From the NCBI RefSeq assembly GCF_001046635.1, contig NZ_KQ130455.1, forward strand, positions 251,103-315,102: a stretch of 64,000 nt of DNA, given 5' to 3'. Numbering within the stretch: position 1 is the stretch's first letter; each line of letters begins with the position of its first letter. Source of the stretch: Novosphingobium barchaimii LL02 (GTDB lineage: Bacteria > Pseudomonadota > Alphaproteobacteria > Sphingomonadales > Sphingomonadaceae). The notes below the pieces were generated by a model. That model had not been told where the DNA came from. It ran no database searches and saw nothing but the letters and a program-made list of their open reading frames with translations. This document shows, one piece after another, positions 1 to 64,000 of this stretch. A program made the translations under genes and the position numbers.

Positions 1-1
1 G

Positions 2-640
2 CATGCTGAGGAAGCTTCCTGCCTGATGCCGCTGGGCAGGCCCTTCGATGGTTTTGTCGAGCAGACCAAGCGCGTGTCGCCAACCTGCCTCATCGCCTTC
101 GACCGCAACCGCTATTCCGTTCCGGCATCCTTCGCGAACCGGCCGGTCAGCCTCCGGGTCTATCCGGATCGCCTGGTCATTGCTGCCGAAGGCCAGATCG
201 TGTGCGAACATGCCCGGCTCATCGACCGCTCCCATCACAAGCCGGGACGCACAATCTATGACTGGCGGCATTATCTGGCGGTGGTCCAACGCAAGCCCGG
301 CGCTTTGCGTAATGGTGCCCCCTTCCTCGAGATGCCCGAAGCCTTCCGGCAATTACAGGGCCATCTCCTTAAGCGCCCAGGTGGCGACAGGGAGATGGTC
401 GAGATCCTGTCTCTCGTTCTGCATCACGACGAGCAGGCCGTCTTGCATGCAGTCGAGTTGGCTCTGGAAGCAGGCGTCGCCACCAAGACCCACGTTCTCA
501 ACGTGCTGCATCGCCTTATTGACGGCAAGGCGCCGCCGGCAGCGCCGATTGATGCGCCTCAGGCCTTGCGCCTGACGCAGGAGCCCAGGGCCAATGTCGA
601 TCGCTACGATACACTCAGGGAGATTCGCCATGCGTCATGA
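2..640 (+). CDS. istA: IS21-family transposase IstA, C-terminal part
   Basis: This is the DDE transposase of the IS21-type element, of which only the last 212 residues are in the window; the reading frame is open to the first base. The fragment begins around the conserved RPFDGFVEQ segment after the catalytic core and continues through the beta-rich C-terminal domain ([20 protein letters not shown], then [14 protein letters not shown]), which matches the family. The stop overlaps the start of istB, so the two are translationally coupled. The catalytic DDE residues lie upstream and cannot be judged. Confidence 0.9.
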
Positions 641-1409
641 CCCTGCCAGCGCCGCGGTCGTTGTCATGCTGCGCGGCCTCAAGATGTTTGGCATGGCCCA
701 GGCCGCCGGCGACCTGATCGAACAGGGCGCGCCGGCCTTCGACGCTTCCGTGCCAATGCTGTCGCAGCTGCTGAAGGCCGAGATGGCCGAGCGGGAGGTC
801 AGGTCCATATCTTATCAGATCAAGGCGGCCCGCTTCCCAGCTTACAAAGACCTGGCAGGCTACGACTTTGCCGCCAGCGAGATCAACGAGCCACTCGTGC
901 GCCAACTCCACCAGGGCGACTTCATGGAAAACGCCGACAACGTCGTGTTGATTGGCGGACCCGGTACCGGCAAAAGCCATATCGCCACTGCCCTGGGCGT
1001 CCAGGCCGTCGAGCATCACCGCAAGAAGGTCCGCTTCTTCTCCACGGTCGATCTGGTCAACGCGCTTGAGCAGGAGAAGACGGCGAACCGTTCCGGCCAA
1101 CTGGCCGAACGTTTGCTGCGTCTCGACCTCCTCATCCTCGATGAGCTGGGCTATCTGCCCTTCAGCCCATCAGGAGGGGCCATGCTCTTCCATCTACTCA
1201 GCAAGCTGTACGAGCGCACCAGCGTCGTCATTACTACCAACCTGAGCTTCAGCGAATGGTCCGGCGTGTTCGGCGACGCCAAGATGACCACCGCGTTACT
1301 CGATCGCCTCACCCATCACTGCCACATCCTGGAAACCGGGAACGACAGCTTCCGCTTCCGCGCCAGCACCGCTGCGCCCAAGGCCAGAAAGGAGAAGCCA
1401 GCATCTTGA
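630..1409 (+). CDS. istB: IS21-family helper ATPase IstB
   Basis: IstB is the AAA+ ATPase, related to DnaC, that assists IstA in target selection. The 259-aa protein has a Walker A motif GGPGTGKSH and a Walker B motif [11 protein letters not shown], followed by the typical TTNLSFSEW sensor region and the LLDRLTHH segment. The ATG at 630 was chosen because it overlaps the istA stop by 11 nt and gives the normal family length; a longer in-frame start at 594 would run deep inside istA. No damage is visible. Confidence 0.92.
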
Positions 1410-1445
1410 ACCTGCCCGTCAACGGCAGCACATAACTAATACCCA

Positions 1446-1493
1446 CCCGGGTCAATTCTCGACGGTAATCCCGGGTCACATCTCAGTGGCAAT
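1446..1493. repeat. Two tandem 24-nt terminal repeats of the IS21 element
   Basis: Copies at 1446-1469 and 1470-1493 share CCCGGGTCA at the start, TCTC in the middle and GGYAAT at the end. They directly follow istB. This arrangement matches the multiple terminal transposase-binding sites of IS21 elements. Confidence 0.7.
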
Positions 1494-1760
1494 CAACACT
1501 GCGGGTATCTGCGGTCAGAATGGCGTAGCGGAGTTGCCGAACCTCGATGGTCATGCTGCTAATGCTCCCCCGTTCTCTTTCTTGCCGACATTGAGGCGCA
1601 ATCAGACTGAAATCGCAATATAAATTCGCGATAATGGAACGAGGTCAGAGATCGATCCGTAAATTTACTTGTCCAGTCAGGCGGATGCCGGAATTTAACT
1701 TCAAATCTGTTTGATCTATTTTGGAGACAAATTTTAAGGGCGGCGTGGTAAGGATTCGAC

Positions 1761-2513
1761 ATGTCGAATGAACCCCGTGCTCCACGTCTTGCTGTCCTCA
1801 TCGACGCTGACAATGCCTCCTCCCGTATCGCTACCCGTCTGTTCGAAGAGATCGCCAAAATCGGTGAAGCCAGTGTGCGCCGGATTTATGGCGACTTCTC
1901 CGGAACCCGCCTCAAATCCTGGGCAGAGGTGCTTTCAACCCACGCAATCCGGGCGCAGCAGAATTTCGCCTACACCACCGGCAAGAATGCGTCTGACATT
2001 GCGCTCGTGATCGACGCCATGGACCTGTTGCATACCGGGCGCTTCGACGCCTTCTGCCTGGTATCGTCTGACAGTGATTTCACCGGGCTTGCTGCCCGAA
2101 TCCGCGAGCAAGGCATCGATGTATATGGCTTCGGCGAGCAGAAAACCCCCGAGAGCTTCCGCCAGGCTTGTCGACGCTTCATCTACACGGAAAATCTTCT
2201 GCCGGAGGCGCCGACCTCGGAAGAGCCCGAACGCGCCGATCTGCGTCCTGCGGCAGCCAAACAAGCCCCAAGCGGGGCCGCCCCGCTTATTCGCAAGGCC
2301 ATTGCGCAGCTGGACGATGACGGTGGCTGGGTTCCCTTGGGCCGAGTGGGCCAGCGTCTCGCTGAACTCGCGTCGGATTTCGATCCGCGTACCTATGGTC
2401 AGGCCAAGCTCAGCGATCTCGTCGACAAGGCGGGTGCCTTCGAATCTCGAAGGACGGAGTCAGGGCATGTCCAAATCCGGCTGAAAACCAATGGAAAGAC
2501 GATAAAAAAATGA
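1761..2513 (+). CDS. NYN-domain (LabA/DUF88-like) protein with C-terminal OST-HTH/LOTUS domain
   Basis: The N-terminal 150 residues form a NYN-type PIN-like nuclease domain: it opens with VLIDADNAS, has the middle acidic pattern KNASDIALVIDAMDLLH and then the CLVSSDSDFTGLA strand, so the usual aspartates of the active site are present. Residues about 175-245 look like an OST-HTH (LOTUS) RNA-binding domain (PLIRKAIAQLDDDGGWVPLG, then FDPRTYGQAKLSDL). Such proteins are thought to act on RNA. It stands alone on the plus strand, convergent with the HNH gene 75 bp away, and follows an IS21 end. Its substrate is unknown. Confidence 0.85.
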   Translation: MSNEPRAPRLAVLIDADNASSRIATRLFEEIAKIGEASVRRIYGDFSGTRLKSWAEVLSTHAIRAQQNFAYTTGKNASDIALVIDAMDLLHTGRFDAFCLVSSDSDFTGLAARIREQGIDVYGFGEQKTPESFRQACRRFIYTENLLPEAPTSEEPERADLRPAAAKQAPSGAAPLIRKAIAQLDDDGGWVPLGRVGQRLAELASDFDPRTYGQAKLSDLVDKAGAFESRRTESGHVQIRLKTNGKTIKK

Positions 2514-2588
2514 ACGTTGGTCCAGCCCAATCGAGGCGTATCAGCAGCCCCTGGGCACAGACCTTCGATACTCATCCAGCTGAATTCT

Positions 2589-3371
2589 TTAATCGGCCAC
2601 CCATATTTCGCTGCGGTGCCAAGCCAGTCGGCTTCTTTGTTCATCTACCAACTGCAACGGCGGCGCTTTTTCCAGCGCCAGTGCAAGACGCGCTGATTTG
2701 CCAAGGCTGGGCGAGGCAATAGCATTGCCCAAGTCGTCGAAAGTCACCAGGCCGCTGTCGAATGCGGCGTCCCACAAGGACGACAGTAGCAAACCATTGT
2801 GGACATTCAGCCTTTCCTGATCGCTTTCGCAATCGGCCCAAGGGATTATATGTGAGGCGCGAAGCAGTTGCGGCTCAACTACGCCAGTGAAGGGGCAAGT
2901 TCTGTTCCAGTAATCCATGACTGCTACCCGGAATCGATCCTGACCTATCCGGACCTTCTGAGCGCGTTCGGCCTCTGTGTCGCCCAGGTGAGAGGTTTCC
3001 CGAATGAAGTCTTCAAAGGGCAAAGTCGGCAGGCTCAGCGACAGGCGGTAGACTGCACTGACGCCCGCAAAGAGGGCGTCTCTGGTCATGAAGGCAAAGG
3101 CTGCGGCGTGCCCCTTTGCACAAGGCCCGGCAGACTCCGCCTTGAGTTCCCTAGCTGCACCTGGATGAGCGACTGACAAGAAAAATGGCCCATTCAAGCC
3201 AGATGCCGTCGCAGCGACAGCAATCTCGCCCGGCGCAGACGCAGACGAATAAAACAGCCAACCAGCTGCCTGACCTTGGGCAATGCGATACCCCTGACCA
3301 TTGGCGGCATCCCGGAGCTCAGATTCAAGCGCAAACGGGTAATCAAAAAGGCGCTGCCCGGTGTCGATCAT
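2589..3371 (-). CDS. HNH endonuclease-domain protein (HNH_2 type)
   Basis: The 260-aa protein has a poorly conserved N-terminal half and a clear HNH_2 domain from about residue 150: DYWNRTCPFTGV, LLRASHIIPWADC, then NVHNGLLLSSLWDAAFDSG and a final AWHRSEIW. The H of ASHI, the N of HNGLLL and the later H give the metal-binding nuclease pattern. It starts 24 bp after the stop of the SF1 helicase gene on the same strand, so it is probably the last gene of the four-gene operon running from the broken ATPase gene. A role as the DNA-cutting part of a defence system is inference. Confidence 0.85.
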   Translation of the reverse strand: MIDTGQRLFDYPFALESELRDAANGQGYRIAQGQAAGWLFYSSASAPGEIAVAATASGLNGPFFLSVAHPGAARELKAESAGPCAKGHAAAFAFMTRDALFAGVSAVYRLSLSLPTLPFEDFIRETSHLGDTEAERAQKVRIGQDRFRVAVMDYWNRTCPFTGVVEPQLLRASHIIPWADCESDQERLNVHNGLLLSSLWDAAFDSGLVTFDDLGNAIASPSLGKSARLALALEKAPPLQLVDEQRSRLAWHRSEIWVAD

Positions 3372-3395
3372 GCGATAGGTTCGCTTTCAATCTGG

Positions 3396-6053
3396 TCACC
3401 AGTTCTCGTGAAAGAGCTGTGAAACCGGTTCCATCGATCCCGGGAGTGCGTTCCCAGAACAAGTGAGCCCCAAAAAAGTCGCAGCACGGGTAGCGCCGAC
3501 GTAAATATAACGCTCGAAGAGCTCGGGTTCTTGGCGGGCAAGTTCGTCAATATCGACAAAGAAGATCGCCTCGAACTCAAGGCCCTTGATGTGCTGAACC
3601 TCAAATATTCTCACGTCATTTTCGGGACCGATAGCCTGGCCCTTTGGACATGCCACAGCACGAATGGCTTGGTCTTCCAGGGCTTCATTCAAGGCATCGG
3701 CAAGCGGTTGGAGCTGGTCTTCCCGATTCACAAGCACCGCAATTGACGGAAGAAGCTCGGAGAATCGTTCGATCTCGCGAACTCGCGCAGCCAACCATCG
3801 AGCAAGCAGCCCTATATCCGCCAGATCCATTCCAAGGACTGGCGAAACCCCTTCATTTTCCATGAATTCGGGGAGGGTGGATTGGCTTTCTGCGTCACCT
3901 GCAATGACCAACTGATTGGCGAATTCATTCAGCTTCCGACTTTGCCGGTAGACGATCGAAACTTCCCTGATGTCAATGTCAGGGAAAAGCCACTTGAGCT
4001 CATCCTTGGATCTCGTGCCCCATTTTGTGAGGCGCTGATTGAAGTCGCCGATCGCAAAGAACGAATCTGTGCGGGGGTCGACCAAGGCCGTCATGCAGGC
4101 CAATTGAACTGGCGAAAAGTCGGTGGCCTCGTCGACTAGGATCTGATTGCGCTGCAATCCAGCTACATCTTCAAGAATTGCTGGAGACCGATCACCCAGA
4201 CGACGGAGCAGCTGGGCATCGCCAGAAATCTGGCGGGCTGCACGCAACATCGCCAATATCACGATATCAAGCTCAAGCGCATCGACATCTGCTGGCCCGA
4301 GTAGCGCTGAATACCAGTTACCCTCGGCCAGTGATTCACGGCGGAAACGGCGATATCTTGCCGGAATCTTTGCCACAAAATTAGTCGGCGCTTTGGAAAT
4401 CTGGGTCATGGCACGCTGCATGACAATGTTCGCACCGACCTCACCAAGAGCCGGCAGCACCAGTTTCCTATCGTCCAACCAGGACAAAACCTGAGCATTC
4501 CGGCTGGTCTTGGCAGGAGCTCTCTTTGTGACTTCTGCCACAGCTTTTGCGCGCAACGCCTTATAGAAAGCAGCCTCGGCGGCCCGAAGACCCTGTTGAG
4601 GCACCGGCTCGTCGTCCTCATCGTCACCGTCGGGGTCGTCGAGCTCGTCCTCATTCTCTGGTGTCAGCGTAGCGACAAAACGCGCCAGCGCCTCAAGCAA
4701 ACCCTTGTCTTTGCGGACCTCGAGGGAAAGCATCGATCTTAGGCGTTGCCGGGTTTCGTCCCGCGATGTCGCCAACAGCTTCTGCAAATCTTCGAGCAGA
4801 CCTGCCAGCTCGAACAGGAGGCGCGCAGGCCTCCCCTGGCTCCGCTCGATCGCCGCGCCGATCTGGGTTCCGATTGCCGCGACCTTCGGGTCGTTAACCG
4901 CATCAAGGCGACCCGCAGCTTCCCCCAGTTCGTCAAGGAACAGCGCCTGTTGAAAGGCGGTGAATGCTTCGAACCACTCGATCTGATGAGCGGGCGTTTC
5001 AGTCTTCAGAATGCCTGGCTCGGGCTTGATCACCATGCCCTTTCGCTTGCCGGACCGGAGGATCGGCAGGCTACGCCGGGCAATTACGTGGCGATAATCT
5101 TCCCATGTCTGGATGCGCTCGTCAGTGACGGGCACATCTTCCCTGTTGAACGCCGCCTTCACATACTCCTTTAGAAGCGTGGTAGGCGTGAACATCAGCC
5201 AGCTGTGCGCATGATCCAGTCCGCTCGCTCCGGGCTCTTCAACAAGGTCCTGTTCCTCTGGATCGAGGTGAGCAAAGTCCAGTTTCTGACGCAGGCGCTT
5301 GATCAACGTGGTCGTCTTGCCTGAACCGGGAGGGCCAAGGATGGCGAGACGGCTATCCAGCGGCAGGCGGAAAATCTCGTCCTGATACTGGTCCAGCAGC
5401 GGCTGGACGCGCATCTGCATGGCGGTCAGAACCGAGCGTTGAAGACCCTTCACAATGTTGTCTGCGGCGTCTGCCTCGGCCAGCTGCCGCTCCAGCTCAT
5501 CGATCTCGTCTTCAGCGAAACCGTCCGCGCGCAACAATTCGCGCAGCGATTTGATGGTCTGCGGCGGCTGCTTTTCCAGAAAATGGACCGCCGGGCGGGA
5601 ATCCCAGACATCCTGATCGGTCGTCGGCTCGAACGTCAGCTTTTGCCGAACTTCAAAATAGCGCCGGCCAGCGGGCAAAGTGATATCGGTCCCTTCGCCC
5701 ACAGGCAGGGAGGCAAGCCGCCCCTTGCCACGATTGTTCAGATAACTGCAGAGCTTGATGCCGGGAATGTTTAGCTCAGCGTTCGGCGTGATGTAGATCG
5801 TTTCTACGTTGTCATCTTCATCAGCCACTTCAAGCCGCGCGATCGCTGGTTTTCGGCATAGCTGACGCAGATTGCCGGTCCGCTCCAGATTGCGGTCTTG
5901 CATGCTCTTCGCAAGCGTATCCGCTGTAGCGTGATTGATGCTCGCCATCGCATCCAGGGTAAGCCCACGTTCGCCAAGGCGCTTTTGCGCGGAATCCGCA
6001 ATCGCTTCGATGGTGATAAGCGCTTCATTGGCAAGGCTCTTCAGATTATCCAT
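3396..6053 (-). CDS. UvrD/Rep-like superfamily 1 DNA helicase
   Basis: This 885-aa protein has SF1 helicase motifs in order: Walker A ILGPPGSGKTTTLIKRL near residue 245, a Walker B/motif II ILVDEATDFSPVQL, motif IV-like VYRQSRKLNEFANQL, motif V VQHIKGLEFEAIFFVD and motif VI YVGATRAATFLGL close to the C-terminus. An acidic low-complexity stretch (EDELDDPDGDDEDD) lies in the middle. The N-terminal 240 residues are outside the helicase core and are not recognised. The ATG at 6053 follows a GGGGG stretch and overlaps the upstream 116-aa gene by 8 nt; a TTG at 6071 is an alternative start. Co-translation with the ATPase and HNH genes suggests one system. Confidence 0.88.
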   Translation of the reverse strand: MDNLKSLANEALITIEAIADSAQKRLGERGLTLDAMASINHATADTLAKSMQDRNLERTGNLRQLCRKPAIARLEVADEDDNVETIYITPNAELNIPGIKLCSYLNNRGKGRLASLPVGEGTDITLPAGRRYFEVRQKLTFEPTTDQDVWDSRPAVHFLEKQPPQTIKSLRELLRADGFAEDEIDELERQLAEADAADNIVKGLQRSVLTAMQMRVQPLLDQYQDEIFRLPLDSRLAILGPPGSGKTTTLIKRLRQKLDFAHLDPEEQDLVEEPGASGLDHAHSWLMFTPTTLLKEYVKAAFNREDVPVTDERIQTWEDYRHVIARRSLPILRSGKRKGMVIKPEPGILKTETPAHQIEWFEAFTAFQQALFLDELGEAAGRLDAVNDPKVAAIGTQIGAAIERSQGRPARLLFELAGLLEDLQKLLATSRDETRQRLRSMLSLEVRKDKGLLEALARFVATLTPENEDELDDPDGDDEDDEPVPQQGLRAAEAAFYKALRAKAVAEVTKRAPAKTSRNAQVLSWLDDRKLVLPALGEVGANIVMQRAMTQISKAPTNFVAKIPARYRRFRRESLAEGNWYSALLGPADVDALELDIVILAMLRAARQISGDAQLLRRLGDRSPAILEDVAGLQRNQILVDEATDFSPVQLACMTALVDPRTDSFFAIGDFNQRLTKWGTRSKDELKWLFPDIDIREVSIVYRQSRKLNEFANQLVIAGDAESQSTLPEFMENEGVSPVLGMDLADIGLLARWLAARVREIERFSELLPSIAVLVNREDQLQPLADALNEALEDQAIRAVACPKGQAIGPENDVRIFEVQHIKGLEFEAIFFVDIDELARQEPELFERYIYVGATRAATFLGLTCSGNALPGSMEPVSQLFHENW

Positions 6054-6396
6054 TTGCACCCCCGAATTCAAACGGCTCCGGCTGCTCTTGTGGAGCCGGA
6101 GCCTCTATCCCTTGATCTGTCGCTGGCGGCTTGCCCGCCCACATTGAAAAGCAGCCCATGGCTGCTGCCACTTCTTCGGTCGTGCTGGCACCGCTCACAT
6201 CGATGCCGAAATCTTCCAGCGCATCGCGCGCGCCGTTGAACCAAGCCCGCAGGTAAGGGCGCAGCGCGAATAAGTCGCTGTCCAGCTCCTTCGCGATGAT
6301 CCGGGAAACTTCCATGAAGTTGCGCTGACCGGCTTCAAGATGAAAACCGGCCACCTGCGCGCCACTGGAGAACATCTCGGAATCAAAATTGCTCAT
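6046..6396 (-). CDS. Small protein between an SMC-like ATPase and a helicase, function unknown
   Basis: This is a 116-aa protein with no recognised domain. The middle is helical and amphipathic (MEVSRIIAKELDSDLFALRP, then YLRAWFNGARDALEDFG), and the last 25 residues are proline- and glutamate-rich. Its ATG lies 2 nt after the stop of the ATPase gene and its stop overlaps the helicase start, so the three are tightly coupled. By size and place it resembles the 'middle component' of ABC-three-component (ABC-3C) conflict systems, but this is inference from position, not sequence similarity. Confidence 0.7.
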   Translation of the reverse strand: MSNFDSEMFSSGAQVAGFHLEAGQRNFMEVSRIIAKELDSDLFALRPYLRAWFNGARDALEDFGIDVSGASTTEEVAAAMGCFSMWAGKPPATDQGIEAPAPQEQPEPFEFGGANG

Positions 6397-6398
6397 CG

Positions 6399-7493
6399 TC
6401 AGAAGTCTGTCGCAAACAGGCGTTTTTCGGCAGGTGCGCCATGCAATTCCAGACGTTGCCAAGGCTTTTTTCGATAAGTTTCAGGAGGGGCCGTCGTCGT
6501 AGTGACAATGTATTGAAACAGAGGTGACGACCCCATCGACTCCAGCTTCTCACCCAGAATAAATAGTCGATTATAAATCGAAAGGCCCAAATCGGCCTCG
6601 CGCGGGCTGTCGTGTATTAAAAACGCAGGGAGTTGGGTGCGACCCTCAATTGTCAAGAGCAACGCTGCAATGTCAAATGCAACGATTTTCAACGAATCAA
6701 CAGCTGCAGTTGATCGCTCACCACCCATCTGTAAGCGTAAGTTCAGCTCATTCTGATCCAGATTGACCGCGCCACTTGCACCATCAGCGATAAGAAACCT
6801 GAGTACAGCATCAAACAGGAGCGAAAGCCGCGCCACAGTCTGAAGCGAGGCGTTGCGCTCGTCGATAGCTTTACGGGCTTCACCGGCTTGTTCAGCGATC
6901 AGCTTGTCGATGGCGACTGCGCTGGTCTGAAGCTCGCTCAGATGGGCAGCGTACCGCGTACTCATGGCGACATCGCCTTTCGCTTCTGACAAGCGCTTGG
7001 ATTGCTCGATTAAGGCCTTTTCCAGCCTTATGACGGCATCTTCTAAGGGCTTCAGACCCTGCTCTGCAGAACTTCGTTCATACTTTAGGTTGTTCTTTTC
7101 CGTAGTCAGGCCGCTGATATCGTTTGCCAGCGACGTAATTTTTCCGACCACATCATCCTTCTCTTGTTGTCGTTCAGCCACGAAATCCAGAGCGGCCTGA
7201 TCCATCCTGCGTCCGCATTTTTTACAAACTGGATTTTGAGCATCGTAAACATGGGTATGAGCATTGTTGGCATCGCTATCGAGCACTTTCCTCAATTCGG
7301 CCTTACCCGCCAAATCCCGGTCAATCTCGGCAAGCCGGACAGTAATTTTTTGGAGTGACTTCTCCGCATCGGCTCTTGTTGCGCGAGCCTGGACCAATTT
7401 GAACGGAAGTTCAGGGTCAACGGCCGCTTCTGTCGCTTTGGCGATTGCGGTAGCCTTGTCCTTCCAAAAATCAGGTTGTGCTTCAGTTCCACC
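6399..7493 (-). pseudogene. Rad50/SMC-like coiled-coil ATPase (DUF2326-like), C-terminal part, broken by IS66
   Basis: The remaining 364 codons show long coiled-coil stretches on both sides of a CxxC zinc-hook-like motif (NPVCKKCGRR), then a C-terminal ATPase half with a signature-like GGERSTAAVDSLKIVAF and a Walker B-like LPAFLIHDSPREADLG, as in DUF2326-type SMC/ABC ATPases. The IS66 element at 7494 interrupts the gene; the same frame resumes beyond it at 10101, and the IS3 end at 10245 removes the rest, including the Walker A half. An ATG inside the IS66 end (7544) could still give a truncated protein. It is the first gene of the operon with the 116-aa protein, SF1 helicase and HNH protein. 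Confidence 0.82.
7486..7493. repeat. IS66 target-site duplication, left copy
   Basis: The 8-bp sequence GTTCCACC directly precedes the IS66 terminus GTAAGCGCG and is repeated exactly at 10101-10108 after the other terminus. IS66 elements make 8-bp duplications. Confidence 0.95.
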
Positions 7494-7588
7494 GTAAGCG
7501 CGCATTTCGTAGCACGTTGCTTCCGGAGGCAGTGCGGCCATCATAGTTGACGCTGGACGAGCCAGGCCACCGCAACGACGTCGGCGGG

Positions 7589-9190
7589 TCAGGCGGGTCT
7601 TTCGAAGTTGAATGGCAGCAGGTCGTCGATATCGGCGTCGTGAGGTCGCTGGGGCAGTTCAGTGAGGACATGGCGTAGCCACGCGAGAGGCTCGACGCCG
7701 CAGGCGCGGCAAGTCAGCATCAGGCTGTAGGTGACGGCGCTCGCCCGTGCGCCGTCCACTGTGTCGCAGAAAAGCCAGGATTTTCTTCCTGTTGCAAAAA
7801 CCCTGATGTCACGTTCGAGAAGATTGTTATCGATCGGCATCCTGCCGTCTTCGACGTAGCGCGTCAGGTATTCCCACTGGTTGAGGGTGTAGGATACCGC
7901 ATCACCAAGCTTGGTTTCGGGCATGACCTTCGGTGCGATCGCATCGAGCCACGCCTTGAGGGCATCCAGGACCGGGACGCTATGTTTCTGGCGGAAGCGG
8001 CGCATGTAGCTGGCCTGCGCTTCCCCCTCATCGGGTATTTCGTCCCGCGCCTGCCTTTCGATCCGGTAGAGCTGGTCGAAGAACTTGAGCGCCTGTGCGG
8101 GCGGCCCGCCTTGTTTCTTCCTCGCCTTGAGGGCGTCGGCAAAGCGCCGTCTGGCGTGGGCCATGCAACCCAGATGCGTGGCGCCTTTCAATGTGCGCCA
8201 TGCCGTATAGCCGTCACTCATCAGGATACCGCGATAGTCGCCGAGGAAGGCCTGCGGATGTTCCTGCCCGCGACCGGGTTGATAGTCGAACAGCACGATC
8301 GGCTGTTTGCTGTCCTCGCTGCTGCGGTAGGCCCACATATACGAGGTGCTGGTAGGGGCCTTGCCCTCTTCCTTCAGCACTTGAACCGTAGTCTCGTCGC
8401 CATGAATGACGTCCTGGGACCGGAGCCGCAGCTTCAGGGCGTCATAGATGCGATACAGATGCCTCTCGCTCGAACCAATCACCCAATGGCCCAGAGCACC
8501 GCGGCTAACGGGTACACCTGCACGCTCGAAGGTTTGCGCCAGACGATAGAGCGGCGTGCCATCCACGTATTTGTGGACAAGGGCAAAGGCCAGCGTCGAG
8601 GCCGTGGCAATGCTCCCCGGCAAAGGCTGGGCGGGCATTGGCGCAAGGACGATCGGCGTGGCGACCCCGGTGCGGTCGCAATTGCGGCACGCATATTTGG
8701 CGCGGGCATTCTGCAGGACCGTGGCCTTCACCTCGATGTGAAGCTGCTCGGTTACCACTTCCCCCATGCGATGCAGCCGTTCGCTGCAGCACGGGCAGAC
8801 CTTCTGGTCGTGGGCGAGGTCATATTCGACGCGCTGGCGTGGCAGGCCCGCAGGAAGTGCCTTGCGCCCGCGCTTCTTCCCTTCTGGTTTTTTCGCCTCC
8901 GGCAATCCCGTGTCGGGAAGATCGGCAGCGCCCGGCTCGTCGATATCGTCGTGATCTTCGTCTGCATCGTCCTCAAGGGCGGCCTGCTCGGCTTCATTGA
9001 AGACGCGATCCATGTGCTTTTCGCTGCGCGGCGCAAAGCGGTGCAACCGCGCCAGCGCCAGTTCCTCCTCAAGCTTCAGTATGCGCCGGGCAAGGGCGTC
9101 CCTCTCGGCCGCCAATGCCTCGACCTCGGCGGCTTTCGTCGCCAGAAGCGCCATCAATTCCGCAATAGTGGGCACGCCGCCTCGATCCAT
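7589..9190 (-). CDS. tnpC: IS66 transposase TnpC
   Basis: This 533-aa DDE transposase has an N-terminal coiled coil/leucine-zipper region, an acidic linker, a zinc-binding region (KVCPCCSERL and YACRNCDRTG) and the catalytic domain with VIHGDETTVQVL, MSDGYTAW and a late NNLLERDIR, giving the D, D and E positions. The C-terminal SLMLTCRACGVEPLAWL tail is typical of the family. It is full-length and open. It lies 41 bp after tnpB in the same transcript direction. Confidence 0.96.
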   Translation of the reverse strand: MDRGGVPTIAELMALLATKAAEVEALAAERDALARRILKLEEELALARLHRFAPRSEKHMDRVFNEAEQAALEDDADEDHDDIDEPGAADLPDTGLPEAKKPEGKKRGRKALPAGLPRQRVEYDLAHDQKVCPCCSERLHRMGEVVTEQLHIEVKATVLQNARAKYACRNCDRTGVATPIVLAPMPAQPLPGSIATASTLAFALVHKYVDGTPLYRLAQTFERAGVPVSRGALGHWVIGSSERHLYRIYDALKLRLRSQDVIHGDETTVQVLKEEGKAPTSTSYMWAYRSSEDSKQPIVLFDYQPGRGQEHPQAFLGDYRGILMSDGYTAWRTLKGATHLGCMAHARRRFADALKARKKQGGPPAQALKFFDQLYRIERQARDEIPDEGEAQASYMRRFRQKHSVPVLDALKAWLDAIAPKVMPETKLGDAVSYTLNQWEYLTRYVEDGRMPIDNNLLERDIRVFATGRKSWLFCDTVDGARASAVTYSLMLTCRACGVEPLAWLRHVLTELPQRPHDADIDDLLPFNFERPA

Positions 9191-9231
9191 CGCAGTCTTG
9201 AATCGAAAGCCCGTTCCCGCGTCAACAGCCT

Positions 9232-9585
9232 TCAGCCGACAAACTGATATTGCCGCACCGGATGAGGGACCATTGCGTCAATATCGATCCCGTCGAGCAG
9301 CCATCGCAATTGCTCGGCGGTGAGCGCCACCACCGTTTCCGCTCGTTTGGGCCATCGGAACTTGTCCTCCGTCAGCGCCTTGAGCACCAATACAAAGCCC
9401 GACCGGTCAAAAAACAGGAGCTTCATCCGGGTCCGGCGCCGGTTGCAGAAGGCGAACGCCGCGCGCTCGAACGGATTGAGGCCCATCGACTGCTCGACCA
9501 GGATCGCAAGGCTGTTGATCCCACAACGGAAATCGATCGGATCCCGGTGGAGATAGACGCGCAGATCTTCAGCGAGCCGGAACAT
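9232..9585 (-). CDS. tnpB: IS66 accessory protein TnpB
   Basis: This 117-aa IS66 Orf2 protein opens with MFRLAEDLRVYLHRDPIDFR and has the conserved NPFERAAFAFCNRRRTRMKL core and FRWPKR segment. The ATG at 9585 was chosen because this methionine opens the family's conserved N-terminus; it overlaps the end of tnpA by 17 nt, suggesting coupling. TnpB is needed for transposition of IS66 elements, but its biochemical role is not settled. Confidence 0.94.
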   Translation of the reverse strand: MFRLAEDLRVYLHRDPIDFRCGINSLAILVEQSMGLNPFERAAFAFCNRRRTRMKLLFFDRSGFVLVLKALTEDKFRWPKRAETVVALTAEQLRWLLDGIDIDAMVPHPVRQYQFVG

Positions 9586-10021
9586 TGCAATGCCCCAGCG
9601 CATCGATCATCACCGCCAGTAACTGCGCGTCACACCCCTCCAGCGTCAGCGATACGCCATTTGGCATCGACGCCTGCAGCCGCACTGACGGTACCAATCC
9701 CGCAGACCGGATCGCGATCCCACCAGTGTGTCGCTCCGCAGGCGCCAGAGACGTCTCCACCCGGATAAACGCCGACGGATCCGGCAACGGCCCCGTGCTC
9801 CGCTGCCCCTTCGCACTCTGCCGCTCCTGATACTTCCTGACCCATTTGCGCAGTTGGTTGGCGTTGACACCATGCTCCAGCGCAAGCCTCGCCACCGATA
9901 TGCCCGGCTCGAGGCACGCCTCGACCAACCGTGACTTCCCCGCCCGACCATAATAGCGCCGGCCGTTACTCGTCACCCTTACAACCTCAAGCCCATAGGA
10001 GCCCATCGGTGCCATCTCCAT
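9569..10021 (-). CDS. tnpA: IS66 accessory protein TnpA
   Basis: This 150-aa protein has an N-terminal helix-turn-helix resembling other transposase OrfA proteins (LVEACLEPGISVARLALEHG, then VNANQLRKWVRKYQ), consistent with binding the IS ends. The ATG at 10021 gives the usual start; one at 10066 would extend into the IS terminal region. It is the first gene in the IS66 and overlaps tnpB. Confidence 0.92.
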   Translation of the reverse strand: MEMAPMGSYGLEVVRVTSNGRRYYGRAGKSRLVEACLEPGISVARLALEHGVNANQLRKWVRKYQERQSAKGQRSTGPLPDPSAFIRVETSLAPAERHTGGIAIRSAGLVPSVRLQASMPNGVSLTLEGCDAQLLAVMIDALGHCNVPAR

Positions 10022-10100
10022 GTGTCCACCTCTTCCTTGGTGGACACATCCTTCACACCGCGTCACTCAACCGAACAGGTGCGCGGAATTTCGCGCTTAC

Positions 10101-10245
10101 GTTCCACCAAACTTCTGAGCCAAGCCGGACTGCATATCTTCGACAAGGTATTCAAGGCGCCGCCGCTGGTTGCGAGCCTGCTCAATCTTGGCGCCCAGCT
10201 CTCGTGCGGTTTTCGCTGCGGTCATTTCTGCCGCTGACAGCGCAT
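10101..10245 (-). pseudogene. SMC-like ATPase gene, internal fragment between IS66 and IS3
   Basis: Read on the minus strand, this stretch encodes about 48 residues including LGAKIEQARNQRRRLEYLVE and ends in QKFGGTE, which continues in frame into 7485-6399 once the IS66 and one copy of its duplication are removed. It is helical, as expected for a coiled-coil arm. Its first 8 bases (10101-10108, GTTCCACC) are the right copy of the IS66 target duplication. The upstream end abuts the IS3 terminus at 10246, and nothing further of the gene is visible in the window. Confidence 0.85.
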
Positions 10246-10263
10246 TGAGTAGCCCCTAGTTTT

Positions 10264-11175
10264 CTAGACGCCTTCTGCTTTCAAAATCTGCTGCCGTTCG
10301 AACTGGGCGGGTGACAGCATCCCGTTTCTGACCTGCTTGCGCACCGGGTTGTAGAACATCTCGATGTAGTCGAACACATCCTGCCGGGCTTCCTCGCGTG
10401 TTTTGTAGGTCCGGCGCCGGATGCGCTCTCGCTTGAGCGAGGAGAAGAAGCTCTCGGCGACAGCGTTGTCATGGCAGTTGCCGCGCCGGCTCATCGAATG
10501 CTCAAGATTGTGAGCCCGGATGAAGGCAGCCCAGTCCATGCTGGTGAACTGCGAGCCCTGATCCGAATGGATCAGCACCCGCTGCTTCGGCTCGCGCCGC
10601 CATACCGCCATGTGCAGCGCTTGCAGCACCGCATCGGTGGTCTGCCTGCTCTGCATCGACCACCCCACCACGCGGCGGGAATAGAGATCAATCACAACGG
10701 CCAGATAAGCAAAGCCCTCTAGGGTGCGGATGTAGGTGATGTCGGTCACCCAGGCCCTGTCGGGGGCAGCGACGTCGAACTGCCGGTCCAGAGTATTGTC
10801 GACCGCCAGGGATGGCTTGCCGCCATAGCTCCCCGGCCGACGCTTGTAGCCGATCTGCGCCTTGATACCTGCCAGCCTGGTCAACCGGGCAACACGGTTC
10901 GGGCAGCAGGTCTCGCCCTGATCCAGCAGGTCGTCGTGCAACTTGCGGTAGCCATAGACTTTGCCGCTGTCGTTCCAGGCTTGCCGGATCAACTTCGTCT
11001 GCCGAACATCTTCCCGGGCCCGTTGGCTCAGCGGGTTCTTCTGCCAGGCATAGAAGCCGCTGGGCTGGATGCGCAGGCACCGACACATCGATCGAACCCG
11101 GAACTGGTCACGATGCTCGGCAACAAATGCGTATCTCACTTTGCATCCCTGGCGAAATACGCGGTGGCTTTTTTT
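10264..11175 (-). CDS. IS3-family transposase OrfB (integrase core), expressed by -1 frameshift
   Basis: OrfB has an HTH_21-like N-terminal part (YAFVAEHRDQFRVRSMCRCL) and an rve integrase core with WVTDITYI, LIHSDQGSQFTS and ESFFSSLKRE, giving the D, D and E of the active site. It lies in the -1 frame to orfA; the shift is expected at the A7-G run (plus-strand T run 11169-11175), giving an OrfAB fusion of about 380 aa. An in-frame ATG at 11283 lies inside orfA and is not a likely start. The gene is open, so the element may be active. Confidence 0.94.
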   Translation of the reverse strand, partial: KKSHRVFRQGCKVRYAFVAEHRDQFRVRSMCRCLRIQPSGFYAWQKNPLSQRAREDVRQTKLIRQAWNDSGKVYGYRKLHDDLLDQGETCCPNRVARLTRLAGIKAQIGYKRRPGSYGGKPSLAVDNTLDRQFDVAAPDRAWVTDITYIRTLEGFAYLAVVIDLYSRRVVGWSMQSRQTTDAVLQALHMAVWRREPKQRVLIHSDQGSQFTSMDWAAFIRAHNLEHSMSRRGNCHDNAVAESFFSSLKRERIRRRTYKTREEARQDVFDYIEMFYNPVRKQVRNGMLSPAQFERQQILKAEGV

Positions 11176-11405
11176 AGTATATCGCGCTCCTCGGTCACCC
11201 GGGCCAGCTCGCGCTTCAACTGGCGGATCTCGGCATCCTTGCTGGCATCGCCAGACACCACCTTCGCCAATTGCCGCTTCCATGCGTACAGCGAATGCTG
11301 ACTGACGCCGAGCCGTTCAGAAACCTCCGCTACCGGATACCCGCGCTCGGTGATCTGGGCCACCGCATCACGCTTGAACTCATCGCTGAAATTGGGCTTC
11401 CCCAT
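11136..11405 (-). CDS. IS3-family transposase OrfA (HTH)
   Basis: This 89-aa protein has the Tnp_8-type helix-turn-helix (FSDEFKRDAVAQITERGYPV, AEVSERLGVSQHSLYAWKRQ) and a leucine-zipper helix (AEIRQLKRELARVTEERDIL). It binds the IS ends. The end of the gene contains the A7-G slippery run used to reach the orfB frame, and its own stop follows about 30 codons after ILKK... begins, inside orfB. A start ATG at 11405 lies 60 bp from the right IS end. Confidence 0.95.
   Translation of the reverse strand: MGKPNFSDEFKRDAVAQITERGYPVAEVSERLGVSQHSLYAWKRQLAKVVSGDASKDAEIRQLKRELARVTEERDILKKATAYFARDAK
11169..11175 (-). promoter_or_regulatory. Probable -1 ribosomal frameshift site of the IS3 element
   Basis: The minus strand reads CTA AAA AAA GCC in the orfA frame. 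A run of seven A followed by G is a standard slippery site, and slipping back one base enters the orfB frame as AAA AAA AGC. IS3 elements commonly use this to make OrfAB. Confidence 0.8.
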
Positions 11406-11461
11406 CGTCGTCTCCTGTCCTCAAAATTAGGATAGAAGGCGTCCAGAAATCTAGGGGCTAC

Positions 11462-12904
11462 TCACCAGGTTAGCGAGGGAAGTATCCAAGGCAAAGCAAG
11501 CGCATCGGTCGATACGATATCGCCGAGTGCCCTGAGCTTAGCGCTTCCCCAAGAATCTTTTGGCGGCTTGGACCAAGTCGTGACCCCAAGTCGGGGGACG
11601 CTGCGCGTCGCGGGGAATTCAAGACCGCGCGAAATCTGATAGCGGTCGCCTAGTGCTTGGGCGGGCAAGGGGACCGACAGCCAATACGCGATCGTTGCAG
11701 TCTTCAGGTTCTTGGGCACCGCGGCGGTAAAGTGACGAAAGACGTCTAAGTCGTGTGGTTCGATCCGCACTGGATTGGGGGGTGGTTCGCTGCCTTCTCG
11801 GGCGGCGGGCCGTTCAGTCCGAGACATGAGCGGTGTCAGAAGCGCCTCAAGCCGATGCTTGATCGTCTTAGCCTCGCTGACTGCAGTCGCGCGGCTCTCG
11901 ACCGGCAGGCGACCGATCACGTGCAGCAGATCTCCAAAGCGTCGAAATTGCGCCTCAGCCTCGGAGCGCACATCGGAGCCACCAAGAAACTCGATTAGAT
12001 CGAACAGCTCGACGTGCGGTGCAGCCCCGGCGCTGGTCTCCCAACGCTCTGCATAGAAGCGGTATGGCGTGGCGGAGAGCAACAGGATCGGTGGCGGCGA
12101 GGAACCGTCCTTGCCCTGGAGCAACTGGCGCGCGAGTGGATTGTCTTCGCCGGCATCGAGCAACTCGCGGTAGCATTGAAACTCATCGAGGATCACGAGA
12201 TCAGGCGTAGCGGAGTCGAGCGCCGCTTGCGCCAAGGCCTTTCGCATCAGGCCGATCGTGTGGCCATCCGCGATCTTCGGATTGTTGGCCGCACGCGCGA
12301 TCGTCTCGCGCGCAGGCTTGCCAAATTCTTCCCTGAGAGCCCGGCCATAGGCGGTTTTGAACGCCGCCGATGCGTGCGCGAACTTGCGCTCAGCTTCAGC
12401 AAGTGCCCAGAACCAGCCCGTCGTCGCACCGTGCTCAATGAACCCGTCTCGAAACGTGCAGGTTAGCCCAGGGTAGATCTCGTCGAGCAGTAACTTGATA
12501 AATGCACGCTCAACCGCTTTGCCGCCGTAGAGGCGTTTTGTGCTGGAAAAAGACGTATGGGGCGTGAACGCGTAGAGCCGCAGGCTGCCGGCACGCTTCT
12601 CCTCAAATGGGATGAGGCCCACGCGATCGATCTTCGACAGCGCATCGTCGGCGTCATCCTCGTCTAGAAAACGCAGCAGCTCGACTTTATTCTGGTCCGC
12701 GACCTTATGGCCGCTCGAAATGTAGTAGATCGTGAATTTGCGGGCCTTACGAGCGAGCGCCGCAAGCAAGTCGCGGGCGACAACGGTCTTGCCGAGGCCG
12801 ACCTCGTCAGCAACGAGGAACCGCCGTAACGGATTTGCGCCGGTAAGCGCTTTCGTTGCCGCAGCGACCGTTGCTTGCTGGAAGGGCTTGGACCGCGCAC
12901 TCAT
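11462..12904 (-). pseudogene. SF2 (SNF2/DEAD-like) helicase, N-terminal part, truncated by IS3
   Basis: The surviving 480 residues carry helicase motif I ADEVGLGKTVVARDLL near residue 30, motif II LVILDEFQCYREL and motif III LLLSATPYRF. The second RecA domain with motifs V and VI is missing. The stop codon (TGA at 11462-11464) is made of the last three bases of the IS3 terminus, so the reading frame ends exactly at the insertion. The ATG overlaps the stop of the PLD gene by 4 nt (ATGA). It is the third gene of the DUF6361-PLD-helicase operon and is probably non-functional. Confidence 0.88.
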
Positions 12905-14712
12905 GATGATGCCAGCTGGGTGCGGGCGATCGCCCAGATCTGCGCGAGCTGGCTCAAGTCTTTCTTCTCGGCGGGCGTGAGACTGCCATCATGGGTGAGC
13001 AGCGCATCGACATATGGCGCAAAGTGCTTATCGACCCGCGCGAACGCTTTTTCGTCACGCGCCCAGGCGGTGAGAATGTCTTCGAGTGTCAGACGCGTGA
13101 ACCCAAGCGACTCGCGTCCCTTGGCAGATCCTCCCATTTCTTCGTCCCAAGCGATGTCGCCGATCGGTACGGTCTCGCCACCTAGCATAGCACGCATCCA
13201 GTCGTGGAATGCGCGCAGGCCCATATGACGTGCTAGGGCAGCAAGGTCACGCTTCTCATCTAGCGGTGGGTCGACCGTCACGCGCTGCATCCACCGCACG
13301 GAGTCTTCAGTCGAGCACACGCGCACCTGGATAAACGCGGATTGGATTGATAGCGGGATGATCCCTAAATCGAGGCGGATACCGTCCTCTGGCCACGGAA
13401 GAAGATCGCCGTTGGCATGCCCCGCAAACACGCGGTGGCTCGCATGAGCGAGTTTCGGTGCCTTTCTCGCATCTAGGACGAAGCGGTCGCCGTCACGATG
13501 GAGGATCGGATCCCAAGACGCCATGAGCTCCTTGCGAGATTCCTCAAGCGCGTCGGCTTCGTCAGTGCTGGCGGGTTTGACCTGAGCAAGTTCGTCGATC
13601 GTGACCGGGGTGGCTTTGCCGATCAGAAAAGCGAGACCAGGGTTGAACGCGGCGCTCGCCTCCAATTCGATCATCACTTCGGAATTCCGGCCGGCCCAAG
13701 CACGGTCGGTGGCGTTGGCGCTGCCAATCCGGACAATCGATCTGTCACCACTATGAAAAGCGATGAGTTTAGCGTGAAGCGCAAGTGGCTGCGGCTCGGC
13801 GTCATCGTCGTCGAGCGTAACAGCCTTGGCTGTTTCTGATGCCTTCTCTTCGGTTGTCTCGTCTGGAGCCGCGTAGGCCAAGATGCGCGAAAAGGCTGCG
13901 AGCGGCTTCCCCGATCGGTTCGCCATGTCGACCAGCGCCGGCATCGAGGAGACCAAAGTTCGCGCGCCCTTTGGGCCCCAGCGCCCCGCCATGCTGAGAA
14001 AATCCGAGGACAGAAACGGACTCACAATCGTAATGCCGTCGATCGCCCCGGCAGGAGGCTCAACGGCCAAAGCAGCACCGACTTCGAGGCCGTCGAGAAG
14101 TGCGCGTAGTTTAAAACCGTCCGGCGCCTCCCACCAAATCGCCTTCAATTCCTCGCTTATGTCCAAAGCATCCGCCCGTCCGGCATCACGGGCAAGCCTG
14201 GCGCCAAGGCCACTGATACCCTCGAGGCGCATTCGCCCTTTTCCGAGCTTCGCGTGCCCATCGAGAAGAACGCCTACTTCGAGATCCTGAGAGCGAGTAA
14301 GGTTGCGGCTGCCGATCCAGAGCTTCCATCGTGTCTGTCCCTTTGGCACGTCATACGCCACAAGCGCGATCTTTGGGTGCCAGCTGCCGACACGCTCATC
14401 ATGCGTCTGCTCGACCACAAACTGATCGAGAATACCCGCAACCTTCGGCAGCGCGACAGGCCGTGCGATCCTCCCGCGCTGTATCACTATGCGCACTCGG
14501 TCCCGCAACTGATCAACCGCCTCAGCGAAATCGATCGCCGCGCCGGACCCCTTCTCATTGTTGCGGCCTATCAGTGCCAGCAGCATCGCGGCGATGGCCG
14601 AAAGGTCTACCGAGTAGGTCGCGAACAGTGCTAACCGGACGGCTTCGCCGCGCTCTGGACGAAGCTCGTCAAGATATGGCTGTCCCGGCCATGCAGGAGG
14701 GCGTCCATTCAT
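12901..14712 (-). CDS. Phospholipase D-family protein in a helicase operon
   Basis: This 603-aa protein has two PLD-like half-sites: GSWHPKIALV with a following IGSRNLTRSQDLEVGV, and LHAKLIAFHSGDRSIVRIGS followed by ANATDRAW. These give the HxK and the downstream N/S positions of PLD nucleases, so it is probably a nuclease rather than a lipase. The ATG at 14712 overlaps the DUF6361 stop (ATGA) and was preferred to the ATG at 14802, which lies inside DUF6361. PLD proteins paired with helicases occur in defence systems such as DISARM (DrmC), but this is not DISARM by gene content. Confidence 0.85.
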   Translation of the reverse strand: MNGRPPAWPGQPYLDELRPERGEAVRLALFATYSVDLSAIAAMLLALIGRNNEKGSGAAIDFAEAVDQLRDRVRIVIQRGRIARPVALPKVAGILDQFVVEQTHDERVGSWHPKIALVAYDVPKGQTRWKLWIGSRNLTRSQDLEVGVLLDGHAKLGKGRMRLEGISGLGARLARDAGRADALDISEELKAIWWEAPDGFKLRALLDGLEVGAALAVEPPAGAIDGITIVSPFLSSDFLSMAGRWGPKGARTLVSSMPALVDMANRSGKPLAAFSRILAYAAPDETTEEKASETAKAVTLDDDDAEPQPLALHAKLIAFHSGDRSIVRIGSANATDRAWAGRNSEVMIELEASAAFNPGLAFLIGKATPVTIDELAQVKPASTDEADALEESRKELMASWDPILHRDGDRFVLDARKAPKLAHASHRVFAGHANGDLLPWPEDGIRLDLGIIPLSIQSAFIQVRVCSTEDSVRWMQRVTVDPPLDEKRDLAALARHMGLRAFHDWMRAMLGGETVPIGDIAWDEEMGGSAKGRESLGFTRLTLEDILTAWARDEKAFARVDKHFAPYVDALLTHDGSLTPAEKKDLSQLAQIWAIARTQLASS

Positions 14713-15923
14713 GCGACGCCCTCCAAATCGCGGAGGAGCCGTTTGATATTGCCCCAGCGATAATGAAGCGGTTCCGCGAAACCATGCTTCTCGCCCTGCC
14801 ATTCCAGGCGCCGATCGACACCGAACTGGCTGTTGGCGAGGCGAGCACGGTCGCCTTTCCGGCTATACTCGGCTCGCGCATAGACATTCAGCAGAGCCGT
14901 CGGGTCCTTCTTCCTCGAGCGGACCCACGCAAGGGTCTCGCGCAACGCAGACTCAACCGGCGCTGGCAGGATGCCAACATCGTCGTGGAACTGAGCGAAA
15001 TCGAGGGCAGCGGCCTGCGATCCCCAGTCTTCAACGACCTCCCCTAGATCCTTACGGTGCAGGTCGTCCTGGGGCCGCTTGTCCCGCACTTCTTTCAATG
15101 ACTCGACGAGAGCCGCATAGATTGCTCGGCCGATTGCTGAGAGCGCGGCGGCCTGTCCGGCGCGCTTCAAACGGGAAGCATCCTTGCCCGCAAGTCCGAG
15201 TATCTCATCGCCCCAACAATGCACGATATCGTCCAGAGGTTGCCCTACAAGCTTGGACAGAAGCGAAGGCTCGCTCGGGTCGCTCGGTGACCGGACAGCG
15301 CGAAGCTTGCAGGCTAGGAATTCCTTTTCTTTCGCCGACATCTCGAGTGTCAGCTTGCCATCGCTGTCCCATTCTATCGGTGGGTCGATCAGACCAGTAA
15401 TGGGCCATGCGGCCGTCTCGAATGGCTTTCCGTCGTCGTCGTGCATCGATCGTTTGCTACCAGCGGTGAGCAAACGTGCCATGTCCGGCCGACTCCATGG
15501 GCGACCGTCGGGGCGGGTACCGATCAGTCCCCATTTCGCAAGCGCCGTCCAATAGACATAGGCCGGAGGCTGGCTGATGGCGCGGGGATAGACTTCGCCG
15601 CCGATCACGCCGTCTGGTTCTCCTCCATCATCGCCAAACTGCAGACGGCCAGTAAGCCTATGCTCGATATCGATAAACGCCTGCGCGAAGTCTTTCGGGA
15701 TGGGCCGTTTCGCCCGTAAGCTCTGATAGAGCCAAGGGATAAGAAGCGCATATCGGAGCCGGGTGTGCAGGACTGAGGTTCCCGGAAAGAGATGGTCCGA
15801 GTAACGCTGGTGGACGATCAGGAAGCCGACTTCATCACGGACCCCGGCGTTGGCACCGAACATCATTTGCTCTGCTTGTCCAAGTGCCTTTCGCGACAGG
15901 AAGGTAAATCCAAAAGACGACAA
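14709..15923 (-). CDS. DUF6361 family protein
   Basis: The 404-aa protein matches DUF6361 in its N-terminal signature: an early RDEVGFLIVHQRYSDHLFPG followed by TSVLHTRLRYALLIPWLYQSL. The function of the family is not known. The start is a TTG preceded by GGGGGT; it gives the usual N-terminus, and no ATG lies nearby. It is the first gene of a three-gene operon with PLD and helicase genes joined by ATGA overlaps, an arrangement that strongly suggests one system. Confidence 0.8.
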   Translation of the reverse strand: MSSFGFTFLSRKALGQAEQMMFGANAGVRDEVGFLIVHQRYSDHLFPGTSVLHTRLRYALLIPWLYQSLRAKRPIPKDFAQAFIDIEHRLTGRLQFGDDGGEPDGVIGGEVYPRAISQPPAYVYWTALAKWGLIGTRPDGRPWSRPDMARLLTAGSKRSMHDDDGKPFETAAWPITGLIDPPIEWDSDGKLTLEMSAKEKEFLACKLRAVRSPSDPSEPSLLSKLVGQPLDDIVHCWGDEILGLAGKDASRLKRAGQAAALSAIGRAIYAALVESLKEVRDKRPQDDLHRKDLGEVVEDWGSQAAALDFAQFHDDVGILPAPVESALRETLAWVRSRKKDPTALLNVYARAEYSRKGDRARLANSQFGVDRRLEWQGEKHGFAEPLHYRWGNIKRLLRDLEGVA

Positions 15924-16338
15924 ACGGCTGTACCCCCAGGAACGTGGTGAATCTGATTACTGTTCGACACCGGTAAGAATAACCGGCCCCATACTTGTAG
16001 TGTGGCCCGCGCGCTGCAGCGTGATCAACCCCCTTCATTCACTCGTTCATTTTGGTCGATGGATCTCGTTCGCTGGTAGCGCCGCCATCTTGGGCATATT
16101 CCGTAGGCATAAGGGCCGTCTTTTACGTAGCCAAAACGGAGCGCTTGCGCGATCATCCTAGCCTTCTCCGCGAGAACGAAAACCACCCCTACTTGTCGCC
16201 CGTCTACGGGTCTCGGATCGCCTTAGGCCGTCAACCCCGTTCGGGGTTCGCCCTTCGCTTGCGCTGCGGTGACGGCGGCTCCCGGCCCCTTCTTTTGGCG
16301 CCATCGGGGATGGTCCCCGACCTGCAAGGAGAAACGAC
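15924..16338. other. 415-bp intergenic region in the island
   Basis: No convincing gene is seen. It separates the leftward DUF6361 operon from the rightward DUF736 remnant, so promoters of both should be here. A short dyad AACCCCGTTCGGGGTT is at 16233-16248, and an AAGGAG ribosome-binding site for the DUF736 gene is at 16327-16332. Confidence 0.5.
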
Positions 16339-16659
16339 ATGGCTACCATCGCAAACCTCACCGTGAAGTCCGACGACAGCTTCGAAGGCAACCTCGCGAC
16401 GCTTACTGTTTCTGCGCCTATCGCGATCATCCCCAACAACCGCAAAGCCAAGGACAGCGAACCAGACTACCGCATTGTCAGCCGAAAGAACGGCTTCGAA
16501 CTCGGCGCAGGCTAGAAGCGCTTCTCCCAGAACACCGGCGCCGAATATGTTTCGGTCTCGCTCTCGGCTCCGGAATTCGGCACCATCTATGGCAACATCG
16601 CCAACGCGCCGGGTGATGACCCTTCGAAGAAGGTCATCATCTGGAATCCGCCAAGCTAA
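16339..16659 (+). pseudogene. DUF736 family gene with an in-frame amber codon
   Basis: Reading through a single TAG gives a full 106-residue DUF736 protein starting MATIANLTVKSDDSFEGNL and ending in KKVIIWNPPS. The TAG is codon 59 (16513-16515), where the family has tryptophan in ELGAGW, so a TGG to TAG change is the simple explanation. Upstream is a good AAGGAG ribosome-binding site. DUF736 genes are common on conjugative plasmids and integrative elements of Alphaproteobacteria, in line with the island. A sequencing error or suppression cannot be excluded. Confidence 0.85.
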
Positions 16660-16669
16660 GGCGCCGGGA

Positions 16670-16695
16670 GTGGCCCCGCCTTCGGGCGGGGCCAC
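16670..16695 (+). terminator. Hairpin after the DUF736 gene
   Basis: An 11-bp perfect stem (GTGGCCCCGCC / GGCGGGGCCAC) with a TTCG loop lies 10 bp after the stop. There is no T-run, so it is a strong hairpin but an incomplete intrinsic terminator. Confidence 0.6.
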
Positions 16696-16940
16696 AGCTC
16701 CTGTCAGCGCTTGAATGCTCGACAGACGGGCTAAAGTGATGGGCGTGCGTAAAATCCCGCTTTTCGACGCACGCCCGCCTGCGACATGCGCGAAAAGCAC
16801 GCATGCGGTCGGACCATATGACGGCCGACCTGGTGGGCTCCTTGCGGGTTCGCCGCCATCCCCACCACCACGATTGATCCGCCCCAACGTGCGGCGTCTC
16901 CCATGGTCCCCGCGCTTAATGGGTCCGGGGCCCCATCATT

Positions 16941-17903
16941 TCATTCCTGCGGCGCAGGCGCAGCAACCGTTCCAATCGTCTCGATTTCCGCGATGCGCTG
17001 AAACTCGGACAGGTATTCCTGCCGATTGTTCGACAGCCAACGAACGACCCGGGCGTTGCCAAGCAGCTTCGCGACGTAGCCGCGCGCAAACGTGAGGTGG
17101 AGGTTGTCGATGCCATAGCTGTCCTCGACCGATTTCACCTGTGTCTGGAGAGTGGCAAGCTCACGCTCCATCCGGGAAATCTGCTGGCTAGTCGGACCGA
17201 CCAAATCGTTCTTGCGCGCCTTTTTCGCTGGCGCTGTCAGCTGATCTTCCGGTGTGGCCGCTAAGAGTGCGCGTGCGAAGATCAGCGAATAATTGTTCTG
17301 CCCGATCATGAGGTCCGCAGCCTCGATTTGACGCATGGGCGACATGCGGCGCAGCATGTCGAACACCCTCATCGAACAATTGGTGTCCTTGAGCATATCC
17401 GCTGTCTCGTCGCAGATACCGTCGAGCAGGCGGAAACGCGCGCGAATCGATCCCACCTCCAGGCCGAGGGCGTCGGCGATCACAGCCTCGGTGACGCCGC
17501 GCTCGACAGCCCTGACGATCATGCGGTGCTCCTGCACCGGGGGCAGGCGATTGACGCGCTTGTTGTATGTGTAGGTCTCGTCATCATTGGCGACGAGGCA
17601 CTCTACCGTCTCTACGCCGAGCTGCTTCAGCACCTCGATGCGCAGATGACCATCAAGAAGGAAGTACTGCTCTGCATTCTTGGGGTTTGAGACGACGGCA
17701 GGGGCTTCGACCAATCCGATCGCTTTGACCGAACTCACGATCTGGGCGTATTTGCGGCTCTCCCGCACGCCCTCCCGTAATGTTTTCAACGGCACGATCT
17801 GATCGATGCGGAGTGTCACAGACTGCCGCTCAAAACCCAGACGCACACGATTATCGGCACCGGGATCCGCCGCCGGCCGTTCTGTTTGCGGCCAATCAGT
17901 CAT
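16941..17903 (-). CDS. ParB/RepB-type protein with RepB C-terminal domain
   Basis: This 320-aa protein has a ParB-like N-terminal nuclease/CTPase-type fold (KTLREGVRESRKYAQIVSSV, YFLLDGHLRIEVLKQLG, then VNRLPPVQEHRMI) followed by an HTH and a RepB plasmid-partition C-terminal region. The expected GxxR motif appears as DGHLRIE rather than the GERRxRA of chromosomal ParB. Its start overlaps the preceding parB-like gene by 8 nt. It is the third gene of a recombinase-ParB-RepB cassette; a true partition role is doubtful because no ParA is present. Confidence 0.85.
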   Translation of the reverse strand: MTDWPQTERPAADPGADNRVRLGFERQSVTLRIDQIVPLKTLREGVRESRKYAQIVSSVKAIGLVEAPAVVSNPKNAEQYFLLDGHLRIEVLKQLGVETVECLVANDDETYTYNKRVNRLPPVQEHRMIVRAVERGVTEAVIADALGLEVGSIRARFRLLDGICDETADMLKDTNCSMRVFDMLRRMSPMRQIEAADLMIGQNNYSLIFARALLAATPEDQLTAPAKKARKNDLVGPTSQQISRMERELATLQTQVKSVEDSYGIDNLHLTFARGYVAKLLGNARVVRWLSNNRQEYLSEFQRIAEIETIGTVAAPAPQE

Positions 17904-18795
17904 CGATTTCCCCTGCGATCCGCATGGCCAGCGCCCGGGGCATCGTTTCGAGCCCTTCCGCCCTCAGCAGGGTCAGAAACCCGTCGTCCGTGAGCAAATC
18001 CTTGATTGCCTCAACAATGAAGAGAAGGCGGGTCTGCGTGAAATCAGATTTCTTCACGAGCAGACGCTGCTTTTCCGCCTCGCGCTGATAGACCTGCATC
18101 AGGTCGCCGGCCGTCAGCTTCCGATTAGTGCCTTTCCTTCCAAACTTTCCTGACGTCATAGACTTGCTGCGGCCGCGCATGCGGAGATCGAGAAGTCGGC
18201 GAACCGATGCCAGCTTCTTGCCGCGCAGCTTGCCGGTCTCATAGGCATCAAGGAGTAGGTTTTGCGCCTCTTCGCTTTCTGCACGCGAGATTTCCATGGC
18301 AAGGCTGATGGGGATCAGCCCCGTCTCGACAGCCGACAGCAACCTTTCTTCGCCGCGCTCGAGCAGGGTCACGATCATGCTGACCCACGAACTGGTGATG
18401 CCGATTTTGCGGGAGATCTCGGCTTCGGTGTAACCGCGTTTCCGCAAGGCACCGATCTCGTTCATGACGTCGATCGGACGTTGCACCCGGCGTGCAATGT
18501 TCTCCACCAGGCTCATGACGAGGCATTCGCTCTCGCTGGCTTCGATCACGACCGCCGGAATCTCGATCTGGCCAAGCATCTGGAACGCCTCGAGCCGCCC
18601 TTCGCCGCAGACCAAATCGTAGCGCGTGCCGCCCGGACCATCATGCTTGCTGACCGTGATCGGACGCTTGAGGCCGATGGTCTCGATATTGTTGACGATC
18701 TCGCGGTGCTGACGCTTGTTGCGCGCCCGGGGGTTAAGCACGGTGATCCGCGAAATCGGGATCATCTCGATGGTCTGGGGACGGGTAACGGTCAT
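17896..18795 (-). CDS. ParB/RepB/Spo0J family protein
   Basis: This 299-aa protein carries a ParB N-terminal domain: ISRITVLNPRARNKRQHREI, YDLVCGEGRLEAFQMLGQ with the GEGR motif, and SLVENIARRVQRP, followed by an HTH (YTEAEISRKIGITSSWVSM). A basic stretch follows around residue 210. It starts inside the recombinase stop (TGATG), and the next RepB-like gene starts inside its end, so all three are co-translated. Its binding site is not recognisable in the window. Confidence 0.87.
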   Translation of the reverse strand: MTVTRPQTIEMIPISRITVLNPRARNKRQHREIVNNIETIGLKRPITVSKHDGPGGTRYDLVCGEGRLEAFQMLGQIEIPAVVIEASESECLVMSLVENIARRVQRPIDVMNEIGALRKRGYTEAEISRKIGITSSWVSMIVTLLERGEERLLSAVETGLIPISLAMEISRAESEEAQNLLLDAYETGKLRGKKLASVRRLLDLRMRGRSKSMTSGKFGRKGTNRKLTAGDLMQVYQREAEKQRLLVKKSDFTQTRLLFIVEAIKDLLTDDGFLTLLRAEGLETMPRALAMRIAGEIDD

Positions 18796-20369
18796 CAGGC
18801 AGCCTCCGCAACTCTGACGGGTGCAGCGATCTCGTAGAAGAAATCGAGAGCGTCGAAGCGGTACGCATCGAGCAGCAGGTCATTGTCTTCGGCGAGGCGC
18901 ACCCGTTCGGCGGCAACATCAAGGCTCGGGAAAAGATAGTAGTCGAACGGCTGCCGGTTGCTGGCATCCATGCGGACCACGAGGGTGATGTCAGGCATCT
19001 TGGATGTGTCGAAGCGGATCTTCCAGCGCAGCAGACCCGTCGGCGTGGGCGTGCAGCGGACGATGACGATCGACAGACTGAACTCATCGTTCACGATGAC
19101 CCGGTCCGTTTCCAGATCTTGCCAGGCTTCACTGCCTTGGGCCTTCAGGCCGTCGAGGACCTGGCGAAGGATGTCCGGGTGGAGGCGACGCAGCGCACGA
19201 TTGACGGCAAGGTAGCGATAGTCGCGATCCGGCGAATAGCCGACGAGACTGTAGGCCCGCAGCAAGCTGCCAAACCGCGACGAATAGGCGCTGCTGGAGG
19301 GCAGGCCCTCACATTCGTCGATGATGATCCCCGAGAGCAGGCCCTTGCTTTCATAAACCGTGCGCAGCGCATCGAGCATTTCGGTATCGGACAGCCTGAA
19401 GGACCGTGCGCCGATGAGAGCCTGTGCGGCATCGAACAGGTCGCGCTCGACGATCGCCTCGAAGGCACCAGGGCTGCGAATCCACATTTCGGGGTGGTTG
19501 CGGACCCGCTTCTTCTTCAGCTTGAACGACTGCCGGTTCCACACATTGTCGCCGACGTACTTGCCGTTGATGAGGAGCTGATGGACCGTGCCGCGCGTCC
19601 ATGGTCGGCCCAAATCGGTGGCGATGCCTCGGCTGTTGAGGTCATCGGCAATCTCGCGCTCGCTAAGCCCGTCATGCACGAAGGCCTCGTAGACGCTGCG
19701 GACTACCGCGATTTCTTCATCCGGCCCTGGTGTCAAAATCACCCGGTCGGTCTGGATGCTCTTGTGCTCGCCCCGCGTGAGCACGCCCTTTGTCGAGCCC
19801 GTCTCGTCGATCAGGGTCCGGCGCAGGCCGAACCCAGCAGGCCCGCCTTGGCGGTAGCCCTTCTCGATGAGCCGTCCCTGCCCTGCGAAGACCTTGGTCG
19901 ACAGCTCCCGGCTGTATTCGCCGGCCATCGCGCGCTTCACGCCCTTTACGATGGTCGAGACGGGGCTGCCGTCATTCTCGAACTGCTCCGCGCAGTACAG
20001 CACTGCGATCCCGGCGCGCTTGCAGATGTACTCGTAGTAGGCGCTTTCATCAGCGTCCTGGAAACGGCCCCAACGGCTGATGTCGTATACCAGGATCATC
20101 GTGAAGTCGGCGGCACCGGTTTGAACGTCGTCGATCAACCGCTTGAGAGCGTCGCGTCCTTCGATCTTGAGCCCGCTTTTCCCCGCGTCTGCATAGGTTC
20201 GCACGATCTCGATTCCACGAGTGGCAGCATAGTGCCGGATCGCATCTGCCTGATTCTCGGTCGAGTATTTCTGATGGTCCGTCGACATGCGGACATATTC
20301 AGCCGCGCGCACGAGCCTTGGGCCATGCTCGTTCTTGCTGTCGCTGTCGTCGTAACCCCGGTCCTGCAA
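18795..20369 (-). CDS. Serine recombinase (resolvase/invertase family, large type)
   Basis: The N-terminal resolvase domain has YVRMSTDHQKYSTENQ with the catalytic serine in RMST, then TYADAGKSGLKIEGRDAL and ILVYDISRWGRFQDADES. A Recombinase domain (DGLSEREIADDLNSRGI, then GRPWTRGTVHQLLINGKYVG) follows, and the last 200 residues are not recognised. Length 524 aa fits large serine recombinases. The longest start is TTG at 20369; GTG at 20312 is possible and still keeps the catalytic region. It heads the recombinase-ParB-RepB triad; it may act on the element itself or on a separate target. Confidence 0.9.
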   Translation of the reverse strand: MQDRGYDDSDSKNEHGPRLVRAAEYVRMSTDHQKYSTENQADAIRHYAATRGIEIVRTYADAGKSGLKIEGRDALKRLIDDVQTGAADFTMILVYDISRWGRFQDADESAYYEYICKRAGIAVLYCAEQFENDGSPVSTIVKGVKRAMAGEYSRELSTKVFAGQGRLIEKGYRQGGPAGFGLRRTLIDETGSTKGVLTRGEHKSIQTDRVILTPGPDEEIAVVRSVYEAFVHDGLSEREIADDLNSRGIATDLGRPWTRGTVHQLLINGKYVGDNVWNRQSFKLKKKRVRNHPEMWIRSPGAFEAIVERDLFDAAQALIGARSFRLSDTEMLDALRTVYESKGLLSGIIIDECEGLPSSSAYSSRFGSLLRAYSLVGYSPDRDYRYLAVNRALRRLHPDILRQVLDGLKAQGSEAWQDLETDRVIVNDEFSLSIVIVRCTPTPTGLLRWKIRFDTSKMPDITLVVRMDASNRQPFDYYLFPSLDVAAERVRLAEDNDLLLDAYRFDALDFFYEIAAPVRVAEAA

Positions 20370-20488
20370 TTTGCGCCCTTTCGATCACCATGCTGCCGTG
20401 GCCAGGGCGACCAACCGCTGCAGCGCGAACTACGGACATCTCCGGCATTCCCGCACTTTGACCAGTATATGTGGGAAAGGAGCGGAAG

Positions 20489-21328
20489 ATGTTGCCGAAA
20501 AGGGGCAGGAGGTTGCCGACCTGGAAGGGGGCACTGGCTGGACGCCAAGACTATGCCGAAACCATCGCGAATTTACTGAGGCGTGAACACGGAGGCAGCC
20601 ATCGCGCCGTGAAACAAATCATGAGCATGACAGACGCAAGCGAGCGCACTGTTAAGCATTGGATGGCTGGACAGCATGGGCCGGATACTGTTTTCTTCCT
20701 TCGCCTATTAACAAACTCTCCGGTGATCAGGGCATTTGTCCTTGGGCTGATCGAAAGCACACAAACAGCAGAATTAGCACATCAGCTAGCTACCCAGCTT
20801 CGCACGTTTGGCGGTCCCGTCATGCCGGAACCGCAAACATCCCGGCAGGATTGGCCTGAAAATGGCCGTATAAATGACCCTGAATATGTCCCAATAAATG
20901 ACCCAATGAACAGAGCGCTGAACGAGAGGCAGCGCTGGTTTCTTGCCCGAGTCGGCGCTGGCCATTTTTGCCGTGCAGACGACATTTCGGCCGACTGGAA
21001 GGTAAGCCTCAAAACTGCACGGCGTGACATTGCCGGACTTTGCTCTTCGGGCCGCATTCGGTTTGTTGGCGCGCGTCGCAACGGACGCTATCGTATCATC
21101 GCCTGGGCTGAACTAACACAGACTCAGGCTGCGACAGCGGGGCTACGAACGCCCTTCGCGGAAGGCCCTTTCTTGCCGGAAGGCGTCGAAGGTTGCCGAA
21201 TGCTATCCCGCGAGGAGAGCCTGCGGAGGTGTCGGAGAGTCTCCAATTCCTCGGGGTGGCGGTCAAGGATTTCGATCAATCCGACAGCAGCCTCGCTCGG
21301 CGGTGTCGTACCGCTCTCGTACTTCTGA
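20489..21328 (+). CDS. Helix-turn-helix protein, function unknown
   Basis: The 279-aa protein opens with a region around GRQDYAETIANLLRREHGGS and SERTVKHWMAGQHGPD that reads as a helix-turn-helix, and has a second HTH near residues 155-195 (NERQRWFLARVGAGHFCRAD, then VSLKTARRDIAGLCSSGRIR). It is therefore probably a regulator. The ATG at 20489 has AAGGAG 7-12 nt upstream. It is divergent from the recombinase, 120 bp away. Its last 205 bp overlap the antisense mqsA gene, and that C-terminal part is low-complexity, so the real end may be earlier by frameshift. Confidence 0.65.
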   Translation: MLPKRGRRLPTWKGALAGRQDYAETIANLLRREHGGSHRAVKQIMSMTDASERTVKHWMAGQHGPDTVFFLRLLTNSPVIRAFVLGLIESTQTAELAHQLATQLRTFGGPVMPEPQTSRQDWPENGRINDPEYVPINDPMNRALNERQRWFLARVGAGHFCRADDISADWKVSLKTARRDIAGLCSSGRIRFVGARRNGRYRIIAWAELTQTQAATAGLRTPFAEGPFLPEGVEGCRMLSREESLRRCRRVSNSSGWRSRISINPTAASLGGVVPLSYF

Positions 21329-21612
21329 AAAGCGCGACGTCCGCCACCGATAATCCGGCCTGCCTCTTCCTGGGTGAGGCCAAGCTTCTTTCGCACAGCC
21401 TTGACGCGCGCGGCATAAGCCGTGCGCAGCTCGAGATAGGCCTGATCCAGAGCTTGCAGCTCGGTCCCCGAATGGATGGAATCACCATCGCCTTCAGGAT
21501 ACCAGCCCAGCACCTCTATCTCGCGCGACATCGACCCAACGCTGACCGTTTGCACACGGGCGTCGCGACGGAGGACCTGGCCGGTCTCGGGATGAATCCG
21601 TGTCTGCGTCAC
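21124..21612 (-). CDS. mqsA: MqsA-family antitoxin (HTH, without zinc domain)
   Basis: The antitoxin of the MqsRA pair has a C-terminal HTH_XRE-like domain with the family pattern LTQEEAGRIIGGGRRAFQKY and then ESGTTPPSEAAVGLIEIL. The N-terminal part (IHPETGQVLRRDARVQTVSV) has no cysteines, unlike E. coli MqsA with its four zinc ligands. The GTG at 21612 was chosen since AAGGAGG lies 7 nt upstream; the longer frame starting at 21720 lies inside mqsR. The start lies 2 nt beyond the mqsR stop codon. It should repress its own operon. Confidence 0.86.
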   Translation of the reverse strand: MTQTRIHPETGQVLRRDARVQTVSVGSMSREIEVLGWYPEGDGDSIHSGTELQALDQAYLELRTAYAARVKAVRKKLGLTQEEAGRIIGGGRRAFQKYESGTTPPSEAAVGLIEILDRHPEELETLRHLRRLSSRDSIRQPSTPSGKKGPSAKGVRSPAVAA

Positions 21613-21614
21613 CT

Positions 21615-21929
21615 TCAAACCTCCTTGAACGACGTAAGCACGACATCGATCAGCGTCTCGCCGGCAAACTTCAGATAGAGATACAGACCGTCGCACGGGA
21701 TCCGGTAGCTGTCGTGCCAAACCTTCGAGTTCACCGGATTGTGAGCCGTCTCCGACTTCACAAAGTCCCGAGGTTCAAGGGCCTGTACAACCGCCACCAC
21801 ATCTCCGAGCGAGTAGCCCAAGGCTTGAGCACTACGCGTTGCCGTCCGCGTGATCTCCAAGCTTGCCACATCACAAAACTTCGCCTGCACGGCGGAGAGA
21901 TTGTGGTGCGGGACTCTCTTTCTCGCCAT
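21615..21929 (-). CDS. mqsR: MqsR-family toxin (RelE-like mRNA interferase)
   Basis: This 104-aa protein follows MqsR along its length: VPHHNLSAVQAKFCDV, RTATRSAQALGYSLGDVVAV, RDFVKSETAHNPVNSKVWHD and the C-terminal YLKFAGETLIDVVLTSFKEV, where E. coli MqsR ends in VLIVSFKEK. Residues of the ribonuclease site (a Lys in DFVKS, the Tyr in WHDSYR) are present. It precedes mqsA, the toxin-first order seen in this family. MqsR cuts mRNA at GCU in E. coli; specificity here is unknown. Confidence 0.88.
   Translation of the reverse strand: MARKRVPHHNLSAVQAKFCDVASLEITRTATRSAQALGYSLGDVVAVVQALEPRDFVKSETAHNPVNSKVWHDSYRIPCDGLYLYLKFAGETLIDVVLTSFKEV
21620..21626 (-). promoter_or_regulatory. Ribosome-binding site fixing the GTG start of mqsA
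   Basis: AAGGAGG on the minus strand inside the end of mqsR, 7 nt upstream of GTG at 21612. Confidence 0.85.
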
Positions 21930-22015
21930 TCAATATACACCTTGAAGGTTAATTTTCAACAGTGGGATTTCGGACAGAATTCCGCCCGGCGCGATCCAGG
22001 CCGGTAGATCAAAGG

Positions 22016-23284
22016 TCACGCGGCTTGCTGCATCGTTTGCAGTCGCGCCGCTCCGACCTCCAACAACCGAGCGATCTCATCCGAAGTCCGTTGGATCGCC
22101 AGCTTCAGCGCCTCATCGATATGGATGTAATCCTGCGTCACGTTCTGGGAGGCGTGCCCGAGCATGGCGCGGATCGTGAGTTCCGAAAAACCGAGTTCGC
22201 CCGCGATGCTCCCGAACGTATGCCGCAGGGTGTGGGGTGTCACCCCCGAAATCCCCGCGAGTTTGCAAACACGATCCAGGCAGGAGCTTACAGCAGTGTA
22301 TGGGCCGGCCCCAACTTCAGACGGGAAAACGTGAGGGTTGCCGACGATTTCCGCCTGACTCTGGATTACTTTGAGCGCTGCGGGCCCAATTGCACGCACC
22401 TGCGCGCCGCCCTTGGTGTCAGGGAAGCTGACAAATCCGCCCGTAGCATTGACCCAGGCCCTCTGCATGGCTTGCGCCTCTTCCCGGCGATAACCGGTCA
22501 GAAGGAGTGTTTGCAGGACGCCCAGCGCAACAGGATTCTCATGATTTTGCTCGGCATAGGCAAGCGCCTTGCCGAGCATCTCGATCTCGGCAACACTCAA
22601 TCGCCGGGTTCGCTTCTTGCTGGCCAGTTTCTTGGCGCCTTGGGTGGGATGGTTGGCCAGCAATCCCTTGTGCTTGGCGTGGCCGATGATTGCCTGAATT
22701 GTGCCAAGGCACCTAGAGGCGACACCGGCTCCGCCGGTCGCCTTTCCACCACGTCCACCAGTGCGGGCTTTGGCCGTTTTCCCATTTTTCACGTCGGATT
22801 GCATCTGCTCGACATCGGCGATGCTCAACTGCGTGACCACGCGCTTGCCGAGGAGGGGGATGATATGCGTCTTGATCCGGCTTTCATCCATATCAAGCGA
22901 TGACGCCTTTATCGGGCGGTTCAGCCTTCCGAGGATGTTCCCGGCACGCGCCTCGATCAGGTACCAATCGCACATCTCAGCGACCGTCATACCTTTGCGT
23001 GCCCGGCGATTCTCGTCGGCGGGATCTTCGCCTTGGATAACAGAAGCGAGGTGCAGCTTCGCCTGATCGCGAGCTTGATCAACCGTCAGTATGCCATATC
23101 GGCCAATATTGATTCGGCGCTGGATGCCCTCTGGATTCCGATATTGCAGGATAAAGGTCTTTGTACCCGAAGACAGGATGCGTGCGCCGAAGCCCCGGAC
23201 TTCTGCATCCCAGAGCACGGCTTGCCCTTTGGCGGGAGGGAGCAGCCCATCAACGCTGCGTTTGGTTAGCTTGACCGTGGGCAT
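22016..23284 (-). CDS. Tyrosine-type site-specific integrase of the island
   Basis: This 422-aa phage/P4-type integrase has the DUF4102-like N-terminal arm-binding domain (KLTKRSVDGLLPPAKGQAVL), a SAM-like core-binding region, and the catalytic domain with LLLTGYRREEA (first Arg), TPHTLRHTFGSIAGEL (HxxR), then MLGHASQNVTQDYIH with the His of LGH and the Tyr nucleophile of YIH. The ATG at 23284 gives the family's start. It lies at the right edge of the island next to the 3' tRNA-Gly copy at 23463-23508, consistent with integration at that tRNA. Confidence 0.95.
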   Translation of the reverse strand: MPTVKLTKRSVDGLLPPAKGQAVLWDAEVRGFGARILSSGTKTFILQYRNPEGIQRRINIGRYGILTVDQARDQAKLHLASVIQGEDPADENRRARKGMTVAEMCDWYLIEARAGNILGRLNRPIKASSLDMDESRIKTHIIPLLGKRVVTQLSIADVEQMQSDVKNGKTAKARTGGRGGKATGGAGVASRCLGTIQAIIGHAKHKGLLANHPTQGAKKLASKKRTRRLSVAEIEMLGKALAYAEQNHENPVALGVLQTLLLTGYRREEAQAMQRAWVNATGGFVSFPDTKGGAQVRAIGPAALKVIQSQAEIVGNPHVFPSEVGAGPYTAVSSCLDRVCKLAGISGVTPHTLRHTFGSIAGELGFSELTIRAMLGHASQNVTQDYIHIDEALKLAIQRTSDEIARLLEVGAARLQTMQQAA

Positions 23285-23462
23285 GAATTTTCCCCGTTTG
23301 GTGACAAAATTTCTGGCCGTGCATTTTGTCACCATATTGTCACCAGGCGCAAGCCCATTTTAGGCTACGCGATCGCACTTCGGAAAAGATGGGTTACGCT
23401 ATATGACTGAATTTACGTACTTAATCCAAGTCAGGCGTACTCAGGAAAAGCCAGTCGGTCTT

Positions 23463-23508
23463 CTTGCCAAGGTTGGGGTCGAGGGTTCGAATCCCTTCGC
23501 CCGCTCCA
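23463..23508 (+). repeat. Attachment site: 3' 46 nt of tRNA-Gly(GCC)
   Basis: The sequence starts at the anticodon loop (CTTGCCAAGG), contains the T-arm GAGGGTTCGAATCCCTTC and ends CGCCCGCTCCA, as in tRNA-Gly(GCC) with U73 and CCA. The 5' half of the tRNA (expected GCGGGCG... and D-arm) is absent upstream. So this is the duplicated 3' end left by integration, not a working tRNA. The gene for the intact tRNA is predicted at the left end of the island, outside the window. Confidence 0.88.
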
Positions 23509-23793
23509 GTTTTTGCGGTATTCCCAGATACATCGTTGGCCAAACGCAATTCGGTATTCCTTTTTGCGTGCCTGTGGTTTGTCACGCCGCCGCATCGATC
23601 ATGACCGATCCTTCGCCCGGACGCCGTAGGCGGCCGTGACTGCCGTTGCACTCGGCTGTTTAGGTCTTCGTCCTGGTCAGCCAACGCGCGTGAGCGGGGG
23701 CCTACTTCGAACGCCATCTCCAATGCGTCCTCGACGGGGGCTTCGCGCGTCGCGCCCTGTCCGAAGGGGATGGTCTGCGTGAACGGCGTCGAA

Positions 23794-23826
23794 CCCCCTA
23801 CTTGCGAGTTATTCTCAGGTAGGGGG
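23794..23826. terminator. Hairpin between island and pmbA
   Basis: An 8-bp stem CCCCCTAC / GTAGGGGG with a 17-nt loop lies 34 bp beyond the pmbA stop codon. It may serve as a terminator for pmbA but lacks a T-run. Confidence 0.5.
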
Positions 23827-23860
23827 GCGTCAATTCAAGGCAAGCGTAGCTTCCCGCGCC

Positions 23861-25207
23861 TCAGTCTCCAGCGATGGTCATGCCGTCCACCCGCAAGGTC
23901 GGCACGTTGATGGCACGGTGCCATTCGAGATCGCTCGCCGCGGTAATCTGCGCGAACATACGCAGCAGGTTGCCGGCGATGGTGAATTCCGAGATCGGCC
24001 CGGCGAGTTCGCCGCCAACAATGCGGAAGCCCGCTGCGCCCCGGCTGTAATCGCCGGTGACGCCGTTGACGCCCTGGCCGATCAGTTCCGTCACATACAC
24101 GCCATCAGCGATGTCGGCCATCAACTCGGCTGGCGAGAGGGCGCCTGCCGCGAGGTGGATGTTGCCCGTCGTCACGCCGGGAGCGCCGCCGCCGCTACGC
24201 GCGGCATGGCCCGTGGGCACGCCGCCAAGCTGGCGGGCGGCGGCCGAATCGAGCAGCCAGCCTGTCACCCGGCCGTCCTCGACGATATTGCGCGCCCGCG
24301 TCGCCAGCCCTTCGCCGTCAAACGGGCGCGAGCGCAGGCCGCGCGGGGCATGGGGATCTTCAGCGATCAGAATGCCGGGGGCGAAGATCTGCTCGCCCAG
24401 CTTGTCGAGAAGGAAGCTGGAGCGCCGGGCGATGGCATGGCCGGTGATCGCGCCCAGCAGGTGGCCGACGAGAGTGGCGGACACGCGCGGATCGAATATG
24501 ACCGGCATCGCGCCGCTTTTCATCTTGCCCGAGCCGAGCTTCGCCGCCGTGCGTTCGCCCGCGAGGCGGCCGATCTCTGCGGGGGAGGGCAGGTCGGTCC
24601 CGTGATGCGCGCTGCGCCAGGCGTTGTCGCGTTGCTTGCCCGAACCTTCGCCGCCGACCACCGAAGCGCTGATCGAGTGGTTGGTGGAGCCATAAGCCCC
24701 GGAAAAGCCGTGGCTGGTTGCGAGCGCGAACACGCCGAGACCGGCGCTGGCGGTTGCGCCATCGGAATTGGTGATGCCGGCAACCGCACGGGCGGCGTCC
24801 TCGGCTTCCTCGGCCATGGCGCGCAAAGCGGCGGGCGCGGGTTCGGCCGGGTCTATCAGGTCGAGTTCGGGCCAGGGGCCCTGGGTAAGCAGTTCTGCGG
24901 GCGCGAAGCCGGCGTAGGCGTCCTCGGGCGCGGCGCGGGCCATGTCGATGGCACGGGCGGCCAGTTCATCCAGCGCGCCGGGCGAGAGATCGGACGACCC
25001 GATGCTGGCCGATCTCGTGCCCGAGAACACGCGCAGAGCGATGTGCTCGCTTTCGGAACGCTCGACGTCCTCCAGCTTGCCCAGGCGCACCTGGATGCCT
25101 TCGGAGGAACTGGCGCCATAGACGGCGTCGGCGGCATCTGCCCCGGCGCGGCGCGCGCGGTCCACAAGATCGAGTGCGCGGTCCCTTGCCTGATCCGGGG
25201 TGAGCAT
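23861..25207 (-). CDS. pmbA: PmbA/TldE family metalloprotease subunit
   Basis: The 448-aa protein follows TldE/PmbA: N-terminal DAVYGASSSEGIQVRLGKLE and DVERSESEHIALRVFSG, the middle SGKQRDNAWRSAHH, and a C-terminal SGGGAPGVTTGNIHLAAGAL and GVYVTELIGQGVNGVTGDYS. In other bacteria TldD and TldE form a protease that processes modified peptides and antitoxins; TldE lacks the metal site, and none is seen here. The start at 25207 gives the usual MLTPDQARDRALDLV opening; an upstream start at 25264 adds a non-conserved extension. tldD is not in the window. Confidence 0.92.
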   Translation of the reverse strand: MLTPDQARDRALDLVDRARRAGADAADAVYGASSSEGIQVRLGKLEDVERSESEHIALRVFSGTRSASIGSSDLSPGALDELAARAIDMARAAPEDAYAGFAPAELLTQGPWPELDLIDPAEPAPAALRAMAEEAEDAARAVAGITNSDGATASAGLGVFALATSHGFSGAYGSTNHSISASVVGGEGSGKQRDNAWRSAHHGTDLPSPAEIGRLAGERTAAKLGSGKMKSGAMPVIFDPRVSATLVGHLLGAITGHAIARRSSFLLDKLGEQIFAPGILIAEDPHAPRGLRSRPFDGEGLATRARNIVEDGRVTGWLLDSAAARQLGGVPTGHAARSGGGAPGVTTGNIHLAAGALSPAELMADIADGVYVTELIGQGVNGVTGDYSRGAAGFRIVGGELAGPISEFTIAGNLLRMFAQITAASDLEWHRAINVPTLRVDGMTIAGD

Positions 25208-25318
25208 GGTGGTTGTGAACTCCCGAGTGCCGATAATACGTGGCGCCCGCCCTAGTCGCCGCACGGACGAAGGGCAAACGGGAGTTGCGCGGATTGTCTG
25301 ACCGTAGGGCTGCGGGAT

Positions 25319-25771
25319 CTATCTGAAAACGAGAGCAAGGCCCTTGAACAAAGCGGTCAGCGCAAAAGGCAGCCCAATGGCAAGCGCCCACAGCGCCAGC
25401 CGGTCGCGCTTGTAGTAAGGCGCCAGAGAGGGGGCGTGGGCCTGTTCATCCGTCAGGCGGTTCCAGCGCGATTCGAAACGGCGGCAAGCCGGGATGATAG
25501 CCACCACCAGAATGACCAGCGCGAAGTATGGTAGCAGCGAACCGCCATGCGCCTTGAGCGCGCCGACCGTCACGAAAATCTGCAGGGCCGTATAGACGAG
25601 AAGAGCATAAGCGATGTGGTCGCTCATCTTGCGACGCCAGTCGATCATTCGTGCGGTATGCCCGGCTGTTCCCGAATCCCGAGAAAAAGTGCCTGCCTGG
25701 GATATGCCCGGCGTGCTCGCATTGGAACCGGGCGCCGATTGATGCGCTGCATGTTCCGATATCCTCTCCAT
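25319..25771 (-). CDS. Small integral membrane protein, function unknown
   Basis: The 150-aa protein has a hydrophilic N-terminus of about 50 residues and three probable membrane segments: ALLVYTALQIFVTVGAL, LLPYFALVILVVAIIPAC and a C-terminal LALWALAIGLPFALTALF. It is not recognised as a known family. A start near the conserved MSDHIAYALL at 25627 is possible. It lies alone between pmbA and lptB on the minus strand. Confidence 0.6.
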   Translation of the reverse strand: MERISEHAAHQSAPGSNASTPGISQAGTFSRDSGTAGHTARMIDWRRKMSDHIAYALLVYTALQIFVTVGALKAHGGSLLPYFALVILVVAIIPACRRFESRWNRLTDEQAHAPSLAPYYKRDRLALWALAIGLPFALTALFKGLALVFR

Positions 25772-25995
25772 GAGGGCGATTCTCCTCGTTGGTATGTGCG
25801 CCTCGTCGCTTTATAGAGTACATCACCTAATGTCATTCAGGTCAAATTCACTTTCATTTTTTGCAATTGCGAAGGGCGTGACGCATTGCAGCAGGGTGGG
25901 TCTGGTATGAGACATGCACGAAACCTGCCAATCGGTACGACTATGCAGAAATGCCTGCTTGCGGTGCCCCGCCTGCCTGCGTTAAGTCCCGCGCG

Positions 25996-26793
25996 ATGAC
26001 TGCCAGCACCGATCTTTCGCAGGACCACGGCGCCGACCACGGCGCTACCGATGCCGCGCTTCTTGCCCAGAATGGCGGGCTCGAGGTTATTTCGATCGCC
26101 AAAAGCTATGACAAGCGCACCGTCCTGAGCGATATCTCGCTTTCGGTGGCGAAGGGTGAGGTTCTCGGCCTGCTCGGACCCAATGGTGCGGGCAAGACCA
26201 CCTGTTTCTATTCGATCATGGGGCTGGTGCGCCCTGATTCGGGCCGTATTCTGATGGACGGCGTCGACGTGACCCGCCTGCCGATGTACCGACGTGCAAT
26301 CCTCGGGCTAGGCTATCTGCCGCAGGAAACCTCGATCTTCCGGGGCATGACGGTTGAGCAGAATATCAGCGCCGTGCTCGAACTCAACGAGCCCGACCGC
26401 GATGTCCGCCAAGCCGAGCTGGACCGGCTGCTCGACGAATTCGGCCTCACCCGCCTGCGCTCAAGCGCGGCGATGGCGCTTTCGGGCGGTGAACGTCGTC
26501 GGTGCGAGATAGCCCGCGCATTGGCCGCCAAGCCTTCGATCATGCTGCTGGACGAACCGTTCGCGGGCATCGATCCCCTGTCGATCTCGGACATTCGCGA
26601 CCTAGTGCGCGATCTCAAGACCCGCGGTATCGGTGTGCTCATCACCGACCATAACGTGCGGGAAACGCTCGACATCGTCGACCGTGCCTGCATCATATAC
26701 GGCGGCCAGGTCCTCTTTGCCGGCAGCCCCGAGGCACTGGTGGCGGACGAGAACGTGCGCAGGCTCTATCTGGGTGAAGGCTTCACGCTGTAA
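25996..26793 (+). CDS. lptB: LptB, ATPase of the lipopolysaccharide export complex
   Basis: LptB powers the LptB2FGC transporter that extracts LPS from the inner membrane. The 265-aa protein has Walker A LLGPNGAGKTTCFYSIMGL, the Q-loop in LPQETSIFRGMTVEQN, signature ALSGGERRRCEIARAL, Walker B IMLLDEPFAGIDPLS and the H-loop LITDHNVRETLDI. An N-terminal extension of about 28 residues precedes the ABC domain. The ATG at 25996 was preferred over 25951. It is followed by rpoN 47 bp on, the usual alphaproteobacterial neighbour; lptA and lptC are not upstream here. Confidence 0.95.
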   Translation: MTASTDLSQDHGADHGATDAALLAQNGGLEVISIAKSYDKRTVLSDISLSVAKGEVLGLLGPNGAGKTTCFYSIMGLVRPDSGRILMDGVDVTRLPMYRRAILGLGYLPQETSIFRGMTVEQNISAVLELNEPDRDVRQAELDRLLDEFGLTRLRSSAAMALSGGERRRCEIARALAAKPSIMLLDEPFAGIDPLSISDIRDLVRDLKTRGIGVLITDHNVRETLDIVDRACIIYGGQVLFAGSPEALVADENVRRLYLGEGFTL

Positions 26794-26840
26794 TGGCTGG
26801 CCTGCGCGCCATGGACCCGTTCAGACAGGACGTCTGAGCC

Positions 26841-28355
26841 ATGGCTCTGGGGCCACGCCTGGATATCAGGCAGAGCCAGTCGCTGGTGATGACGCCGCAG
26901 CTTCAGCAGGCTATCAAGCTGCTGGCGCTGTCCAATCTTGAGATCGAAACCTTCATCGGCGAGGCGCTCGACGCCAATCCATTGCTGGACGTGGGCGCGG
27001 CGGCATCCGGCGATTCGGTTGAGATGCCCGGTGAGGCACCTCTCGACGAGCGGCGCACGACGCTGGAAGGTTCTTCCGTCGACCAGTTGATCGGTGAAGG
27101 CCGCGCCGCCGATGACCGTCCGCTAGACATCGATACTGGCGCGCTCGACCGCGACCGCGACACCGGCGATGGACAGTTGCGCGCCGATAGCGCCGACTGG
27201 GGCGCCGAAGTGCGCGGTGCCGGCGGTGAAGAAGGCCCGGGCATCGATGACCGCCCTGCACTGGGCGGGACGCTGGTCGAGCATCTGGAAGCGCAGGTCG
27301 GCGCCGCCGCGCGCGATTCGCTGACCGCCGGGATAGCGCATTACATCATCGGGCAGCTTGACGAGGCGGGGTATCTTGCGGTGAGCCTGCCCGAACTGGC
27401 GGGCGATCTTGGCCTCGAACTGGCCGAGATGGAGGCTGGCCTGGCACTGGTGCAGACGCTCGATCCGACCGGCGTCGGCGCGCGCACGCTTTCCGAATGC
27501 ATCGCGCTACAAGCCCGCGAGGCGGACCGCTACGACCCGCTGATGGCCCGGCTGATCGACAACCTCGATCTTCTGGCGCGCGGCGAACTGCCCCGGCTCA
27601 AGCGCCTTTGCGGCGTCGATGACGAGGACTTCGCCGACATGCTGGGCGAATTGCGTGGCTACGATCCCAAGCCCGGGCTGCGCTTTGGCGGCATGCCCAG
27701 CGGGGCGGTGACGCCCGATATTCTCGTCACGCCCCGCACCGATGGCGGCTGGGACATCGCGCTCAACCAGGCGACGCTGCCCAGGCTCATCGTCAACCGG
27801 GACTACTATGTCGAACTGAAGGGCGACTGCGCGGACAAGACTTCGCGCGCCTGGCTTTCGGACAAGCTGGCCGATGCCAATTGGCTGATAAAGGCGCTCG
27901 ACCAAAGGCAGAAGACCATTCTCAAGGTCGCTGCCGAACTGGTGAAGCAGCAAGAGGGCTTCTTCCGCCACGGCGTCTCGCAGCTCAGGCCGCTGACGCT
28001 GCGCACGGTGGCTGAGGCTATCGGAATGCACGAATCGACCGTCAGCCGGGTCACATCGAACAAGTTTCTCAACTGCCCGCGCGGCACGTATGAACTGAAG
28101 TTCTTCTTCAGCTCGGGCGTTGCTTCAGCGGACGGTGAGGGCGGGGCTTCGGCAGAAGCGGTCAAGGCCGCGATCCGTCAATTGATCGATGCCGAGGATG
28201 CCAAGACGATCCTGTCCGACGACGCGCTGGTCGACCTGCTCAAGGCCAAGGGGTTTGAACTGGCGCGGCGTACCGTCGCCAAATACCGAGAGGCTATCGG
28301 GCTGGGCAGCTCGGTGCAGCGCCGCCGCCAGAAAGCCCTTGCCGCAGCACGATAA
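26841..28355 (+). CDS. rpoN: RNA polymerase sigma-54 factor RpoN
   Basis: The 504-aa protein has the Q/L-rich region I (LDIRQSQSLVMTPQLQQAI), an acidic region II of about 80 residues, the core-binding region III and the HTH near residue 385 (RTVAEAIGMHESTVSRVTSN), ending with the RpoN box ARRTVAKYREAIGLG. The RpoN box reads -24 elements of sigma-54 promoters. It lies directly after lptB on the same strand and is probably co-transcribed. Full-length and intact. Confidence 0.96.
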   Translation: MALGPRLDIRQSQSLVMTPQLQQAIKLLALSNLEIETFIGEALDANPLLDVGAAASGDSVEMPGEAPLDERRTTLEGSSVDQLIGEGRAADDRPLDIDTGALDRDRDTGDGQLRADSADWGAEVRGAGGEEGPGIDDRPALGGTLVEHLEAQVGAAARDSLTAGIAHYIIGQLDEAGYLAVSLPELAGDLGLELAEMEAGLALVQTLDPTGVGARTLSECIALQAREADRYDPLMARLIDNLDLLARGELPRLKRLCGVDDEDFADMLGELRGYDPKPGLRFGGMPSGAVTPDILVTPRTDGGWDIALNQATLPRLIVNRDYYVELKGDCADKTSRAWLSDKLADANWLIKALDQRQKTILKVAAELVKQQEGFFRHGVSQLRPLTLRTVAEAIGMHESTVSRVTSNKFLNCPRGTYELKFFFSSGVASADGEGGASAEAVKAAIRQLIDAEDAKTILSDDALVDLLKAKGFELARRTVAKYREAIGLGSSVQRRRQKALAAAR

Positions 28356-28389
28356 CTGCCCGGCAATGCTGCACCGCAATAGGAAATAA

Positions 28390-28470
28390 GCATGATGATA
28401 ATAACTATGTCTAATTAAACGCTTGGTATCCTTAGTAAAAAATAATTCCCAAGCGAATTAGTCGTGATAT
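28390..28470. other. AT-rich intergenic stretch with a dyad
   Basis: The gap between rpoN and the TonB-like gene is much more AT-rich than its surroundings. It contains an inverted repeat ACGCTTGG ... CCAAGCG flanked by AATTA on both sides (about 28416-28461). It could be a promoter or operator for the downstream gene. Confidence 0.35.
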
Positions 28471-28541
28471 CCTCGATGCCATGAACGGTGCCGGGGCTGC
28501 GATGGGTCGCAGAACTTGGGCCGCATGAGGAGAGGATGCCC

Positions 28542-29240
28542 ATGTCATTCAGAGAACCTTATGCTGACGGATATTCCGGTAATCGAAAAAAGGCGCTGAC
28601 CGGCGGTATCGTGGCCCTGATCCAGGGTGGTCTTGCGATCGCGCTGGTGAATGGCTTTGCCGTAAACCTGTTCGCGCCCGAACCTCCCAGACATTTGCCC
28701 AGTAATCTTTACCCCACTGCCCCCGTTCCGCCCCAGGCCACGGAAACGCCCAAGGTCCTTCCTGAAGAGCGGGTGCAGATGGACACGCCTTTAAGGGCGC
28801 CTGACGCCAGGCTGCCGGTCGTCCCTGATACCACGCTGACGGTCCTGCCAATCGGCCCGGTGCAGCCGACAGGCGGGGTGATCGACAGGGGTGAAACTTT
28901 CACCGTCGCCCCTATGCCCAGCGATCCGCCTGCCCGCTTCGCATCGAAGGCCGCCAAGCCGCGCGGCAACGTGGCGGGTTGGGTGACGACGGACGATTAT
29001 CCCACTACCGACATTCGCGCCGGGCACACCGGGACGGTACGTTTCCGTCTTACTATCGACCTCGCGGGCCGGGTAACCGGCTGCACCGTCACCCACTCTA
29101 GCGGTTATGCCGGGCTGGATGCCGCCACCTGTCGGAATGTAGCCAAGCGCGCCCGCTTCGACGCGGCCAGCGACGCGATGGGCGACAAGGTTGCCGGTAC
29201 ATACGACGGGACCATCCGCTGGGTCATCCCGCAGGACTAA
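28542..29240 (+). CDS. TonB family protein
   Basis: The 232-aa protein has one N-terminal membrane segment (GGIVALIQGGLAIALVNGFA), a long proline-rich periplasmic linker and a C-terminal TonB domain: AGHTGTVRFRLTIDLAGRVT followed by GCTVTHSSGYAGLDAATCRN and ending in YDGTIRWVIPQ. That is the periplasmic part that energises TonB-dependent receptors. ATG at 28542 or 28536 both fit the GAGGAGAGG upstream. No exbB or exbD lies next to it, so it is probably an accessory TonB. Confidence 0.85.
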   Translation: MSFREPYADGYSGNRKKALTGGIVALIQGGLAIALVNGFAVNLFAPEPPRHLPSNLYPTAPVPPQATETPKVLPEERVQMDTPLRAPDARLPVVPDTTLTVLPIGPVQPTGGVIDRGETFTVAPMPSDPPARFASKAAKPRGNVAGWVTTDDYPTTDIRAGHTGTVRFRLTIDLAGRVTGCTVTHSSGYAGLDAATCRNVAKRARFDAASDAMGDKVAGTYDGTIRWVIPQD

Positions 29241-29452
29241 GGGGCAACGAGTTCCCCGGGGCGGCACCCGGGGCGCCCAGTCGGAGCGAGGCCGTTTTTC
29301 CGCAGAAAGGCCCGCTCCGGCCGACAAGTTCTGACCTGCCTGCGCTCTTACCATTGGCCGGGAAGAACCTTCGGCATATGCGTAGAGGCGCTTTTCACGC
29401 CCTTCATCATGCCGTCCTAGCTTGCAGACCGGCGGCAGTCGGAGGCGCAGGC

Positions 29453-30748
29453 ATGATCCCCAGAACGTTTCACTTCATCTGGGTGGGCGACGAGAGCAAG
29501 CGCCCGGACAACTGCATGGAAACATGGCGCGCCGCCCATCCCGACTGGCGTTTCCACTTATGGGGCAATGCCGAACTCGACGGCCGCGGCTGGATCAATG
29601 CGGACCACATGGCGCAAATGCGCACCCGCGAACTGAACGGCGTGGCCGACATGATGCGCTGGGAAATCCTGCTCGAACACGGCGGCGTGGTATTCGATGC
29701 CGATGCGATCTGCACCGCGCCCCTCGATGACTGGCTGCTCGACTGCGAGGCTTTCGCCTGTTGGGAAAGCGAAATCGCCCGGCCCGGACTGATCGCCGCC
29801 GGATATTTCGGCTGCCGGCCCGGTAATTCCTTCGTCCGGCAGATCGTCGAGGACATCGCCGCCTTGCCCAGCGTAACGGATGCGATGGCGTGGCAGACGG
29901 TCGGCCCGCAGCGCCTAACCGACAGCTACCGCAAGCATCGCTATACTCCGCTGCGCATCTACCCCAGTCACTACTTCATACCGCGTCACTTCACCGGGGT
30001 GAAGTATGAAGGATCGGACAAGGTCTATGCCCATCAACTTTGGGGCTCGACGCTGGGCATCTACGACGGGATATATGAGGCTGACGTTTCCGCCATAGCG
30101 GCGCCCGCCATTTCGCCCGAGTCGCAGGAACCCGCGAACTCGCCGCTGAAATCGAACCATGCGCCTTATTTCCTCCAGAGGGTGCCGGTGAGCGCGGAAC
30201 TGGAGGGCCTTGGCCGACTCGACGTGCTGCGGGGCCTGTGCGCCGGGCAGCGGGTGCTCCATGTCGGCTGCGCGGACTGGCCGATCACCGATCCTGCCAC
30301 TTCGCTGCATGTCGCGCTGGAACCGCATTGCACGGCACTCGACGGTCTCGATCCCCATGCCGAGGCGCTGGAGGCGCTGCGGCCGCATGTCTCGGGCGAA
30401 TTGTTCACCGACTTCGCGCAAGTGACAGGCAGTTACGATGTCGTGCTGGTACCCGAGGTGATGGAGCATGTGCCCGACGTCGCCGCCTTCCTGGCGCAAG
30501 TGGAGGCGGTCGATGCGGGGCTGTTCCTGATATCGGTGCCCGATGCCTTTCAGTGTGGGCAGCGCCATTTCGACTATGTGGGCCAGACGGGCATATTTCT
30601 GGAGGCGGTCCACCCGGATCACAACCACTGGTATTCGCCCTATACCTTTGCCAATACGTTGACGAAGTACACGCGGCTGGACTTGCAGCGGCTGTGGTTC
30701 TTCAACCGGATTTCGTTGCTGGCTCTGCTTAGCAGGCGGGAGCTTTGA
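29453..30748 (+). CDS. Two-domain protein: GT32-like glycosyltransferase and methyltransferase-like domain
   Basis: The first 210 residues are a sugar-binding DXD glycosyltransferase of the GT32 (OCH1/Gly_transf_sug) type: IPRTFHFIWVGDE, ELNGVADMMRWEILLEHGGV and then VFDADAICTAPLDDW with the DXD. The second part from about residue 255 has a SAM methyltransferase-like fold start (RVLHVGCADWPI, later YDVVLVPEVMEHVPDV). The start ATG 29453 has a GGAGG upstream; the longer frame from 29354 is not conserved. It is alone between tonB and dinB. Probable role in surface polysaccharide; donor unknown. Confidence 0.8.
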   Translation: MIPRTFHFIWVGDESKRPDNCMETWRAAHPDWRFHLWGNAELDGRGWINADHMAQMRTRELNGVADMMRWEILLEHGGVVFDADAICTAPLDDWLLDCEAFACWESEIARPGLIAAGYFGCRPGNSFVRQIVEDIAALPSVTDAMAWQTVGPQRLTDSYRKHRYTPLRIYPSHYFIPRHFTGVKYEGSDKVYAHQLWGSTLGIYDGIYEADVSAIAAPAISPESQEPANSPLKSNHAPYFLQRVPVSAELEGLGRLDVLRGLCAGQRVLHVGCADWPITDPATSLHVALEPHCTALDGLDPHAEALEALRPHVSGELFTDFAQVTGSYDVVLVPEVMEHVPDVAAFLAQVEAVDAGLFLISVPDAFQCGQRHFDYVGQTGIFLEAVHPDHNHWYSPYTFANTLTKYTRLDLQRLWFFNRISLLALLSRREL

Positions 30749-30752
30749 GGCT

Positions 30753-31865
30753 CTAGAGCAGCGACAACTGCCCATCCGCTGCGGGCCGAGCCTCTTCCTC
30801 CTGCTCCAGCGCCGAGAGGGTGAGGCCCATCAGCCGGATCGGCTGGGGCAGGGGCAGTTGGTCTTCCAGCAAGGCATGGCCGATGCCGGCGAACTGTGCT
30901 TTGTCCGCGACGAAATGGGTGAGCGAGCGGGCGCGGGTCAGGGTCTGGAAATCGGCGTAGCGCAGTTTCAGTGTGACTGTGCGGCCACGCGTTTCGGCCC
31001 GTTCGATGCGCTCCCATACCACGTCGATGATGTGATCCATCGTTTCCCGAAGCGCCGCCGGGTCCTCGATGTTCTCGAAGAACGTGCGTTCGGCGCCCAG
31101 CGACTTGCGCGGGCGATCGGCGCGGACCTGCCGCAGGTCCACCCCTCGGGCCGCGCGGAACAGGTACTCGGCGAAGCTGCCGAAGTTGGCGCGCAGGAAG
31201 GCGAGGTCCTTGGTGGCAAGGTCCGCGCCGGTCTCTATGCCCAGCCGCGCCATTTTCTCGGCGCCGCGCGGGCCGACGCCGTGGAAGCGGCGAACCGGCA
31301 GGCCCGCGACGAACTGCGCGCCCTGACCGGGACGGATAACGCAAAGGCCGTCGGGTTTGTTCTCATCGCTGGCGAGCTTGGCGAGGAACTTGTTGTAGGA
31401 AACCCCGGCGCTTGCGGTCAGCTGCGTGTCGGCCTTGATGCGGCGGCGAATTTCCTGTGCGATGCGGGTGGCAGACCCGATACCCTTGAGATCGGCGGTG
31501 ACGTCAAGGTAGGCCTCGTCGAGGGAGAGCGGCTCGACGTGGGGGGTATAGTCCAGGAAGATCGCGCGGATCTGCTGGCTGACCTCGCGGTAGACCTCGA
31601 AGCGGGGCTTGCGGAACACCAGTTCGGGACAAAGTCGCGAGGCGCGGACCGAGGGCATCGCCGAGCGCACGCCGAAGCGGCGGGCCTCATAGCTGGCTGC
31701 GGCGACCACCCCGCGGCCCGACGAGCCGCCGACCGCCACCGGGAGTCCTCGCAGCGATGGATCGTCTCGCTGTTCGACGCTGGCGTAGAAGGCGTCCATG
31801 TCGACGTGGATGATCTTGCGCAGGCCATCTGCTTCTTCTTCGCGCTGTTCGTCCTGCGGTGACAT
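30753..31865 (-). CDS. dinB: DNA polymerase IV (Y family)
   Basis: The 370-aa protein has the Y-family catalytic motifs: HVDMDAFYASVEQRDDPSLR with the first Asp, PLSLDEAYLDVTADLKG with the second Asp/Glu pair, and the GVSYNKFLAKLASDENKPDG motif, then the little-finger domain. A C-terminal DGQLSLL resembles the clamp-binding motif QLSLF. It carries out error-prone bypass synthesis under DNA damage. The stop lies only 4 bp from the convergent glycosyltransferase gene. Confidence 0.96.
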   Translation of the reverse strand: MSPQDEQREEEADGLRKIIHVDMDAFYASVEQRDDPSLRGLPVAVGGSSGRGVVAAASYEARRFGVRSAMPSVRASRLCPELVFRKPRFEVYREVSQQIRAIFLDYTPHVEPLSLDEAYLDVTADLKGIGSATRIAQEIRRRIKADTQLTASAGVSYNKFLAKLASDENKPDGLCVIRPGQGAQFVAGLPVRRFHGVGPRGAEKMARLGIETGADLATKDLAFLRANFGSFAEYLFRAARGVDLRQVRADRPRKSLGAERTFFENIEDPAALRETMDHIIDVVWERIERAETRGRTVTLKLRYADFQTLTRARSLTHFVADKAQFAGIGHALLEDQLPLPQPIRLMGLTLSALEQEEEARPAADGQLSLL

Positions 31866-31957
31866 CGGGTCTCATATAGCGCCGCCCGCCGCGAAAGCGC
31901 CATCGGCGACGTTATTATGGCTGGCTAACCAGCGGTAAGTGCGGCAATGCCCCTTCC

Positions 31958-33220
31958 ATGCATGCCCCCGATGCCAATCCGCCTCAGTTCCCGATGAAGG
32001 AGCTGGAATTCGTGGCCATGATGGCTTCGCTTCAGGCTTTGCAGGCTTTGGCGATCGACGTCATGTTGCCTGCGCTGGGCGCGATCAGCAAGGACCTGCA
32101 GCTTGCCGACCCCAACCAGCGGCAGCTCATCATCGGCGTGTTTTTGATCTGCGCGGGGCTGGGTTCGCTGTTTCCCGGTGCGTTGGCCGACCGCTTCGGG
32201 CGGCGTCCGGTGGTGCTGGTGGCGATCGCCGCTTACATGCTGCTTTCGCTGCTTTGTGCGATTTCCGGCAGCTTCGAACTGCTGCTTGTCGCGCGCGGGG
32301 TGATGGGCGCTGTCACTTCGGCGATGATGGTCATGCCGATGACGATCCTGCGCGACCGGTTCGACGGGGACCGCATGGCGCGTACCCAGTCGCTGATCGC
32401 CATGACCTTCATGGTCGTGCCGATGATCGCGCCGATGATCGGGCAGTCGGTACTGCTGTTCGCCGGGTGGCGCTGGATTTTCGGGATCATGGGCGGCCTT
32501 GCCGGCGGCGTCTTCGCCTGGGCCTGGATGCGCCTGCCTGAAACCCTGCACCCGGAATTCCGCCAGCCGGTGGACCTCAAGGTGATCGCCGGCAACATGG
32601 GGCTGGCCCTGCGAGAGCGGGCGGCACTGGGCTATTTCCTCGGTGCGGCGCTGACGCAGGGGGCGATGTTCGGCTATCTCAACAGCGCGCAGCAGCTGGT
32701 GGGAGAGCACTTCGGCGCGGGCACCCTGTTCCCCGTGATGTTCGGCGGCATGGCGCTGGTCATGGCCTGCACCAACTTCGCCAATTCGCGCATTGTTGAG
32801 CGTTTCGGCGCGCGCCGGGTGAGCCACGCCGCGCTGCTGACCTATATCGGACTGGCTGCGGTACACCTGCTTCTGGCCTTCCGGGGCGAGGGACTGTGGA
32901 CCTTCCTGATACTGATGACGCTGAGCATGTGCATGATGAGCTTCATGGGCGCCAACTTCCAGGCGATCGCTCTGCAGCCCTTCGCGCGGATCGCGGGCGC
33001 GGCGGCATCGGTGATGTCGTTCGTGCGCGTGGTGCTCGGGGCGGTTCTGGGTTCGCTGATCGGGCAGGCCTACGACGACAGCGCCCGGCCGATTCTGGCC
33101 GCCATGGTGGTTTTCGGTCTGGGTGCGCTGGTGCTGGTGCTTTATTCCGAACATGGCCGGCTGTTCCGCCGCATCAATCCGCCCGGCTACTACAAGAACC
33201 AGCCGCCAGTGGCGCACTGA
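31958..33220 (+). CDS. Bcr/CflA-type major facilitator drug transporter
   Basis: The 420-aa protein has about 12 hydrophobic segments and the MFS motif A in the loop between segments 2 and 3 (GALADRFGRRPVVL), with the DHA1-typical opening LQALQALAIDVMLPALGAI and RGVMGAVTSAMMVMPMTILR. Bcr/CflA proteins pump out sulfonamides, bicyclomycin or chloramphenicol; the substrate here cannot be read from sequence. It is transcribed alone and followed by a strong terminator at 33262-33307. Confidence 0.88.
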   Translation: MHAPDANPPQFPMKELEFVAMMASLQALQALAIDVMLPALGAISKDLQLADPNQRQLIIGVFLICAGLGSLFPGALADRFGRRPVVLVAIAAYMLLSLLCAISGSFELLLVARGVMGAVTSAMMVMPMTILRDRFDGDRMARTQSLIAMTFMVVPMIAPMIGQSVLLFAGWRWIFGIMGGLAGGVFAWAWMRLPETLHPEFRQPVDLKVIAGNMGLALRERAALGYFLGAALTQGAMFGYLNSAQQLVGEHFGAGTLFPVMFGGMALVMACTNFANSRIVERFGARRVSHAALLTYIGLAAVHLLLAFRGEGLWTFLILMTLSMCMMSFMGANFQAIALQPFARIAGAAASVMSFVRVVLGAVLGSLIGQAYDDSARPILAAMVVFGLGALVLVLYSEHGRLFRRINPPGYYKNQPPVAH

Positions 33221-33261
33221 ACGGTCGGACGGCGCCGCGCCTCTTTGGAAATTGCGATGAA

Positions 33262-33307
33262 AACGAAACGACCCAGGCTAGCCTGAGCTGCCCTGGGTCG
33301 TTTCGTT
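33262..33307 (+). terminator. Intrinsic terminator after the Bcr/CflA gene
   Basis: A perfect 16-bp stem (AACGAAACGACCCAGG and its complement) with a 14-nt loop, 42 bp after the stop codon. The arm's A/T-rich base provides TTTCGTT. Confidence 0.85.
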
Positions 33308-33348
33308 GTTTGTAAGGGTATTTTGCGCTGCAGAGGTCAGCGCAAGGC

Positions 33349-33498
33349 CTAGACCCCGCGGCGACCGCGGAACAGCTGGACCAGACCGACGACGATCGCG
33401 ATCACCAGCAGCAGGTGGATCAGCGCACCCGATACCTTGAATACGACCAGCCCCAGCAACCAGAGAACGATCAGAATGGCGGCGATGGTGAACAGCAT
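33349..33498 (-). CDS. Small membrane protein, lmo0937/DUF5670 family
   Basis: The 49-aa protein has two short membrane helices: TIAAILIVLWLLGLVVF and ALIHLLLVIAIVVGLVQLF, ending in the basic RGRRGV. The order and size match the lmo0937-family peptides often seen near stress genes. The ATG at 33498 has an AGGAG 6 nt upstream. It is too short for the usual 60-residue ORF cutoff. Function unknown; it sits alone between the MFS gene and crtB. Confidence 0.8.
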   Translation of the reverse strand: MLFTIAAILIVLWLLGLVVFKVSGALIHLLLVIAIVVGLVQLFRGRRGV

Positions 33499-33591
33499 GG
33501 GTTTCTCCTGAGAGGTTGTGTGCAGGAGTAACGCATGGAGGCCGGGCTGGCTCCCGCGATTATTTCCAGAATGTGAAAAGGCCGCGCCGTT

Positions 33592-34599
33592 TCAGCGCTG
33601 TGCCCGTGCCAGTGCCGACAATTCGCGCCGGGACATTGCGGGCTTGTCCGCCACGGGCGCCGGGCCGCGCGCGGCCATGAACGCACGGGCGACGAAGGCC
33701 AGCTTGCGCCCCTTGCCGATGGTCACACGGTGGTCCCAGGCATGAGCGCCCAGCCGTCGCACCTCGCGCGCGATGCCGCCGTAAATGTTCGCAGCCGAGA
33801 GCACCGCCCAGCGCTGGCGGAAGGCCAGGCGCGCCGCGCCGACCCGGGCCGAGGCCTCGTAATCCTGGGCCATCGCGCAGGCCCGCGCCACTTGAGGGAC
33901 CAAGGCGCCGCGATAATGGGGCTTGGTCACTTCACCGGGCGGGATGTCGGCTTCGACCAGCCATTCGACGGGCAGGTAGCAGCGCCCGTTGGCGTCGTCC
34001 TCCCACACGTCTCGCACGATATTGCCGAGTTGGAAGGCGATGCCCAGGTCGCAGGCGCGGTCGAGGGTGTCCTCGTCCTCTGCCGGCACGCCCATCACGG
34101 CGGCCATCATCACCCCCACCGCGCCCGCCACGTGGTAGCAATAGCGCAGCATGTCGGCCTCGCTGCGCGGGCGCCAGTCGGCGGCGTCGAGCGCGAAGCC
34201 GGCCAGCACGTCCTCGACCATGGCGGGGGTCACCGGGGTTTCGCGCATCAGCTGGCCCAGCGCGTCAAAGGCGGATGAGCCGGTTTCCTCGCCCGCCATC
34301 GCGAGTTCGGTGAGGGTGCGGATCGTGGCGAGGCGCGATTCGGGGTCGAGCCGGGTGCCCAGCAGAACCGGTGCGGCGGGGTGGCCGTGGTCCTGCTCGT
34401 CAGCGATGTCATCGCAGGCGCGGCACCAGGCATAGAGCAGCCAGACCCGTTCGCGCGTGGTGCGATCGAACAGGCGGCTGGCGGCGGCGAAGCTCTTGGA
34501 ACCCTTGCGGATGGAATCGTGGGCGGCGGTGACAAGGGCGGCGCGCCGGGCGCGCCCACCTTCGTGAACGACGGATTCGAGAAGGTTTTCAGTCGGCAA
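33592..34599 (-). CDS. crtB: Phytoene synthase CrtB
   Basis: CrtB condenses two geranylgeranyl diphosphates to phytoene, the first committed carotenoid step. The 335-aa protein has the first aspartate-rich motif in YAWCRACDDIADEQD and the second in GNIVRDVWEDDANGRCYLP, both intact. The start is TTG at 34599, 9 nt after the LOG stop; the LOG stop codon is in frame upstream and there is no in-frame ATG nearby. It is the last gene of the crtY-crtI-DUF1851-LOG-crtB run. Confidence 0.95.
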   Translation of the reverse strand: MPTENLLESVVHEGGRARRAALVTAAHDSIRKGSKSFAAASRLFDRTTRERVWLLYAWCRACDDIADEQDHGHPAAPVLLGTRLDPESRLATIRTLTELAMAGEETGSSAFDALGQLMRETPVTPAMVEDVLAGFALDAADWRPRSEADMLRYCYHVAGAVGVMMAAVMGVPAEDEDTLDRACDLGIAFQLGNIVRDVWEDDANGRCYLPVEWLVEADIPPGEVTKPHYRGALVPQVARACAMAQDYEASARVGAARLAFRQRWAVLSAANIYGGIAREVRRLGAHAWDHRVTIGKGRKLAFVARAFMAARGPAPVADKPAMSRRELSALARAQR

Positions 34600-34608
34600 C
34601 TGAAAATC

Positions 34609-35202
34609 TCACAACGTGTTCGGATCCATGTTGACGATCGGCACGATCGGTTCGTGCGCACGCATCAGGTTCAGCAGCGGGTCCAGTTCCGTGCCGGAAA
34701 GGATGATGCCCTGGTGAGCGGGGCGCACGAAGCCCACGTCGGCCATGTGCCGGTTGAAGGCCAGCAGCCCGTCGTAGAACCCGAAGGCATTGAGCACGCC
34801 GACAGGCTTGTTGTGATAGCCCAGCTGCGACCAGCTTACCGCTTCCCACAGCTCGTCCATGGTGCCGACTCCGCCGGGCAGCACTAGGAAACCGTCGGAC
34901 AGGCGGGTGAAGGCAGCCTTGCGCTCATGCATGTCGGCAACGATGGTCAGTTCGCAGTCGTAGTTGGCGACTTCGCCGCCGCGTCCATTGCCGCCCACAA
35001 GGGCTTCGGGGATCACGCCCAGGCATTCGCCGCCAGCGGCCAGCGCCGCGCCGGCGACCGCGCCCATCAGGCCCAGGCGTCCGCCGCCGTAAACGACGCC
35101 AATGCCCTGCTGGGCCAGCGCGGTGCCCACATCGCGGGCAAGTTCGACGTAACGCGGATCGGCGGGGGTGGCGGAACCGCAGTAGACGGCGAGGCGCTTC
35201 AT
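34609..35202 (-). CDS. LOG-family protein (cytokinin riboside 5'-monophosphate phosphoribohydrolase-like)
   Basis: The 197-aa Rossmann-like protein has the LOG active-site motif PGGVGTMDELWEAVSWSQLG and an N-terminal VYGGGRLGLMGAVAGAALAAG. LOG proteins cut the N-glycosidic bond of nucleotide monophosphates. The ATG at 35202 was chosen because the longer TTG frame would extend into the upstream gene; it begins 1 nt after the upstream stop. Its place inside the carotenoid operon is unusual and its link to pigment synthesis is unknown. Confidence 0.88.
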   Translation of the reverse strand: MKRLAVYCGSATPADPRYVELARDVGTALAQQGIGVVYGGGRLGLMGAVAGAALAAGGECLGVIPEALVGGNGRGGEVANYDCELTIVADMHERKAAFTRLSDGFLVLPGGVGTMDELWEAVSWSQLGYHNKPVGVLNAFGFYDGLLAFNRHMADVGFVRPAHQGIILSGTELDPLLNLMRAHEPIVPIVNMDPNTL

Positions 35203-35203
35203 T

Positions 35204-35641
35204 TCAGTCTTCAACTTTCAGATTGATGTGCGCACCTTCCGGCAGATCGCGTGTCTGCCGGGCGATGTCGCCGGAAAGGTAGATCAGGTCGACAAGGTCG
35301 ATCCTTATAAGGTTCTCATGGGCATAGTCCCCTGCGACGAGCGCCTGGGGTTTGAGGCTGAACACCTCGCCGATGACGGGGGCGCCGAGCCGGGCCAGGG
35401 CAGCATCGACCAGCTTGTCGGCGCGCCAGATGACCTGTGTTTCAGCCAGCGCCATGTGCGCCTGCGCCGCCGCTTCGTCGCCCAGCAACGTGACCGCGCC
35501 GAGGTCAGGGTCGAGGTAATGGAAAAGGCCGGCCGTGTCGGTAACCAGCATATGGCCCATCAGGCTGTGCGCCACCACTTCAGCGAATTCCACGCCAGTC
35601 CAGCCCCAGGCGCTGCGCAGGGCATGGAGCTGGCGGCTCAT
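35204..35641 (-). CDS. Small protein in the carotenoid operon, DUF1851-like
   Basis: The 145-aa protein has a stretch (HSLMGHMLVTDTAGLFHYLD, then DKLVDAALARLGAPVIGEVF) that resembles the DUF1851 (T6SS immunity Tdi1-like) family, but the match is only by eye. The ATG at 35641 overlaps the crtI stop (ATGA), ruling out the longer frame to 35827 that lies inside crtI. The next gene LOG begins 1 nt after its stop. It is therefore co-expressed with crtI and crtB; its job is unknown. Confidence 0.6.
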   Translation of the reverse strand: MSRQLHALRSAWGWTGVEFAEVVAHSLMGHMLVTDTAGLFHYLDPDLGAVTLLGDEAAAQAHMALAETQVIWRADKLVDAALARLGAPVIGEVFSLKPQALVAGDYAHENLIRIDLVDLIYLSGDIARQTRDLPEGAHINLKVED

Positions 35642-37116
35642 CGCAGGGCTTCCAGCATCAGCTTCGCGGTCGCCTTGGCGCTGCCCACAACGCCGGGAAT
35701 GCCTGCGCCCGGATGAGTGCCCGCGCCGACAAGGTAGAGGTTCTTCAGCTTGTCGTCGCGATTGTGCCCGCGGAAGAAGGCGCTTTGCGTCAGCAGCGGT
35801 TCGAGGCTGAAGGCATTGCCCTTCCATGCGCCGAGGTCCGCCTGGAAATCCGGCGGGGTGTAATGGAAGCGGGTAACGATGCGGTCCTCGATATCGGGGA
35901 TCAGGCGGCGGCCCACTTCAGCGATCACCCGCGCTTCCAGAATCGGGCCGACCTCTGCCCAGTCGATCGGCAGCTTGCCCATGTGGGGCACGGGGACGAG
36001 CGCGTAGAACGTGCTTTTCCCTGCCGGTGCCATCGACGGGTCGGTGACGGTGGGGTGATGCAGATAGATCGAGAAATCGTTCGGCAGCACGCCGTGCTCG
36101 AAGATATCGTCGAGCAGGCCCTTGTAGCGCGGGCCGAACAGGATGGTGTGGTGCGCGATGCCCGGCCATGTGCCCTCCAGCCCGAAATGGACGACGAAAA
36201 GGCTGGGCGAGAAGTTCTTCTTCGCCAGTTTTTTCGACATCTCCTTGCCGCGCACCGTATCAGCCAGAAGCGTACCGTAAGTGTGCATGAGGTCGCCATT
36301 GGAGGCCACCGCATCGAAGCGTTCGCGCCAGCCGCTTTCGCATTCCACCTCGGTCACCTGATCGCCGATGGTGTAGATCTGCCGGACCTTGTCGCCCAGC
36401 CGCAGGGTGCCGCCGATCCGCTCGAACAGGCGGGCCATGCCCTGCGCCAGCTTGTTGGTGCCGCCCTTGGTCCACCAGACGCCGCCGTCCTTTTCCAGCT
36501 TGTGGATCAGGGCGTAGATGGCGCTGGTCTTCATCGGGTTGCCGCCGACCAGCAGGGTGTGGAACGAGAGCGCCTGGCGCAGATGCTCGTTCTTCACATA
36601 GTGCGAAACCATCGAATAGACCGAGCGCCACGCCTGATAGCGCATCATGGCGGGCGCGGCCTTTATCATGCTGGAGAAATCGAGGAACGCCTCGTGGCCC
36701 AGCTTGACATAGCCTTCCTGCCAGACCCCGGCGGCATAGCGCTCGAACTCCTCGTAGCCCGATAGGTCGGCCGGGGCGACACGGGCGATCTCGCGGCGCA
36801 AGGCGCCTTCGTCGTTCGAGTAGTCGAACGTGACGCCATCGGTCCAGTTGAGGCGGTAAAATGGCATGACCGGCATCAACGTCACATCGTCGGCGATGTC
36901 GCTTCCCGACAGGGCCCAGAGTTCGCGCAGGCAATCGGGATCGGTGACCACGGTGGGGCCGGCGTCGAAGGTGAAACCCTCGCGCTCCCAAACGTAGGCG
37001 CGGCCGCCGACCTTGTCGCGGGCCTCGATCAGGGTGGTGGCGATCCCGGCGCTTTGCAGCCGCAACGCAAGAGCGAGGCCGCCGAAGCCGGCGCCTATGA
37101 CGCAGGCTCGTTTCAT
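35638..37116 (-). CDS. crtI: Phytoene desaturase CrtI
   Basis: CrtI converts phytoene stepwise to lycopene with FAD. The 492-aa protein has the N-terminal dinucleotide-binding fold CVIGAGFGGLALALRLQSAG followed by DKVGGRAYVW, and the C-terminal FAD motif LYLVGAGTHPGAGIPGVVGS. Its ATG overlaps the crtY stop (ATGA), and its stop overlaps the next gene. Length is normal for bacterial CrtI. Confidence 0.96.
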   Translation of the reverse strand: MKRACVIGAGFGGLALALRLQSAGIATTLIEARDKVGGRAYVWEREGFTFDAGPTVVTDPDCLRELWALSGSDIADDVTLMPVMPFYRLNWTDGVTFDYSNDEGALRREIARVAPADLSGYEEFERYAAGVWQEGYVKLGHEAFLDFSSMIKAAPAMMRYQAWRSVYSMVSHYVKNEHLRQALSFHTLLVGGNPMKTSAIYALIHKLEKDGGVWWTKGGTNKLAQGMARLFERIGGTLRLGDKVRQIYTIGDQVTEVECESGWRERFDAVASNGDLMHTYGTLLADTVRGKEMSKKLAKKNFSPSLFVVHFGLEGTWPGIAHHTILFGPRYKGLLDDIFEHGVLPNDFSIYLHHPTVTDPSMAPAGKSTFYALVPVPHMGKLPIDWAEVGPILEARVIAEVGRRLIPDIEDRIVTRFHYTPPDFQADLGAWKGNAFSLEPLLTQSAFFRGHNRDDKLKNLYLVGAGTHPGAGIPGVVGSAKATAKLMLEALR

Positions 37117-38303
37117 AAAGATCCTCCCAGATCAGCAAGAGGCCGCCCACGCCCGGCAAGGCTGGCCATCGCCGCGCCCAAAGGCACCGGCGGCTTGCCG
37201 GCCAGGATGCGCGCCATGTCCAGTGCGGTGGAGCGACCGGCGTAGAAACGCTCGATCAGCGGTTCGGGCAACGTATAGAAGCGCGCCAGCATCCGCCAGC
37301 GGTCAGGTCCGCCGGACGCGCCGAAAAGCATACGGCTCAACATCCGGTAAAAGCGTCCTTCGCGCCAGTGCTGTTCGGCCCAATCATGACTGGTCCCTAC
37401 TAGGGCCTCGCCCGAGAGATTGTCGAGGGTAGTAAGGTACAACGCGAATCTTACTGCATCGGGAATTGAGTAGGATGTCAGCGGATGGCACAGGGCGGCG
37501 CGGGTGCCGGCGCGGGCGAGGGGCCCTCCGGCGCGCCAGAATGCTTCGAAATCGCCGGCCGCGATGACCGGCAGTACGCCGGTTTCCTCATACACCACGC
37601 TCTCGATGCGCCAGCCGGCGGCGGCGGCATAGTCGGCGATCCGCTGGCGCAGGGCGGGCAGGTCGAGGTCCGCGGTGTCCGAGTAATAGGTGTCTTCGAC
37701 GAAGACCTCGGTTTCGGAGAAGGGGAGGCAGTAGACGAAGCGGTAGCCGTCGATCTGCTCGACCGAGGCGTCCATCACCACCGGGCTACTCAAACCGTGC
37801 GGCGCGGCAAGGCGCAGGGTATGGCCCACGAACTTTTGCCAGCCGCCGGCCATATGGGCGAGGCCGTGCGCCCCACGTGCGTCGATGACCGCCCCGGCGG
37901 TGAAGCGGCGGCCATCCGCAAGGGTGACGCTGGCGGTGTCCGCCTGTGTCACCTTGACGCCGGTCAGGATACGATCTGGTGGCATGGCCGCGCGAACCGC
38001 AGCGTCGAGCTTTTCGCTGGTGGCGCTGCGATAGCGTGAAGACAGTTCACGCGCCGCGCCCGGAAAGCGCACCGAGTAACCGTCCCAGCGCGCGGCGATC
38101 ATGGGTTCGACCAGCGCTTCACCCTCAACGCCCACGTCACTGGCGAAGAACGACCAGACGTGATGTCCGCCCAGCCTGTCGCCCTGTTCGAAGATCGTGA
38201 CGGCAAGTTCGGGGCGCCGCGCGGCCATGGCGAGTGCGATCAGGCCGCCGGCAAGGCCGCCGCCGAGTATCGCAAGGTCGCAGGAGGCGCTCTGTGTGCC
38301 CAT
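37113..38303 (-). CDS. crtY: Lycopene beta-cyclase CrtY
   Basis: CrtY closes beta-ionone rings on lycopene to give beta-carotene. The 396-aa protein has the N-terminal flavin-binding motif CDLAILGGGLAGGLIALAM, the DRLGGHHVWSFF segment typical of CrtY and a later VIDARGA. The ATG at 38303 has AGGTGA just upstream; longer starts at 38324 and 38387 exist. It is first in the operon and divergent from the acetyltransferase gene 95 bp away, so the operon promoter is in that gap. Confidence 0.94.
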   Translation of the reverse strand: MGTQSASCDLAILGGGLAGGLIALAMAARRPELAVTIFEQGDRLGGHHVWSFFASDVGVEGEALVEPMIAARWDGYSVRFPGAARELSSRYRSATSEKLDAAVRAAMPPDRILTGVKVTQADTASVTLADGRRFTAGAVIDARGAHGLAHMAGGWQKFVGHTLRLAAPHGLSSPVVMDASVEQIDGYRFVYCLPFSETEVFVEDTYYSDTADLDLPALRQRIADYAAAAGWRIESVVYEETGVLPVIAAGDFEAFWRAGGPLARAGTRAALCHPLTSYSIPDAVRFALYLTTLDNLSGEALVGTSHDWAEQHWREGRFYRMLSRMLFGASGGPDRWRMLARFYTLPEPLIERFYAGRSTALDMARILAGKPPVPLGAAMASLAGRGRPLADLGGSL

Positions 38304-38398
38304 GTCACCTGAATTTTGCTGCATCGCGTCATATTTAGGGACTGCGAACGATTGCCGCAACTTGGCAGGCTCTTTGCTTTGCTGCATGTTTCGGATTG

Positions 38399-38944
38399 AT
38401 GACAGGGGAACTTACCATTTGCGATGCATCGCTGGACGATGCTGCCGCAGTAGCCGAAATCTACGCGCATTACGTGCTGGAAAGCACGGCGACGTTCGAA
38501 ACCGTCCCCCCGGACGAGGCGGAATCGCGCCGCCGCATCCAGGAACTCGTCGAGGGTGGCTATCCCTTCCTCATCACCCGCGACGATGCGGGGCGGGTGC
38601 TGGGCTTTGGCTTCGCGCACCGATACGGTCCGCGCGCCGGGTATCGCTTCAGTGTGGAGACGTCGATCTTCGTGCGGAGCGACAGCATCGGGCGCGGTAT
38701 CGGCAGCGCCCTGCTGGCATCGCTGCTGGACGAGTGCGAGAAGCGCGGCTTTCGTCAGGCCTTCGCGGTGATCGCCGCGTCGGAACCGACTTCGGTAGTG
38801 CTCCATGCGCGTGCGGGCTTCTTTCCCGTCGGCACGCTGGCGGCCGCAGGCTGGAAACATGGCCAGTGGCTCGATGTGTTCCTGATGCAGCGCAAGCTGG
38901 GTGAGGGCGGCGACACCCTGCCGGAAGGCGATCCTGTCGCCTGA
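38399..38944 (+). CDS. GNAT family N-acetyltransferase (phosphinothricin-acetyltransferase-like)
   Basis: The 181-aa protein follows the PAT/Bar-type acyltransferases: AVAEIYAHYVLESTATFETV, then FAHRYGPRAGYRFSVETSIF, the acetyl-CoA loop SIGRGIGSALLASLLDECEK and VLHARAGFFPVGTLAAAGWK. The ATG at 38399 is preceded by a possible TTG start. The family acetylates phosphinothricin or methionine sulfoximine; natural substrate here unknown. It is divergent from crtY. Confidence 0.88.
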   Translation: MTGELTICDASLDDAAAVAEIYAHYVLESTATFETVPPDEAESRRRIQELVEGGYPFLITRDDAGRVLGFGFAHRYGPRAGYRFSVETSIFVRSDSIGRGIGSALLASLLDECEKRGFRQAFAVIAASEPTSVVLHARAGFFPVGTLAAAGWKHGQWLDVFLMQRKLGEGGDTLPEGDPVA

Positions 38945-39021
38945 AGCAAAGTGTTTGCCGCAATGCGGAAACACTCTGCCCTTCAGTGCGTTGCGCGCAT
39001 AACGATTTACAGGGAACACCC

Positions 39022-39867
39022 ATGCGCTCACGCCTGAACATCACATTGCTTGCGGCCGGGGCCGCGCTTTTCGCCACGCCTGCATTCGCGCAGGAAGCAC
39101 CAGCAGAAAACGTCCTCGACGGCGATTATCTCACCGTGGGCGTGGGCGCGGTTTACGTACCGACTTATCGTGGTTCGGACGATTATGTCGTTTCGCCGGT
39201 CCCGCTGGTCAAGGGCCACTTCGCGGGCGTGGACATCAATCCGCGCGTCGCGGGTGTAGCGCTCGATTTCATTCCCGAGGCAAAGGATGCCAAGGTCGGC
39301 TTCTCGCTAGGTCCGGTCGCGACGTATTCGGCCAACCGCGCCGGCCGGATCAAGGATCCTGTCGTCAGGGCGGCGGGCAAGCTGGACCCGGCGATCGAAG
39401 TGGGCTTCAACGCGGGCGTCACCGCCTACAGGCTGCTCAGCGACTACGATGCGCTGACGGTCTCGGCCGACGTGAAGTGGGACGTCAACGGCGCCTACAA
39501 GGGCATGACGGTCAACCCGGCGATCAGCTACGCAACCCCGCTCAGCACGGCACTGGTCGGGGTGCTGGCCGTCAGTGCCCGGCGTGTCGATAACGACTTC
39601 GCCAGCTATTACTATTCGGTGACCCCGCTGCAGAATGCGGCCAGCGGCCTTCCCGTCTACCGCGCCAAGGGCGGCTGGGACAGCGTTAACACGTCTCTGC
39701 TGCTGGCCTACGACCTGTCCGGCGACGTGCGCGACGGCGGTTTGTCGCTGTTCGGCGTGGCCAACTATTCGCGTATGCTGAACGATGCCAAGGATACGCC
39801 GTTCACCTCGATCCGGGGCGATGCGAACCAGTGGATCATCGGCGGCGGCGTGGCCTACACGTTCTGA
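39022..39867 (+). CDS. MipA/OmpV family outer-membrane protein
   Basis: The 281-aa protein has a signal peptide (NITLLAAGAALFATPAFAQ) and a beta-rich body with the MipA opening LTVGVGAVYVPTYRGSDDYV and SPVPLVKGHFAG, ending with aromatic residues in GGGVAYTF as expected of an outer-membrane barrel. The ATG at 39022 begins the signal peptide. MipA scaffolds murein enzymes in E. coli; OmpV has other roles. Its end overlaps the convergent next gene by 13 bp. Confidence 0.9.
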   Translation: MRSRLNITLLAAGAALFATPAFAQEAPAENVLDGDYLTVGVGAVYVPTYRGSDDYVVSPVPLVKGHFAGVDINPRVAGVALDFIPEAKDAKVGFSLGPVATYSANRAGRIKDPVVRAAGKLDPAIEVGFNAGVTAYRLLSDYDALTVSADVKWDVNGAYKGMTVNPAISYATPLSTALVGVLAVSARRVDNDFASYYYSVTPLQNAASGLPVYRAKGGWDSVNTSLLLAYDLSGDVRDGGLSLFGVANYSRMLNDAKDTPFTSIRGDANQWIIGGGVAYTF

Positions 39868-40448
39868 GCAAGCGCGCTGCGGACCCGTTCGCGCAGGGCG
39901 GGTAACAGCTCTGCCTCGAACCATGGGTGCTTCGCCATCCACAACCGGCTGCGCCATGCGGGGTGCGGGAGGGGGATCAGCCCCTCCGGTGCCTCGCGCC
40001 ATTTGCGCACCGCTTCGGTGAGGTTGGGGGCAAAGCCCTTGGGCAGATAGCGTTTTTGCGCATATTGCCCGACCAGCAGGGTCAGCTTGAGGTTGGGTAA
40101 CTGGGCCAGCAAAGGCCCATGCCAGCGCGGCGCGCATTCGGGGCGGGGCGGTTTGTCGCCGCCGCTCGCTTTGCCCGGATAGCAGAACCCCGATGGCATC
40201 TGCGCGATGCTGCCCGCATTGTAGAATGCGTCCTTGTCCAGTCCCAGCCACCCCCGCAGGCGGTCGCCGCTGTCATCGTCCCAGCCTATCCCGCTGGCGT
40301 GGACCTTGCTGCCGGGCGCCTGTCCGATGATGAGCATTCGCGCGCTGGCCTGCGCCGCCACGAAAGGGCGCGGTTCGAAACCCAGGTCATGCTCGCACAG
40401 GCGGCAGGCGCGGATTTCGCCAAGCAGGGTGTCGAGAGTGGTGGCCAT
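39855..40448 (-). CDS. Uracil-DNA glycosylase-family protein
   Basis: The 197-aa protein has the UDG-like fold signature: LIIGQAPGSKVHASGIGWDD near the start, a cysteine pair in RACRLCEHDLG, LTLLVGQYAQKRYLPKGFA and the C-terminal IPLPHPAWRSRLWMAKHPWF with the His loop. Motif 1 here is GQAPGS rather than the usual GxxPGxxEDxxGxPF, so activity on uracil cannot be assumed. It overlaps the mipA stop by 13 bp and is convergent with it. Confidence 0.8.
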   Translation of the reverse strand: MATTLDTLLGEIRACRLCEHDLGFEPRPFVAAQASARMLIIGQAPGSKVHASGIGWDDDSGDRLRGWLGLDKDAFYNAGSIAQMPSGFCYPGKASGGDKPPRPECAPRWHGPLLAQLPNLKLTLLVGQYAQKRYLPKGFAPNLTEAVRKWREAPEGLIPLPHPAWRSRLWMAKHPWFEAELLPALRERVRSALAQNV

Positions 40449-40492
40449 GTGGGCGAGATGGCGCCGGATGTGGTGACGCGCAAGGTGTGCGG

Positions 40493-40594
40493 GGGGGCTT
40501 CGACAGGCTCAGCCTGAGCGGGGTTGGGGGCTTTACGCTACTTCCGCTCACCCTGAGCTTGTCGAAGGGTCAGGCTGAGCGTGTCGAAGCCCCC
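40493..40594. repeat. REP-like palindromic intergenic element
   Basis: Arms 40493-40517 and 40570-40594 are inverted repeats with 24 of 25 matches, including GGGGGCTTCGACAGGCTCAG. An inner half-repeat containing GCTCACCCTGAGCTTGTCGA lies at 40546-40565. This is the type of dispersed REP element found between genes in sphingomonads. Confidence 0.8.
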
Positions 40595-40601
40595 GCCGCG
40601 C

Positions 40602-41234
40602 TCAACCCAGTTCGCGCATGTCCATCAGCGAGGACGAATAGGGCACCGCCATGCCGCGCACCCGGTCCCACCCGCCGTTCAGCCATAGCGCCCATGCACC
40701 CGGATCGGGCGGCAGGATCACCGGCATCGTCTCGCGCCCTTGCGCCTTCAGCGCCGCATTCGCCTCGCAGGCCAGCAGTGCGAACGAGGGTATTTCGCTG
40801 TCTTTCCACACCCCCGCCATCGCGAAGACCGGTTGGTCGGTGCAGGAAAACCACCATTGGCGGCGTTTGCCATCGGTGGGGGAGGGGCGGCCCCATTCCA
40901 TGAACATCGTAGCGGGCACCAGGCAGCGAAATTCGCTGTTGCGCAAGTTGCCGATCCAGAACGGGCTGTCGAGATTGCGCACGCTCAGGATACCGTGGCG
41001 CGGGGCATCGTGTACCCTGGGCGGCGGCGGCACGCCCCACAGCCGCGGGATCATGCGGCGCGGCGCCTTGCCCTGAGGTCGCGGTCCGGCGATCGCCTCG
41101 CGTCCGGCGGTGATGACCGGCGCGAACTGGCCCGGCCCGACGTGGCCCCCCGCCCAGGGATCGTCACGCGCCTCGGCGCCGAAGTGGCGGGCGACGGCCA
41201 GGGCGGCGGCGTCCAGGCGATAGAGCATCGGCAT
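40602..41234 (-). CDS. SRAP (YedK/HMCES) family protein lacking the N-terminal cysteine
   Basis: SRAP proteins protect abasic sites by forming a link from Cys2. The 210-aa protein has the family core: IGNLRNSEFRCLVPATMFME with the active-site Glu, then FSCTDQPVFAMAGVWKD and ETMPVILPPD. But it begins MPMLYRLDAA where relatives begin MCNLYRL, so Cys2 is replaced by Pro, and the usual His before MPVIL is not evident. The ATG at 41234 aligns with the family start; a longer start at 41345 gives no cysteine either. It may be inactive or altered. Confidence 0.85.
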   Translation of the reverse strand: MPMLYRLDAAALAVARHFGAEARDDPWAGGHVGPGQFAPVITAGREAIAGPRPQGKAPRRMIPRLWGVPPPPRVHDAPRHGILSVRNLDSPFWIGNLRNSEFRCLVPATMFMEWGRPSPTDGKRRQWWFSCTDQPVFAMAGVWKDSEIPSFALLACEANAALKAQGRETMPVILPPDPGAWALWLNGGWDRVRGMAVPYSSSLMDMRELG

Positions 41235-41278
41235 CGCCGCCGCCTCTAGACCTGCGGGGCGCCCGCGTCTATCACCGC

Positions 41279-41388
41279 CCCACCCCGGGGAGCCTAGCAG
41301 GGTCCAAGCGGACTCTGGGCTGAGAGGTGTGGGTATGCTCCACACGACCCGTCGAACCTGAACCCGTTAATACGGGCGGAGGGAGTGG
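41279..41388 (+). promoter_or_regulatory. TPP riboswitch (THI element) upstream of thiC
   Basis: The THI box core CTGAGA at 41320-41325 is followed after a variable hairpin by ACCCGTCGAACCTGAACC, TAAT and GCGGAGGGAG, the conserved P2-P4 strands. It ends about 85 bp before the thiC ATG. TPP binding would lower ThiC expression. Confidence 0.93.
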
Positions 41389-41404
41389 ACGCGGTTTCGT
41401 GTAA

Positions 41405-43348
<1,944 letters not shown>

Positions 43349-43371
43349 GCAGCGTTGAGACCTTAATTCTT

Positions 43372-43461
43372 CGTCACTCCCCCGATGGCGGGAACCCATC
43401 TGCCGGCTTCGCGTGTTAAGGCTTGGTCGGTAGGCGGATTCCCGCCTTCGCAGGCATGACG
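43372..43461. repeat. Second palindromic intergenic element
   Basis: Arms around 43372-43397 and 43436-43461 form an imperfect inverted repeat with matching CGTCA / TGACG and GGCGGGAA / TTCCCGCC cores. It resembles dispersed GATTCCCGCCTTCGC-type repeats common in this group. Confidence 0.65.
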
Positions 43462-43473
43462 AGGGGTTTGGGC

Positions 43474-43767
43474 ATGGCGCGCAGTTCCACGACCGACTGG
43501 ATGAAGCTGGCGAACGACAGCTACTGGCTATGGGCCGAATCGCTGATGGTCATCGGCATGCGCACCAGCGACATGATGACCGGCAAGGGCAGCGAGCGCG
43601 AAAACCGGCTGATGGTGTCCGAAAAGGTCAAGGCCGGCGCCGAAGTCGCGGCCATGCTCGCTACGTCCAGCCTGACCTCGCCGGAAAAGAGCGCGCAGAA
43701 GGCCGTCAGCCACTATCGCCGCAAGGTGACCGCCAACCGCAAGCGCCTGTCGCGCAGGAAATCGTGA
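43474..43767 (+). CDS. Small helical protein, phasin-like family
   Basis: The 97-aa protein is mostly helical with WLWAESLMVIGMRTSDMMTG... in the first half and a C-terminal VSHYRRKVTANRKRLSRRKS. This C-terminal pattern recurs in the gene at 47332. The start at 43474 was chosen because the longer frame from 43423 runs through the repeat (it would read RRIPAFAGMT). Its stop overlaps the GTG of the DUF72 gene. Function unknown; the phasin resemblance is only in overall shape. Confidence 0.65.
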   Translation: MARSSTTDWMKLANDSYWLWAESLMVIGMRTSDMMTGKGSERENRLMVSEKVKAGAEVAAMLATSSLTSPEKSAQKAVSHYRRKVTANRKRLSRRKS

Positions 43768-44513
43768 GCAGGGCCCATATCGGCATCGGCGGCTGGACCT
43801 ATGAACCGTGGCGCGGCCTGTTCTACCCCAAGGGCCTGGCCCAGGTACGAGAGCTTGCCTACGTGGGCGAACACCTGACCGCGACCGAAATAAACGCCAC
43901 CTTCTACGGCCGCCAGAAACCCGCCAGCTTTGCGAAATGGCGCGATGCGGTGCCGGATGGATTCGTCTTTGCCCTCAAGGGTTCGCGTTATTGCACGGTC
44001 CGCAAGAACCTCGCCGAAGCGGGTGAGAGCGTCGAGAACTTCCTCGGGCAGGGCATTGTCGAACTGGGCGACCGGCTGGGGCCGATCAACTGGCAGCTTG
44101 CCGCCACCAAGAAGTTCGACGCGGACGAAATCTCCGCTTTCCTCGCCCTGCTTCCCGCCGCCCATGAGGGCATCGCGCTGCGTCACGCCATCGAAGCCCG
44201 GCACGAAAGTTTCGACGACCCCAGGTTTTACGCGCTGCTGCGCAAGGCAGGCGTCGCCGTGGTCCTCGCCGATTCCCCGAAATATCCTGTGCTGGATGCC
44301 GCGGACGCGGCGCCCTTCGTTTACGCCCGCCTCCAGAATGCCAGCGCCGACCTTGAGCAAGGCTATGAAGATGCCGTCCTCGACGATTGGGCCAGCCGCA
44401 TCGGCGCATTGTCGGCACAAGGCCGCGATGTCTTCGCGTTCTTCATAAACGGGGCCAAGGAACGCGCTCCGGCTGCGGCGCAGGCGCTGATCGGGCGACT
44501 GGCCGACGTCTGA
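43764..44513 (+). CDS. DUF72 family protein
   Basis: The 249-aa TIM-barrel-like protein matches DUF72 (YecE): IGIGGWTYEPWRGLFYPKGL with TEINATFYGRQKPASFAKW, then FALKGSRYCTVRKNLAEAGE and FFINGAKERAPAAAQALIGR. The GTG at 43764 overlaps the upstream stop as GTGA with AGGA just before, giving a normal N-terminus. The family's chemistry is not established. Confidence 0.88.
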   Translation: MSRAHIGIGGWTYEPWRGLFYPKGLAQVRELAYVGEHLTATEINATFYGRQKPASFAKWRDAVPDGFVFALKGSRYCTVRKNLAEAGESVENFLGQGIVELGDRLGPINWQLAATKKFDADEISAFLALLPAAHEGIALRHAIEARHESFDDPRFYALLRKAGVAVVLADSPKYPVLDAADAAPFVYARLQNASADLEQGYEDAVLDDWASRIGALSAQGRDVFAFFINGAKERAPAAAQALIGRLADV

Positions 44514-44820
44514 TCTTGCGCACTTCGCACGGTATTTCCGGCAATAAGTGAACATATCGCAAAGCAAAGCGAAGACGACCTGCGAACAGGCCGTTAACCT
44601 TGTTCGCTTTATCATCTTAAATCCGACACGCCCCATCGTACCGGTCACTTGCGGTGCCGCAGATTCGACTAAGCGGCGTCCAGGTCCGTTAAATCACGTA
44701 GTGTGATTTGCGGTCCTATTTTATGTCAGATACGCCGACTGCTTAGGAAAGACCAGTATAACACGCAAGATGTTATTGTTGTTTTTCCGATGTTTGGGTC
44801 GCAGCCGGAGTTATTGAACA
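44514..44820. other. 307-bp intergenic region with operator-like dyad
   Basis: No gene is seen. A dyad AAATCAC-GTAGT-GTGATTT is at 44691-44709, and the 110 bp before the next ATG are AT-rich (TTATTGTTGTTTTTCC), in line with a promoter for the glycosidase-like gene. Confidence 0.4.
44691..44709. promoter_or_regulatory. Possible operator dyad
   Basis: Perfect 7-bp arms AAATCAC / GTGATTT around a 5-bp spacer, 112 bp before the ATG of the glycosidase-like gene. The regulator is unknown. Confidence 0.4.
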
Positions 44821-45747
44821 ATGATTGATCAACCACCGTTTTCCCGGCGACAGATACTCGGGGCAATGGCCGTTACGCCGTTTATTTCCAACCCGCTTAT
44901 GGCGGCAACATCCAAAATCGACCGAATCATGGTCCAGGGCAGGCCTCAGGATACCGGATCGGTGTACAAGCTGGCCAATATCATGACCGCGCTCGACAAG
45001 CTGGGCGGCGTTCGCAAGATGCGTTGCCGCGAACCTTTTGCGGGAACGCCGGGCTGGGCCACCTACGTCGGACTGGCAAGGGCAGGCGTGAAGTTCTGCT
45101 TCACTCTTTCCGGGCGCGACATTGCCAAGACCATTGCCGATATGAAGGCGTTTCTGGCTGTCGTTCCGGGGTCGATCTGGGCCATCGAAGGCCCCAACGA
45201 ACCCGATCTCAACCCGATGACCTACCACGGGGTCACCGATCCCCGGCTGGGCTTCCGTACCGGCAATGCGCCTGCCCTTATGGCCTTTTTGAAGGACTTC
45301 ACGGCGGCGCAGGGCGTCGATCCGGTGCTGCGATCGATCCCCTTCATCGCCAGCAACGACTTCATGCAGCCGCAGCAGGCGCCGTTCTCGGACTATGGTA
45401 ACACCCATATCTATCCGACGCCTGAATCCAAGATCCAGGACCGCCTGGCCAGCTTCAAGACCAGGATCGCCCAGGGCAAGCACAGCCAGGGGGTGATCAC
45501 CGAATGGGGCCGTACTACGGGGGGCACCTCCAAGAACGTGACTTCGCCGCCCGTAACCCTGGCGAAGCAGGCTGAACTTCTTTCGACCGACATCGCCGCT
45601 GCGCTGAGCAAAACCTTTGTCCACACAATCAGCATCTACGAGCTGTTTTCGTGGTCGGGGACAAGCGAGATGAACAACTTCGGCCTGTTCAACGCCGATC
45701 TCTCGGCCCGTCCGGCAGTGGCTGCCATCAAGGCGGTCATCACCTGA
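44821..45747 (+). CDS. Secreted glycoside hydrolase-like protein (clan A type)
   Basis: The 308-aa protein begins with a Tat-like signal (SRRQILGAMAVTPFISNPLM) and has a TIM-barrel pattern: WAIEGPNEPDLNPMTYHG with the acid/base NE and HSQGVITEWGRTTGG with a Glu in TEWG that fits the nucleophile. These spacings match clan GH-A enzymes such as GH39/GH5, but no specific family can be named. The Tat signal suggests export folded into the periplasm. No polysaccharide genes adjoin it. Confidence 0.7.
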   Translation: MIDQPPFSRRQILGAMAVTPFISNPLMAATSKIDRIMVQGRPQDTGSVYKLANIMTALDKLGGVRKMRCREPFAGTPGWATYVGLARAGVKFCFTLSGRDIAKTIADMKAFLAVVPGSIWAIEGPNEPDLNPMTYHGVTDPRLGFRTGNAPALMAFLKDFTAAQGVDPVLRSIPFIASNDFMQPQQAPFSDYGNTHIYPTPESKIQDRLASFKTRIAQGKHSQGVITEWGRTTGGTSKNVTSPPVTLAKQAELLSTDIAAALSKTFVHTISIYELFSWSGTSEMNNFGLFNADLSARPAVAAIKAVIT

Positions 45748-45757
45748 CGCATGAACG

Positions 45758-45786
45758 GTTCCCCCGGTGCGGTGCGCCGGGGGAAC
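45758..45786 (+). terminator. Hairpin after the glycosidase-like gene
   Basis: A perfect 10-bp stem GTTCCCCCGG / CCGGGGGAAC with a 9-nt loop, 10 bp after the stop codon; only a short pyrimidine tail follows. Confidence 0.6.
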
Positions 45787-45815
45787 TCCTTCTGCCTGCT
45801 CTCGTTTCGTTTCCC

Positions 45816-46430
45816 ATGAGAAACATCCCCGCGTTCAGCGCTACCGCTCTAATGGCGCTCTCGCTCGCTGCCTGCTCCGGCGGTGAACCGGCTGGCGGTG
45901 CTTCGGCGACGGGGGCGGCCCGGGAAGAAAGCACCGCGCCCGCTATGGATGCTACGCAGGCCGCGCCGACCGAGACGGCTCCGGCGATGCCTCCTTCGGC
46001 GAACGTGATCGGACTGGAAGGCCTCGGCGATCTCAAGATCGGCCAGCCCGTGCCCAAAGGCAGTACATGGGCCCAGCGCGGAGCGCAGGCCAGCGATGCC
46101 TGCAGCACCGTCACGTCGCCCGACTATCCCGGAGTCTACGCCATCGTGGAACAGGACAAGGTCCGGCGCATCACGGTAGGCAAGCGCTCCGACGTGAAAC
46201 TGGTCGAGGGCATCGGTGTGGGCGCCACTGAAAAGGACGTCGTGAAGTGGTTCGCGGGTTTTCGCGAGGAGGCGCACAAGTACGAGAACGCCCCGGCCAA
46301 ATATCTTACCGCCCCCAACGCGGCGAGCGGCGACCCGGCGCTGCGCTTCGAGATCGGACAGGACGGCAAGGTCAGCCTGATCCACGTCGGCACGATGCCG
46401 GTGCTGGGCTATGTCGAGGGCTGCCTCTGA
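45816..46430 (+). CDS. Putative lipoprotein, function unknown
   Basis: The 204-aa protein has a lipoprotein signal with lipobox LSLAAC (Cys about residue 20), then a 45-residue Ala/Pro/Thr-rich linker and a folded domain (GLGDLKIGQPVPKGSTWAQR, VYAIVEQDKVRRITVGKRSD). The C-terminal half (ATEKDVVKWF, DPALRFEIGQDGKVSLIHVG) resembles small beta-repeat periplasmic domains. ATG at 45816. It lies just upstream of a YciI gene on the same strand. Confidence 0.65.
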   Translation: MRNIPAFSATALMALSLAACSGGEPAGGASATGAAREESTAPAMDATQAAPTETAPAMPPSANVIGLEGLGDLKIGQPVPKGSTWAQRGAQASDACSTVTSPDYPGVYAIVEQDKVRRITVGKRSDVKLVEGIGVGATEKDVVKWFAGFREEAHKYENAPAKYLTAPNAASGDPALRFEIGQDGKVSLIHVGTMPVLGYVEGCL

Positions 46431-46474
46431 CCCGACCCCTTTCCAGCGCGGCCGATCCCCGGCTAGGACAGGGT

Positions 46475-46777
46475 ATGAACCACTACCTGCTCACTTATAC
46501 GCTGGCGGCCGACTATCTTGAACGCCGTCCCCAGTTTCGCGCCGATCACCTCACGCTTGCGTGGGAGGCGGCCGATCGCGGCGAACTGGTGATGGGCGGC
46601 GCGGTGGAAGATCCGGTAGATACGGCGCAGCTCCTGTTTGCCGGGGAAAGCACCGATGCCGCCGAGGCTTTCGCCCGCGCCGACCCTTACGTGGTGAATG
46701 GCCTTGTCCAGCGGTGGAGCGTGCGGCGATGGAATACCGTGGTCGGCGCCGGTGCTGCCCGCCCGGTGCGCCCATGA
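46475..46777 (+). CDS. YciI-like protein
   Basis: The 100-aa protein has the YciI fold pattern: HYLLTYTLAADYLERRPQFR, DHLTLAWEAADRGELVMGGA with the conserved His and Gly positions, and then AFARADPYVVNGLVQRWSVR. Members often act as small dimeric oxygenase-like or scavenging proteins. The ATG at 46475 gives the family length; its stop overlaps the next start (ATGA). Confidence 0.85.
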   Translation: MNHYLLTYTLAADYLERRPQFRADHLTLAWEAADRGELVMGGAVEDPVDTAQLLFAGESTDAAEAFARADPYVVNGLVQRWSVRRWNTVVGAGAARPVRP

Positions 46778-47160
46778 GCGCGGCCGAACTGGCTATCCGC
46801 ACCCGCCGCGCTGCCTTCAACCGCGCCATTGCCAAGGGCGATGCGGCGGCGATCGGGCCGATCCTCGCGCGGGACTGCGTCATGATTACCGGTAGCGACA
46901 GCGCGGTGATCGCGGGCCGCATGGCACAAGTGAAAGTCTGGCGGCGAGAATTCGCCGATGCCGGACGGATGGTTTATCTGCGGACCAGCGAAAGCGTGAC
47001 CGTCTCGCCGGTCGAGCCGATAGCCATGGAGCATGGCCGCTGGAAGGGCGCCGCTACAGACGGCGAGGCGGCGCTCGCCTCGGGCACTTACGCAGCGAAG
47101 TGGCGCGAAGTGGCGGGCGATTGGGTCATCGAGGCGGAAGTCTTCGTCACGCTTGGTTAG
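46774..47160 (+). CDS. SnoaL/DUF4440-like NTF2-fold protein
   Basis: The 128-aa protein has a typical DUF4440 opening (IRTRRAAFNRAIAKGDAAAI) followed by ILARDCVMITGSDSAVIAGR and ends in TYAAKWREVAGDWVIEAEVF. The NTF2 fold binds small molecules in a pocket; the ligand is unknown. Start by ATGA overlap with the YciI gene. Confidence 0.8.
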   Translation: MSAAELAIRTRRAAFNRAIAKGDAAAIGPILARDCVMITGSDSAVIAGRMAQVKVWRREFADAGRMVYLRTSESVTVSPVEPIAMEHGRWKGAATDGEAALASGTYAAKWREVAGDWVIEAEVFVTLG

Positions 47161-47331
47161 CTGTACATTGTAAGGGCTTGGGGCTGGCCGCGCGATAGGG
47201 TATGGGCAAGTCTGCAACCCGGCGCGGGGTCGCGCCGCCGGGTTGCCGTTGAGGGTTCCCGAACATGGCCGCTGCCCGCAAATCGCACGCGCAATTCCTG
47301 CGCGTCGGAAGGGGTGCAGGAGCCTGTATCG

Positions 47332-47628
47332 ATGAATTCAGAATCTGCCGCCCCCGAGGCTCTCATGCGCGACGCGGGCAAACTGATGGTCGAGGCAGGC
47401 TCGGTCATTGCCTTGCGCACCGCACGTATCGGTCAGGGCGATCCCGGCGCTGGCGACGAAATGGTGCGTATGGTCACCGAGAAGGTCTGGGCCGGCTGGG
47501 AATGGAGCCTGGCGCTGGCGAGCGGCCAGCTAGGCCGTGATCCCGGCACCGTGTGCCGCCGCACGCTCACCTATTACCGCCGCGCCGTGCGCGCCAACCT
47601 GCACCGGCTCTCCAGCAACGACGAGTGA
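47332..47628 (+). CDS. Small helical protein, paralogue of the one at 43474
   Basis: The 98-aa protein is all-helical, with ALMRDAGKLMVEAGSVIALR early and a C-terminal LTYYRRAVRANLHRLSSNDE. The pattern YRR-V-AN-xRLS and the preceding EKVxAGxE-LA stretch are shared with the protein at 43474, so the two are probably paralogues. ATG at 47332 has GGAG upstream. Function unknown; phasin-like resemblance is by shape only. Confidence 0.65.
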   Translation: MNSESAAPEALMRDAGKLMVEAGSVIALRTARIGQGDPGAGDEMVRMVTEKVWAGWEWSLALASGQLGRDPGTVCRRTLTYYRRAVRANLHRLSSNDE

Positions 47629-47645
47629 CAATGGCCCGCGTTTTC

Positions 47646-48317
47646 TCAGCGCACGTTGAGGCCGAGTTCGCCCAGTAGCTGACCGGCCTGTTCGCTGGAG
47701 ATCGTCGCGCCGCGAAAAAGCCGCGCATCGGCGAGTTTCAGGCCGCCCAGATCCGCGCCGCGCAAATCGGCGCCATCGAAGCGCGCGCCCTGGACGTGGG
47801 CGTCGCGCAGGCTGCAACCGATGAAAGTGGCGTGGCGGAAGTCGCATTTGCCCAGGTCCGCTTGCGAGAAGTCGATCCGCTCCAGTCGCGCCTTGCGGAA
47901 CGAGTGGCCGGCCAGGCGCGCGTTGACCAGCAATGTCTCATCGAAAATCACGTCGATCGCGCGCGCCTCGGTGAGATCGGCGCCGGTCAGCTTGCAGCGT
48001 TCGATCCGCGCGGAATCGAGCGTGGCCCGGCGCAGGGACGCATTGTTGAAGTCGCACGATATGAACTTCGCATCGGCAAGGTCGCACTCCGTGAAATCCG
48101 CGAAGGCGCCCCGGCAAGAGGTCCAGAGGGTTGTCTCCAGCCTGGCGCGGGCGAAATCGGTGCGGCGCAGCGAACAACGCTCGAACCGCCAGCCGGTAAG
48201 CTCCAGACCGGAGAGGTTCGCGTCCTCCAGATCGCAGTCGATCAGGTGGCGCGGCAGTGCCAGCAGCCCCTCGATGTCGGCCCGCGTCAGCGTCCTGTCG
48301 GAAATCGGTTCGTCCAT
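47646..48317 (-). CDS. Pentapeptide-repeat protein (Qnr/McbG-like)
   Basis: The 223-aa protein is built from A(D/N)LxX repeats: CDLEDANLSGLELTGWRFER, then runs such as CDLADAKFISCDFNNASLRR, CKLTGADLTEARAIDVIFDE and ARFDGADLRGADLGGLKLAD, forming a right-handed quadrilateral helix. Its size matches Qnr and McbG, DNA mimics that protect gyrase from quinolones. Whether this one acts on gyrase is unknown. It is alone on the minus strand. Confidence 0.88.
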   Translation of the reverse strand: MDEPISDRTLTRADIEGLLALPRHLIDCDLEDANLSGLELTGWRFERCSLRRTDFARARLETTLWTSCRGAFADFTECDLADAKFISCDFNNASLRRATLDSARIERCKLTGADLTEARAIDVIFDETLLVNARLAGHSFRKARLERIDFSQADLGKCDFRHATFIGCSLRDAHVQGARFDGADLRGADLGGLKLADARLFRGATISSEQAGQLLGELGLNVR

Positions 48318-48356
48318 GTCCGGCTGTTAGCGGCTGGCCCACAGGCGTGACAGCCT

Positions 48357-48923
48357 CTAATTCGCGCCTTCGGCGGCCATTACGTCCTGCGCCGCGTCGG
48401 CAGCGCGCCGGGCGGCGTCCGATGCAGTGTCGCTCTGGCGGGACGGGGCTGCCTGTTCCCGGACGGCTGTATCGCCGCCCTGGATCGCGGGCACCGGGTC
48501 CTCGCCGTAGCGTTCATCAGCATAGTCGTCGTAATTGCGCATGTCCCGGCGACCGGGACCATCGCCGCGAACCCAGCCTTCGTCTTCGTAGCCACCGCGT
48601 GGGGGGTAGCCGTCGTCCGCATAGCCTTGCGGCGCAGGATAGGGCGGAGCGGCATCTTCGCCAGACGATCCGGGCCCGAATGGCCAGGCTGGGGAGTCGA
48701 GCAGGGACAAGCCCTCGTCAAGCCAGGACTGGCGGACCGCCGGCGCGGCATAACCATACTCGGCGTCATTGGCCGCGACAGGATCACGGCGCGCTGTTTC
48801 GGCTCCGGCGCCATGATCGGCTGCATCACGATAGGGACGCATCGCGCCCGTCGTCATCCCGGCGAACACTGCGCCGGCAAGGCCGCCAACAATCAGCAGC
48901 AGGACGAGTTTGCCCGCAGCCAT
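48357..48923 (-). CDS. Membrane-anchored hypothetical protein
   Basis: The 188-aa protein has one N-terminal membrane segment (LVLLLIVGGLAGAVFAGMTT) and a long hydrophilic tail rich in G, P, Y, D, E and R that looks disordered, ending in an Ala-rich helix. No family is recognised. The ATG at 48923 was chosen because the membrane segment begins there. Confidence 0.5.
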   Translation of the reverse strand: MAAGKLVLLLIVGGLAGAVFAGMTTGAMRPYRDAADHGAGAETARRDPVAANDAEYGYAAPAVRQSWLDEGLSLLDSPAWPFGPGSSGEDAAPPYPAPQGYADDGYPPRGGYEDEGWVRGDGPGRRDMRNYDDYADERYGEDPVPAIQGGDTAVREQAAPSRQSDTASDAARRAADAAQDVMAAEGAN

Positions 48924-49000
48924 CGAACCTCCAGAAGTTCTCACTATTTTCCCGAGAGGGAGGCATAGACGGGCGTGGCTGTCGGCGTGCTGAACGCAAA

Positions 49001-49038
49001 GAAAAAGGGCGCCGTCCCGCTCAAGGGGGACGGCGCCC
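49001..49038 (-). terminator. Intrinsic terminator of the 90-aa secreted protein gene
   Basis: A 12-bp perfect stem (GGGCGCCGTCCC and complement, 49007-49018 and 49027-49038) with an 8-nt loop, followed on the minus strand by TTTTTC. It lies 67 bp after the stop of the gene at 49105. Confidence 0.88.
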
Positions 49039-49104
49039 TGTTCGGGGCTGCTTCAACCGGGCGTGGGAGAGAGAGGAGAGTGCCCGGATACGCGGCCGCG
49101 CAAA

Positions 49105-49377
49105 TTAGTTGCCGAGGTTCAGCTTGGCAGCTTCAGCGGTCGTGAACGACACGTAGCGGCTGTTGTAGGTGCCCGAAACGCGGTCGCCCTTGACGTAGAG
49201 GCGGAACGGCACGCCGGCAGAGGTGTTGCCGTCGATCACGGTGACCTTGCCCTTCTGCTGGGTGGTGTAGGCGTAGTTCACGCCCTCATGCGAAAACGCG
49301 CGAGCATCGTTGGCCTGAGCGACCGCCGGAACAACCATGAGAGATACAGCGGCAGTGGCGAAAATGGTCTTGAACAT
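49105..49377 (-). CDS. Small secreted protein, function unknown
   Basis: The 90-aa protein has a Sec signal peptide (MFKTIFATAAVSLMVVPAVA) cleaved after AQA and a short beta-rich mature part: NYAYTTQQKGKVTVIDGNTS, then GVPFRLYVKGDRVSGTYNSR and ending in VSFTTAEAAKLNLGN. It is a type common in sphingomonads but not named. Followed by a strong terminator. Confidence 0.65.
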   Translation of the reverse strand: MFKTIFATAAVSLMVVPAVAQANDARAFSHEGVNYAYTTQQKGKVTVIDGNTSAGVPFRLYVKGDRVSGTYNSRYVSFTTAEAAKLNLGN

Positions 49378-49699
49378 GGCAAAATCCCTAAGTCTGAGAG
49401 GCAGGAACTTGCCTCGGCATCATTCGTTTTGGCTTGTCTTGTTGCGCTGCAGCAAAAGCGGATGTCGCGGCTGCGCGCAATTTCAATACGCGAACCATCA
49501 GATGCAAATTTTGCAATCACCTGGTTTTTTGCCTGATTTTTAAGCACATGCCGAGAACGCCGTGTCCGTAAAAAAACGACGAACGGTGGCTATTGCCGCT
49601 GCGCAGGCCGAAATTGGCTTGGCAGAGGTCATATCGCGGCCGGTGATTCGGGCCCGAGCGGACTTGTTCAATTATCGGCAAGTGGGTTAGGTTCGGCGC
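49378..49699. other. 322-bp gap between divergent small genes
   Basis: No gene is supported; short frames in the area lack ribosome-binding sites. It is AT-richer in the middle and should hold promoters for the two divergent genes on each side. Confidence 0.4.
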
Positions 49700-50140
49700 A
49701 TGACCCGTTCCCCCCTCCCGATGCTGGCGCCGATCTTGGCCTTCTTCGCTCTTGCAGCATGTCATTCTGCGGGGGAGCAGGTGCCCGGCGATACAAACGA
49801 CCGCAATCCGTGGAACGGCATCGCTGCCGGAGAAGTCGTACATTTCCTGGGGACCGAGCCATTCTGGGGCGGCCAGGTAGGGCCCGATGGCCTCACCTAC
49901 ACCACGCCGGAGAACGAAAAGGGCGAGACGGTTGCAGTCAACCGTTTTGCGGGGCGCGGCGGGGTTTCGTTCAGCGGGACGCTAGCGGGCGGTGCGGCGA
50001 CGCTGATGGTGACGCCGGCCCCTTGCGGTGACGGCATGTCAGACGCGCGCTACCCGTTCATCGTCACGTTGCAGATCGCCCAGAAGACGCGCAGCGGCTG
50101 CGGCTGGACCGAAAAACGGCCGCGTACCACTGGGCAGTAG
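49700..50140 (+). CDS. Putative lipoprotein, COG3650-like
   Basis: The 146-aa protein has a lipoprotein signal with lipobox ALAAC (Cys near residue 21) and then the pattern FLGTEPFWGGQVGPDGLTYT, TPENEKGETVAVNRFAGRGG and a C-terminal CGDGMSDARYPFIVTLQI with paired cysteines, as in the COG3650 membrane-protein family. Function is unknown. Confidence 0.65.
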   Translation: MTRSPLPMLAPILAFFALAACHSAGEQVPGDTNDRNPWNGIAAGEVVHFLGTEPFWGGQVGPDGLTYTTPENEKGETVAVNRFAGRGGVSFSGTLAGGAATLMVTPAPCGDGMSDARYPFIVTLQIAQKTRSGCGWTEKRPRTTGQ

Positions 50141-50158
50141 TTTCAGGCGGCGAGCTTT

Positions 50159-50467
50159 TCAGCGCTTGCGTACGAACTCGGCGCGCAGGACGAGGCCTTT
50201 GATTCCGGGGAACTTGCAGTCGATTTCCTGCGCGTCGCCGGTGAGGCGGATCGACTTGATAACGGTGCCCTGCTTGAGCGTCTGACCCGCGCCCTTCACG
50301 TCGAGATCCTTGATGAGGGTTACCTGGTCGCCATCGGCCAGGAGGTTGCCCACGGCGTCTCGCACTTCGATCCGGTCGGCGGCGGCACGGCGATCCGCGA
50401 GATCGGCGGCGGACATCCACTCACCGCTTTCCTCGTCATAGACGTAGTCTTCATCGTCACCGGGCAT
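50159..50467 (-). CDS. PhnA/YjdM C-terminal-domain protein
   Basis: The 102-aa protein has the PhnA SH3-like domain: VRDAVGNLLADGDQVTLIKD, LDVKGAGQTLKQGTVIKSIR and ending in CKFPGIKGLVLRAEFVRKR. The N-terminal zinc ribbon of E. coli YjdM is absent; instead there is an acidic EDYVYDEESGEWMSA. The ATG at 50467 precedes this. The family's link to phosphonate use is doubtful. Next on the same strand after OsmC (75 bp). Confidence 0.8.
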   Translation of the reverse strand: MPGDDEDYVYDEESGEWMSAADLADRRAAADRIEVRDAVGNLLADGDQVTLIKDLDVKGAGQTLKQGTVIKSIRLTGDAQEIDCKFPGIKGLVLRAEFVRKR

Positions 50468-50541
50468 GGCCGCATCCTGTTCGGGCGCGGCGGATATCGC
50501 CGCGCCCGAATTCCATGGCCGATACGGGGCGTGAAATCCAG

Positions 50542-50970
50542 TCAGCCCGCCAGTGACTTCTCGAGCGTGACCTCGCAGTTCAGCAGCTTCGATATCGGGC
50601 ACCCGGCCTTTGCCTCGTCGGCGATGCGGGCGAAGTCTTCGGGGGTGATGCCCGGGATCGAGGCTTTAAGGGTCAGTGCCGACTTTGTGACGGTAAACCC
50701 GTCGCCGTCCTTGTCGAGCGTCACCGTGCACTGCGTGTCGAGGGTGCCGTCCGGGTGGCCGGCGCCGGCCAGGGCAAAGCTGGTTGCCATTGTGAAGCAG
50801 GCGGCGTGGGCGGCGGCGATCAGTTCTTCGGGGTTGGTGCCGGGCTTGCCTTCGAAGCGGGTGCCGAAGCCGTAGGGCTGCTCGCTAAGCACGCCGGACT
50901 TGGTGGAGATCGAGCCCTTGCCGTCCTTGCCGAGGCCTTCGTAGCGGGCGGAAGCGGTGTTCGTGGTCAT
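50542..50970 (-). CDS. osmC: OsmC family peroxiredoxin
   Basis: OsmC reduces organic hydroperoxides with two cysteines. The 142-aa protein has both: one in EELIAAAHAACFTMATSFAL and one in ADEAKAGCPISKLLNCEVTL, and the conserved PYGFGTRFEGKPGTNPEELI. The ATG at 50970 gives the normal start. Its neighbour downstream is the PhnA-like gene. Confidence 0.92.
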   Translation of the reverse strand: MTTNTASARYEGLGKDGKGSISTKSGVLSEQPYGFGTRFEGKPGTNPEELIAAAHAACFTMATSFALAGAGHPDGTLDTQCTVTLDKDGDGFTVTKSALTLKASIPGITPEDFARIADEAKAGCPISKLLNCEVTLEKSLAG

Positions 50971-51404
50971 GATCGGGGCCTTTCTGGTGGTGTATTCAAG
51001 TGCCGGTCCCTGCAACGCGGTGCGCGGGGCAGGGTTCCTGAACTGTCTGCGGGGGCGATTCGGCGCAGATCCGCTTAATCGTCCGCATTTGCGTCTGCAG
51101 CATCGGCTTAGCGTATCATCTGCGCCGTGAAGGCAGGATGACAGCGTTTCAGCCCAGAAAACCGGCTAGAGATGAGCGTGATCCCGCGCCGCTTGGCGGC
51201 TTTGGTGGCTGGCGTCCGTGGCTGGAGCCGCGCGTGCAATGACGAAACCACCCGGTACACCTATCGTTTTGCACTGCGGAAAGCGCAAGAATCCTAAGGT
51301 TCCTGAGGATTGTTCGCTTGGAGGGTGGCCTCGCCGGGTGGTACCAATTGTTCACTAGATGACGGACCGCGAAACGGTACCGACACGGGAAGAGGATGAT
51401 TGTC
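50971..51404. other. 434-bp region without a supported gene
   Basis: Only short overlapping frames are seen. An imperfect hairpin (GCGCAAGAATCCTAAGG pairing with CCTGAGGATTGTTCGC) lies at 51283-51317. Confidence 0.45.
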
Positions 51405-51509
51405 ATGAAGCAATTCCTGACAGCGTTGCACACGGGCCTGGTCCTGTTTGCGATGGCGGTCACTGGTCCGGGGCACGGGGCTGCTGCAGATGCGAGGCGG
51501 ACGCGATGA
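51405..51509 (+). CDS. Possible 34-aa secreted peptide
   Basis: The frame begins MKQFLTALHTGLVLFAMAVT and ends after about ten polar and basic residues. The hydrophobic run with a lysine before it looks like a signal peptide or small membrane helix. A GAAGAGGA lies 9-16 nt upstream. It is below the usual cutoff and is only a suggestion. Confidence 0.3.
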   Translation: MKQFLTALHTGLVLFAMAVTGPGHGAAADARRTR

Positions 51510-51866
51510 GCGGCGCTTGCCACGTGCGCGGCACTCTTGCTCCCATGCGGAAAATCTGACGCTGATCCAGCCCAGGCTGGCCTGACCGGATACGCAACGT
51601 GAATACGTCGGGATAAAAAACAACAACGCAGGGAGAACGATCGCGATGGTCGGCTGGGCCGTCGCGAAGAGCCGAGGGACGGGGAGACGCGCGAGGCGCG
51701 GCGGGGCTACACCGCCGCGCCTCGTTGCGCTGTATCCTCAGGCTCCGGGTGATCCCGGTTGAAAGTCTACTTCATCCTGGCGCGGGCGGGGTCGCAGGGG
51801 CAAATTCTGCCGGCCGCGTCGCGCAAAAATCGATCCCGAGACGCGCGCTCGCCAACGCTGATGGGT
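51510..51866. other. 357-bp intergenic region with a strong hairpin
   Basis: No gene seen. A perfect 12-bp stem (GAGGCGCGGCGG / CCGCCGCGCCTC) with a 7-nt loop lies at 51693-51723; it may end transcription on either strand but has no T-run. Confidence 0.45.
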
Positions 51867-52283
51867 TTACCGTTTATCCGCTTCTTCCGCCGGGAAAAAC
51901 CGCTGGATTACATCCCTTGCCAGACGCGCTGGCCGCAGGGTCGAGGCATCGAGGCAGCACCAGCTGGATTTCACTTCGGCCAGAACCTCTTCTCCGCGCC
52001 TGATCACGGTTTCGTAGAAGGCGCGGGCCCCCTGCACCTTTTCCAGGAGAACGGTGGCGATGACATCGTCTTCGAGGAACGCCGGCTTCCGGTATGTAAT
52101 CTCGTGCTTTATTGCCACCCAGAGATGCTGATTGATCGCTTCCGCCGGGGCTAAGGCGCGCCAGTGATCGACCACGGCCGCCTGAACCCACTTCAGGTAG
52201 CTGGCGTTGTTGACATGACCCATAAAGTCGATGTCTGCAGGATCGATACCGATCGAAAACTGATGAGGGATGGCGTGGTTCAC
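51867..52283 (-). CDS. 4HBT-type acyl-CoA thioesterase
   Basis: The 138-aa hot-dog-fold protein has the YbgC/FcbC-type active-site region IDPADIDFMGHVNNASYLKW with the conserved Asp and HVNN, then VAIKHEITYRKPAFLEDDVI. It hydrolyses acyl-CoA esters, the exact substrate being unknown. The stop at 51867 is close to the preceding hairpin. Confidence 0.88.
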   Translation of the reverse strand: MNHAIPHQFSIGIDPADIDFMGHVNNASYLKWVQAAVVDHWRALAPAEAINQHLWVAIKHEITYRKPAFLEDDVIATVLLEKVQGARAFYETVIRRGEEVLAEVKSSWCCLDASTLRPARLARDVIQRFFPAEEADKR

Positions 52284-52386
52284 GTATACGTCAATAGCAC
52301 TCCCAACGCGTCAGAGGAAGTGGATTGGGCCAATTCATCTCGCCGCCAGTGCCGCCAATCCGGCATCCGGCCCCAATGGGAGCAGT

Positions 52387-53538
52387 TCAGCCGCGTGCTT
52401 TTTGCCGGATGAGACGCAGATAGGTGTCGGCAACGGCCTGATTGATACGGTCCCAGCTGAATTCGCTGGCCCGCAGGGCGCCCGCCTGGCCGTGATTGCA
52501 GCGCAAGTCGCTGTTCTCGATATAGCTTTTGAGGGCCTCGGCGAACTGGTGGACGGCGCCCGGCGGGATCAGTCGGCCCGAGACGCGGTCGTCGACAAGG
52601 CTTTGACTGCCGGTGGCAGCGGCAGCGACTACGGACAAGCCGCAGGCCATGGCCTCCAGCGTGACGTTACCGAAGGTCTCGGTGACGGAAGGGTTGAACA
52701 GCACATCCATCGAGGCGACCGCGCGGCCCAGATCCGATCCCATCTGGAAACCGACGAAAGCGGCGCCAGGCAGGCGCTCCTCGAACCATTCGCGCGCCGG
52801 ACCCTCGCCGATTACCAGCACCTTATGGGTTACGCCGCGGCGGCGCAGCTCATCGAGCGTGTCGGAAAAGACGTCGAGCCCTTTTTCCATGACCAGACGG
52901 CCCAGAAAGCCGATTGCCACTTCGTGATCGGCGATGCCGTGGCTGCGTCGCCATTCCAGGTCGCGGCGGCCGGGGTTGAAAACTTCGTGGTCGACCCCGC
53001 GCGACCAGATCGAGACGTCGTAGTTCATCCGCTGCTCGCGCAGCAGCTGCGCCATGCTTTCGGATGGCGCGACAAGAGCATCGCAGCGGCGGTAGAAGCG
53101 GCGCAGCATCGCCTCGATCAGCGGCTCTCCCCAGGCCATGTTGTAATAGCGCAGGTACGTCTCGAACCGGGTGTGGACCGAGGACAGCACCGGCAGATTG
53201 CGCCGGCGCGCCCAGGTCACGGCCTGATGCCCGACCGGATCGGGCGAGGAGACGTGAACGACATTGGGCTGGAACTTGGCGAGGTCGCGGCCGGCCTTGC
53301 CCCAGAAGGTCAGGGGGATGCGATACTCGGGCCGGTTGGGGAAGGCGACAGAGTGGACGCTCACGAGATCACCGGTCGGCTCGAACGCCGGATTGGGGAC
53401 GGTCGGCGCATAGACTCGAACTTGCGCGCCCTGGCTTAACAGGTAGCCGACAAGACGGTTGAGCGCCTGATTGGCGCCGTCGCGGACGTAGTTGTAGTTG
53501 CCAGAAAACAGGGCGATGCGCAGGTCGGCGGTATTCAT
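52387..53538 (-). CDS. GT4-family glycosyltransferase
   Basis: The 383-aa protein has a GT-B fold: N-terminal IALFSGNYNYVRDGANQALN with a VVHVSSPDPVGHQAVTWARR region and a GT1-type C-terminal IGFLGRLVMEKGLDVFSDTL and NPSVTETFGNVTLEAMACGL with the ETFGNVTLE retaining signature. It is similar to lipid or polysaccharide mannosyl- or glucosyltransferases of the MgtA type. The ATG at 53538 was chosen over 53685 because family similarity begins at MNTADLRIAL. Substrate unknown. Confidence 0.88.
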   Translation of the reverse strand: MNTADLRIALFSGNYNYVRDGANQALNRLVGYLLSQGAQVRVYAPTVPNPAFEPTGDLVSVHSVAFPNRPEYRIPLTFWGKAGRDLAKFQPNVVHVSSPDPVGHQAVTWARRRNLPVLSSVHTRFETYLRYYNMAWGEPLIEAMLRRFYRRCDALVAPSESMAQLLREQRMNYDVSIWSRGVDHEVFNPGRRDLEWRRSHGIADHEVAIGFLGRLVMEKGLDVFSDTLDELRRRGVTHKVLVIGEGPAREWFEERLPGAAFVGFQMGSDLGRAVASMDVLFNPSVTETFGNVTLEAMACGLSVVAAAATGSQSLVDDRVSGRLIPPGAVHQFAEALKSYIENSDLRCNHGQAGALRASEFSWDRINQAVADTYLRLIRQKARG

Positions 53539-53705
53539 GATGGGCTGGCCCATAGCCGCCCCCGCCACACTTGGCGAGGGCGGTTCATGGCAAGCCGGGA
53601 ACTGCCCTGGCAAGTGCGGCTCGCGGGCAACGCTGTCCGCATTCGTTATGATCGAATCCGGCCAGGCGCCGCTCCGCGAGTCCATTTATTCGCGTGCGTC
53701 AGGAT

Positions 53706-54203
53706 TTAACGGCGGCGCCAGTCGCGATCATGGCGGTCGTCGCGGCGATCCCAGCGGCGGTCGCCCCTGCGGTCATGGCGGTCATAGCGGCGATCGTTGC
53801 CCCAGTTGCGGCCGCGATCCCAGCCATTGCCCCAGCGATCACCGCGGCTGTAACGGTCGCGGTAATAGGGCGCATAATAGCGGTCGTAATACCGATCGCG
53901 GTAATAGCGATTGGGGTTGCCGGCATAGTAATAGTAGCGGTCCGGACGCCCGCGCACGGTGACGTAGCGGCGCGAATCGTAGCGGCCACGGTCGTAGTAG
54001 TAGCGGTCGCCGCGATCAGCGATGGCCGCGCCAACGGCGAGGCCGATCACGCCGGCACCGATCGCTATGGCAGCATCGTTGCCACCGCCCCGGCCATAAT
54101 AGCGGTCACGGGCCTGTGCCGGTGACGTCGCCAGGAGCACGGATGCCGCGAGCGCAGCTCCCATGGCCAGCTTTTTACCAAATGTCTTCAACGAGGTATT
54201 CAT
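53706..54203 (-). CDS. Secreted glycine-zipper, arginine/tyrosine-rich protein
   Basis: The 165-aa protein has a signal peptide (KLAMGAALAASVLLATSPAQ), a glycine-zipper helix AAIAIGAGVIGLAVGAAIAD and a long tail of R, Y, D, G and W repeats (RYYRDRYYDRYY, then RHDRRGDRRWDRR) that looks disordered. The gene at 54504 has the same architecture, so the two are tandem paralogues. Function unknown; RcnB-like and envelope proteins show similar tails. Confidence 0.65.
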   Translation of the reverse strand: MNTSLKTFGKKLAMGAALAASVLLATSPAQARDRYYGRGGGNDAAIAIGAGVIGLAVGAAIADRGDRYYYDRGRYDSRRYVTVRGRPDRYYYYAGNPNRYYRDRYYDRYYAPYYRDRYSRGDRWGNGWDRGRNWGNDRRYDRHDRRGDRRWDRRDDRHDRDWRRR

Positions 54204-54503
54204 GTCATTGGACTCCCTTTCCGGGCCAACCGGGTAACGGCGGTTGCGGTGGGCGCGTTGGTTGCAAAATGGTCCCCGAGGACTGAACCGCGAGTGAATT
54301 TGTCATCAGGCGCATCGTGCCTGCGACGAACCGATCGGTTTGGGCGGCAATTTGAAATCGCGGTGCAATGCGCGGCGTTTTGGGCAGCGGGTTTGGGCAG
54401 GGTGTTTTGGTAAGCCATGCATGCAAAGACGCCCGGCCAGGAGGGGGGCCGGGCGTCGCGCGGGCCGGGTGAGGGGGATTACCCGGCCGCTCTCGCATCT
54501 GGA
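54204..54503. other. 300-bp gap between tandem paralogues
   Basis: Nothing is supported as a gene. It should contain the promoter of the downstream paralogue. No terminator with a T-run is obvious. Confidence 0.35.
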
Positions 54504-54899
54504 TCAGTACCCGCGGCGATAGTCGTCCCGGTTATGGTCGTAGCCGCGGCGATAATCGCCCTGCATGTTGCCACCCTGGCCGCGATAGTAGCGCTGGTAC
54601 TCGTCCCGGCCATGGCGGCCGCCGCTGCGATCCCAGTAGTAACCGTCGCGGTAGGACCAGTCGCTCACATAAGCGGGGCCGTTGTAGCGATTATCGTAGC
54701 GTGCGTCGTATCGGTCGTCGCGGTTGTTGGACGACGCGGCGATGGCGCCGACCGCCAGGCCCAGGATGCCCGCGCCGATGGCGATGGCGGCGGTGTTGTC
54801 GCCTCCCCGATGATAGTCGCGCGCCATGGCAGGCGTGGTGCTGGCAAGAGCGGTAGCGGCGAGGCCGGCGGCCATGGCAGTCTTCTTTAACAGGTTCAT
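54504..54899 (-). CDS. Secreted glycine-zipper protein, paralogue of 53706
   Basis: The 131-aa protein has a signal peptide (KKTAMAAGLAATALASTTPA), the helix TAAIAIGAGILGLAVGAIAA that matches the one at 53706 at most positions, and a Y/D/R-rich tail. The two genes lie 300 bp apart in the same direction and probably arose by duplication. Function unknown. Confidence 0.65.
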   Translation of the reverse strand: MNLLKKTAMAAGLAATALASTTPAMARDYHRGGDNTAAIAIGAGILGLAVGAIAASSNNRDDRYDARYDNRYNGPAYVSDWSYRDGYYWDRSGGRHGRDEYQRYYRGQGGNMQGDYRRGYDHNRDDYRRGY

Positions 54900-55142
54900 A
54901 GCGAGAAACTCCTTTCGAGGGACGGCGATCCAAGAAACCGTTGTCCCCGTGTTGAGATTGTTCTAGCTCTTGGCGTCTGAACCGGATCGAAGCGGATCTG
55001 GCAGAATTCGTTCATGGTTGTACGCAATTGTATGAACGCAAACGTGTTGCGGATGAGCAATATTTCGTAACATCTGCGCCCGAAATGCGACATGTCTGGC
55101 CCCCAATCTGACATCATCAAATTGTCAGACTGGAGAATACCC

Positions 55143-55433
<291 letters not shown>

Positions 55434-55648
55434 TGTCTGCCGGCGGTGCCTTCCTGCTTTGCGGCAGCGCGGGCATCGCCGGACGGTAAAAGCCGGTTCG
55501 GCCGCCTTTCCTCCCCGGAACCTCCATTGGCGGTGCGACATTTTCCAACCGGCGCGGCTATCTTCGCTGCGCCGGTTCCCTATATGGTAAAAGAGACAAG
55601 CACAGCACGATGACGGTCGCACCCCGCTACAGGCTCGCCCAGGAAACC

Positions 55649-56377
55649 ATGACTACCCCTCCCACCATCCTGCTCGTCGAGGACGACGGCGCGCTTCGCA
55701 CCCTCACGGCGCGGGCCCTGCGCCAGAGCGGGTTCAACGTGCTTACCGCAGCTACCGGCGCCGAAATGTGGGTCACGCTGCGAGAGGCCACGGTCAGCCT
55801 CGTCGTGCTCGACATCATGCTGCCGGGAACCAGCGGGTTCGATCTGTTCCGCCGCCTGCGCCGTGAAAGCGACGTGCCGATCATCTTCGTCAGCGCGCGC
55901 GGCAGCGAGGAAGACCGCGTGCTCGGGCTCGAACTCGGCGCCGACGATTACCTCGCCAAGCCCTTCAGCACCCGTGAACTGGCCGCCCGGGTCAGTGCCG
56001 TGCTGCGCCGGGGCGGCGGCCTCGATTCGGCCAGCGAACCGGTAGCCGAGGCACGCGGCCAGGACATGATCCATTTCGATAACTGGCAGGTTTCGATGGC
56101 CCGGCGCGAACTGCGTTCGCCCAGCGGTGCCATCGTCGACCTGACCGGGGCCGAATTCGATCTGCTCTCTACCTTTCTGGGCTATCCCCAGCGCGTCCTG
56201 GGCCGCGAACGGCTGATGGAACTGTCCCGCTCACGCATAGGCGACAGTTCTGACCGCAGCATCGACGTCCTCGTCAGCCGCCTGCGCCGCAAGCTGCAGG
56301 CAGAGGACAGCGAGTCCCCTATCGTCACCGTTCGCGGCGTGGGCTACATGTTCAAGGCGGAAGTGACGCGCGCCTGA
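55649..56377 (+). CDS. OmpR-family response regulator
   Basis: The 242-aa protein has a receiver domain (LLVEDDGALRTLTARALRQS, phosphorylated Asp55 in VVLDIMLPG, Lys in YLAKPF) and a winged-helix output domain (LTGAEFDLLSTFLGYPQRVL, then RSIDVLVSRLRRKLQAED and VRGVGYMF). The ATG at 55649 gives the normal start; an upstream start at 55610 would add 13 residues. It forms a pair with the histidine kinase directly downstream. Target genes unknown. Confidence 0.94.
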   Translation: MTTPPTILLVEDDGALRTLTARALRQSGFNVLTAATGAEMWVTLREATVSLVVLDIMLPGTSGFDLFRRLRRESDVPIIFVSARGSEEDRVLGLELGADDYLAKPFSTRELAARVSAVLRRGGGLDSASEPVAEARGQDMIHFDNWQVSMARRELRSPSGAIVDLTGAEFDLLSTFLGYPQRVLGRERLMELSRSRIGDSSDRSIDVLVSRLRRKLQAEDSESPIVTVRGVGYMFKAEVTRA

Positions 56378-56396
56378 TGCCTTGCCGGCCCATCTG

Positions 56397-57722
56397 ATGC
56401 TGCGCAAATTCATTACCCTGTTCAGGCGGATGGGCCTGCCCGAGCGGCTGTTCGCGGTCTTCGTTCTGGTCGTCGTCATCGAATTCGCGGCCAACTGCTT
56501 TCTGTTCGACCGGGTCAACTCCTTCGAACTGCGCCGCGATGACGCCGACCGGATCGCCGAAAACCTTGTGCTGGCCCAGCGCACACTGGAACATGCCGAC
56601 AAGGAAGAGCGCGGCGCTGTCGCCCAGGTGCTCAGTACCAAGCGATTCACGCTGATCCTGACATCTCCCGGCGACCGCCGTCGTGGGTCGCTCGGGCTCT
56701 CGAACTTACGCTCGCAAGTGGTCGAAATCGAACCGGAACTGGCGCTGGCCGACCTCGAACTGCACCTTGAGGAGATGCCGGGTAATGGCAATATCGGTGG
56801 TTCATTTCGGCTCAAGGACCGCAGCGTGGTGCGCTTTCACACCCATGCCAGCGCTGCCTGGAAGCTGACCGCCGGGCGGGTCGCCAGCTTGATCCTGCCG
56901 ACCCTGCTGCTGATCGCACTGGCCTGGCTCCTGGTACGAACGACCCTGCGTCCGCTTCGCAACCTGATCGGTGCGACACGGCATCTGGGTTCCGGCCCGC
57001 CGCAACCGGTCCCTGAACGCGGCCCTGACGAACTGCGCGAGTTGATCCGCGCTCTTAACCAAATGCAGGAGCGCATCCACCAGTCGCTGGTCGACCGTAC
57101 CCAGACGATGCTGGCGATCGGCCATGACCTCAAGACGCCGCTCTCGCGGATGCGGTTGCGCCTCGACGACGAAAGCGTCGATCCCGAAGTACGCGAGGGG
57201 CTTACCCACGATATCGACGAGATGCGTTTGTTGCTCGATTCGATCCAGGCCTATGTCGACAGTGACGGCAAATCTATCCCGCGTGAGCTTATCGACCTTG
57301 CCGTCATGGCCGAGACGCTGGTCGACACGGCTGCCGATCACGGCGCCGATGCGATCTATGCGGGGATTTCCAGCCTTACCTTGAAGGTCAGGCCGGTGCC
57401 GGTCCGCCGCGCCCTGTCCAACCTGATCGAAAACGCCATCCACTACGGCGGCAACGCCCGCGTGATTGTCCGGCGTGACGGGGACGGGGCGGAGATCGTC
57501 GTCGAGGACGATGGCCCAGGCATCCCCGAAGACCGTATTGTCGATGCGCTACAGCCCTTCGTCCGCCTCGATACCTCGCGCGCGCGCGATACCGCCGGCA
57601 TGGGGCTTGGCCTTGCCATCGTGCGCAAGGCGGTGCGTATGGAAAACGGCACGCTGGACTTGCGGAACCGGCCTGAAGGCGGTCTCAGCGTCACCGTTCG
57701 TCTTCCGTCGACCACCGACTAA
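56397..57722 (+). CDS. EnvZ-type sensor histidine kinase
   Basis: The 441-aa protein has two membrane segments (LFAVFVLVVVIEFAANCFLF and VASLILPTLLLIALAWLLVR) around a periplasmic domain of about 130 residues, a HAMP linker, the H-box AIGHDLKTPLSRMRLR with the phosphorylated His, and the ATPase boxes LIENAIHYGG, VVEDDGPGIPED and DTAGMGLGLAIVRKA. It lies 19 bp after the response-regulator gene. The sensed signal is not evident. Confidence 0.94.
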   Translation: MLRKFITLFRRMGLPERLFAVFVLVVVIEFAANCFLFDRVNSFELRRDDADRIAENLVLAQRTLEHADKEERGAVAQVLSTKRFTLILTSPGDRRRGSLGLSNLRSQVVEIEPELALADLELHLEEMPGNGNIGGSFRLKDRSVVRFHTHASAAWKLTAGRVASLILPTLLLIALAWLLVRTTLRPLRNLIGATRHLGSGPPQPVPERGPDELRELIRALNQMQERIHQSLVDRTQTMLAIGHDLKTPLSRMRLRLDDESVDPEVREGLTHDIDEMRLLLDSIQAYVDSDGKSIPRELIDLAVMAETLVDTAADHGADAIYAGISSLTLKVRPVPVRRALSNLIENAIHYGGNARVIVRRDGDGAEIVVEDDGPGIPEDRIVDALQPFVRLDTSRARDTAGMGLGLAIVRKAVRMENGTLDLRNRPEGGLSVTVRLPSTTD

Positions 57723-57875
57723 GTCTGTTATTGCTCGATTGATGCCCAACTGCTGCAACGCAGCAAACTTTCGTAACGCTCGCGCACGACAGCCGAAAAT
57801 CTCGACACCTAGCTTTTCACATTAAGCTCGCGGCCTTGAGCCGGCGTGCATGTGAATAAGAGAAAGGTGTCCAAG

Positions 57876-58565
57876 GTGAACGAACTCATCGGCCGTGTCT
57901 TCAACTTCGAGAAGACCACATTCCCCGCCAGCAGCGAGCTTTTCGGCGAGCTGACAGCGAAAGGTCAGTTCCCCAAGGCGCTGATCATTTCATGCGCTGA
58001 TTCCCGCGTCGTGCCCGAACACATCGTCCAGGCCGACCCCGGCGACCTGTTCGTGTGCCGCAATGCCGGTAATATCGTCCCCCCCTATTCGACCCAGAAC
58101 GGCGGCGTGACCTCCACGGTCGAATATGCCGTGGCTGCGCTCGGCGTGCGTGACATCATCGTGTGCGGCCACTCGGACTGCGGCGCGATGAAAGCGCTCA
58201 GCGACCCGACCGGCCTGGAAGCGATGCCCAATGTCGCCGCCTGGCTAAAGCACGGCGCTGCGGCGGAGCACATCGTCTCCACCTGCCATGCCGACCTTGA
58301 AGGCAAGGACCGCGTGCGCGCGATCAGCCTTGAGAACATCATCGCCCAGCTCAGCCACTTGCGTACCCATCCGGCGGTCGCGGCCGGCATCGCCCGCGGT
58401 GAGATCACGCTGCACGGCTGGTTCGTCGACATCCACGCCGGGCAGGTCATGGGCCTGAACGGTGACACCGGTGAGTTCATCACCCTGCGCGAAGACCGTG
58501 ACCTGCCGGTCGCACTGGCCGCGCGCACCCGCTTCGCCACCGAATACGCAGAAGCGGCAGAATGA
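57876..58565 (+). CDS. Beta-carbonic anhydrase
   Basis: The 229-aa protein has the zinc ligands of beta-class enzymes: SCADSRVVPEHIVQADPGD with Cys and the Asp-Arg dyad, and VCGHSDCGAMKALSD with His and Cys. It interconverts CO2 and bicarbonate. GTG at 57876 has GAGAAAGG upstream and starts the conserved NELIGRVF; ATG at 57846 is another option. Its stop overlaps the SulP-transporter start (ATGA), so the two work together. Confidence 0.93.
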   Translation: MNELIGRVFNFEKTTFPASSELFGELTAKGQFPKALIISCADSRVVPEHIVQADPGDLFVCRNAGNIVPPYSTQNGGVTSTVEYAVAALGVRDIIVCGHSDCGAMKALSDPTGLEAMPNVAAWLKHGAAAEHIVSTCHADLEGKDRVRAISLENIIAQLSHLRTHPAVAAGIARGEITLHGWFVDIHAGQVMGLNGDTGEFITLREDRDLPVALAARTRFATEYAEAAE

Positions 58566-60097
58566 GCGCCGCCGTCGCCGGTGAAGTGCGCCAAGGCCTC
58601 TTCTCCCACTTCGGACGGGATTTCACGGCGTCCATCGTCGTGTTCCTGGTCGCCATGCCGCTGTGCATGGGTATCGCCATCGCCTCGGGCGTCCCGCCGG
58701 AGAGGGGGCTGGTTACCGGCATCGTCGGCGGCATCGTCGTCGGCATGCTCGCAGGCTCGCCGCTGCAGGTCAGTGGCCCGGCAGCGGGCCTCGCCGTCAT
58801 CGTCTTCGAGTTCGTTCGCGAGAACGGGCTCGAGGCGCTTGGCCCTGTCCTGCTGCTGGCCGGCGTTCTGCAACTGATTGCCGGCGCGCTCAAGATGGGC
58901 GGCCTGTTCCGCGCCATCAGCCCCGCCGTGGTCCATGGCATGCTGGCCGGTATCGGCGCGTTGATCGTCATAGGACAGTTCCATATCCTGTTCGACGAAA
59001 AGCCCCTGTCCAGCGGCCTTCAAAACCTTGCCGCCATGCCCGCGCGCGTGTTCGGGCTCGATTTCTCCAACGCCGCCTCGACCGAGATGGCGCTGGGCGT
59101 CGGCTTGCTGACCATCGCGGTGATGCTCGGCTGGGAAAAGCTGCGGCCCAAGTCATTGACGCTGGTTCCGGGCGCACTGCTGGGCGTCCTCGCCGCTACC
59201 GGGGTAGCCTGGGGCATGGGCCTGGACGTCGCACGTATCGAGGTTCCCGCTTCGATCGCCGCTGCCTTCACCTTCCCCACCAGCGCATCGTGGTTCGCGC
59301 CGCTCGCCAACCCCTCGCTGGTCGTCGCGGCGCTTGCCATCGCTTTCATCGCCAGCGCGGAAACGCTGCTTTCGGCGGCTGCGGTGGACCGGATGCATGA
59401 CGGCGTCCGCACGCAATACGACAAGGAACTGCGGGCGCAGGGCGTGGGCAACTTCCTGTGCGGCCTTTTCGGTGCGCTGCCGATGACCGGCGTCATCGTG
59501 CGCTCCTCGGCGAACGTGCAGGCAGGTGGCAAGACCCGCCTTTCGACCATTATGCACGGTGCCTGGATCCTCGGTTTCGTCGCGCTGCTGCCCTGGCTGC
59601 TGCGCGAAGTGCCCATGGCCGCGCTTGGCGGTATCCTGGTCGTCACCGGCTGGCGTCTTGTCAGCGTGAAGCACGTCACCCACCTGTTCAAGGCACACGG
59701 CCCATTGCCCGCCGCGATCTGGGCGGCGACTTTCGTGCTGGTGGTGACCACTGACCTGCTGACCGGCGTACTTGTCGGCCTGGCCCTTTCGGTGGTCGAA
59801 CTGCTGCCGCACTACAGGCATCTGCGTCTGAAGGTGAACGAGCATGACGAGGGTGGAGCCACCCGCGTCGAATTGAACGGTGCGGCCACTTTCGTCGGCC
59901 TTACCCGTCTTAACGCGGTGCTGGAAAAGCAGCCCGCCGATCGCCCGATCCACCTCGACATGGACCGCGTAAAGGCGATCGACCACACTACCGCGGAGAC
60001 CCTGTCCGAATGGATCAGTCGCCGCCGGAAGGGGGGGCAGAATGACCGGGTCACCGGGCCGGATGCCATCCTGAGGCCACTGCCATTGGCAAGCTGA
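58562..60097 (+). CDS. SulP-family transporter, probably bicarbonate
   Basis: The 511-aa membrane protein has the SLC26/SulP opening TASIVVFLVAMPLCMGIAIA, SGVPPERGLVTGIVGGIVVG with the anion-binding GPAAGLAVIV, and AFIASAETLLSAAAVDRMHD. The C-terminal domain after about residue 420 is a short STAS-like one (VELNGAATFVGLTRLNAVLE). Coupling with carbonic anhydrase by overlap points to bicarbonate, though sulfate or other anions remain possible. Confidence 0.9.
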   Translation: MSAAVAGEVRQGLFSHFGRDFTASIVVFLVAMPLCMGIAIASGVPPERGLVTGIVGGIVVGMLAGSPLQVSGPAAGLAVIVFEFVRENGLEALGPVLLLAGVLQLIAGALKMGGLFRAISPAVVHGMLAGIGALIVIGQFHILFDEKPLSSGLQNLAAMPARVFGLDFSNAASTEMALGVGLLTIAVMLGWEKLRPKSLTLVPGALLGVLAATGVAWGMGLDVARIEVPASIAAAFTFPTSASWFAPLANPSLVVAALAIAFIASAETLLSAAAVDRMHDGVRTQYDKELRAQGVGNFLCGLFGALPMTGVIVRSSANVQAGGKTRLSTIMHGAWILGFVALLPWLLREVPMAALGGILVVTGWRLVSVKHVTHLFKAHGPLPAAIWAATFVLVVTTDLLTGVLVGLALSVVELLPHYRHLRLKVNEHDEGGATRVELNGAATFVGLTRLNAVLEKQPADRPIHLDMDRVKAIDHTTAETLSEWISRRRKGGQNDRVTGPDAILRPLPLAS

Positions 60098-60435
60098 CCT
60101 TAACACCTGACACCTGGCGGGCCGGAATCCTCACAGCCGGCCCACTAACTTCCGGGCGGAACGCTAAAGGCGTTTCCGCCCGGTTTTCTGTCCGCATACC
60201 GGACAAGCCCATTTGCTACCGGCGGTGCAACAAAACTTCTGTTGCAATGCAACCACACTTGCTGCGCCGCAGTATTCAGCAATGTTTCGTCATGAAACGG
60301 CAAGGTTGGGGACAACCCCGCTGCGTACCCCTGTTACATGCCGGTATGAAACGGACCCGCCAAGTAGCGAAGGTCCGGCGTGCTGGCCGCAGGACGGAAC
60401 GTAATACAAACAGCAACATGAGGGTGTTCCGAACA
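60098..60435. other. 338-bp region: terminator then TorF-gene leader
   Basis: A terminator lies at 60152-60188. The next 240 bp lead to the porin gene and are AT-richer around 60225-60290 (ACAAAACTTCTGTTGC), probably its promoter. No gene is seen. Confidence 0.5.
60152..60188 (+). terminator. Intrinsic terminator after the SulP gene
   Basis: A 10-bp stem CCGGGCGGAA / TTCCGCCCGG with a 12-nt loop followed by TTTTCT, 55 bp after the stop codon. Confidence 0.88.
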
Positions 60436-61287
60436 ATGAATTCTCGTCTTTTCGCCGGCGTCGCCGGTCTTGCCGCTGCTTTCGCTGCAACAACGACCCC
60501 CGCGATGGCGCAGGAAGAAGTGCCCAGCGAATTTACGGTCGCCGGCACAGTCGCGCTCGTCTCTGACTACCGCTTCCGCGGCGTCTCGCAGAGCGACAAG
60601 GAACTGGCCGTGCAGGGCGGCGTTTCGGTCACCCACGCCAGCGGTTTCTACGTCGGCACCTGGGCATCGAACCTTTCGGGCTGGGGTACCTTCGGCGGTT
60701 CGAACACCGAACTCGACATCTACGGCGGTTTCGCAACCGAAGTGACCAGCGGCGTGACGCTGGATGCCGGCCTGACCTGGTACATGTATCCAGGCGGTTC
60801 GGACATCACCGACTTCGCGGAACCCTATGTGAAGCTGTCGGGCGAAGTCGGCCCCGGCAAGCTGCTCGTCGGCGTCGCCTATGCGCCCAAGCAGGAAGCA
60901 CTGGGCCGCTGGTATCTGAGCGCCGATTCCTACGCCACGGGCATCCCCGACGCTCCGGGCGCCAAGTCGGACAACCTTTACATCTGGGGTGACGCCAGCG
61001 CCAGCATCCCCACCACCCCGGTCACGCTGAAGGCGCACCTGGGCTACTCCAACGGCAACTCCGGTCTTGGCCCGAACGGCACCAGCGTAGCGCCTACCGG
61101 TAGCTATATGGACTGGATGCTGGGCGCGGACGTCGCTGTCGGTCCGGTAACCCTGGGCGTCGCCTATATCGACACCGACATCACCAAGTCCGAGTCCGCC
61201 TATCTCAAACCGAACTTCGCATCGTCGAAGAACGGCTCGCAGATTTCCGGCTCGACCGTGGTGTTCTCGCTTTCGGCCGGTTTCTGA
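60436..61287 (+). CDS. TorF-family putative porin (Gcw_chp)
   Basis: The 283-aa protein has a signal peptide (RLFAGVAGLAAAFAATTTPA cleaved after AMA) and the TorF pattern EFTVAGTVALVSDYRFRGVS, QSDKELAVQGGVSVTHASGF and a C-terminal VVFSLSAGF with final Phe, as in outer-membrane barrels. ATG at 60436 begins the signal peptide; an ATG at 60418 adds 6 residues. Role in nutrient uptake unknown. Confidence 0.85.
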   Translation: MNSRLFAGVAGLAAAFAATTTPAMAQEEVPSEFTVAGTVALVSDYRFRGVSQSDKELAVQGGVSVTHASGFYVGTWASNLSGWGTFGGSNTELDIYGGFATEVTSGVTLDAGLTWYMYPGGSDITDFAEPYVKLSGEVGPGKLLVGVAYAPKQEALGRWYLSADSYATGIPDAPGAKSDNLYIWGDASASIPTTPVTLKAHLGYSNGNSGLGPNGTSVAPTGSYMDWMLGADVAVGPVTLGVAYIDTDITKSESAYLKPNFASSKNGSQISGSTVVFSLSAGF

Positions 61288-61486
61288 TCGATTGAAAATG
61301 GTTCCCGCCCGCGCGTTTTTTTTAGCGCCGGGCGGGTATCCGGCGGGTTCCCGTCAAATCTGTGGCTTCAATGTAACATCTTGTGAAGTTGGCATATTTG
61401 TGACGGTAGGCTGGAAACTTACGTCGCGCTCGATGTTTCAACCTTCCGCAGGGCAGTGAAACGCCCTTGTTTCAGGAAGGATCTTA

Positions 61487-62347
61487 ATGTCTAACTTCAA
61501 TCGCGCTCTGACGGTCGTCGCGCTTGCCGCCGCCGCCACCGCAACTCCTGCCTTCGCACAGGATGGCGCGCCGGTATCGGCCGGCCGCGACAGCCACTTC
61601 GATGGCGTCTATCTCCAGGGCTTCGGTGGCTACTCCATCCAGAACCAGGACGATAGCGACCGCCTGAAGTTCGATACCGATGGCGACGGCAAGTACAACA
61701 ACAGCGTCAACACCGTTGCGGGCGCCAATGCGTTCTCGCCGGGCTTCTGCGCCGGCAAGGCACGCGGCGCTACCCCCGCAGCCGGTTGCCGTCAGGACCG
61801 TGACGGCGCCGAGTACGGCGTGCGCATCGGTTACGACCGCCGCATGGGCAACATGGTTGTCGGCGGCCTGATCGAAGGCTCCAGGTCCGAAGCCAAGGAT
61901 GCTGTCACCGGCTACAGCACCACTCCCGCCAGCTACTCGATCGATCGCAAGATCGATTACGCGGTCAACGCTCGCCTGCGCGCGGGTTACACGCCCGGCG
62001 GCGGCGCACTGTTCTATGTCACCGGCGGCGGCGGCATGGCCAAGATCGACCACACGTTCACCACCACCAACACCGCCAACTCGTTCGACCCCGAGCGTAA
62101 CAACAAGATGGTCTGGGGCTGGCAGGCTGGTGGCGGCACCGAGATCATGCTCACCGATCACATGAGCCTGGGTCTCGAGTACCTCTACAACCGCTACAGC
62201 GACAACAAGTACAACGTCGAAGTCGGCCCCGGCACCGCGCCTGCGACCAACCCGTTCCTGCTCGATTCGGGCTCGACCCGCATCAAGGGCGGCGACAAGA
62301 ACTTCGACTACCACTCGCTGCGCGCGACGGTAGGCTTCCAGTTCTGA
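61487..62347 (+). CDS. Outer-membrane beta-barrel protein (opacity/OmpA-like)
   Basis: The 286-aa protein has a signal peptide (ALTVVALAAAATATPAFAQ) and an eight-strand-type barrel pattern: GVYLQGFGGYSIQNQDDSDR early, GVRIGYDRRMGNMVVGGLIE, VNARLRAGYTPGGGALFYVT and final LRATVGFQF with the terminal Phe. The ATG at 61487 is preceded by AGGAAGGA. Followed by a terminator. Confidence 0.85.
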   Translation: MSNFNRALTVVALAAAATATPAFAQDGAPVSAGRDSHFDGVYLQGFGGYSIQNQDDSDRLKFDTDGDGKYNNSVNTVAGANAFSPGFCAGKARGATPAAGCRQDRDGAEYGVRIGYDRRMGNMVVGGLIEGSRSEAKDAVTGYSTTPASYSIDRKIDYAVNARLRAGYTPGGGALFYVTGGGGMAKIDHTFTTTNTANSFDPERNNKMVWGWQAGGGTEIMLTDHMSLGLEYLYNRYSDNKYNVEVGPGTAPATNPFLLDSGSTRIKGGDKNFDYHSLRATVGFQF

Positions 62348-62384
62348 TCCAGCGCTAGTCCTCTCACGAGGATATGAGCAACGG

Positions 62385-62424
62385 CAAAGGGCCGCGTCTG
62401 TTACAGACGCGGCCCTTTGTTTTG
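62385..62424 (+). terminator. Intrinsic terminator after the outer-membrane protein gene
   Basis: A perfect 16-bp stem (CAAAGGGCCGCGTCTG and complement) with a TTA loop and a following TTTTG, 38 bp after the stop codon. Confidence 0.93.
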
Positions 62425-62474
62425 TCTGGGGTGCAGTGGGACCGCGCTGTCAGACGAGGAAGGTGCCGGACAAG

Positions 62475-62513
62475 AAAAGGGGCGCGACGGTCGATACCGT
62501 CGCGCCCTTTTTT
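62475..62513 (-). terminator. Bidirectional terminator of typA
   Basis: A 12-bp perfect stem (GGGCGCGACGGT / ACCGTCGCGCCC) with CGAT loop; TTTTTT follows on the plus strand and CTTTTC on the minus strand. It is 31 bp after the typA stop on the minus strand. Confidence 0.9.
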
Positions 62514-62537
62514 AGCGCAAGCCGTGTCTGTTACGGC

Positions 62538-64000
62538 TTAGTCGTTCTTCTTGCGACCGGCCTTCTTGCGGTCGTTCGGGTCGAGCAGGGCCTTGCGCAG
62601 ACGGATCGACTTGGGGGTCACTTCGACCATTTCGTCGTCGTCAACGTAGGCGATCGCCTGCTCCAGCGTCATCACGCGGGGCGGGGTGAGGCGGATGGCG
62701 TCGTCCTTGCCGGTCGAACGGAAGTTCGTCAGCTGCTTCGACTTCATCGGGTTCACTTCGAGATCGTCGGGCTTGGCGTTCTCGCCGATGATCATGCCTT
62801 CATAGAGCGGCTCGCCCGAACCGACGAACAGGATGCCGCGCTCTTCGAGCGGGCCCAGTGCGTAGGCAACGGCTTCGCCGGCACCGTTCGAGATCAGCAC
62901 GCCGTTCTTGCGGCCTTCGATCTTGCCCTTGTGGGGGCCGTACTTGTCGAACAGGCGGTTCATGATGCCGGTGCCGCGCGTGTCCGACAGGAACTCGCCG
63001 TGGTAACCGATCAGGCCGCGCGAGGGGGCGATGAAGGTGATGCGGGTCTTGCCACCGCCCGAGGGGCGCATGTCGGTCATCTCGCCCTTGCGGATCGCCA
63101 TCTTCTCGACGACGGTGCCCGAGAATTCCTCGTCCACGTCGATCACGACGGTTTCGTAAGGCTCGGTCTTCTTGCCGTTCTCGTCTTCGAGGAACAGCAC
63201 ACGCGGGCGGCTGATGCCCAGTTCGAAGCCTTCGCGGCGCATCGTCTCGATGACGACGCCCAGCTGAAGTTCACCGCGACCGGCGACTTCGAAGCTGTCC
63301 TTGTCGGCCGATTCGGTGACGCGGATGGCGACGTTGGTTTCGGCTTCGCGGGCCAGACGGTCGCGGATCATGCGGCTGGTGACCTTGGAGCCTTCGCGGC
63401 CGGCCATCGGCGAATCGTTGACGGCAAAGCGCATCGACAGCGTCGGCGGATCGATCGGCTGAGCCTGCAGCGGCTCGGACACCGAAGGATCGGCGATGGT
63501 GTTCGACACGGTAGCGGCGGTGAGGCCCGCGATCGAGATGATGTCGCCTGCCTTGGCCGATTCGACGGGAACGCGGTCGAGGCCGTGGAACGCCAGCAGC
63601 TTGGAGGCGCGGCCGGTTTCAACGACGTTGCCTTCGCTGTCGAGGGCGCGGATCTGGTCGTTCAGCTTCACGGTGCCCGACTGGACCTTGCCGGTGAGGA
63701 TGCGGCCCAGGAAGTTGTCGCGGTCAAGCAGGGTGACGAGGAACTTGAAGGGACCGTCGACGTCGGCTTCGGGAGCCGGCACGTGCTCGATGATCTTCTC
63801 GAACAGCGGGGTCAGCGTGCCTTCGCGCGCATCGGGATCTTCGCTGGCGTAGCCGTTACGGCCCGAAGCGTAGAGCGTGGGGAAGTCGAGCTGTTCGTCG
63901 TTGGCGTCCAGGCTGACGAAGAGGTCGAACACTTCGTCGAGCACTTCGGCGTGACGGCCATCGGGACGGTCGATCTTGTTAACGACGACGATGGGCTTGA
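62538..64000 (-). CDS. typA: Ribosome-associated GTPase TypA/BipA, C-terminal part
   Basis: TypA is a translation-factor-type GTPase needed under stress. The frame is open to the last base of the window, where it reads KPIVVVNKIDRPDG, containing the NKID G4 motif. The rest holds domain II (FLGRILTGKVQSGTVKLNDQ), domain III (TNVAIRVTESADKDSFEVAG, then GRGELQLGVVIETMRREGFE) and domain V with the C-terminal TPKSIRLRKALL. The N-terminal GTPase motifs G1-G3 lie outside the window. Confidence 0.96.
   Translation of the reverse strand, partial: KPIVVVNKIDRPDGRHAEVLDEVFDLFVSLDANDEQLDFPTLYASGRNGYASEDPDAREGTLTPLFEKIIEHVPAPEADVDGPFKFLVTLLDRDNFLGRILTGKVQSGTVKLNDQIRALDSEGNVVETGRASKLLAFHGLDRVPVESAKAGDIISIAGLTAATVSNTIADPSVSEPLQAQPIDPPTLSMRFAVNDSPMAGREGSKVTSRMIRDRLAREAETNVAIRVTESADKDSFEVAGRGELQLGVVIETMRREGFELGISRPRVLFLEDENGKKTEPYETVVIDVDEEFSGTVVEKMAIRKGEMTDMRPSGGGKTRITFIAPSRGLIGYHGEFLSDTRGTGIMNRLFDKYGPHKGKIEGRKNGVLISNGAGEAVAYALGPLEERGILFVGSGEPLYEGMIIGENAKPDDLEVNPMKSKQLTNFRSTGKDDAIRLTPPRVMTLEQAIAYVDDDEMVEVTPKSIRLRKALLDPNDRKKAGRKKND

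Follow-up and report, generated by a model that had tools for sequence, protein, structure and literature searches.

Azaca genes and the probable remains of an ARMADA type I operon in Novosphingobium barchaimii LL02

Four genes on the minus strand of N. barchaimii LL02, encoding an SMC/Rad50-like ATPase, a 116-residue protein, a helicase and an HNH nuclease, follow each other with a 2-nt gap, an 8-nt overlap and a 24-nt gap. Do they constitute a defence system of their own, or are they the remainder of something larger? A preliminary description took them for a self-contained four-gene system starting at position 10245 and resembling the ABC-three-component (ABC-3C) systems. Its gene spacings were confirmed, as were the genes and motifs of the HNH nuclease, the 885-residue UvrD-like SF1 helicase and the 116-residue protein. 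Comparison of the window (the whole 64,000-nt stretch that was analysed) with related loci indicates that the region is very probably a decayed composite defence locus, in which Azaca stood before an ARMADA type I operon carrying an SMC ATPase, a variable slot and an HNH nuclease.

Remains of the locus in the window

The genes do not start at 10245, as had been assumed; zacC, zacB and zacA continue upstream on the same strand (Table 1). They are present in Azaca order and all three PADLOC models of Azaca match them; the locus differs from Azaca in that its ZacC is truncated and in that the window, together with the relatives L023, L115, L116 and Halomonas, carries Azaca beside an ARMADA-type operon. 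The stop codon of zacC is formed by the first three bases of an IS3-like element, which cuts the ZacC helicase after 480 residues, so that the window holds no full-length ZacC; that of L023 has 1014 residues.

Table 1 Features of the locus, in window positions, listed from upstream to downstream on the minus strand
Feature	Position	Strand	Remarks
zacA, DUF6361	14709..15923	minus	PADLOC ZacA 3e-88; Pfam DUF6361 4.5e-13
zacB, PLD-domain protein	12901..14802	minus	PADLOC ZacB 8.3e-113
zacC, N-terminal 480 residues	11462..12904	minus	PADLOC ZacC 1.1e-113, profile 10-494 of 1019
IS3-like element, 31-nt IRs	10246..11464		lies where truncated zacC meets the truncated ATPase gene
Upstream ATPase coding fragment, 145 nt, 47 whole codons	10101..10245	minus	one of three frames open
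IS66 inside ATPase gene	7494..10100		IR GTAAGCG
SMC/Rad50-like ATPase, C-terminal part	6399..7493	minus	CxxC hook, Walker B side
116-aa protein, DarB-like antirestriction (polyvalent-protein) domain	6046..6396	minus	phrog_10089
HelD/UvrD-like SF1 helicase, 885 aa counted from ATG	3396..6053	minus	open frame; UvrD_C_2
HNH_2 nuclease, 260 aa	2589..3371	minus	open frame

The Rad50/SMC-like ATPase had been described correctly with respect to its DUF2326-like C-terminal part and its CxxC hook (CKKC), but it is not intact: the N-terminus, about residues 1-230 of about 650, is missing together with the Walker A half. The DUF2326 score is 22.8 bits, below the cut-off of 28.7; the protein resembles LmuB (PADLOC, 2e-10) and is 40% identical to the SMC of L104/L101/L106. 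IS66 is flanked by an 8-bp target duplication, GGTGGAAC, found at 10101-10108 and at 7486-7493, and no such duplication was seen in the outer flanks of the IS3-like element (CCTGG / ATGCG). The ARMADA core, i.e. the YprA/DruE helicase, the SNF2 helicase and the methylase, is absent from the window. An event at IS3 would have taken away the entire core, along with the end of ZacC and the first third of the SMC; what was left would have been split by IS66. Both truncations are seen directly, while the loss of a core is deduced from its presence in two lineages of relatives, L023/L115/L116 on the one hand and Halomonas on the other. Because of the truncations, the window copy cannot work as a whole.

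Intact relatives and ARMADA type I

Intact operons with all four genes were sought, and the closest is that of Halomonas sp. ALS9 (L113, L114), which lacks the 116-residue gene. There, open frames on one strand encode ZacA, ZacB, ZacC, a YprA/DruE helicase, an SNF2 helicase, an Eco57I methylase, an SMC ATPase, a UvrD-like helicase and an HNH nuclease; its three Zac proteins are just 26-35% identical to the window queries over the aligned parts. ZacABC also precedes core, SMC and HNH in L023, L115 and L116 (the SMC and HNH of the latter two are in L035 and L031). The order YprA/DruE-like helicase, SNF2 helicase, methylase and SMC on one strand was observed at 59 of 80 genome loci (the best 80 of 199 relatives). 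The defence role proposed in the preliminary description is thus supported by context, namely Azaca upstream and the ARMADA-like gene order around relatives of the ATPase.

Judged by their sequences, the middle genes of the relatives match ARMADA type I. The YprA-type helicase of L023 matches DruE (1.9e-88) and MZB (2.4e-10), with DrmA at just 3e-15; ARMADA I has a Druantia-like YprA helicase with a DUF1998/MZB region, and L023 agrees with it in this. The other core genes of L023 likewise agree with ARMADA I, in the relatives, by their matches to BrxH (1.4e-62; best PDLC02853 'DpdE', 5e-193), DrmMI (7.8e-63) and Eco57I (6e-20). As to the Vsr nuclease domain expected at the C-terminus of an ARMADA YprA, Pfam matched nothing past MZB in L115, and the PDB comparison likewise yielded no Vsr. 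Beyond what ARMADA type I comprises, the relatives have a C-terminal domain on the methylase with an SMC ATPase following it, a variable slot and an HNH nuclease; the window is without the core. In the main text on ARMADA type I, the terms 'SMC', 'ABC ATPase' and 'DUF2326' do not occur and 'HNH' occurs once, in a reference title (Bell et al. 2025 preprint, PMC12458937). No passage joining ARMADA with SMC or HNH was found among those read in the open-licence PMC text; PMC13192584 has both 'ARMADA' and 'HNH', in unrelated passages. The original operon of the window would have consisted of ZacA, ZacB, ZacC, a YprA/DruE helicase, an SNF2/BrxHII-like helicase, an Eco57I/PglX-like methylase, the SMC, a slot with the DarB-like domain and the HelD-like helicase, and the HNH nuclease.

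Nuclease, slot and helicase

Counts for the SMC, the HNH nuclease and the C-terminal domain refer to 89 SMC loci, drawn from the best 80 of 199 relatives together with plasmid and genome loci, and therefore describe these closest 80 and the added loci rather than the family. Loci that overlapped another one of the same place were removed by hand, as were regions that were partial or centred on a gene (L016, L018-L021, L027, L037, L109-L120, L122-L131); the counts may include loci with G handles that repeat named ones. An HNH gene follows the SMC at 64 of the 89 loci, directly (within 200 nt) at 57 and behind a slot at seven. The slot holds a helicase or GmrSD_N, YhcG, PD-(D/E)XK or ArdC-like proteins at different loci; in the window it is occupied by the 116-residue DarB-like protein together with a HelD-like helicase whose N-terminus is GreA-like. 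Over 84 residues, the 116-residue protein is 35% identical to the N-terminal part of an ArdC/M78-like protein that L106 has in this slot; the 116-residue protein was found in none of 298 genomes, in a search run without a positive control.

The sole PDB match of the window helicase is HelD of Bacillus subtilis (1.4e-5). Residues 72-139 align with the C-terminal domain of GreA (hhalign GreA/GreB Prob 95.4, shuffles at most 0.7). The Pfam model GreA_GreB, run on six helicase members, gave weak hits below the cut-off in two (0.013 and 0.13) and none in four, the window included; with HMMER, the best PDB hit of the N-terminus had an E-value of 0.8, to designed proteins. The model of the full helicase is poor (pLDDT 55.9), and structural matches are therefore counted only together with the profile comparison. 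ArmD of ARMADA type II, which is GajB-like and has its Walker A/B residues at K266 and D454 (PMC12458937), was considered and ruled out, since its spacing of 188 residues contrasts with 395 in the window helicase (K246 and D641). A RelE-like N-terminal domain is a further trait of ArmD. The similarity to HelD, a helicase that recycles RNA polymerase, concerns fold and profile. Given the GreA-like domain, the window helicase, which unlike HelD lies in a defence locus, probably acts at RNA polymerase, a role predicted from similarity: it would act on the polymerase at invading DNA, as HelD does on that of the host. The term 'HelD-like' occurred in none of the papers listed from the open-licence PMC text.

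A domain that accompanies the SMC, and the competing readings

The ORF before the SMC ends in a domain of about 165 residues at 84 of the 89 loci; three of the other five lie at contig ends and two have no methylase (L017, L058). The number of loci with a methylase upstream of the SMC, also 84 of 89, includes HsdS proteins that match by the domain alone. The domain was found at none of 22 loci lacking the SMC. Among long methylases of the same set, all 69 with an SMC carry it and none of the seven without (methylases below 1200 residues, L079, L113, L125-L131, L140 and L141 being excluded); the profile had been trimmed, as a motif of about 33 residues that ends the shared part also matched seven SMC-less methylases. 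On a 'quick' methylase tree, six changes were counted and the independent pairs were concordant in 5/5 cases (measured domain versus SMC, p = 0.0625). No Pfam or PADLOC match to the domain was obtained for the two members scanned, nor any PDB match below E 0.38. HsdS of type I restriction-modification carries it at the C-terminus in L080, L081 and L085, with the SMC next in each. These three come from related Burkholderiales, and the association of HsdS with the domain may be one event. A distant DUF2326 ATPase from Priestia (L022, 22%), below the threshold for counting as SMC, occurs without the domain. As domain and SMC lie side by side in the DNA, a single recombination event could carry both along even if the proteins never touch.

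That the four genes form an ABC-3C-like system, with the 116-residue protein as the small middle component, is very improbable. The tight spacing speaks for it, as does the similarity of the ATPase to LmuB and DUF2326. However, the four genes stand together at no other locus compared; at 84/89 loci the SMC instead comes after a methylase, or HsdS, that bears the C-terminal domain, and the 57 loci with HNH next to the SMC leave no room for a 116-residue gene. That protein, moreover, has one relative among the compared loci and is no recognisable middle component: Pfam, PADLOC and NCBIfam gave no match, and PHROGs gave DarB-like antirestriction (phrog_10089, 1.6e-15). That the genes gathered by chance within a defence island, the SMC fragment, the DarB domain, the helicase and the HNH gene each arriving separately, is a poor prospect too, if less remote. 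It would suit the helicase, which has many contexts, several of them without the ATPase, and the comparison with Sphingobium xenophagum L106: a block at 1499..3371 is 94.7% identical over 1873 bp and breaks off exactly at the HNH start codon, the HNH being 97% and the SMC 40% identical, with another slot. Yet Halomonas ALS9 keeps the order Zac, core, SMC, UvrD and HNH, and in L007 and L121 the core is likewise followed, further on, by UvrD and HNH.

A further reading, unlikely although to be taken more seriously, is that SMC and HNH form a separate Septu- or Lamassu-like system inserting behind ARMADA operons, the methylase domain being a linked passenger. Septu is a gene pair of the ATPase PtuA and the HNH protein PtuB, a pairing shared with the SMC-HNH loci, and the HNH weakly matches PtuB (Foldseek, 8eea_G, E 0.024). 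Paracoccus L017 has the pair with no core within 7 kb upstream. With Lamassu and ABC-3C, the locus has in common a LmuB-like SMC ATPase with a hook and a nuclease nearby; it differs in that the nuclease is HNH and the partner domain sits on methylase or HsdS. In the PADLOC scans of proteins from the window and from L023, neither PtuA and PtuB nor LmuA and LmuC gave a match, leaving the likeness to LmuB only. Unlike in Septu, the HNH is closest to VcaM4I, an EVE-HNH modification-dependent nuclease (PMC7897488). Against a separate system, HNH is present at seven of eight ARMADA I loci without SMC, taken regardless of HNH presence (the eighth, L141, ends at the contig end), and SMC occurs without HNH at 22 of the 89 loci; linkage alone hardly explains a domain that also sits on HsdS beside an SMC.

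The decayed Azaca-ARMADA composite, taken together with the mechanism outlined below for its intact relatives, is a likely explanation of the whole. The relatives suggest, on comparative grounds, that the ATPase is a plug-in part riding on the enzyme that marks self DNA. Whether domain and SMC form a portable adaptor module that plugs into unrelated modification-based systems (ARMADA I methylase, type I HsdS), with a Rad50-like DNA sensor licensing an exchangeable nuclease, is an evenly balanced proposition. The full mechanism is put forward tentatively, by analogy. The methylase would mark self DNA and the two helicases would restrict unmarked DNA. The SMC would dock on the methylase via the domain of about 165 residues and, like LmuB or PtuA, scan or clamp DNA in contact with the modification enzyme; on meeting unmarked DNA, DNA ends or a blocked enzyme, it would license the HNH nuclease, kept off until then by the helix and domain preceding it, as in VcaM4I. 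Slot genes may be exchangeable extra effectors or parts of a counter-counter-defence.

If the window were annotated as a four-gene system, a deletion scar would be turned into a false system. How DISARM, BREX and ARMADA convert a lack of methylation into restriction is among the unknowns named in PMC12904381. If the proposal is true, and one domain does link an SMC sensor with the modification subunit of two different systems, that domain would offer a direct way of probing how unmarked DNA is restricted.

State of the operon in the window

Re-reading of the window coordinates confirmed the intergenic spacings given in the preliminary description; the functional four-gene system proposed there was not borne out, and the copy is a scar. 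The IS66 element is a clean insertion into the ATPase gene, since it shows terminal repeats GTAAGCG and is flanked at each end by the 8-bp duplication GGTGGAAC. The IS3-like element has inverted repeats of 31 nt and no target duplication at its flanks, and both of its neighbours, zacC and the SMC/Rad50-like (SMC) ATPase, are truncated there, with the zacC stop codon formed by the element's first three bases. Compared with ATPases of ~650 residues, the window protein lacks the Walker A motif and about residues 1-230. Both the ATPase and ZacC are therefore broken, and the open frames are those of the HNH nuclease, the helicase and the 116-aa gene. Core genes (DruE/YprA-like helicase, SNF2 helicase and Eco57I-type methylase) gave no match elsewhere in the 64-kb window, and from the layouts of relatives a deletion at the IS3-like element would span about 16-17 kb.

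Features of the window and of related HsdS loci
Feature	Position	Remarks
zacA	15923-14709	minus strand
zacB	14802-12901	minus strand
zacC, first 480 codons	12904-11462	minus strand
IS3-like element	11464-10246	between zacC part and ATPase fragment
SMC ATPase coding fragment, 145 nt	10245-10101	minus strand
IS66	10100-7494	between the two ATPase parts
Remainder of SMC ATPase	7493-6399	minus strand
116-aa gene	6396-6046	minus strand
SF1 helicase, 885 aa	6053-3396	minus strand
HNH nuclease	3371-2589	minus strand
HsdS with ARMADA-type C-terminal domain, then SMC	L080:8074-11974; also L081, L085	Hydrogenophaga, Methylibium

Near 24 kb the G+C content, about 0.58-0.61 until there, climbs to 0.65, a step that is likely an island border; no tRNA was found in the 64-kb window. 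Beyond the Azaca (zacA-zacB-zacC) genes, ORF reading identified genes for a tyrosine integrase and a serine recombinase, together with two ParB-like genes (22016-23335 and 16941-20369). Identity of 94.7% with the S. xenophagum locus L106 ends at 1499, close beside IS21-type istB and the end of istA (26-1409, ORF reading), and the flank common to both holds an NYN/LabA-like protein (1761-2513, plus strand, ORF reading).

Layout of the related operons

Relatives of the ATPase, on plasmids and in genomes, sit inside a larger operon. Among the best 80 of the 199 ATPase relatives found, 59 genome loci carry four genes in a row on one strand: first a DUF1998 helicase of the DruE/YprA-like kind, then an SNF2 helicase, next a large methylase of Eco57I type and last the SMC. 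Of the other 21, 15 have less than 9 kb upstream, and six (L058, L079, L080, L081, L085, L087) are missing at least one of the four despite 10 kb upstream. L017 (Paracoccus versutus; SMC-HNH, no methylase within 7 kb upstream) and L058 (Bradyrhizobium japonicum; DruE fragment immediately before SMC) are further reduced or decayed copies.

The zacA-zacB-zacC genes precede the operon in Mesorhizobium AR02 (L023), Bosea Root483D1 (L115) and Devosia enhydra (L116), with AbiE genes in between, annotated in the first and AbiE-like by ORF reading in the other two. In Halomonas sp. ALS9 (L113, L114) the order zacA-zacB-zacC-DruE-SNF2-methylase-SMC-UvrD-like helicase-HNH was found on one strand with every frame open; this locus has all the window genes except the 116-aa gene, and its Zac proteins share only 26-35% identity with the queries. 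ZacC homologs (E < 1e-30) occur in 7 of the 19 genomes searched; in three of the 19 (G010, G011, G017) the homolog precedes the operon and shares its strand.

An ArdC/M78-like antirestriction-type protein was observed between SMC and HNH in the defence operon of L106 (12054-13214). The closest homolog of the window helicase among the loci compared (52%) lies on a Sphingomonas sp. gentR plasmid (L006), where it adjoins a PLD-type restriction endonuclease and Dnd-like genes.

The core was named ARMADA type I in PMC12458937 (bioRxiv, September 2025), in which type II was validated against phages and found to act in a direct, non-abortive mode. By word search of its main text, 'SMC', 'ABC ATPase', 'DUF2326' and 'Azaca' do not occur and 'HNH' occurs in a reference title only. 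A Vsr domain is described there at the C-terminus of YprA; HMMER picked up none in the homologs scanned here. The window copy goes back to a family that forms a novel variant within ARMADA type I, and confidence in this identification of the locus is high.

The C-terminal domain next to the SMC

In a set of 76 methylases at least 1200 aa long, a C-terminal domain of ~165 residues is present in all 69 with SMC next (lowest occupancy 0.95) and in none of the seven without (highest occupancy 0.05). With the profile trimmed to the domain, it was found in the ORF directly upstream of SMC at 84 of 89 SMC loci and at none of 22 loci without SMC; three of the five exceptions are at contig ends, and a methylase is absent from the other two (L017, L058). 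Neither Pfam nor PADLOC matched the domain in the two members scanned, and the PDB gave nothing below E 0.38. On a methylase-core tree built without it, SMC presence changes six times, five of which are forced by well supported branches, and domain and SMC were concordant in 5/5 independent pairs (p = 0.0625), too few for significance. Sister loci such as L066 (with) and L136 (without) suggest a recent joint gain or loss. Since SMC and domain are adjacent in the DNA, their joint movement alone is no proof of contact.

Recurrence of the domain on HsdS is a stronger point than this co-inheritance. In L080, L081 and L085 the C-terminus of HsdS, which is the specificity subunit of type I systems (Pfam Methylase_S), is the same domain (E ~ 1e-45), and the next gene encodes an SMC that shares 46-47% identity with the query; L080 has HsdR (EcoEI_R_C) upstream. 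The three loci, from related Burkholderiales, may represent one event. In L081 the gene after SMC holds DUF5655 (NucS_C weak), and a similar ORF was seen in locus L083.

Gene content, order, modularity and the joint inheritance of domain and SMC were observed directly. As a mechanism, the SMC would bind the modification subunit via the C-terminal domain and report unmarked or damaged DNA; this report would free HNH, and genes in the variable slot between SMC and HNH would contribute effectors. The scheme as a whole is tentative and somewhat more doubtful than probable. The most interesting part is the putative adaptor-SMC module common to the ARMADA type I family and type I restriction-modification.
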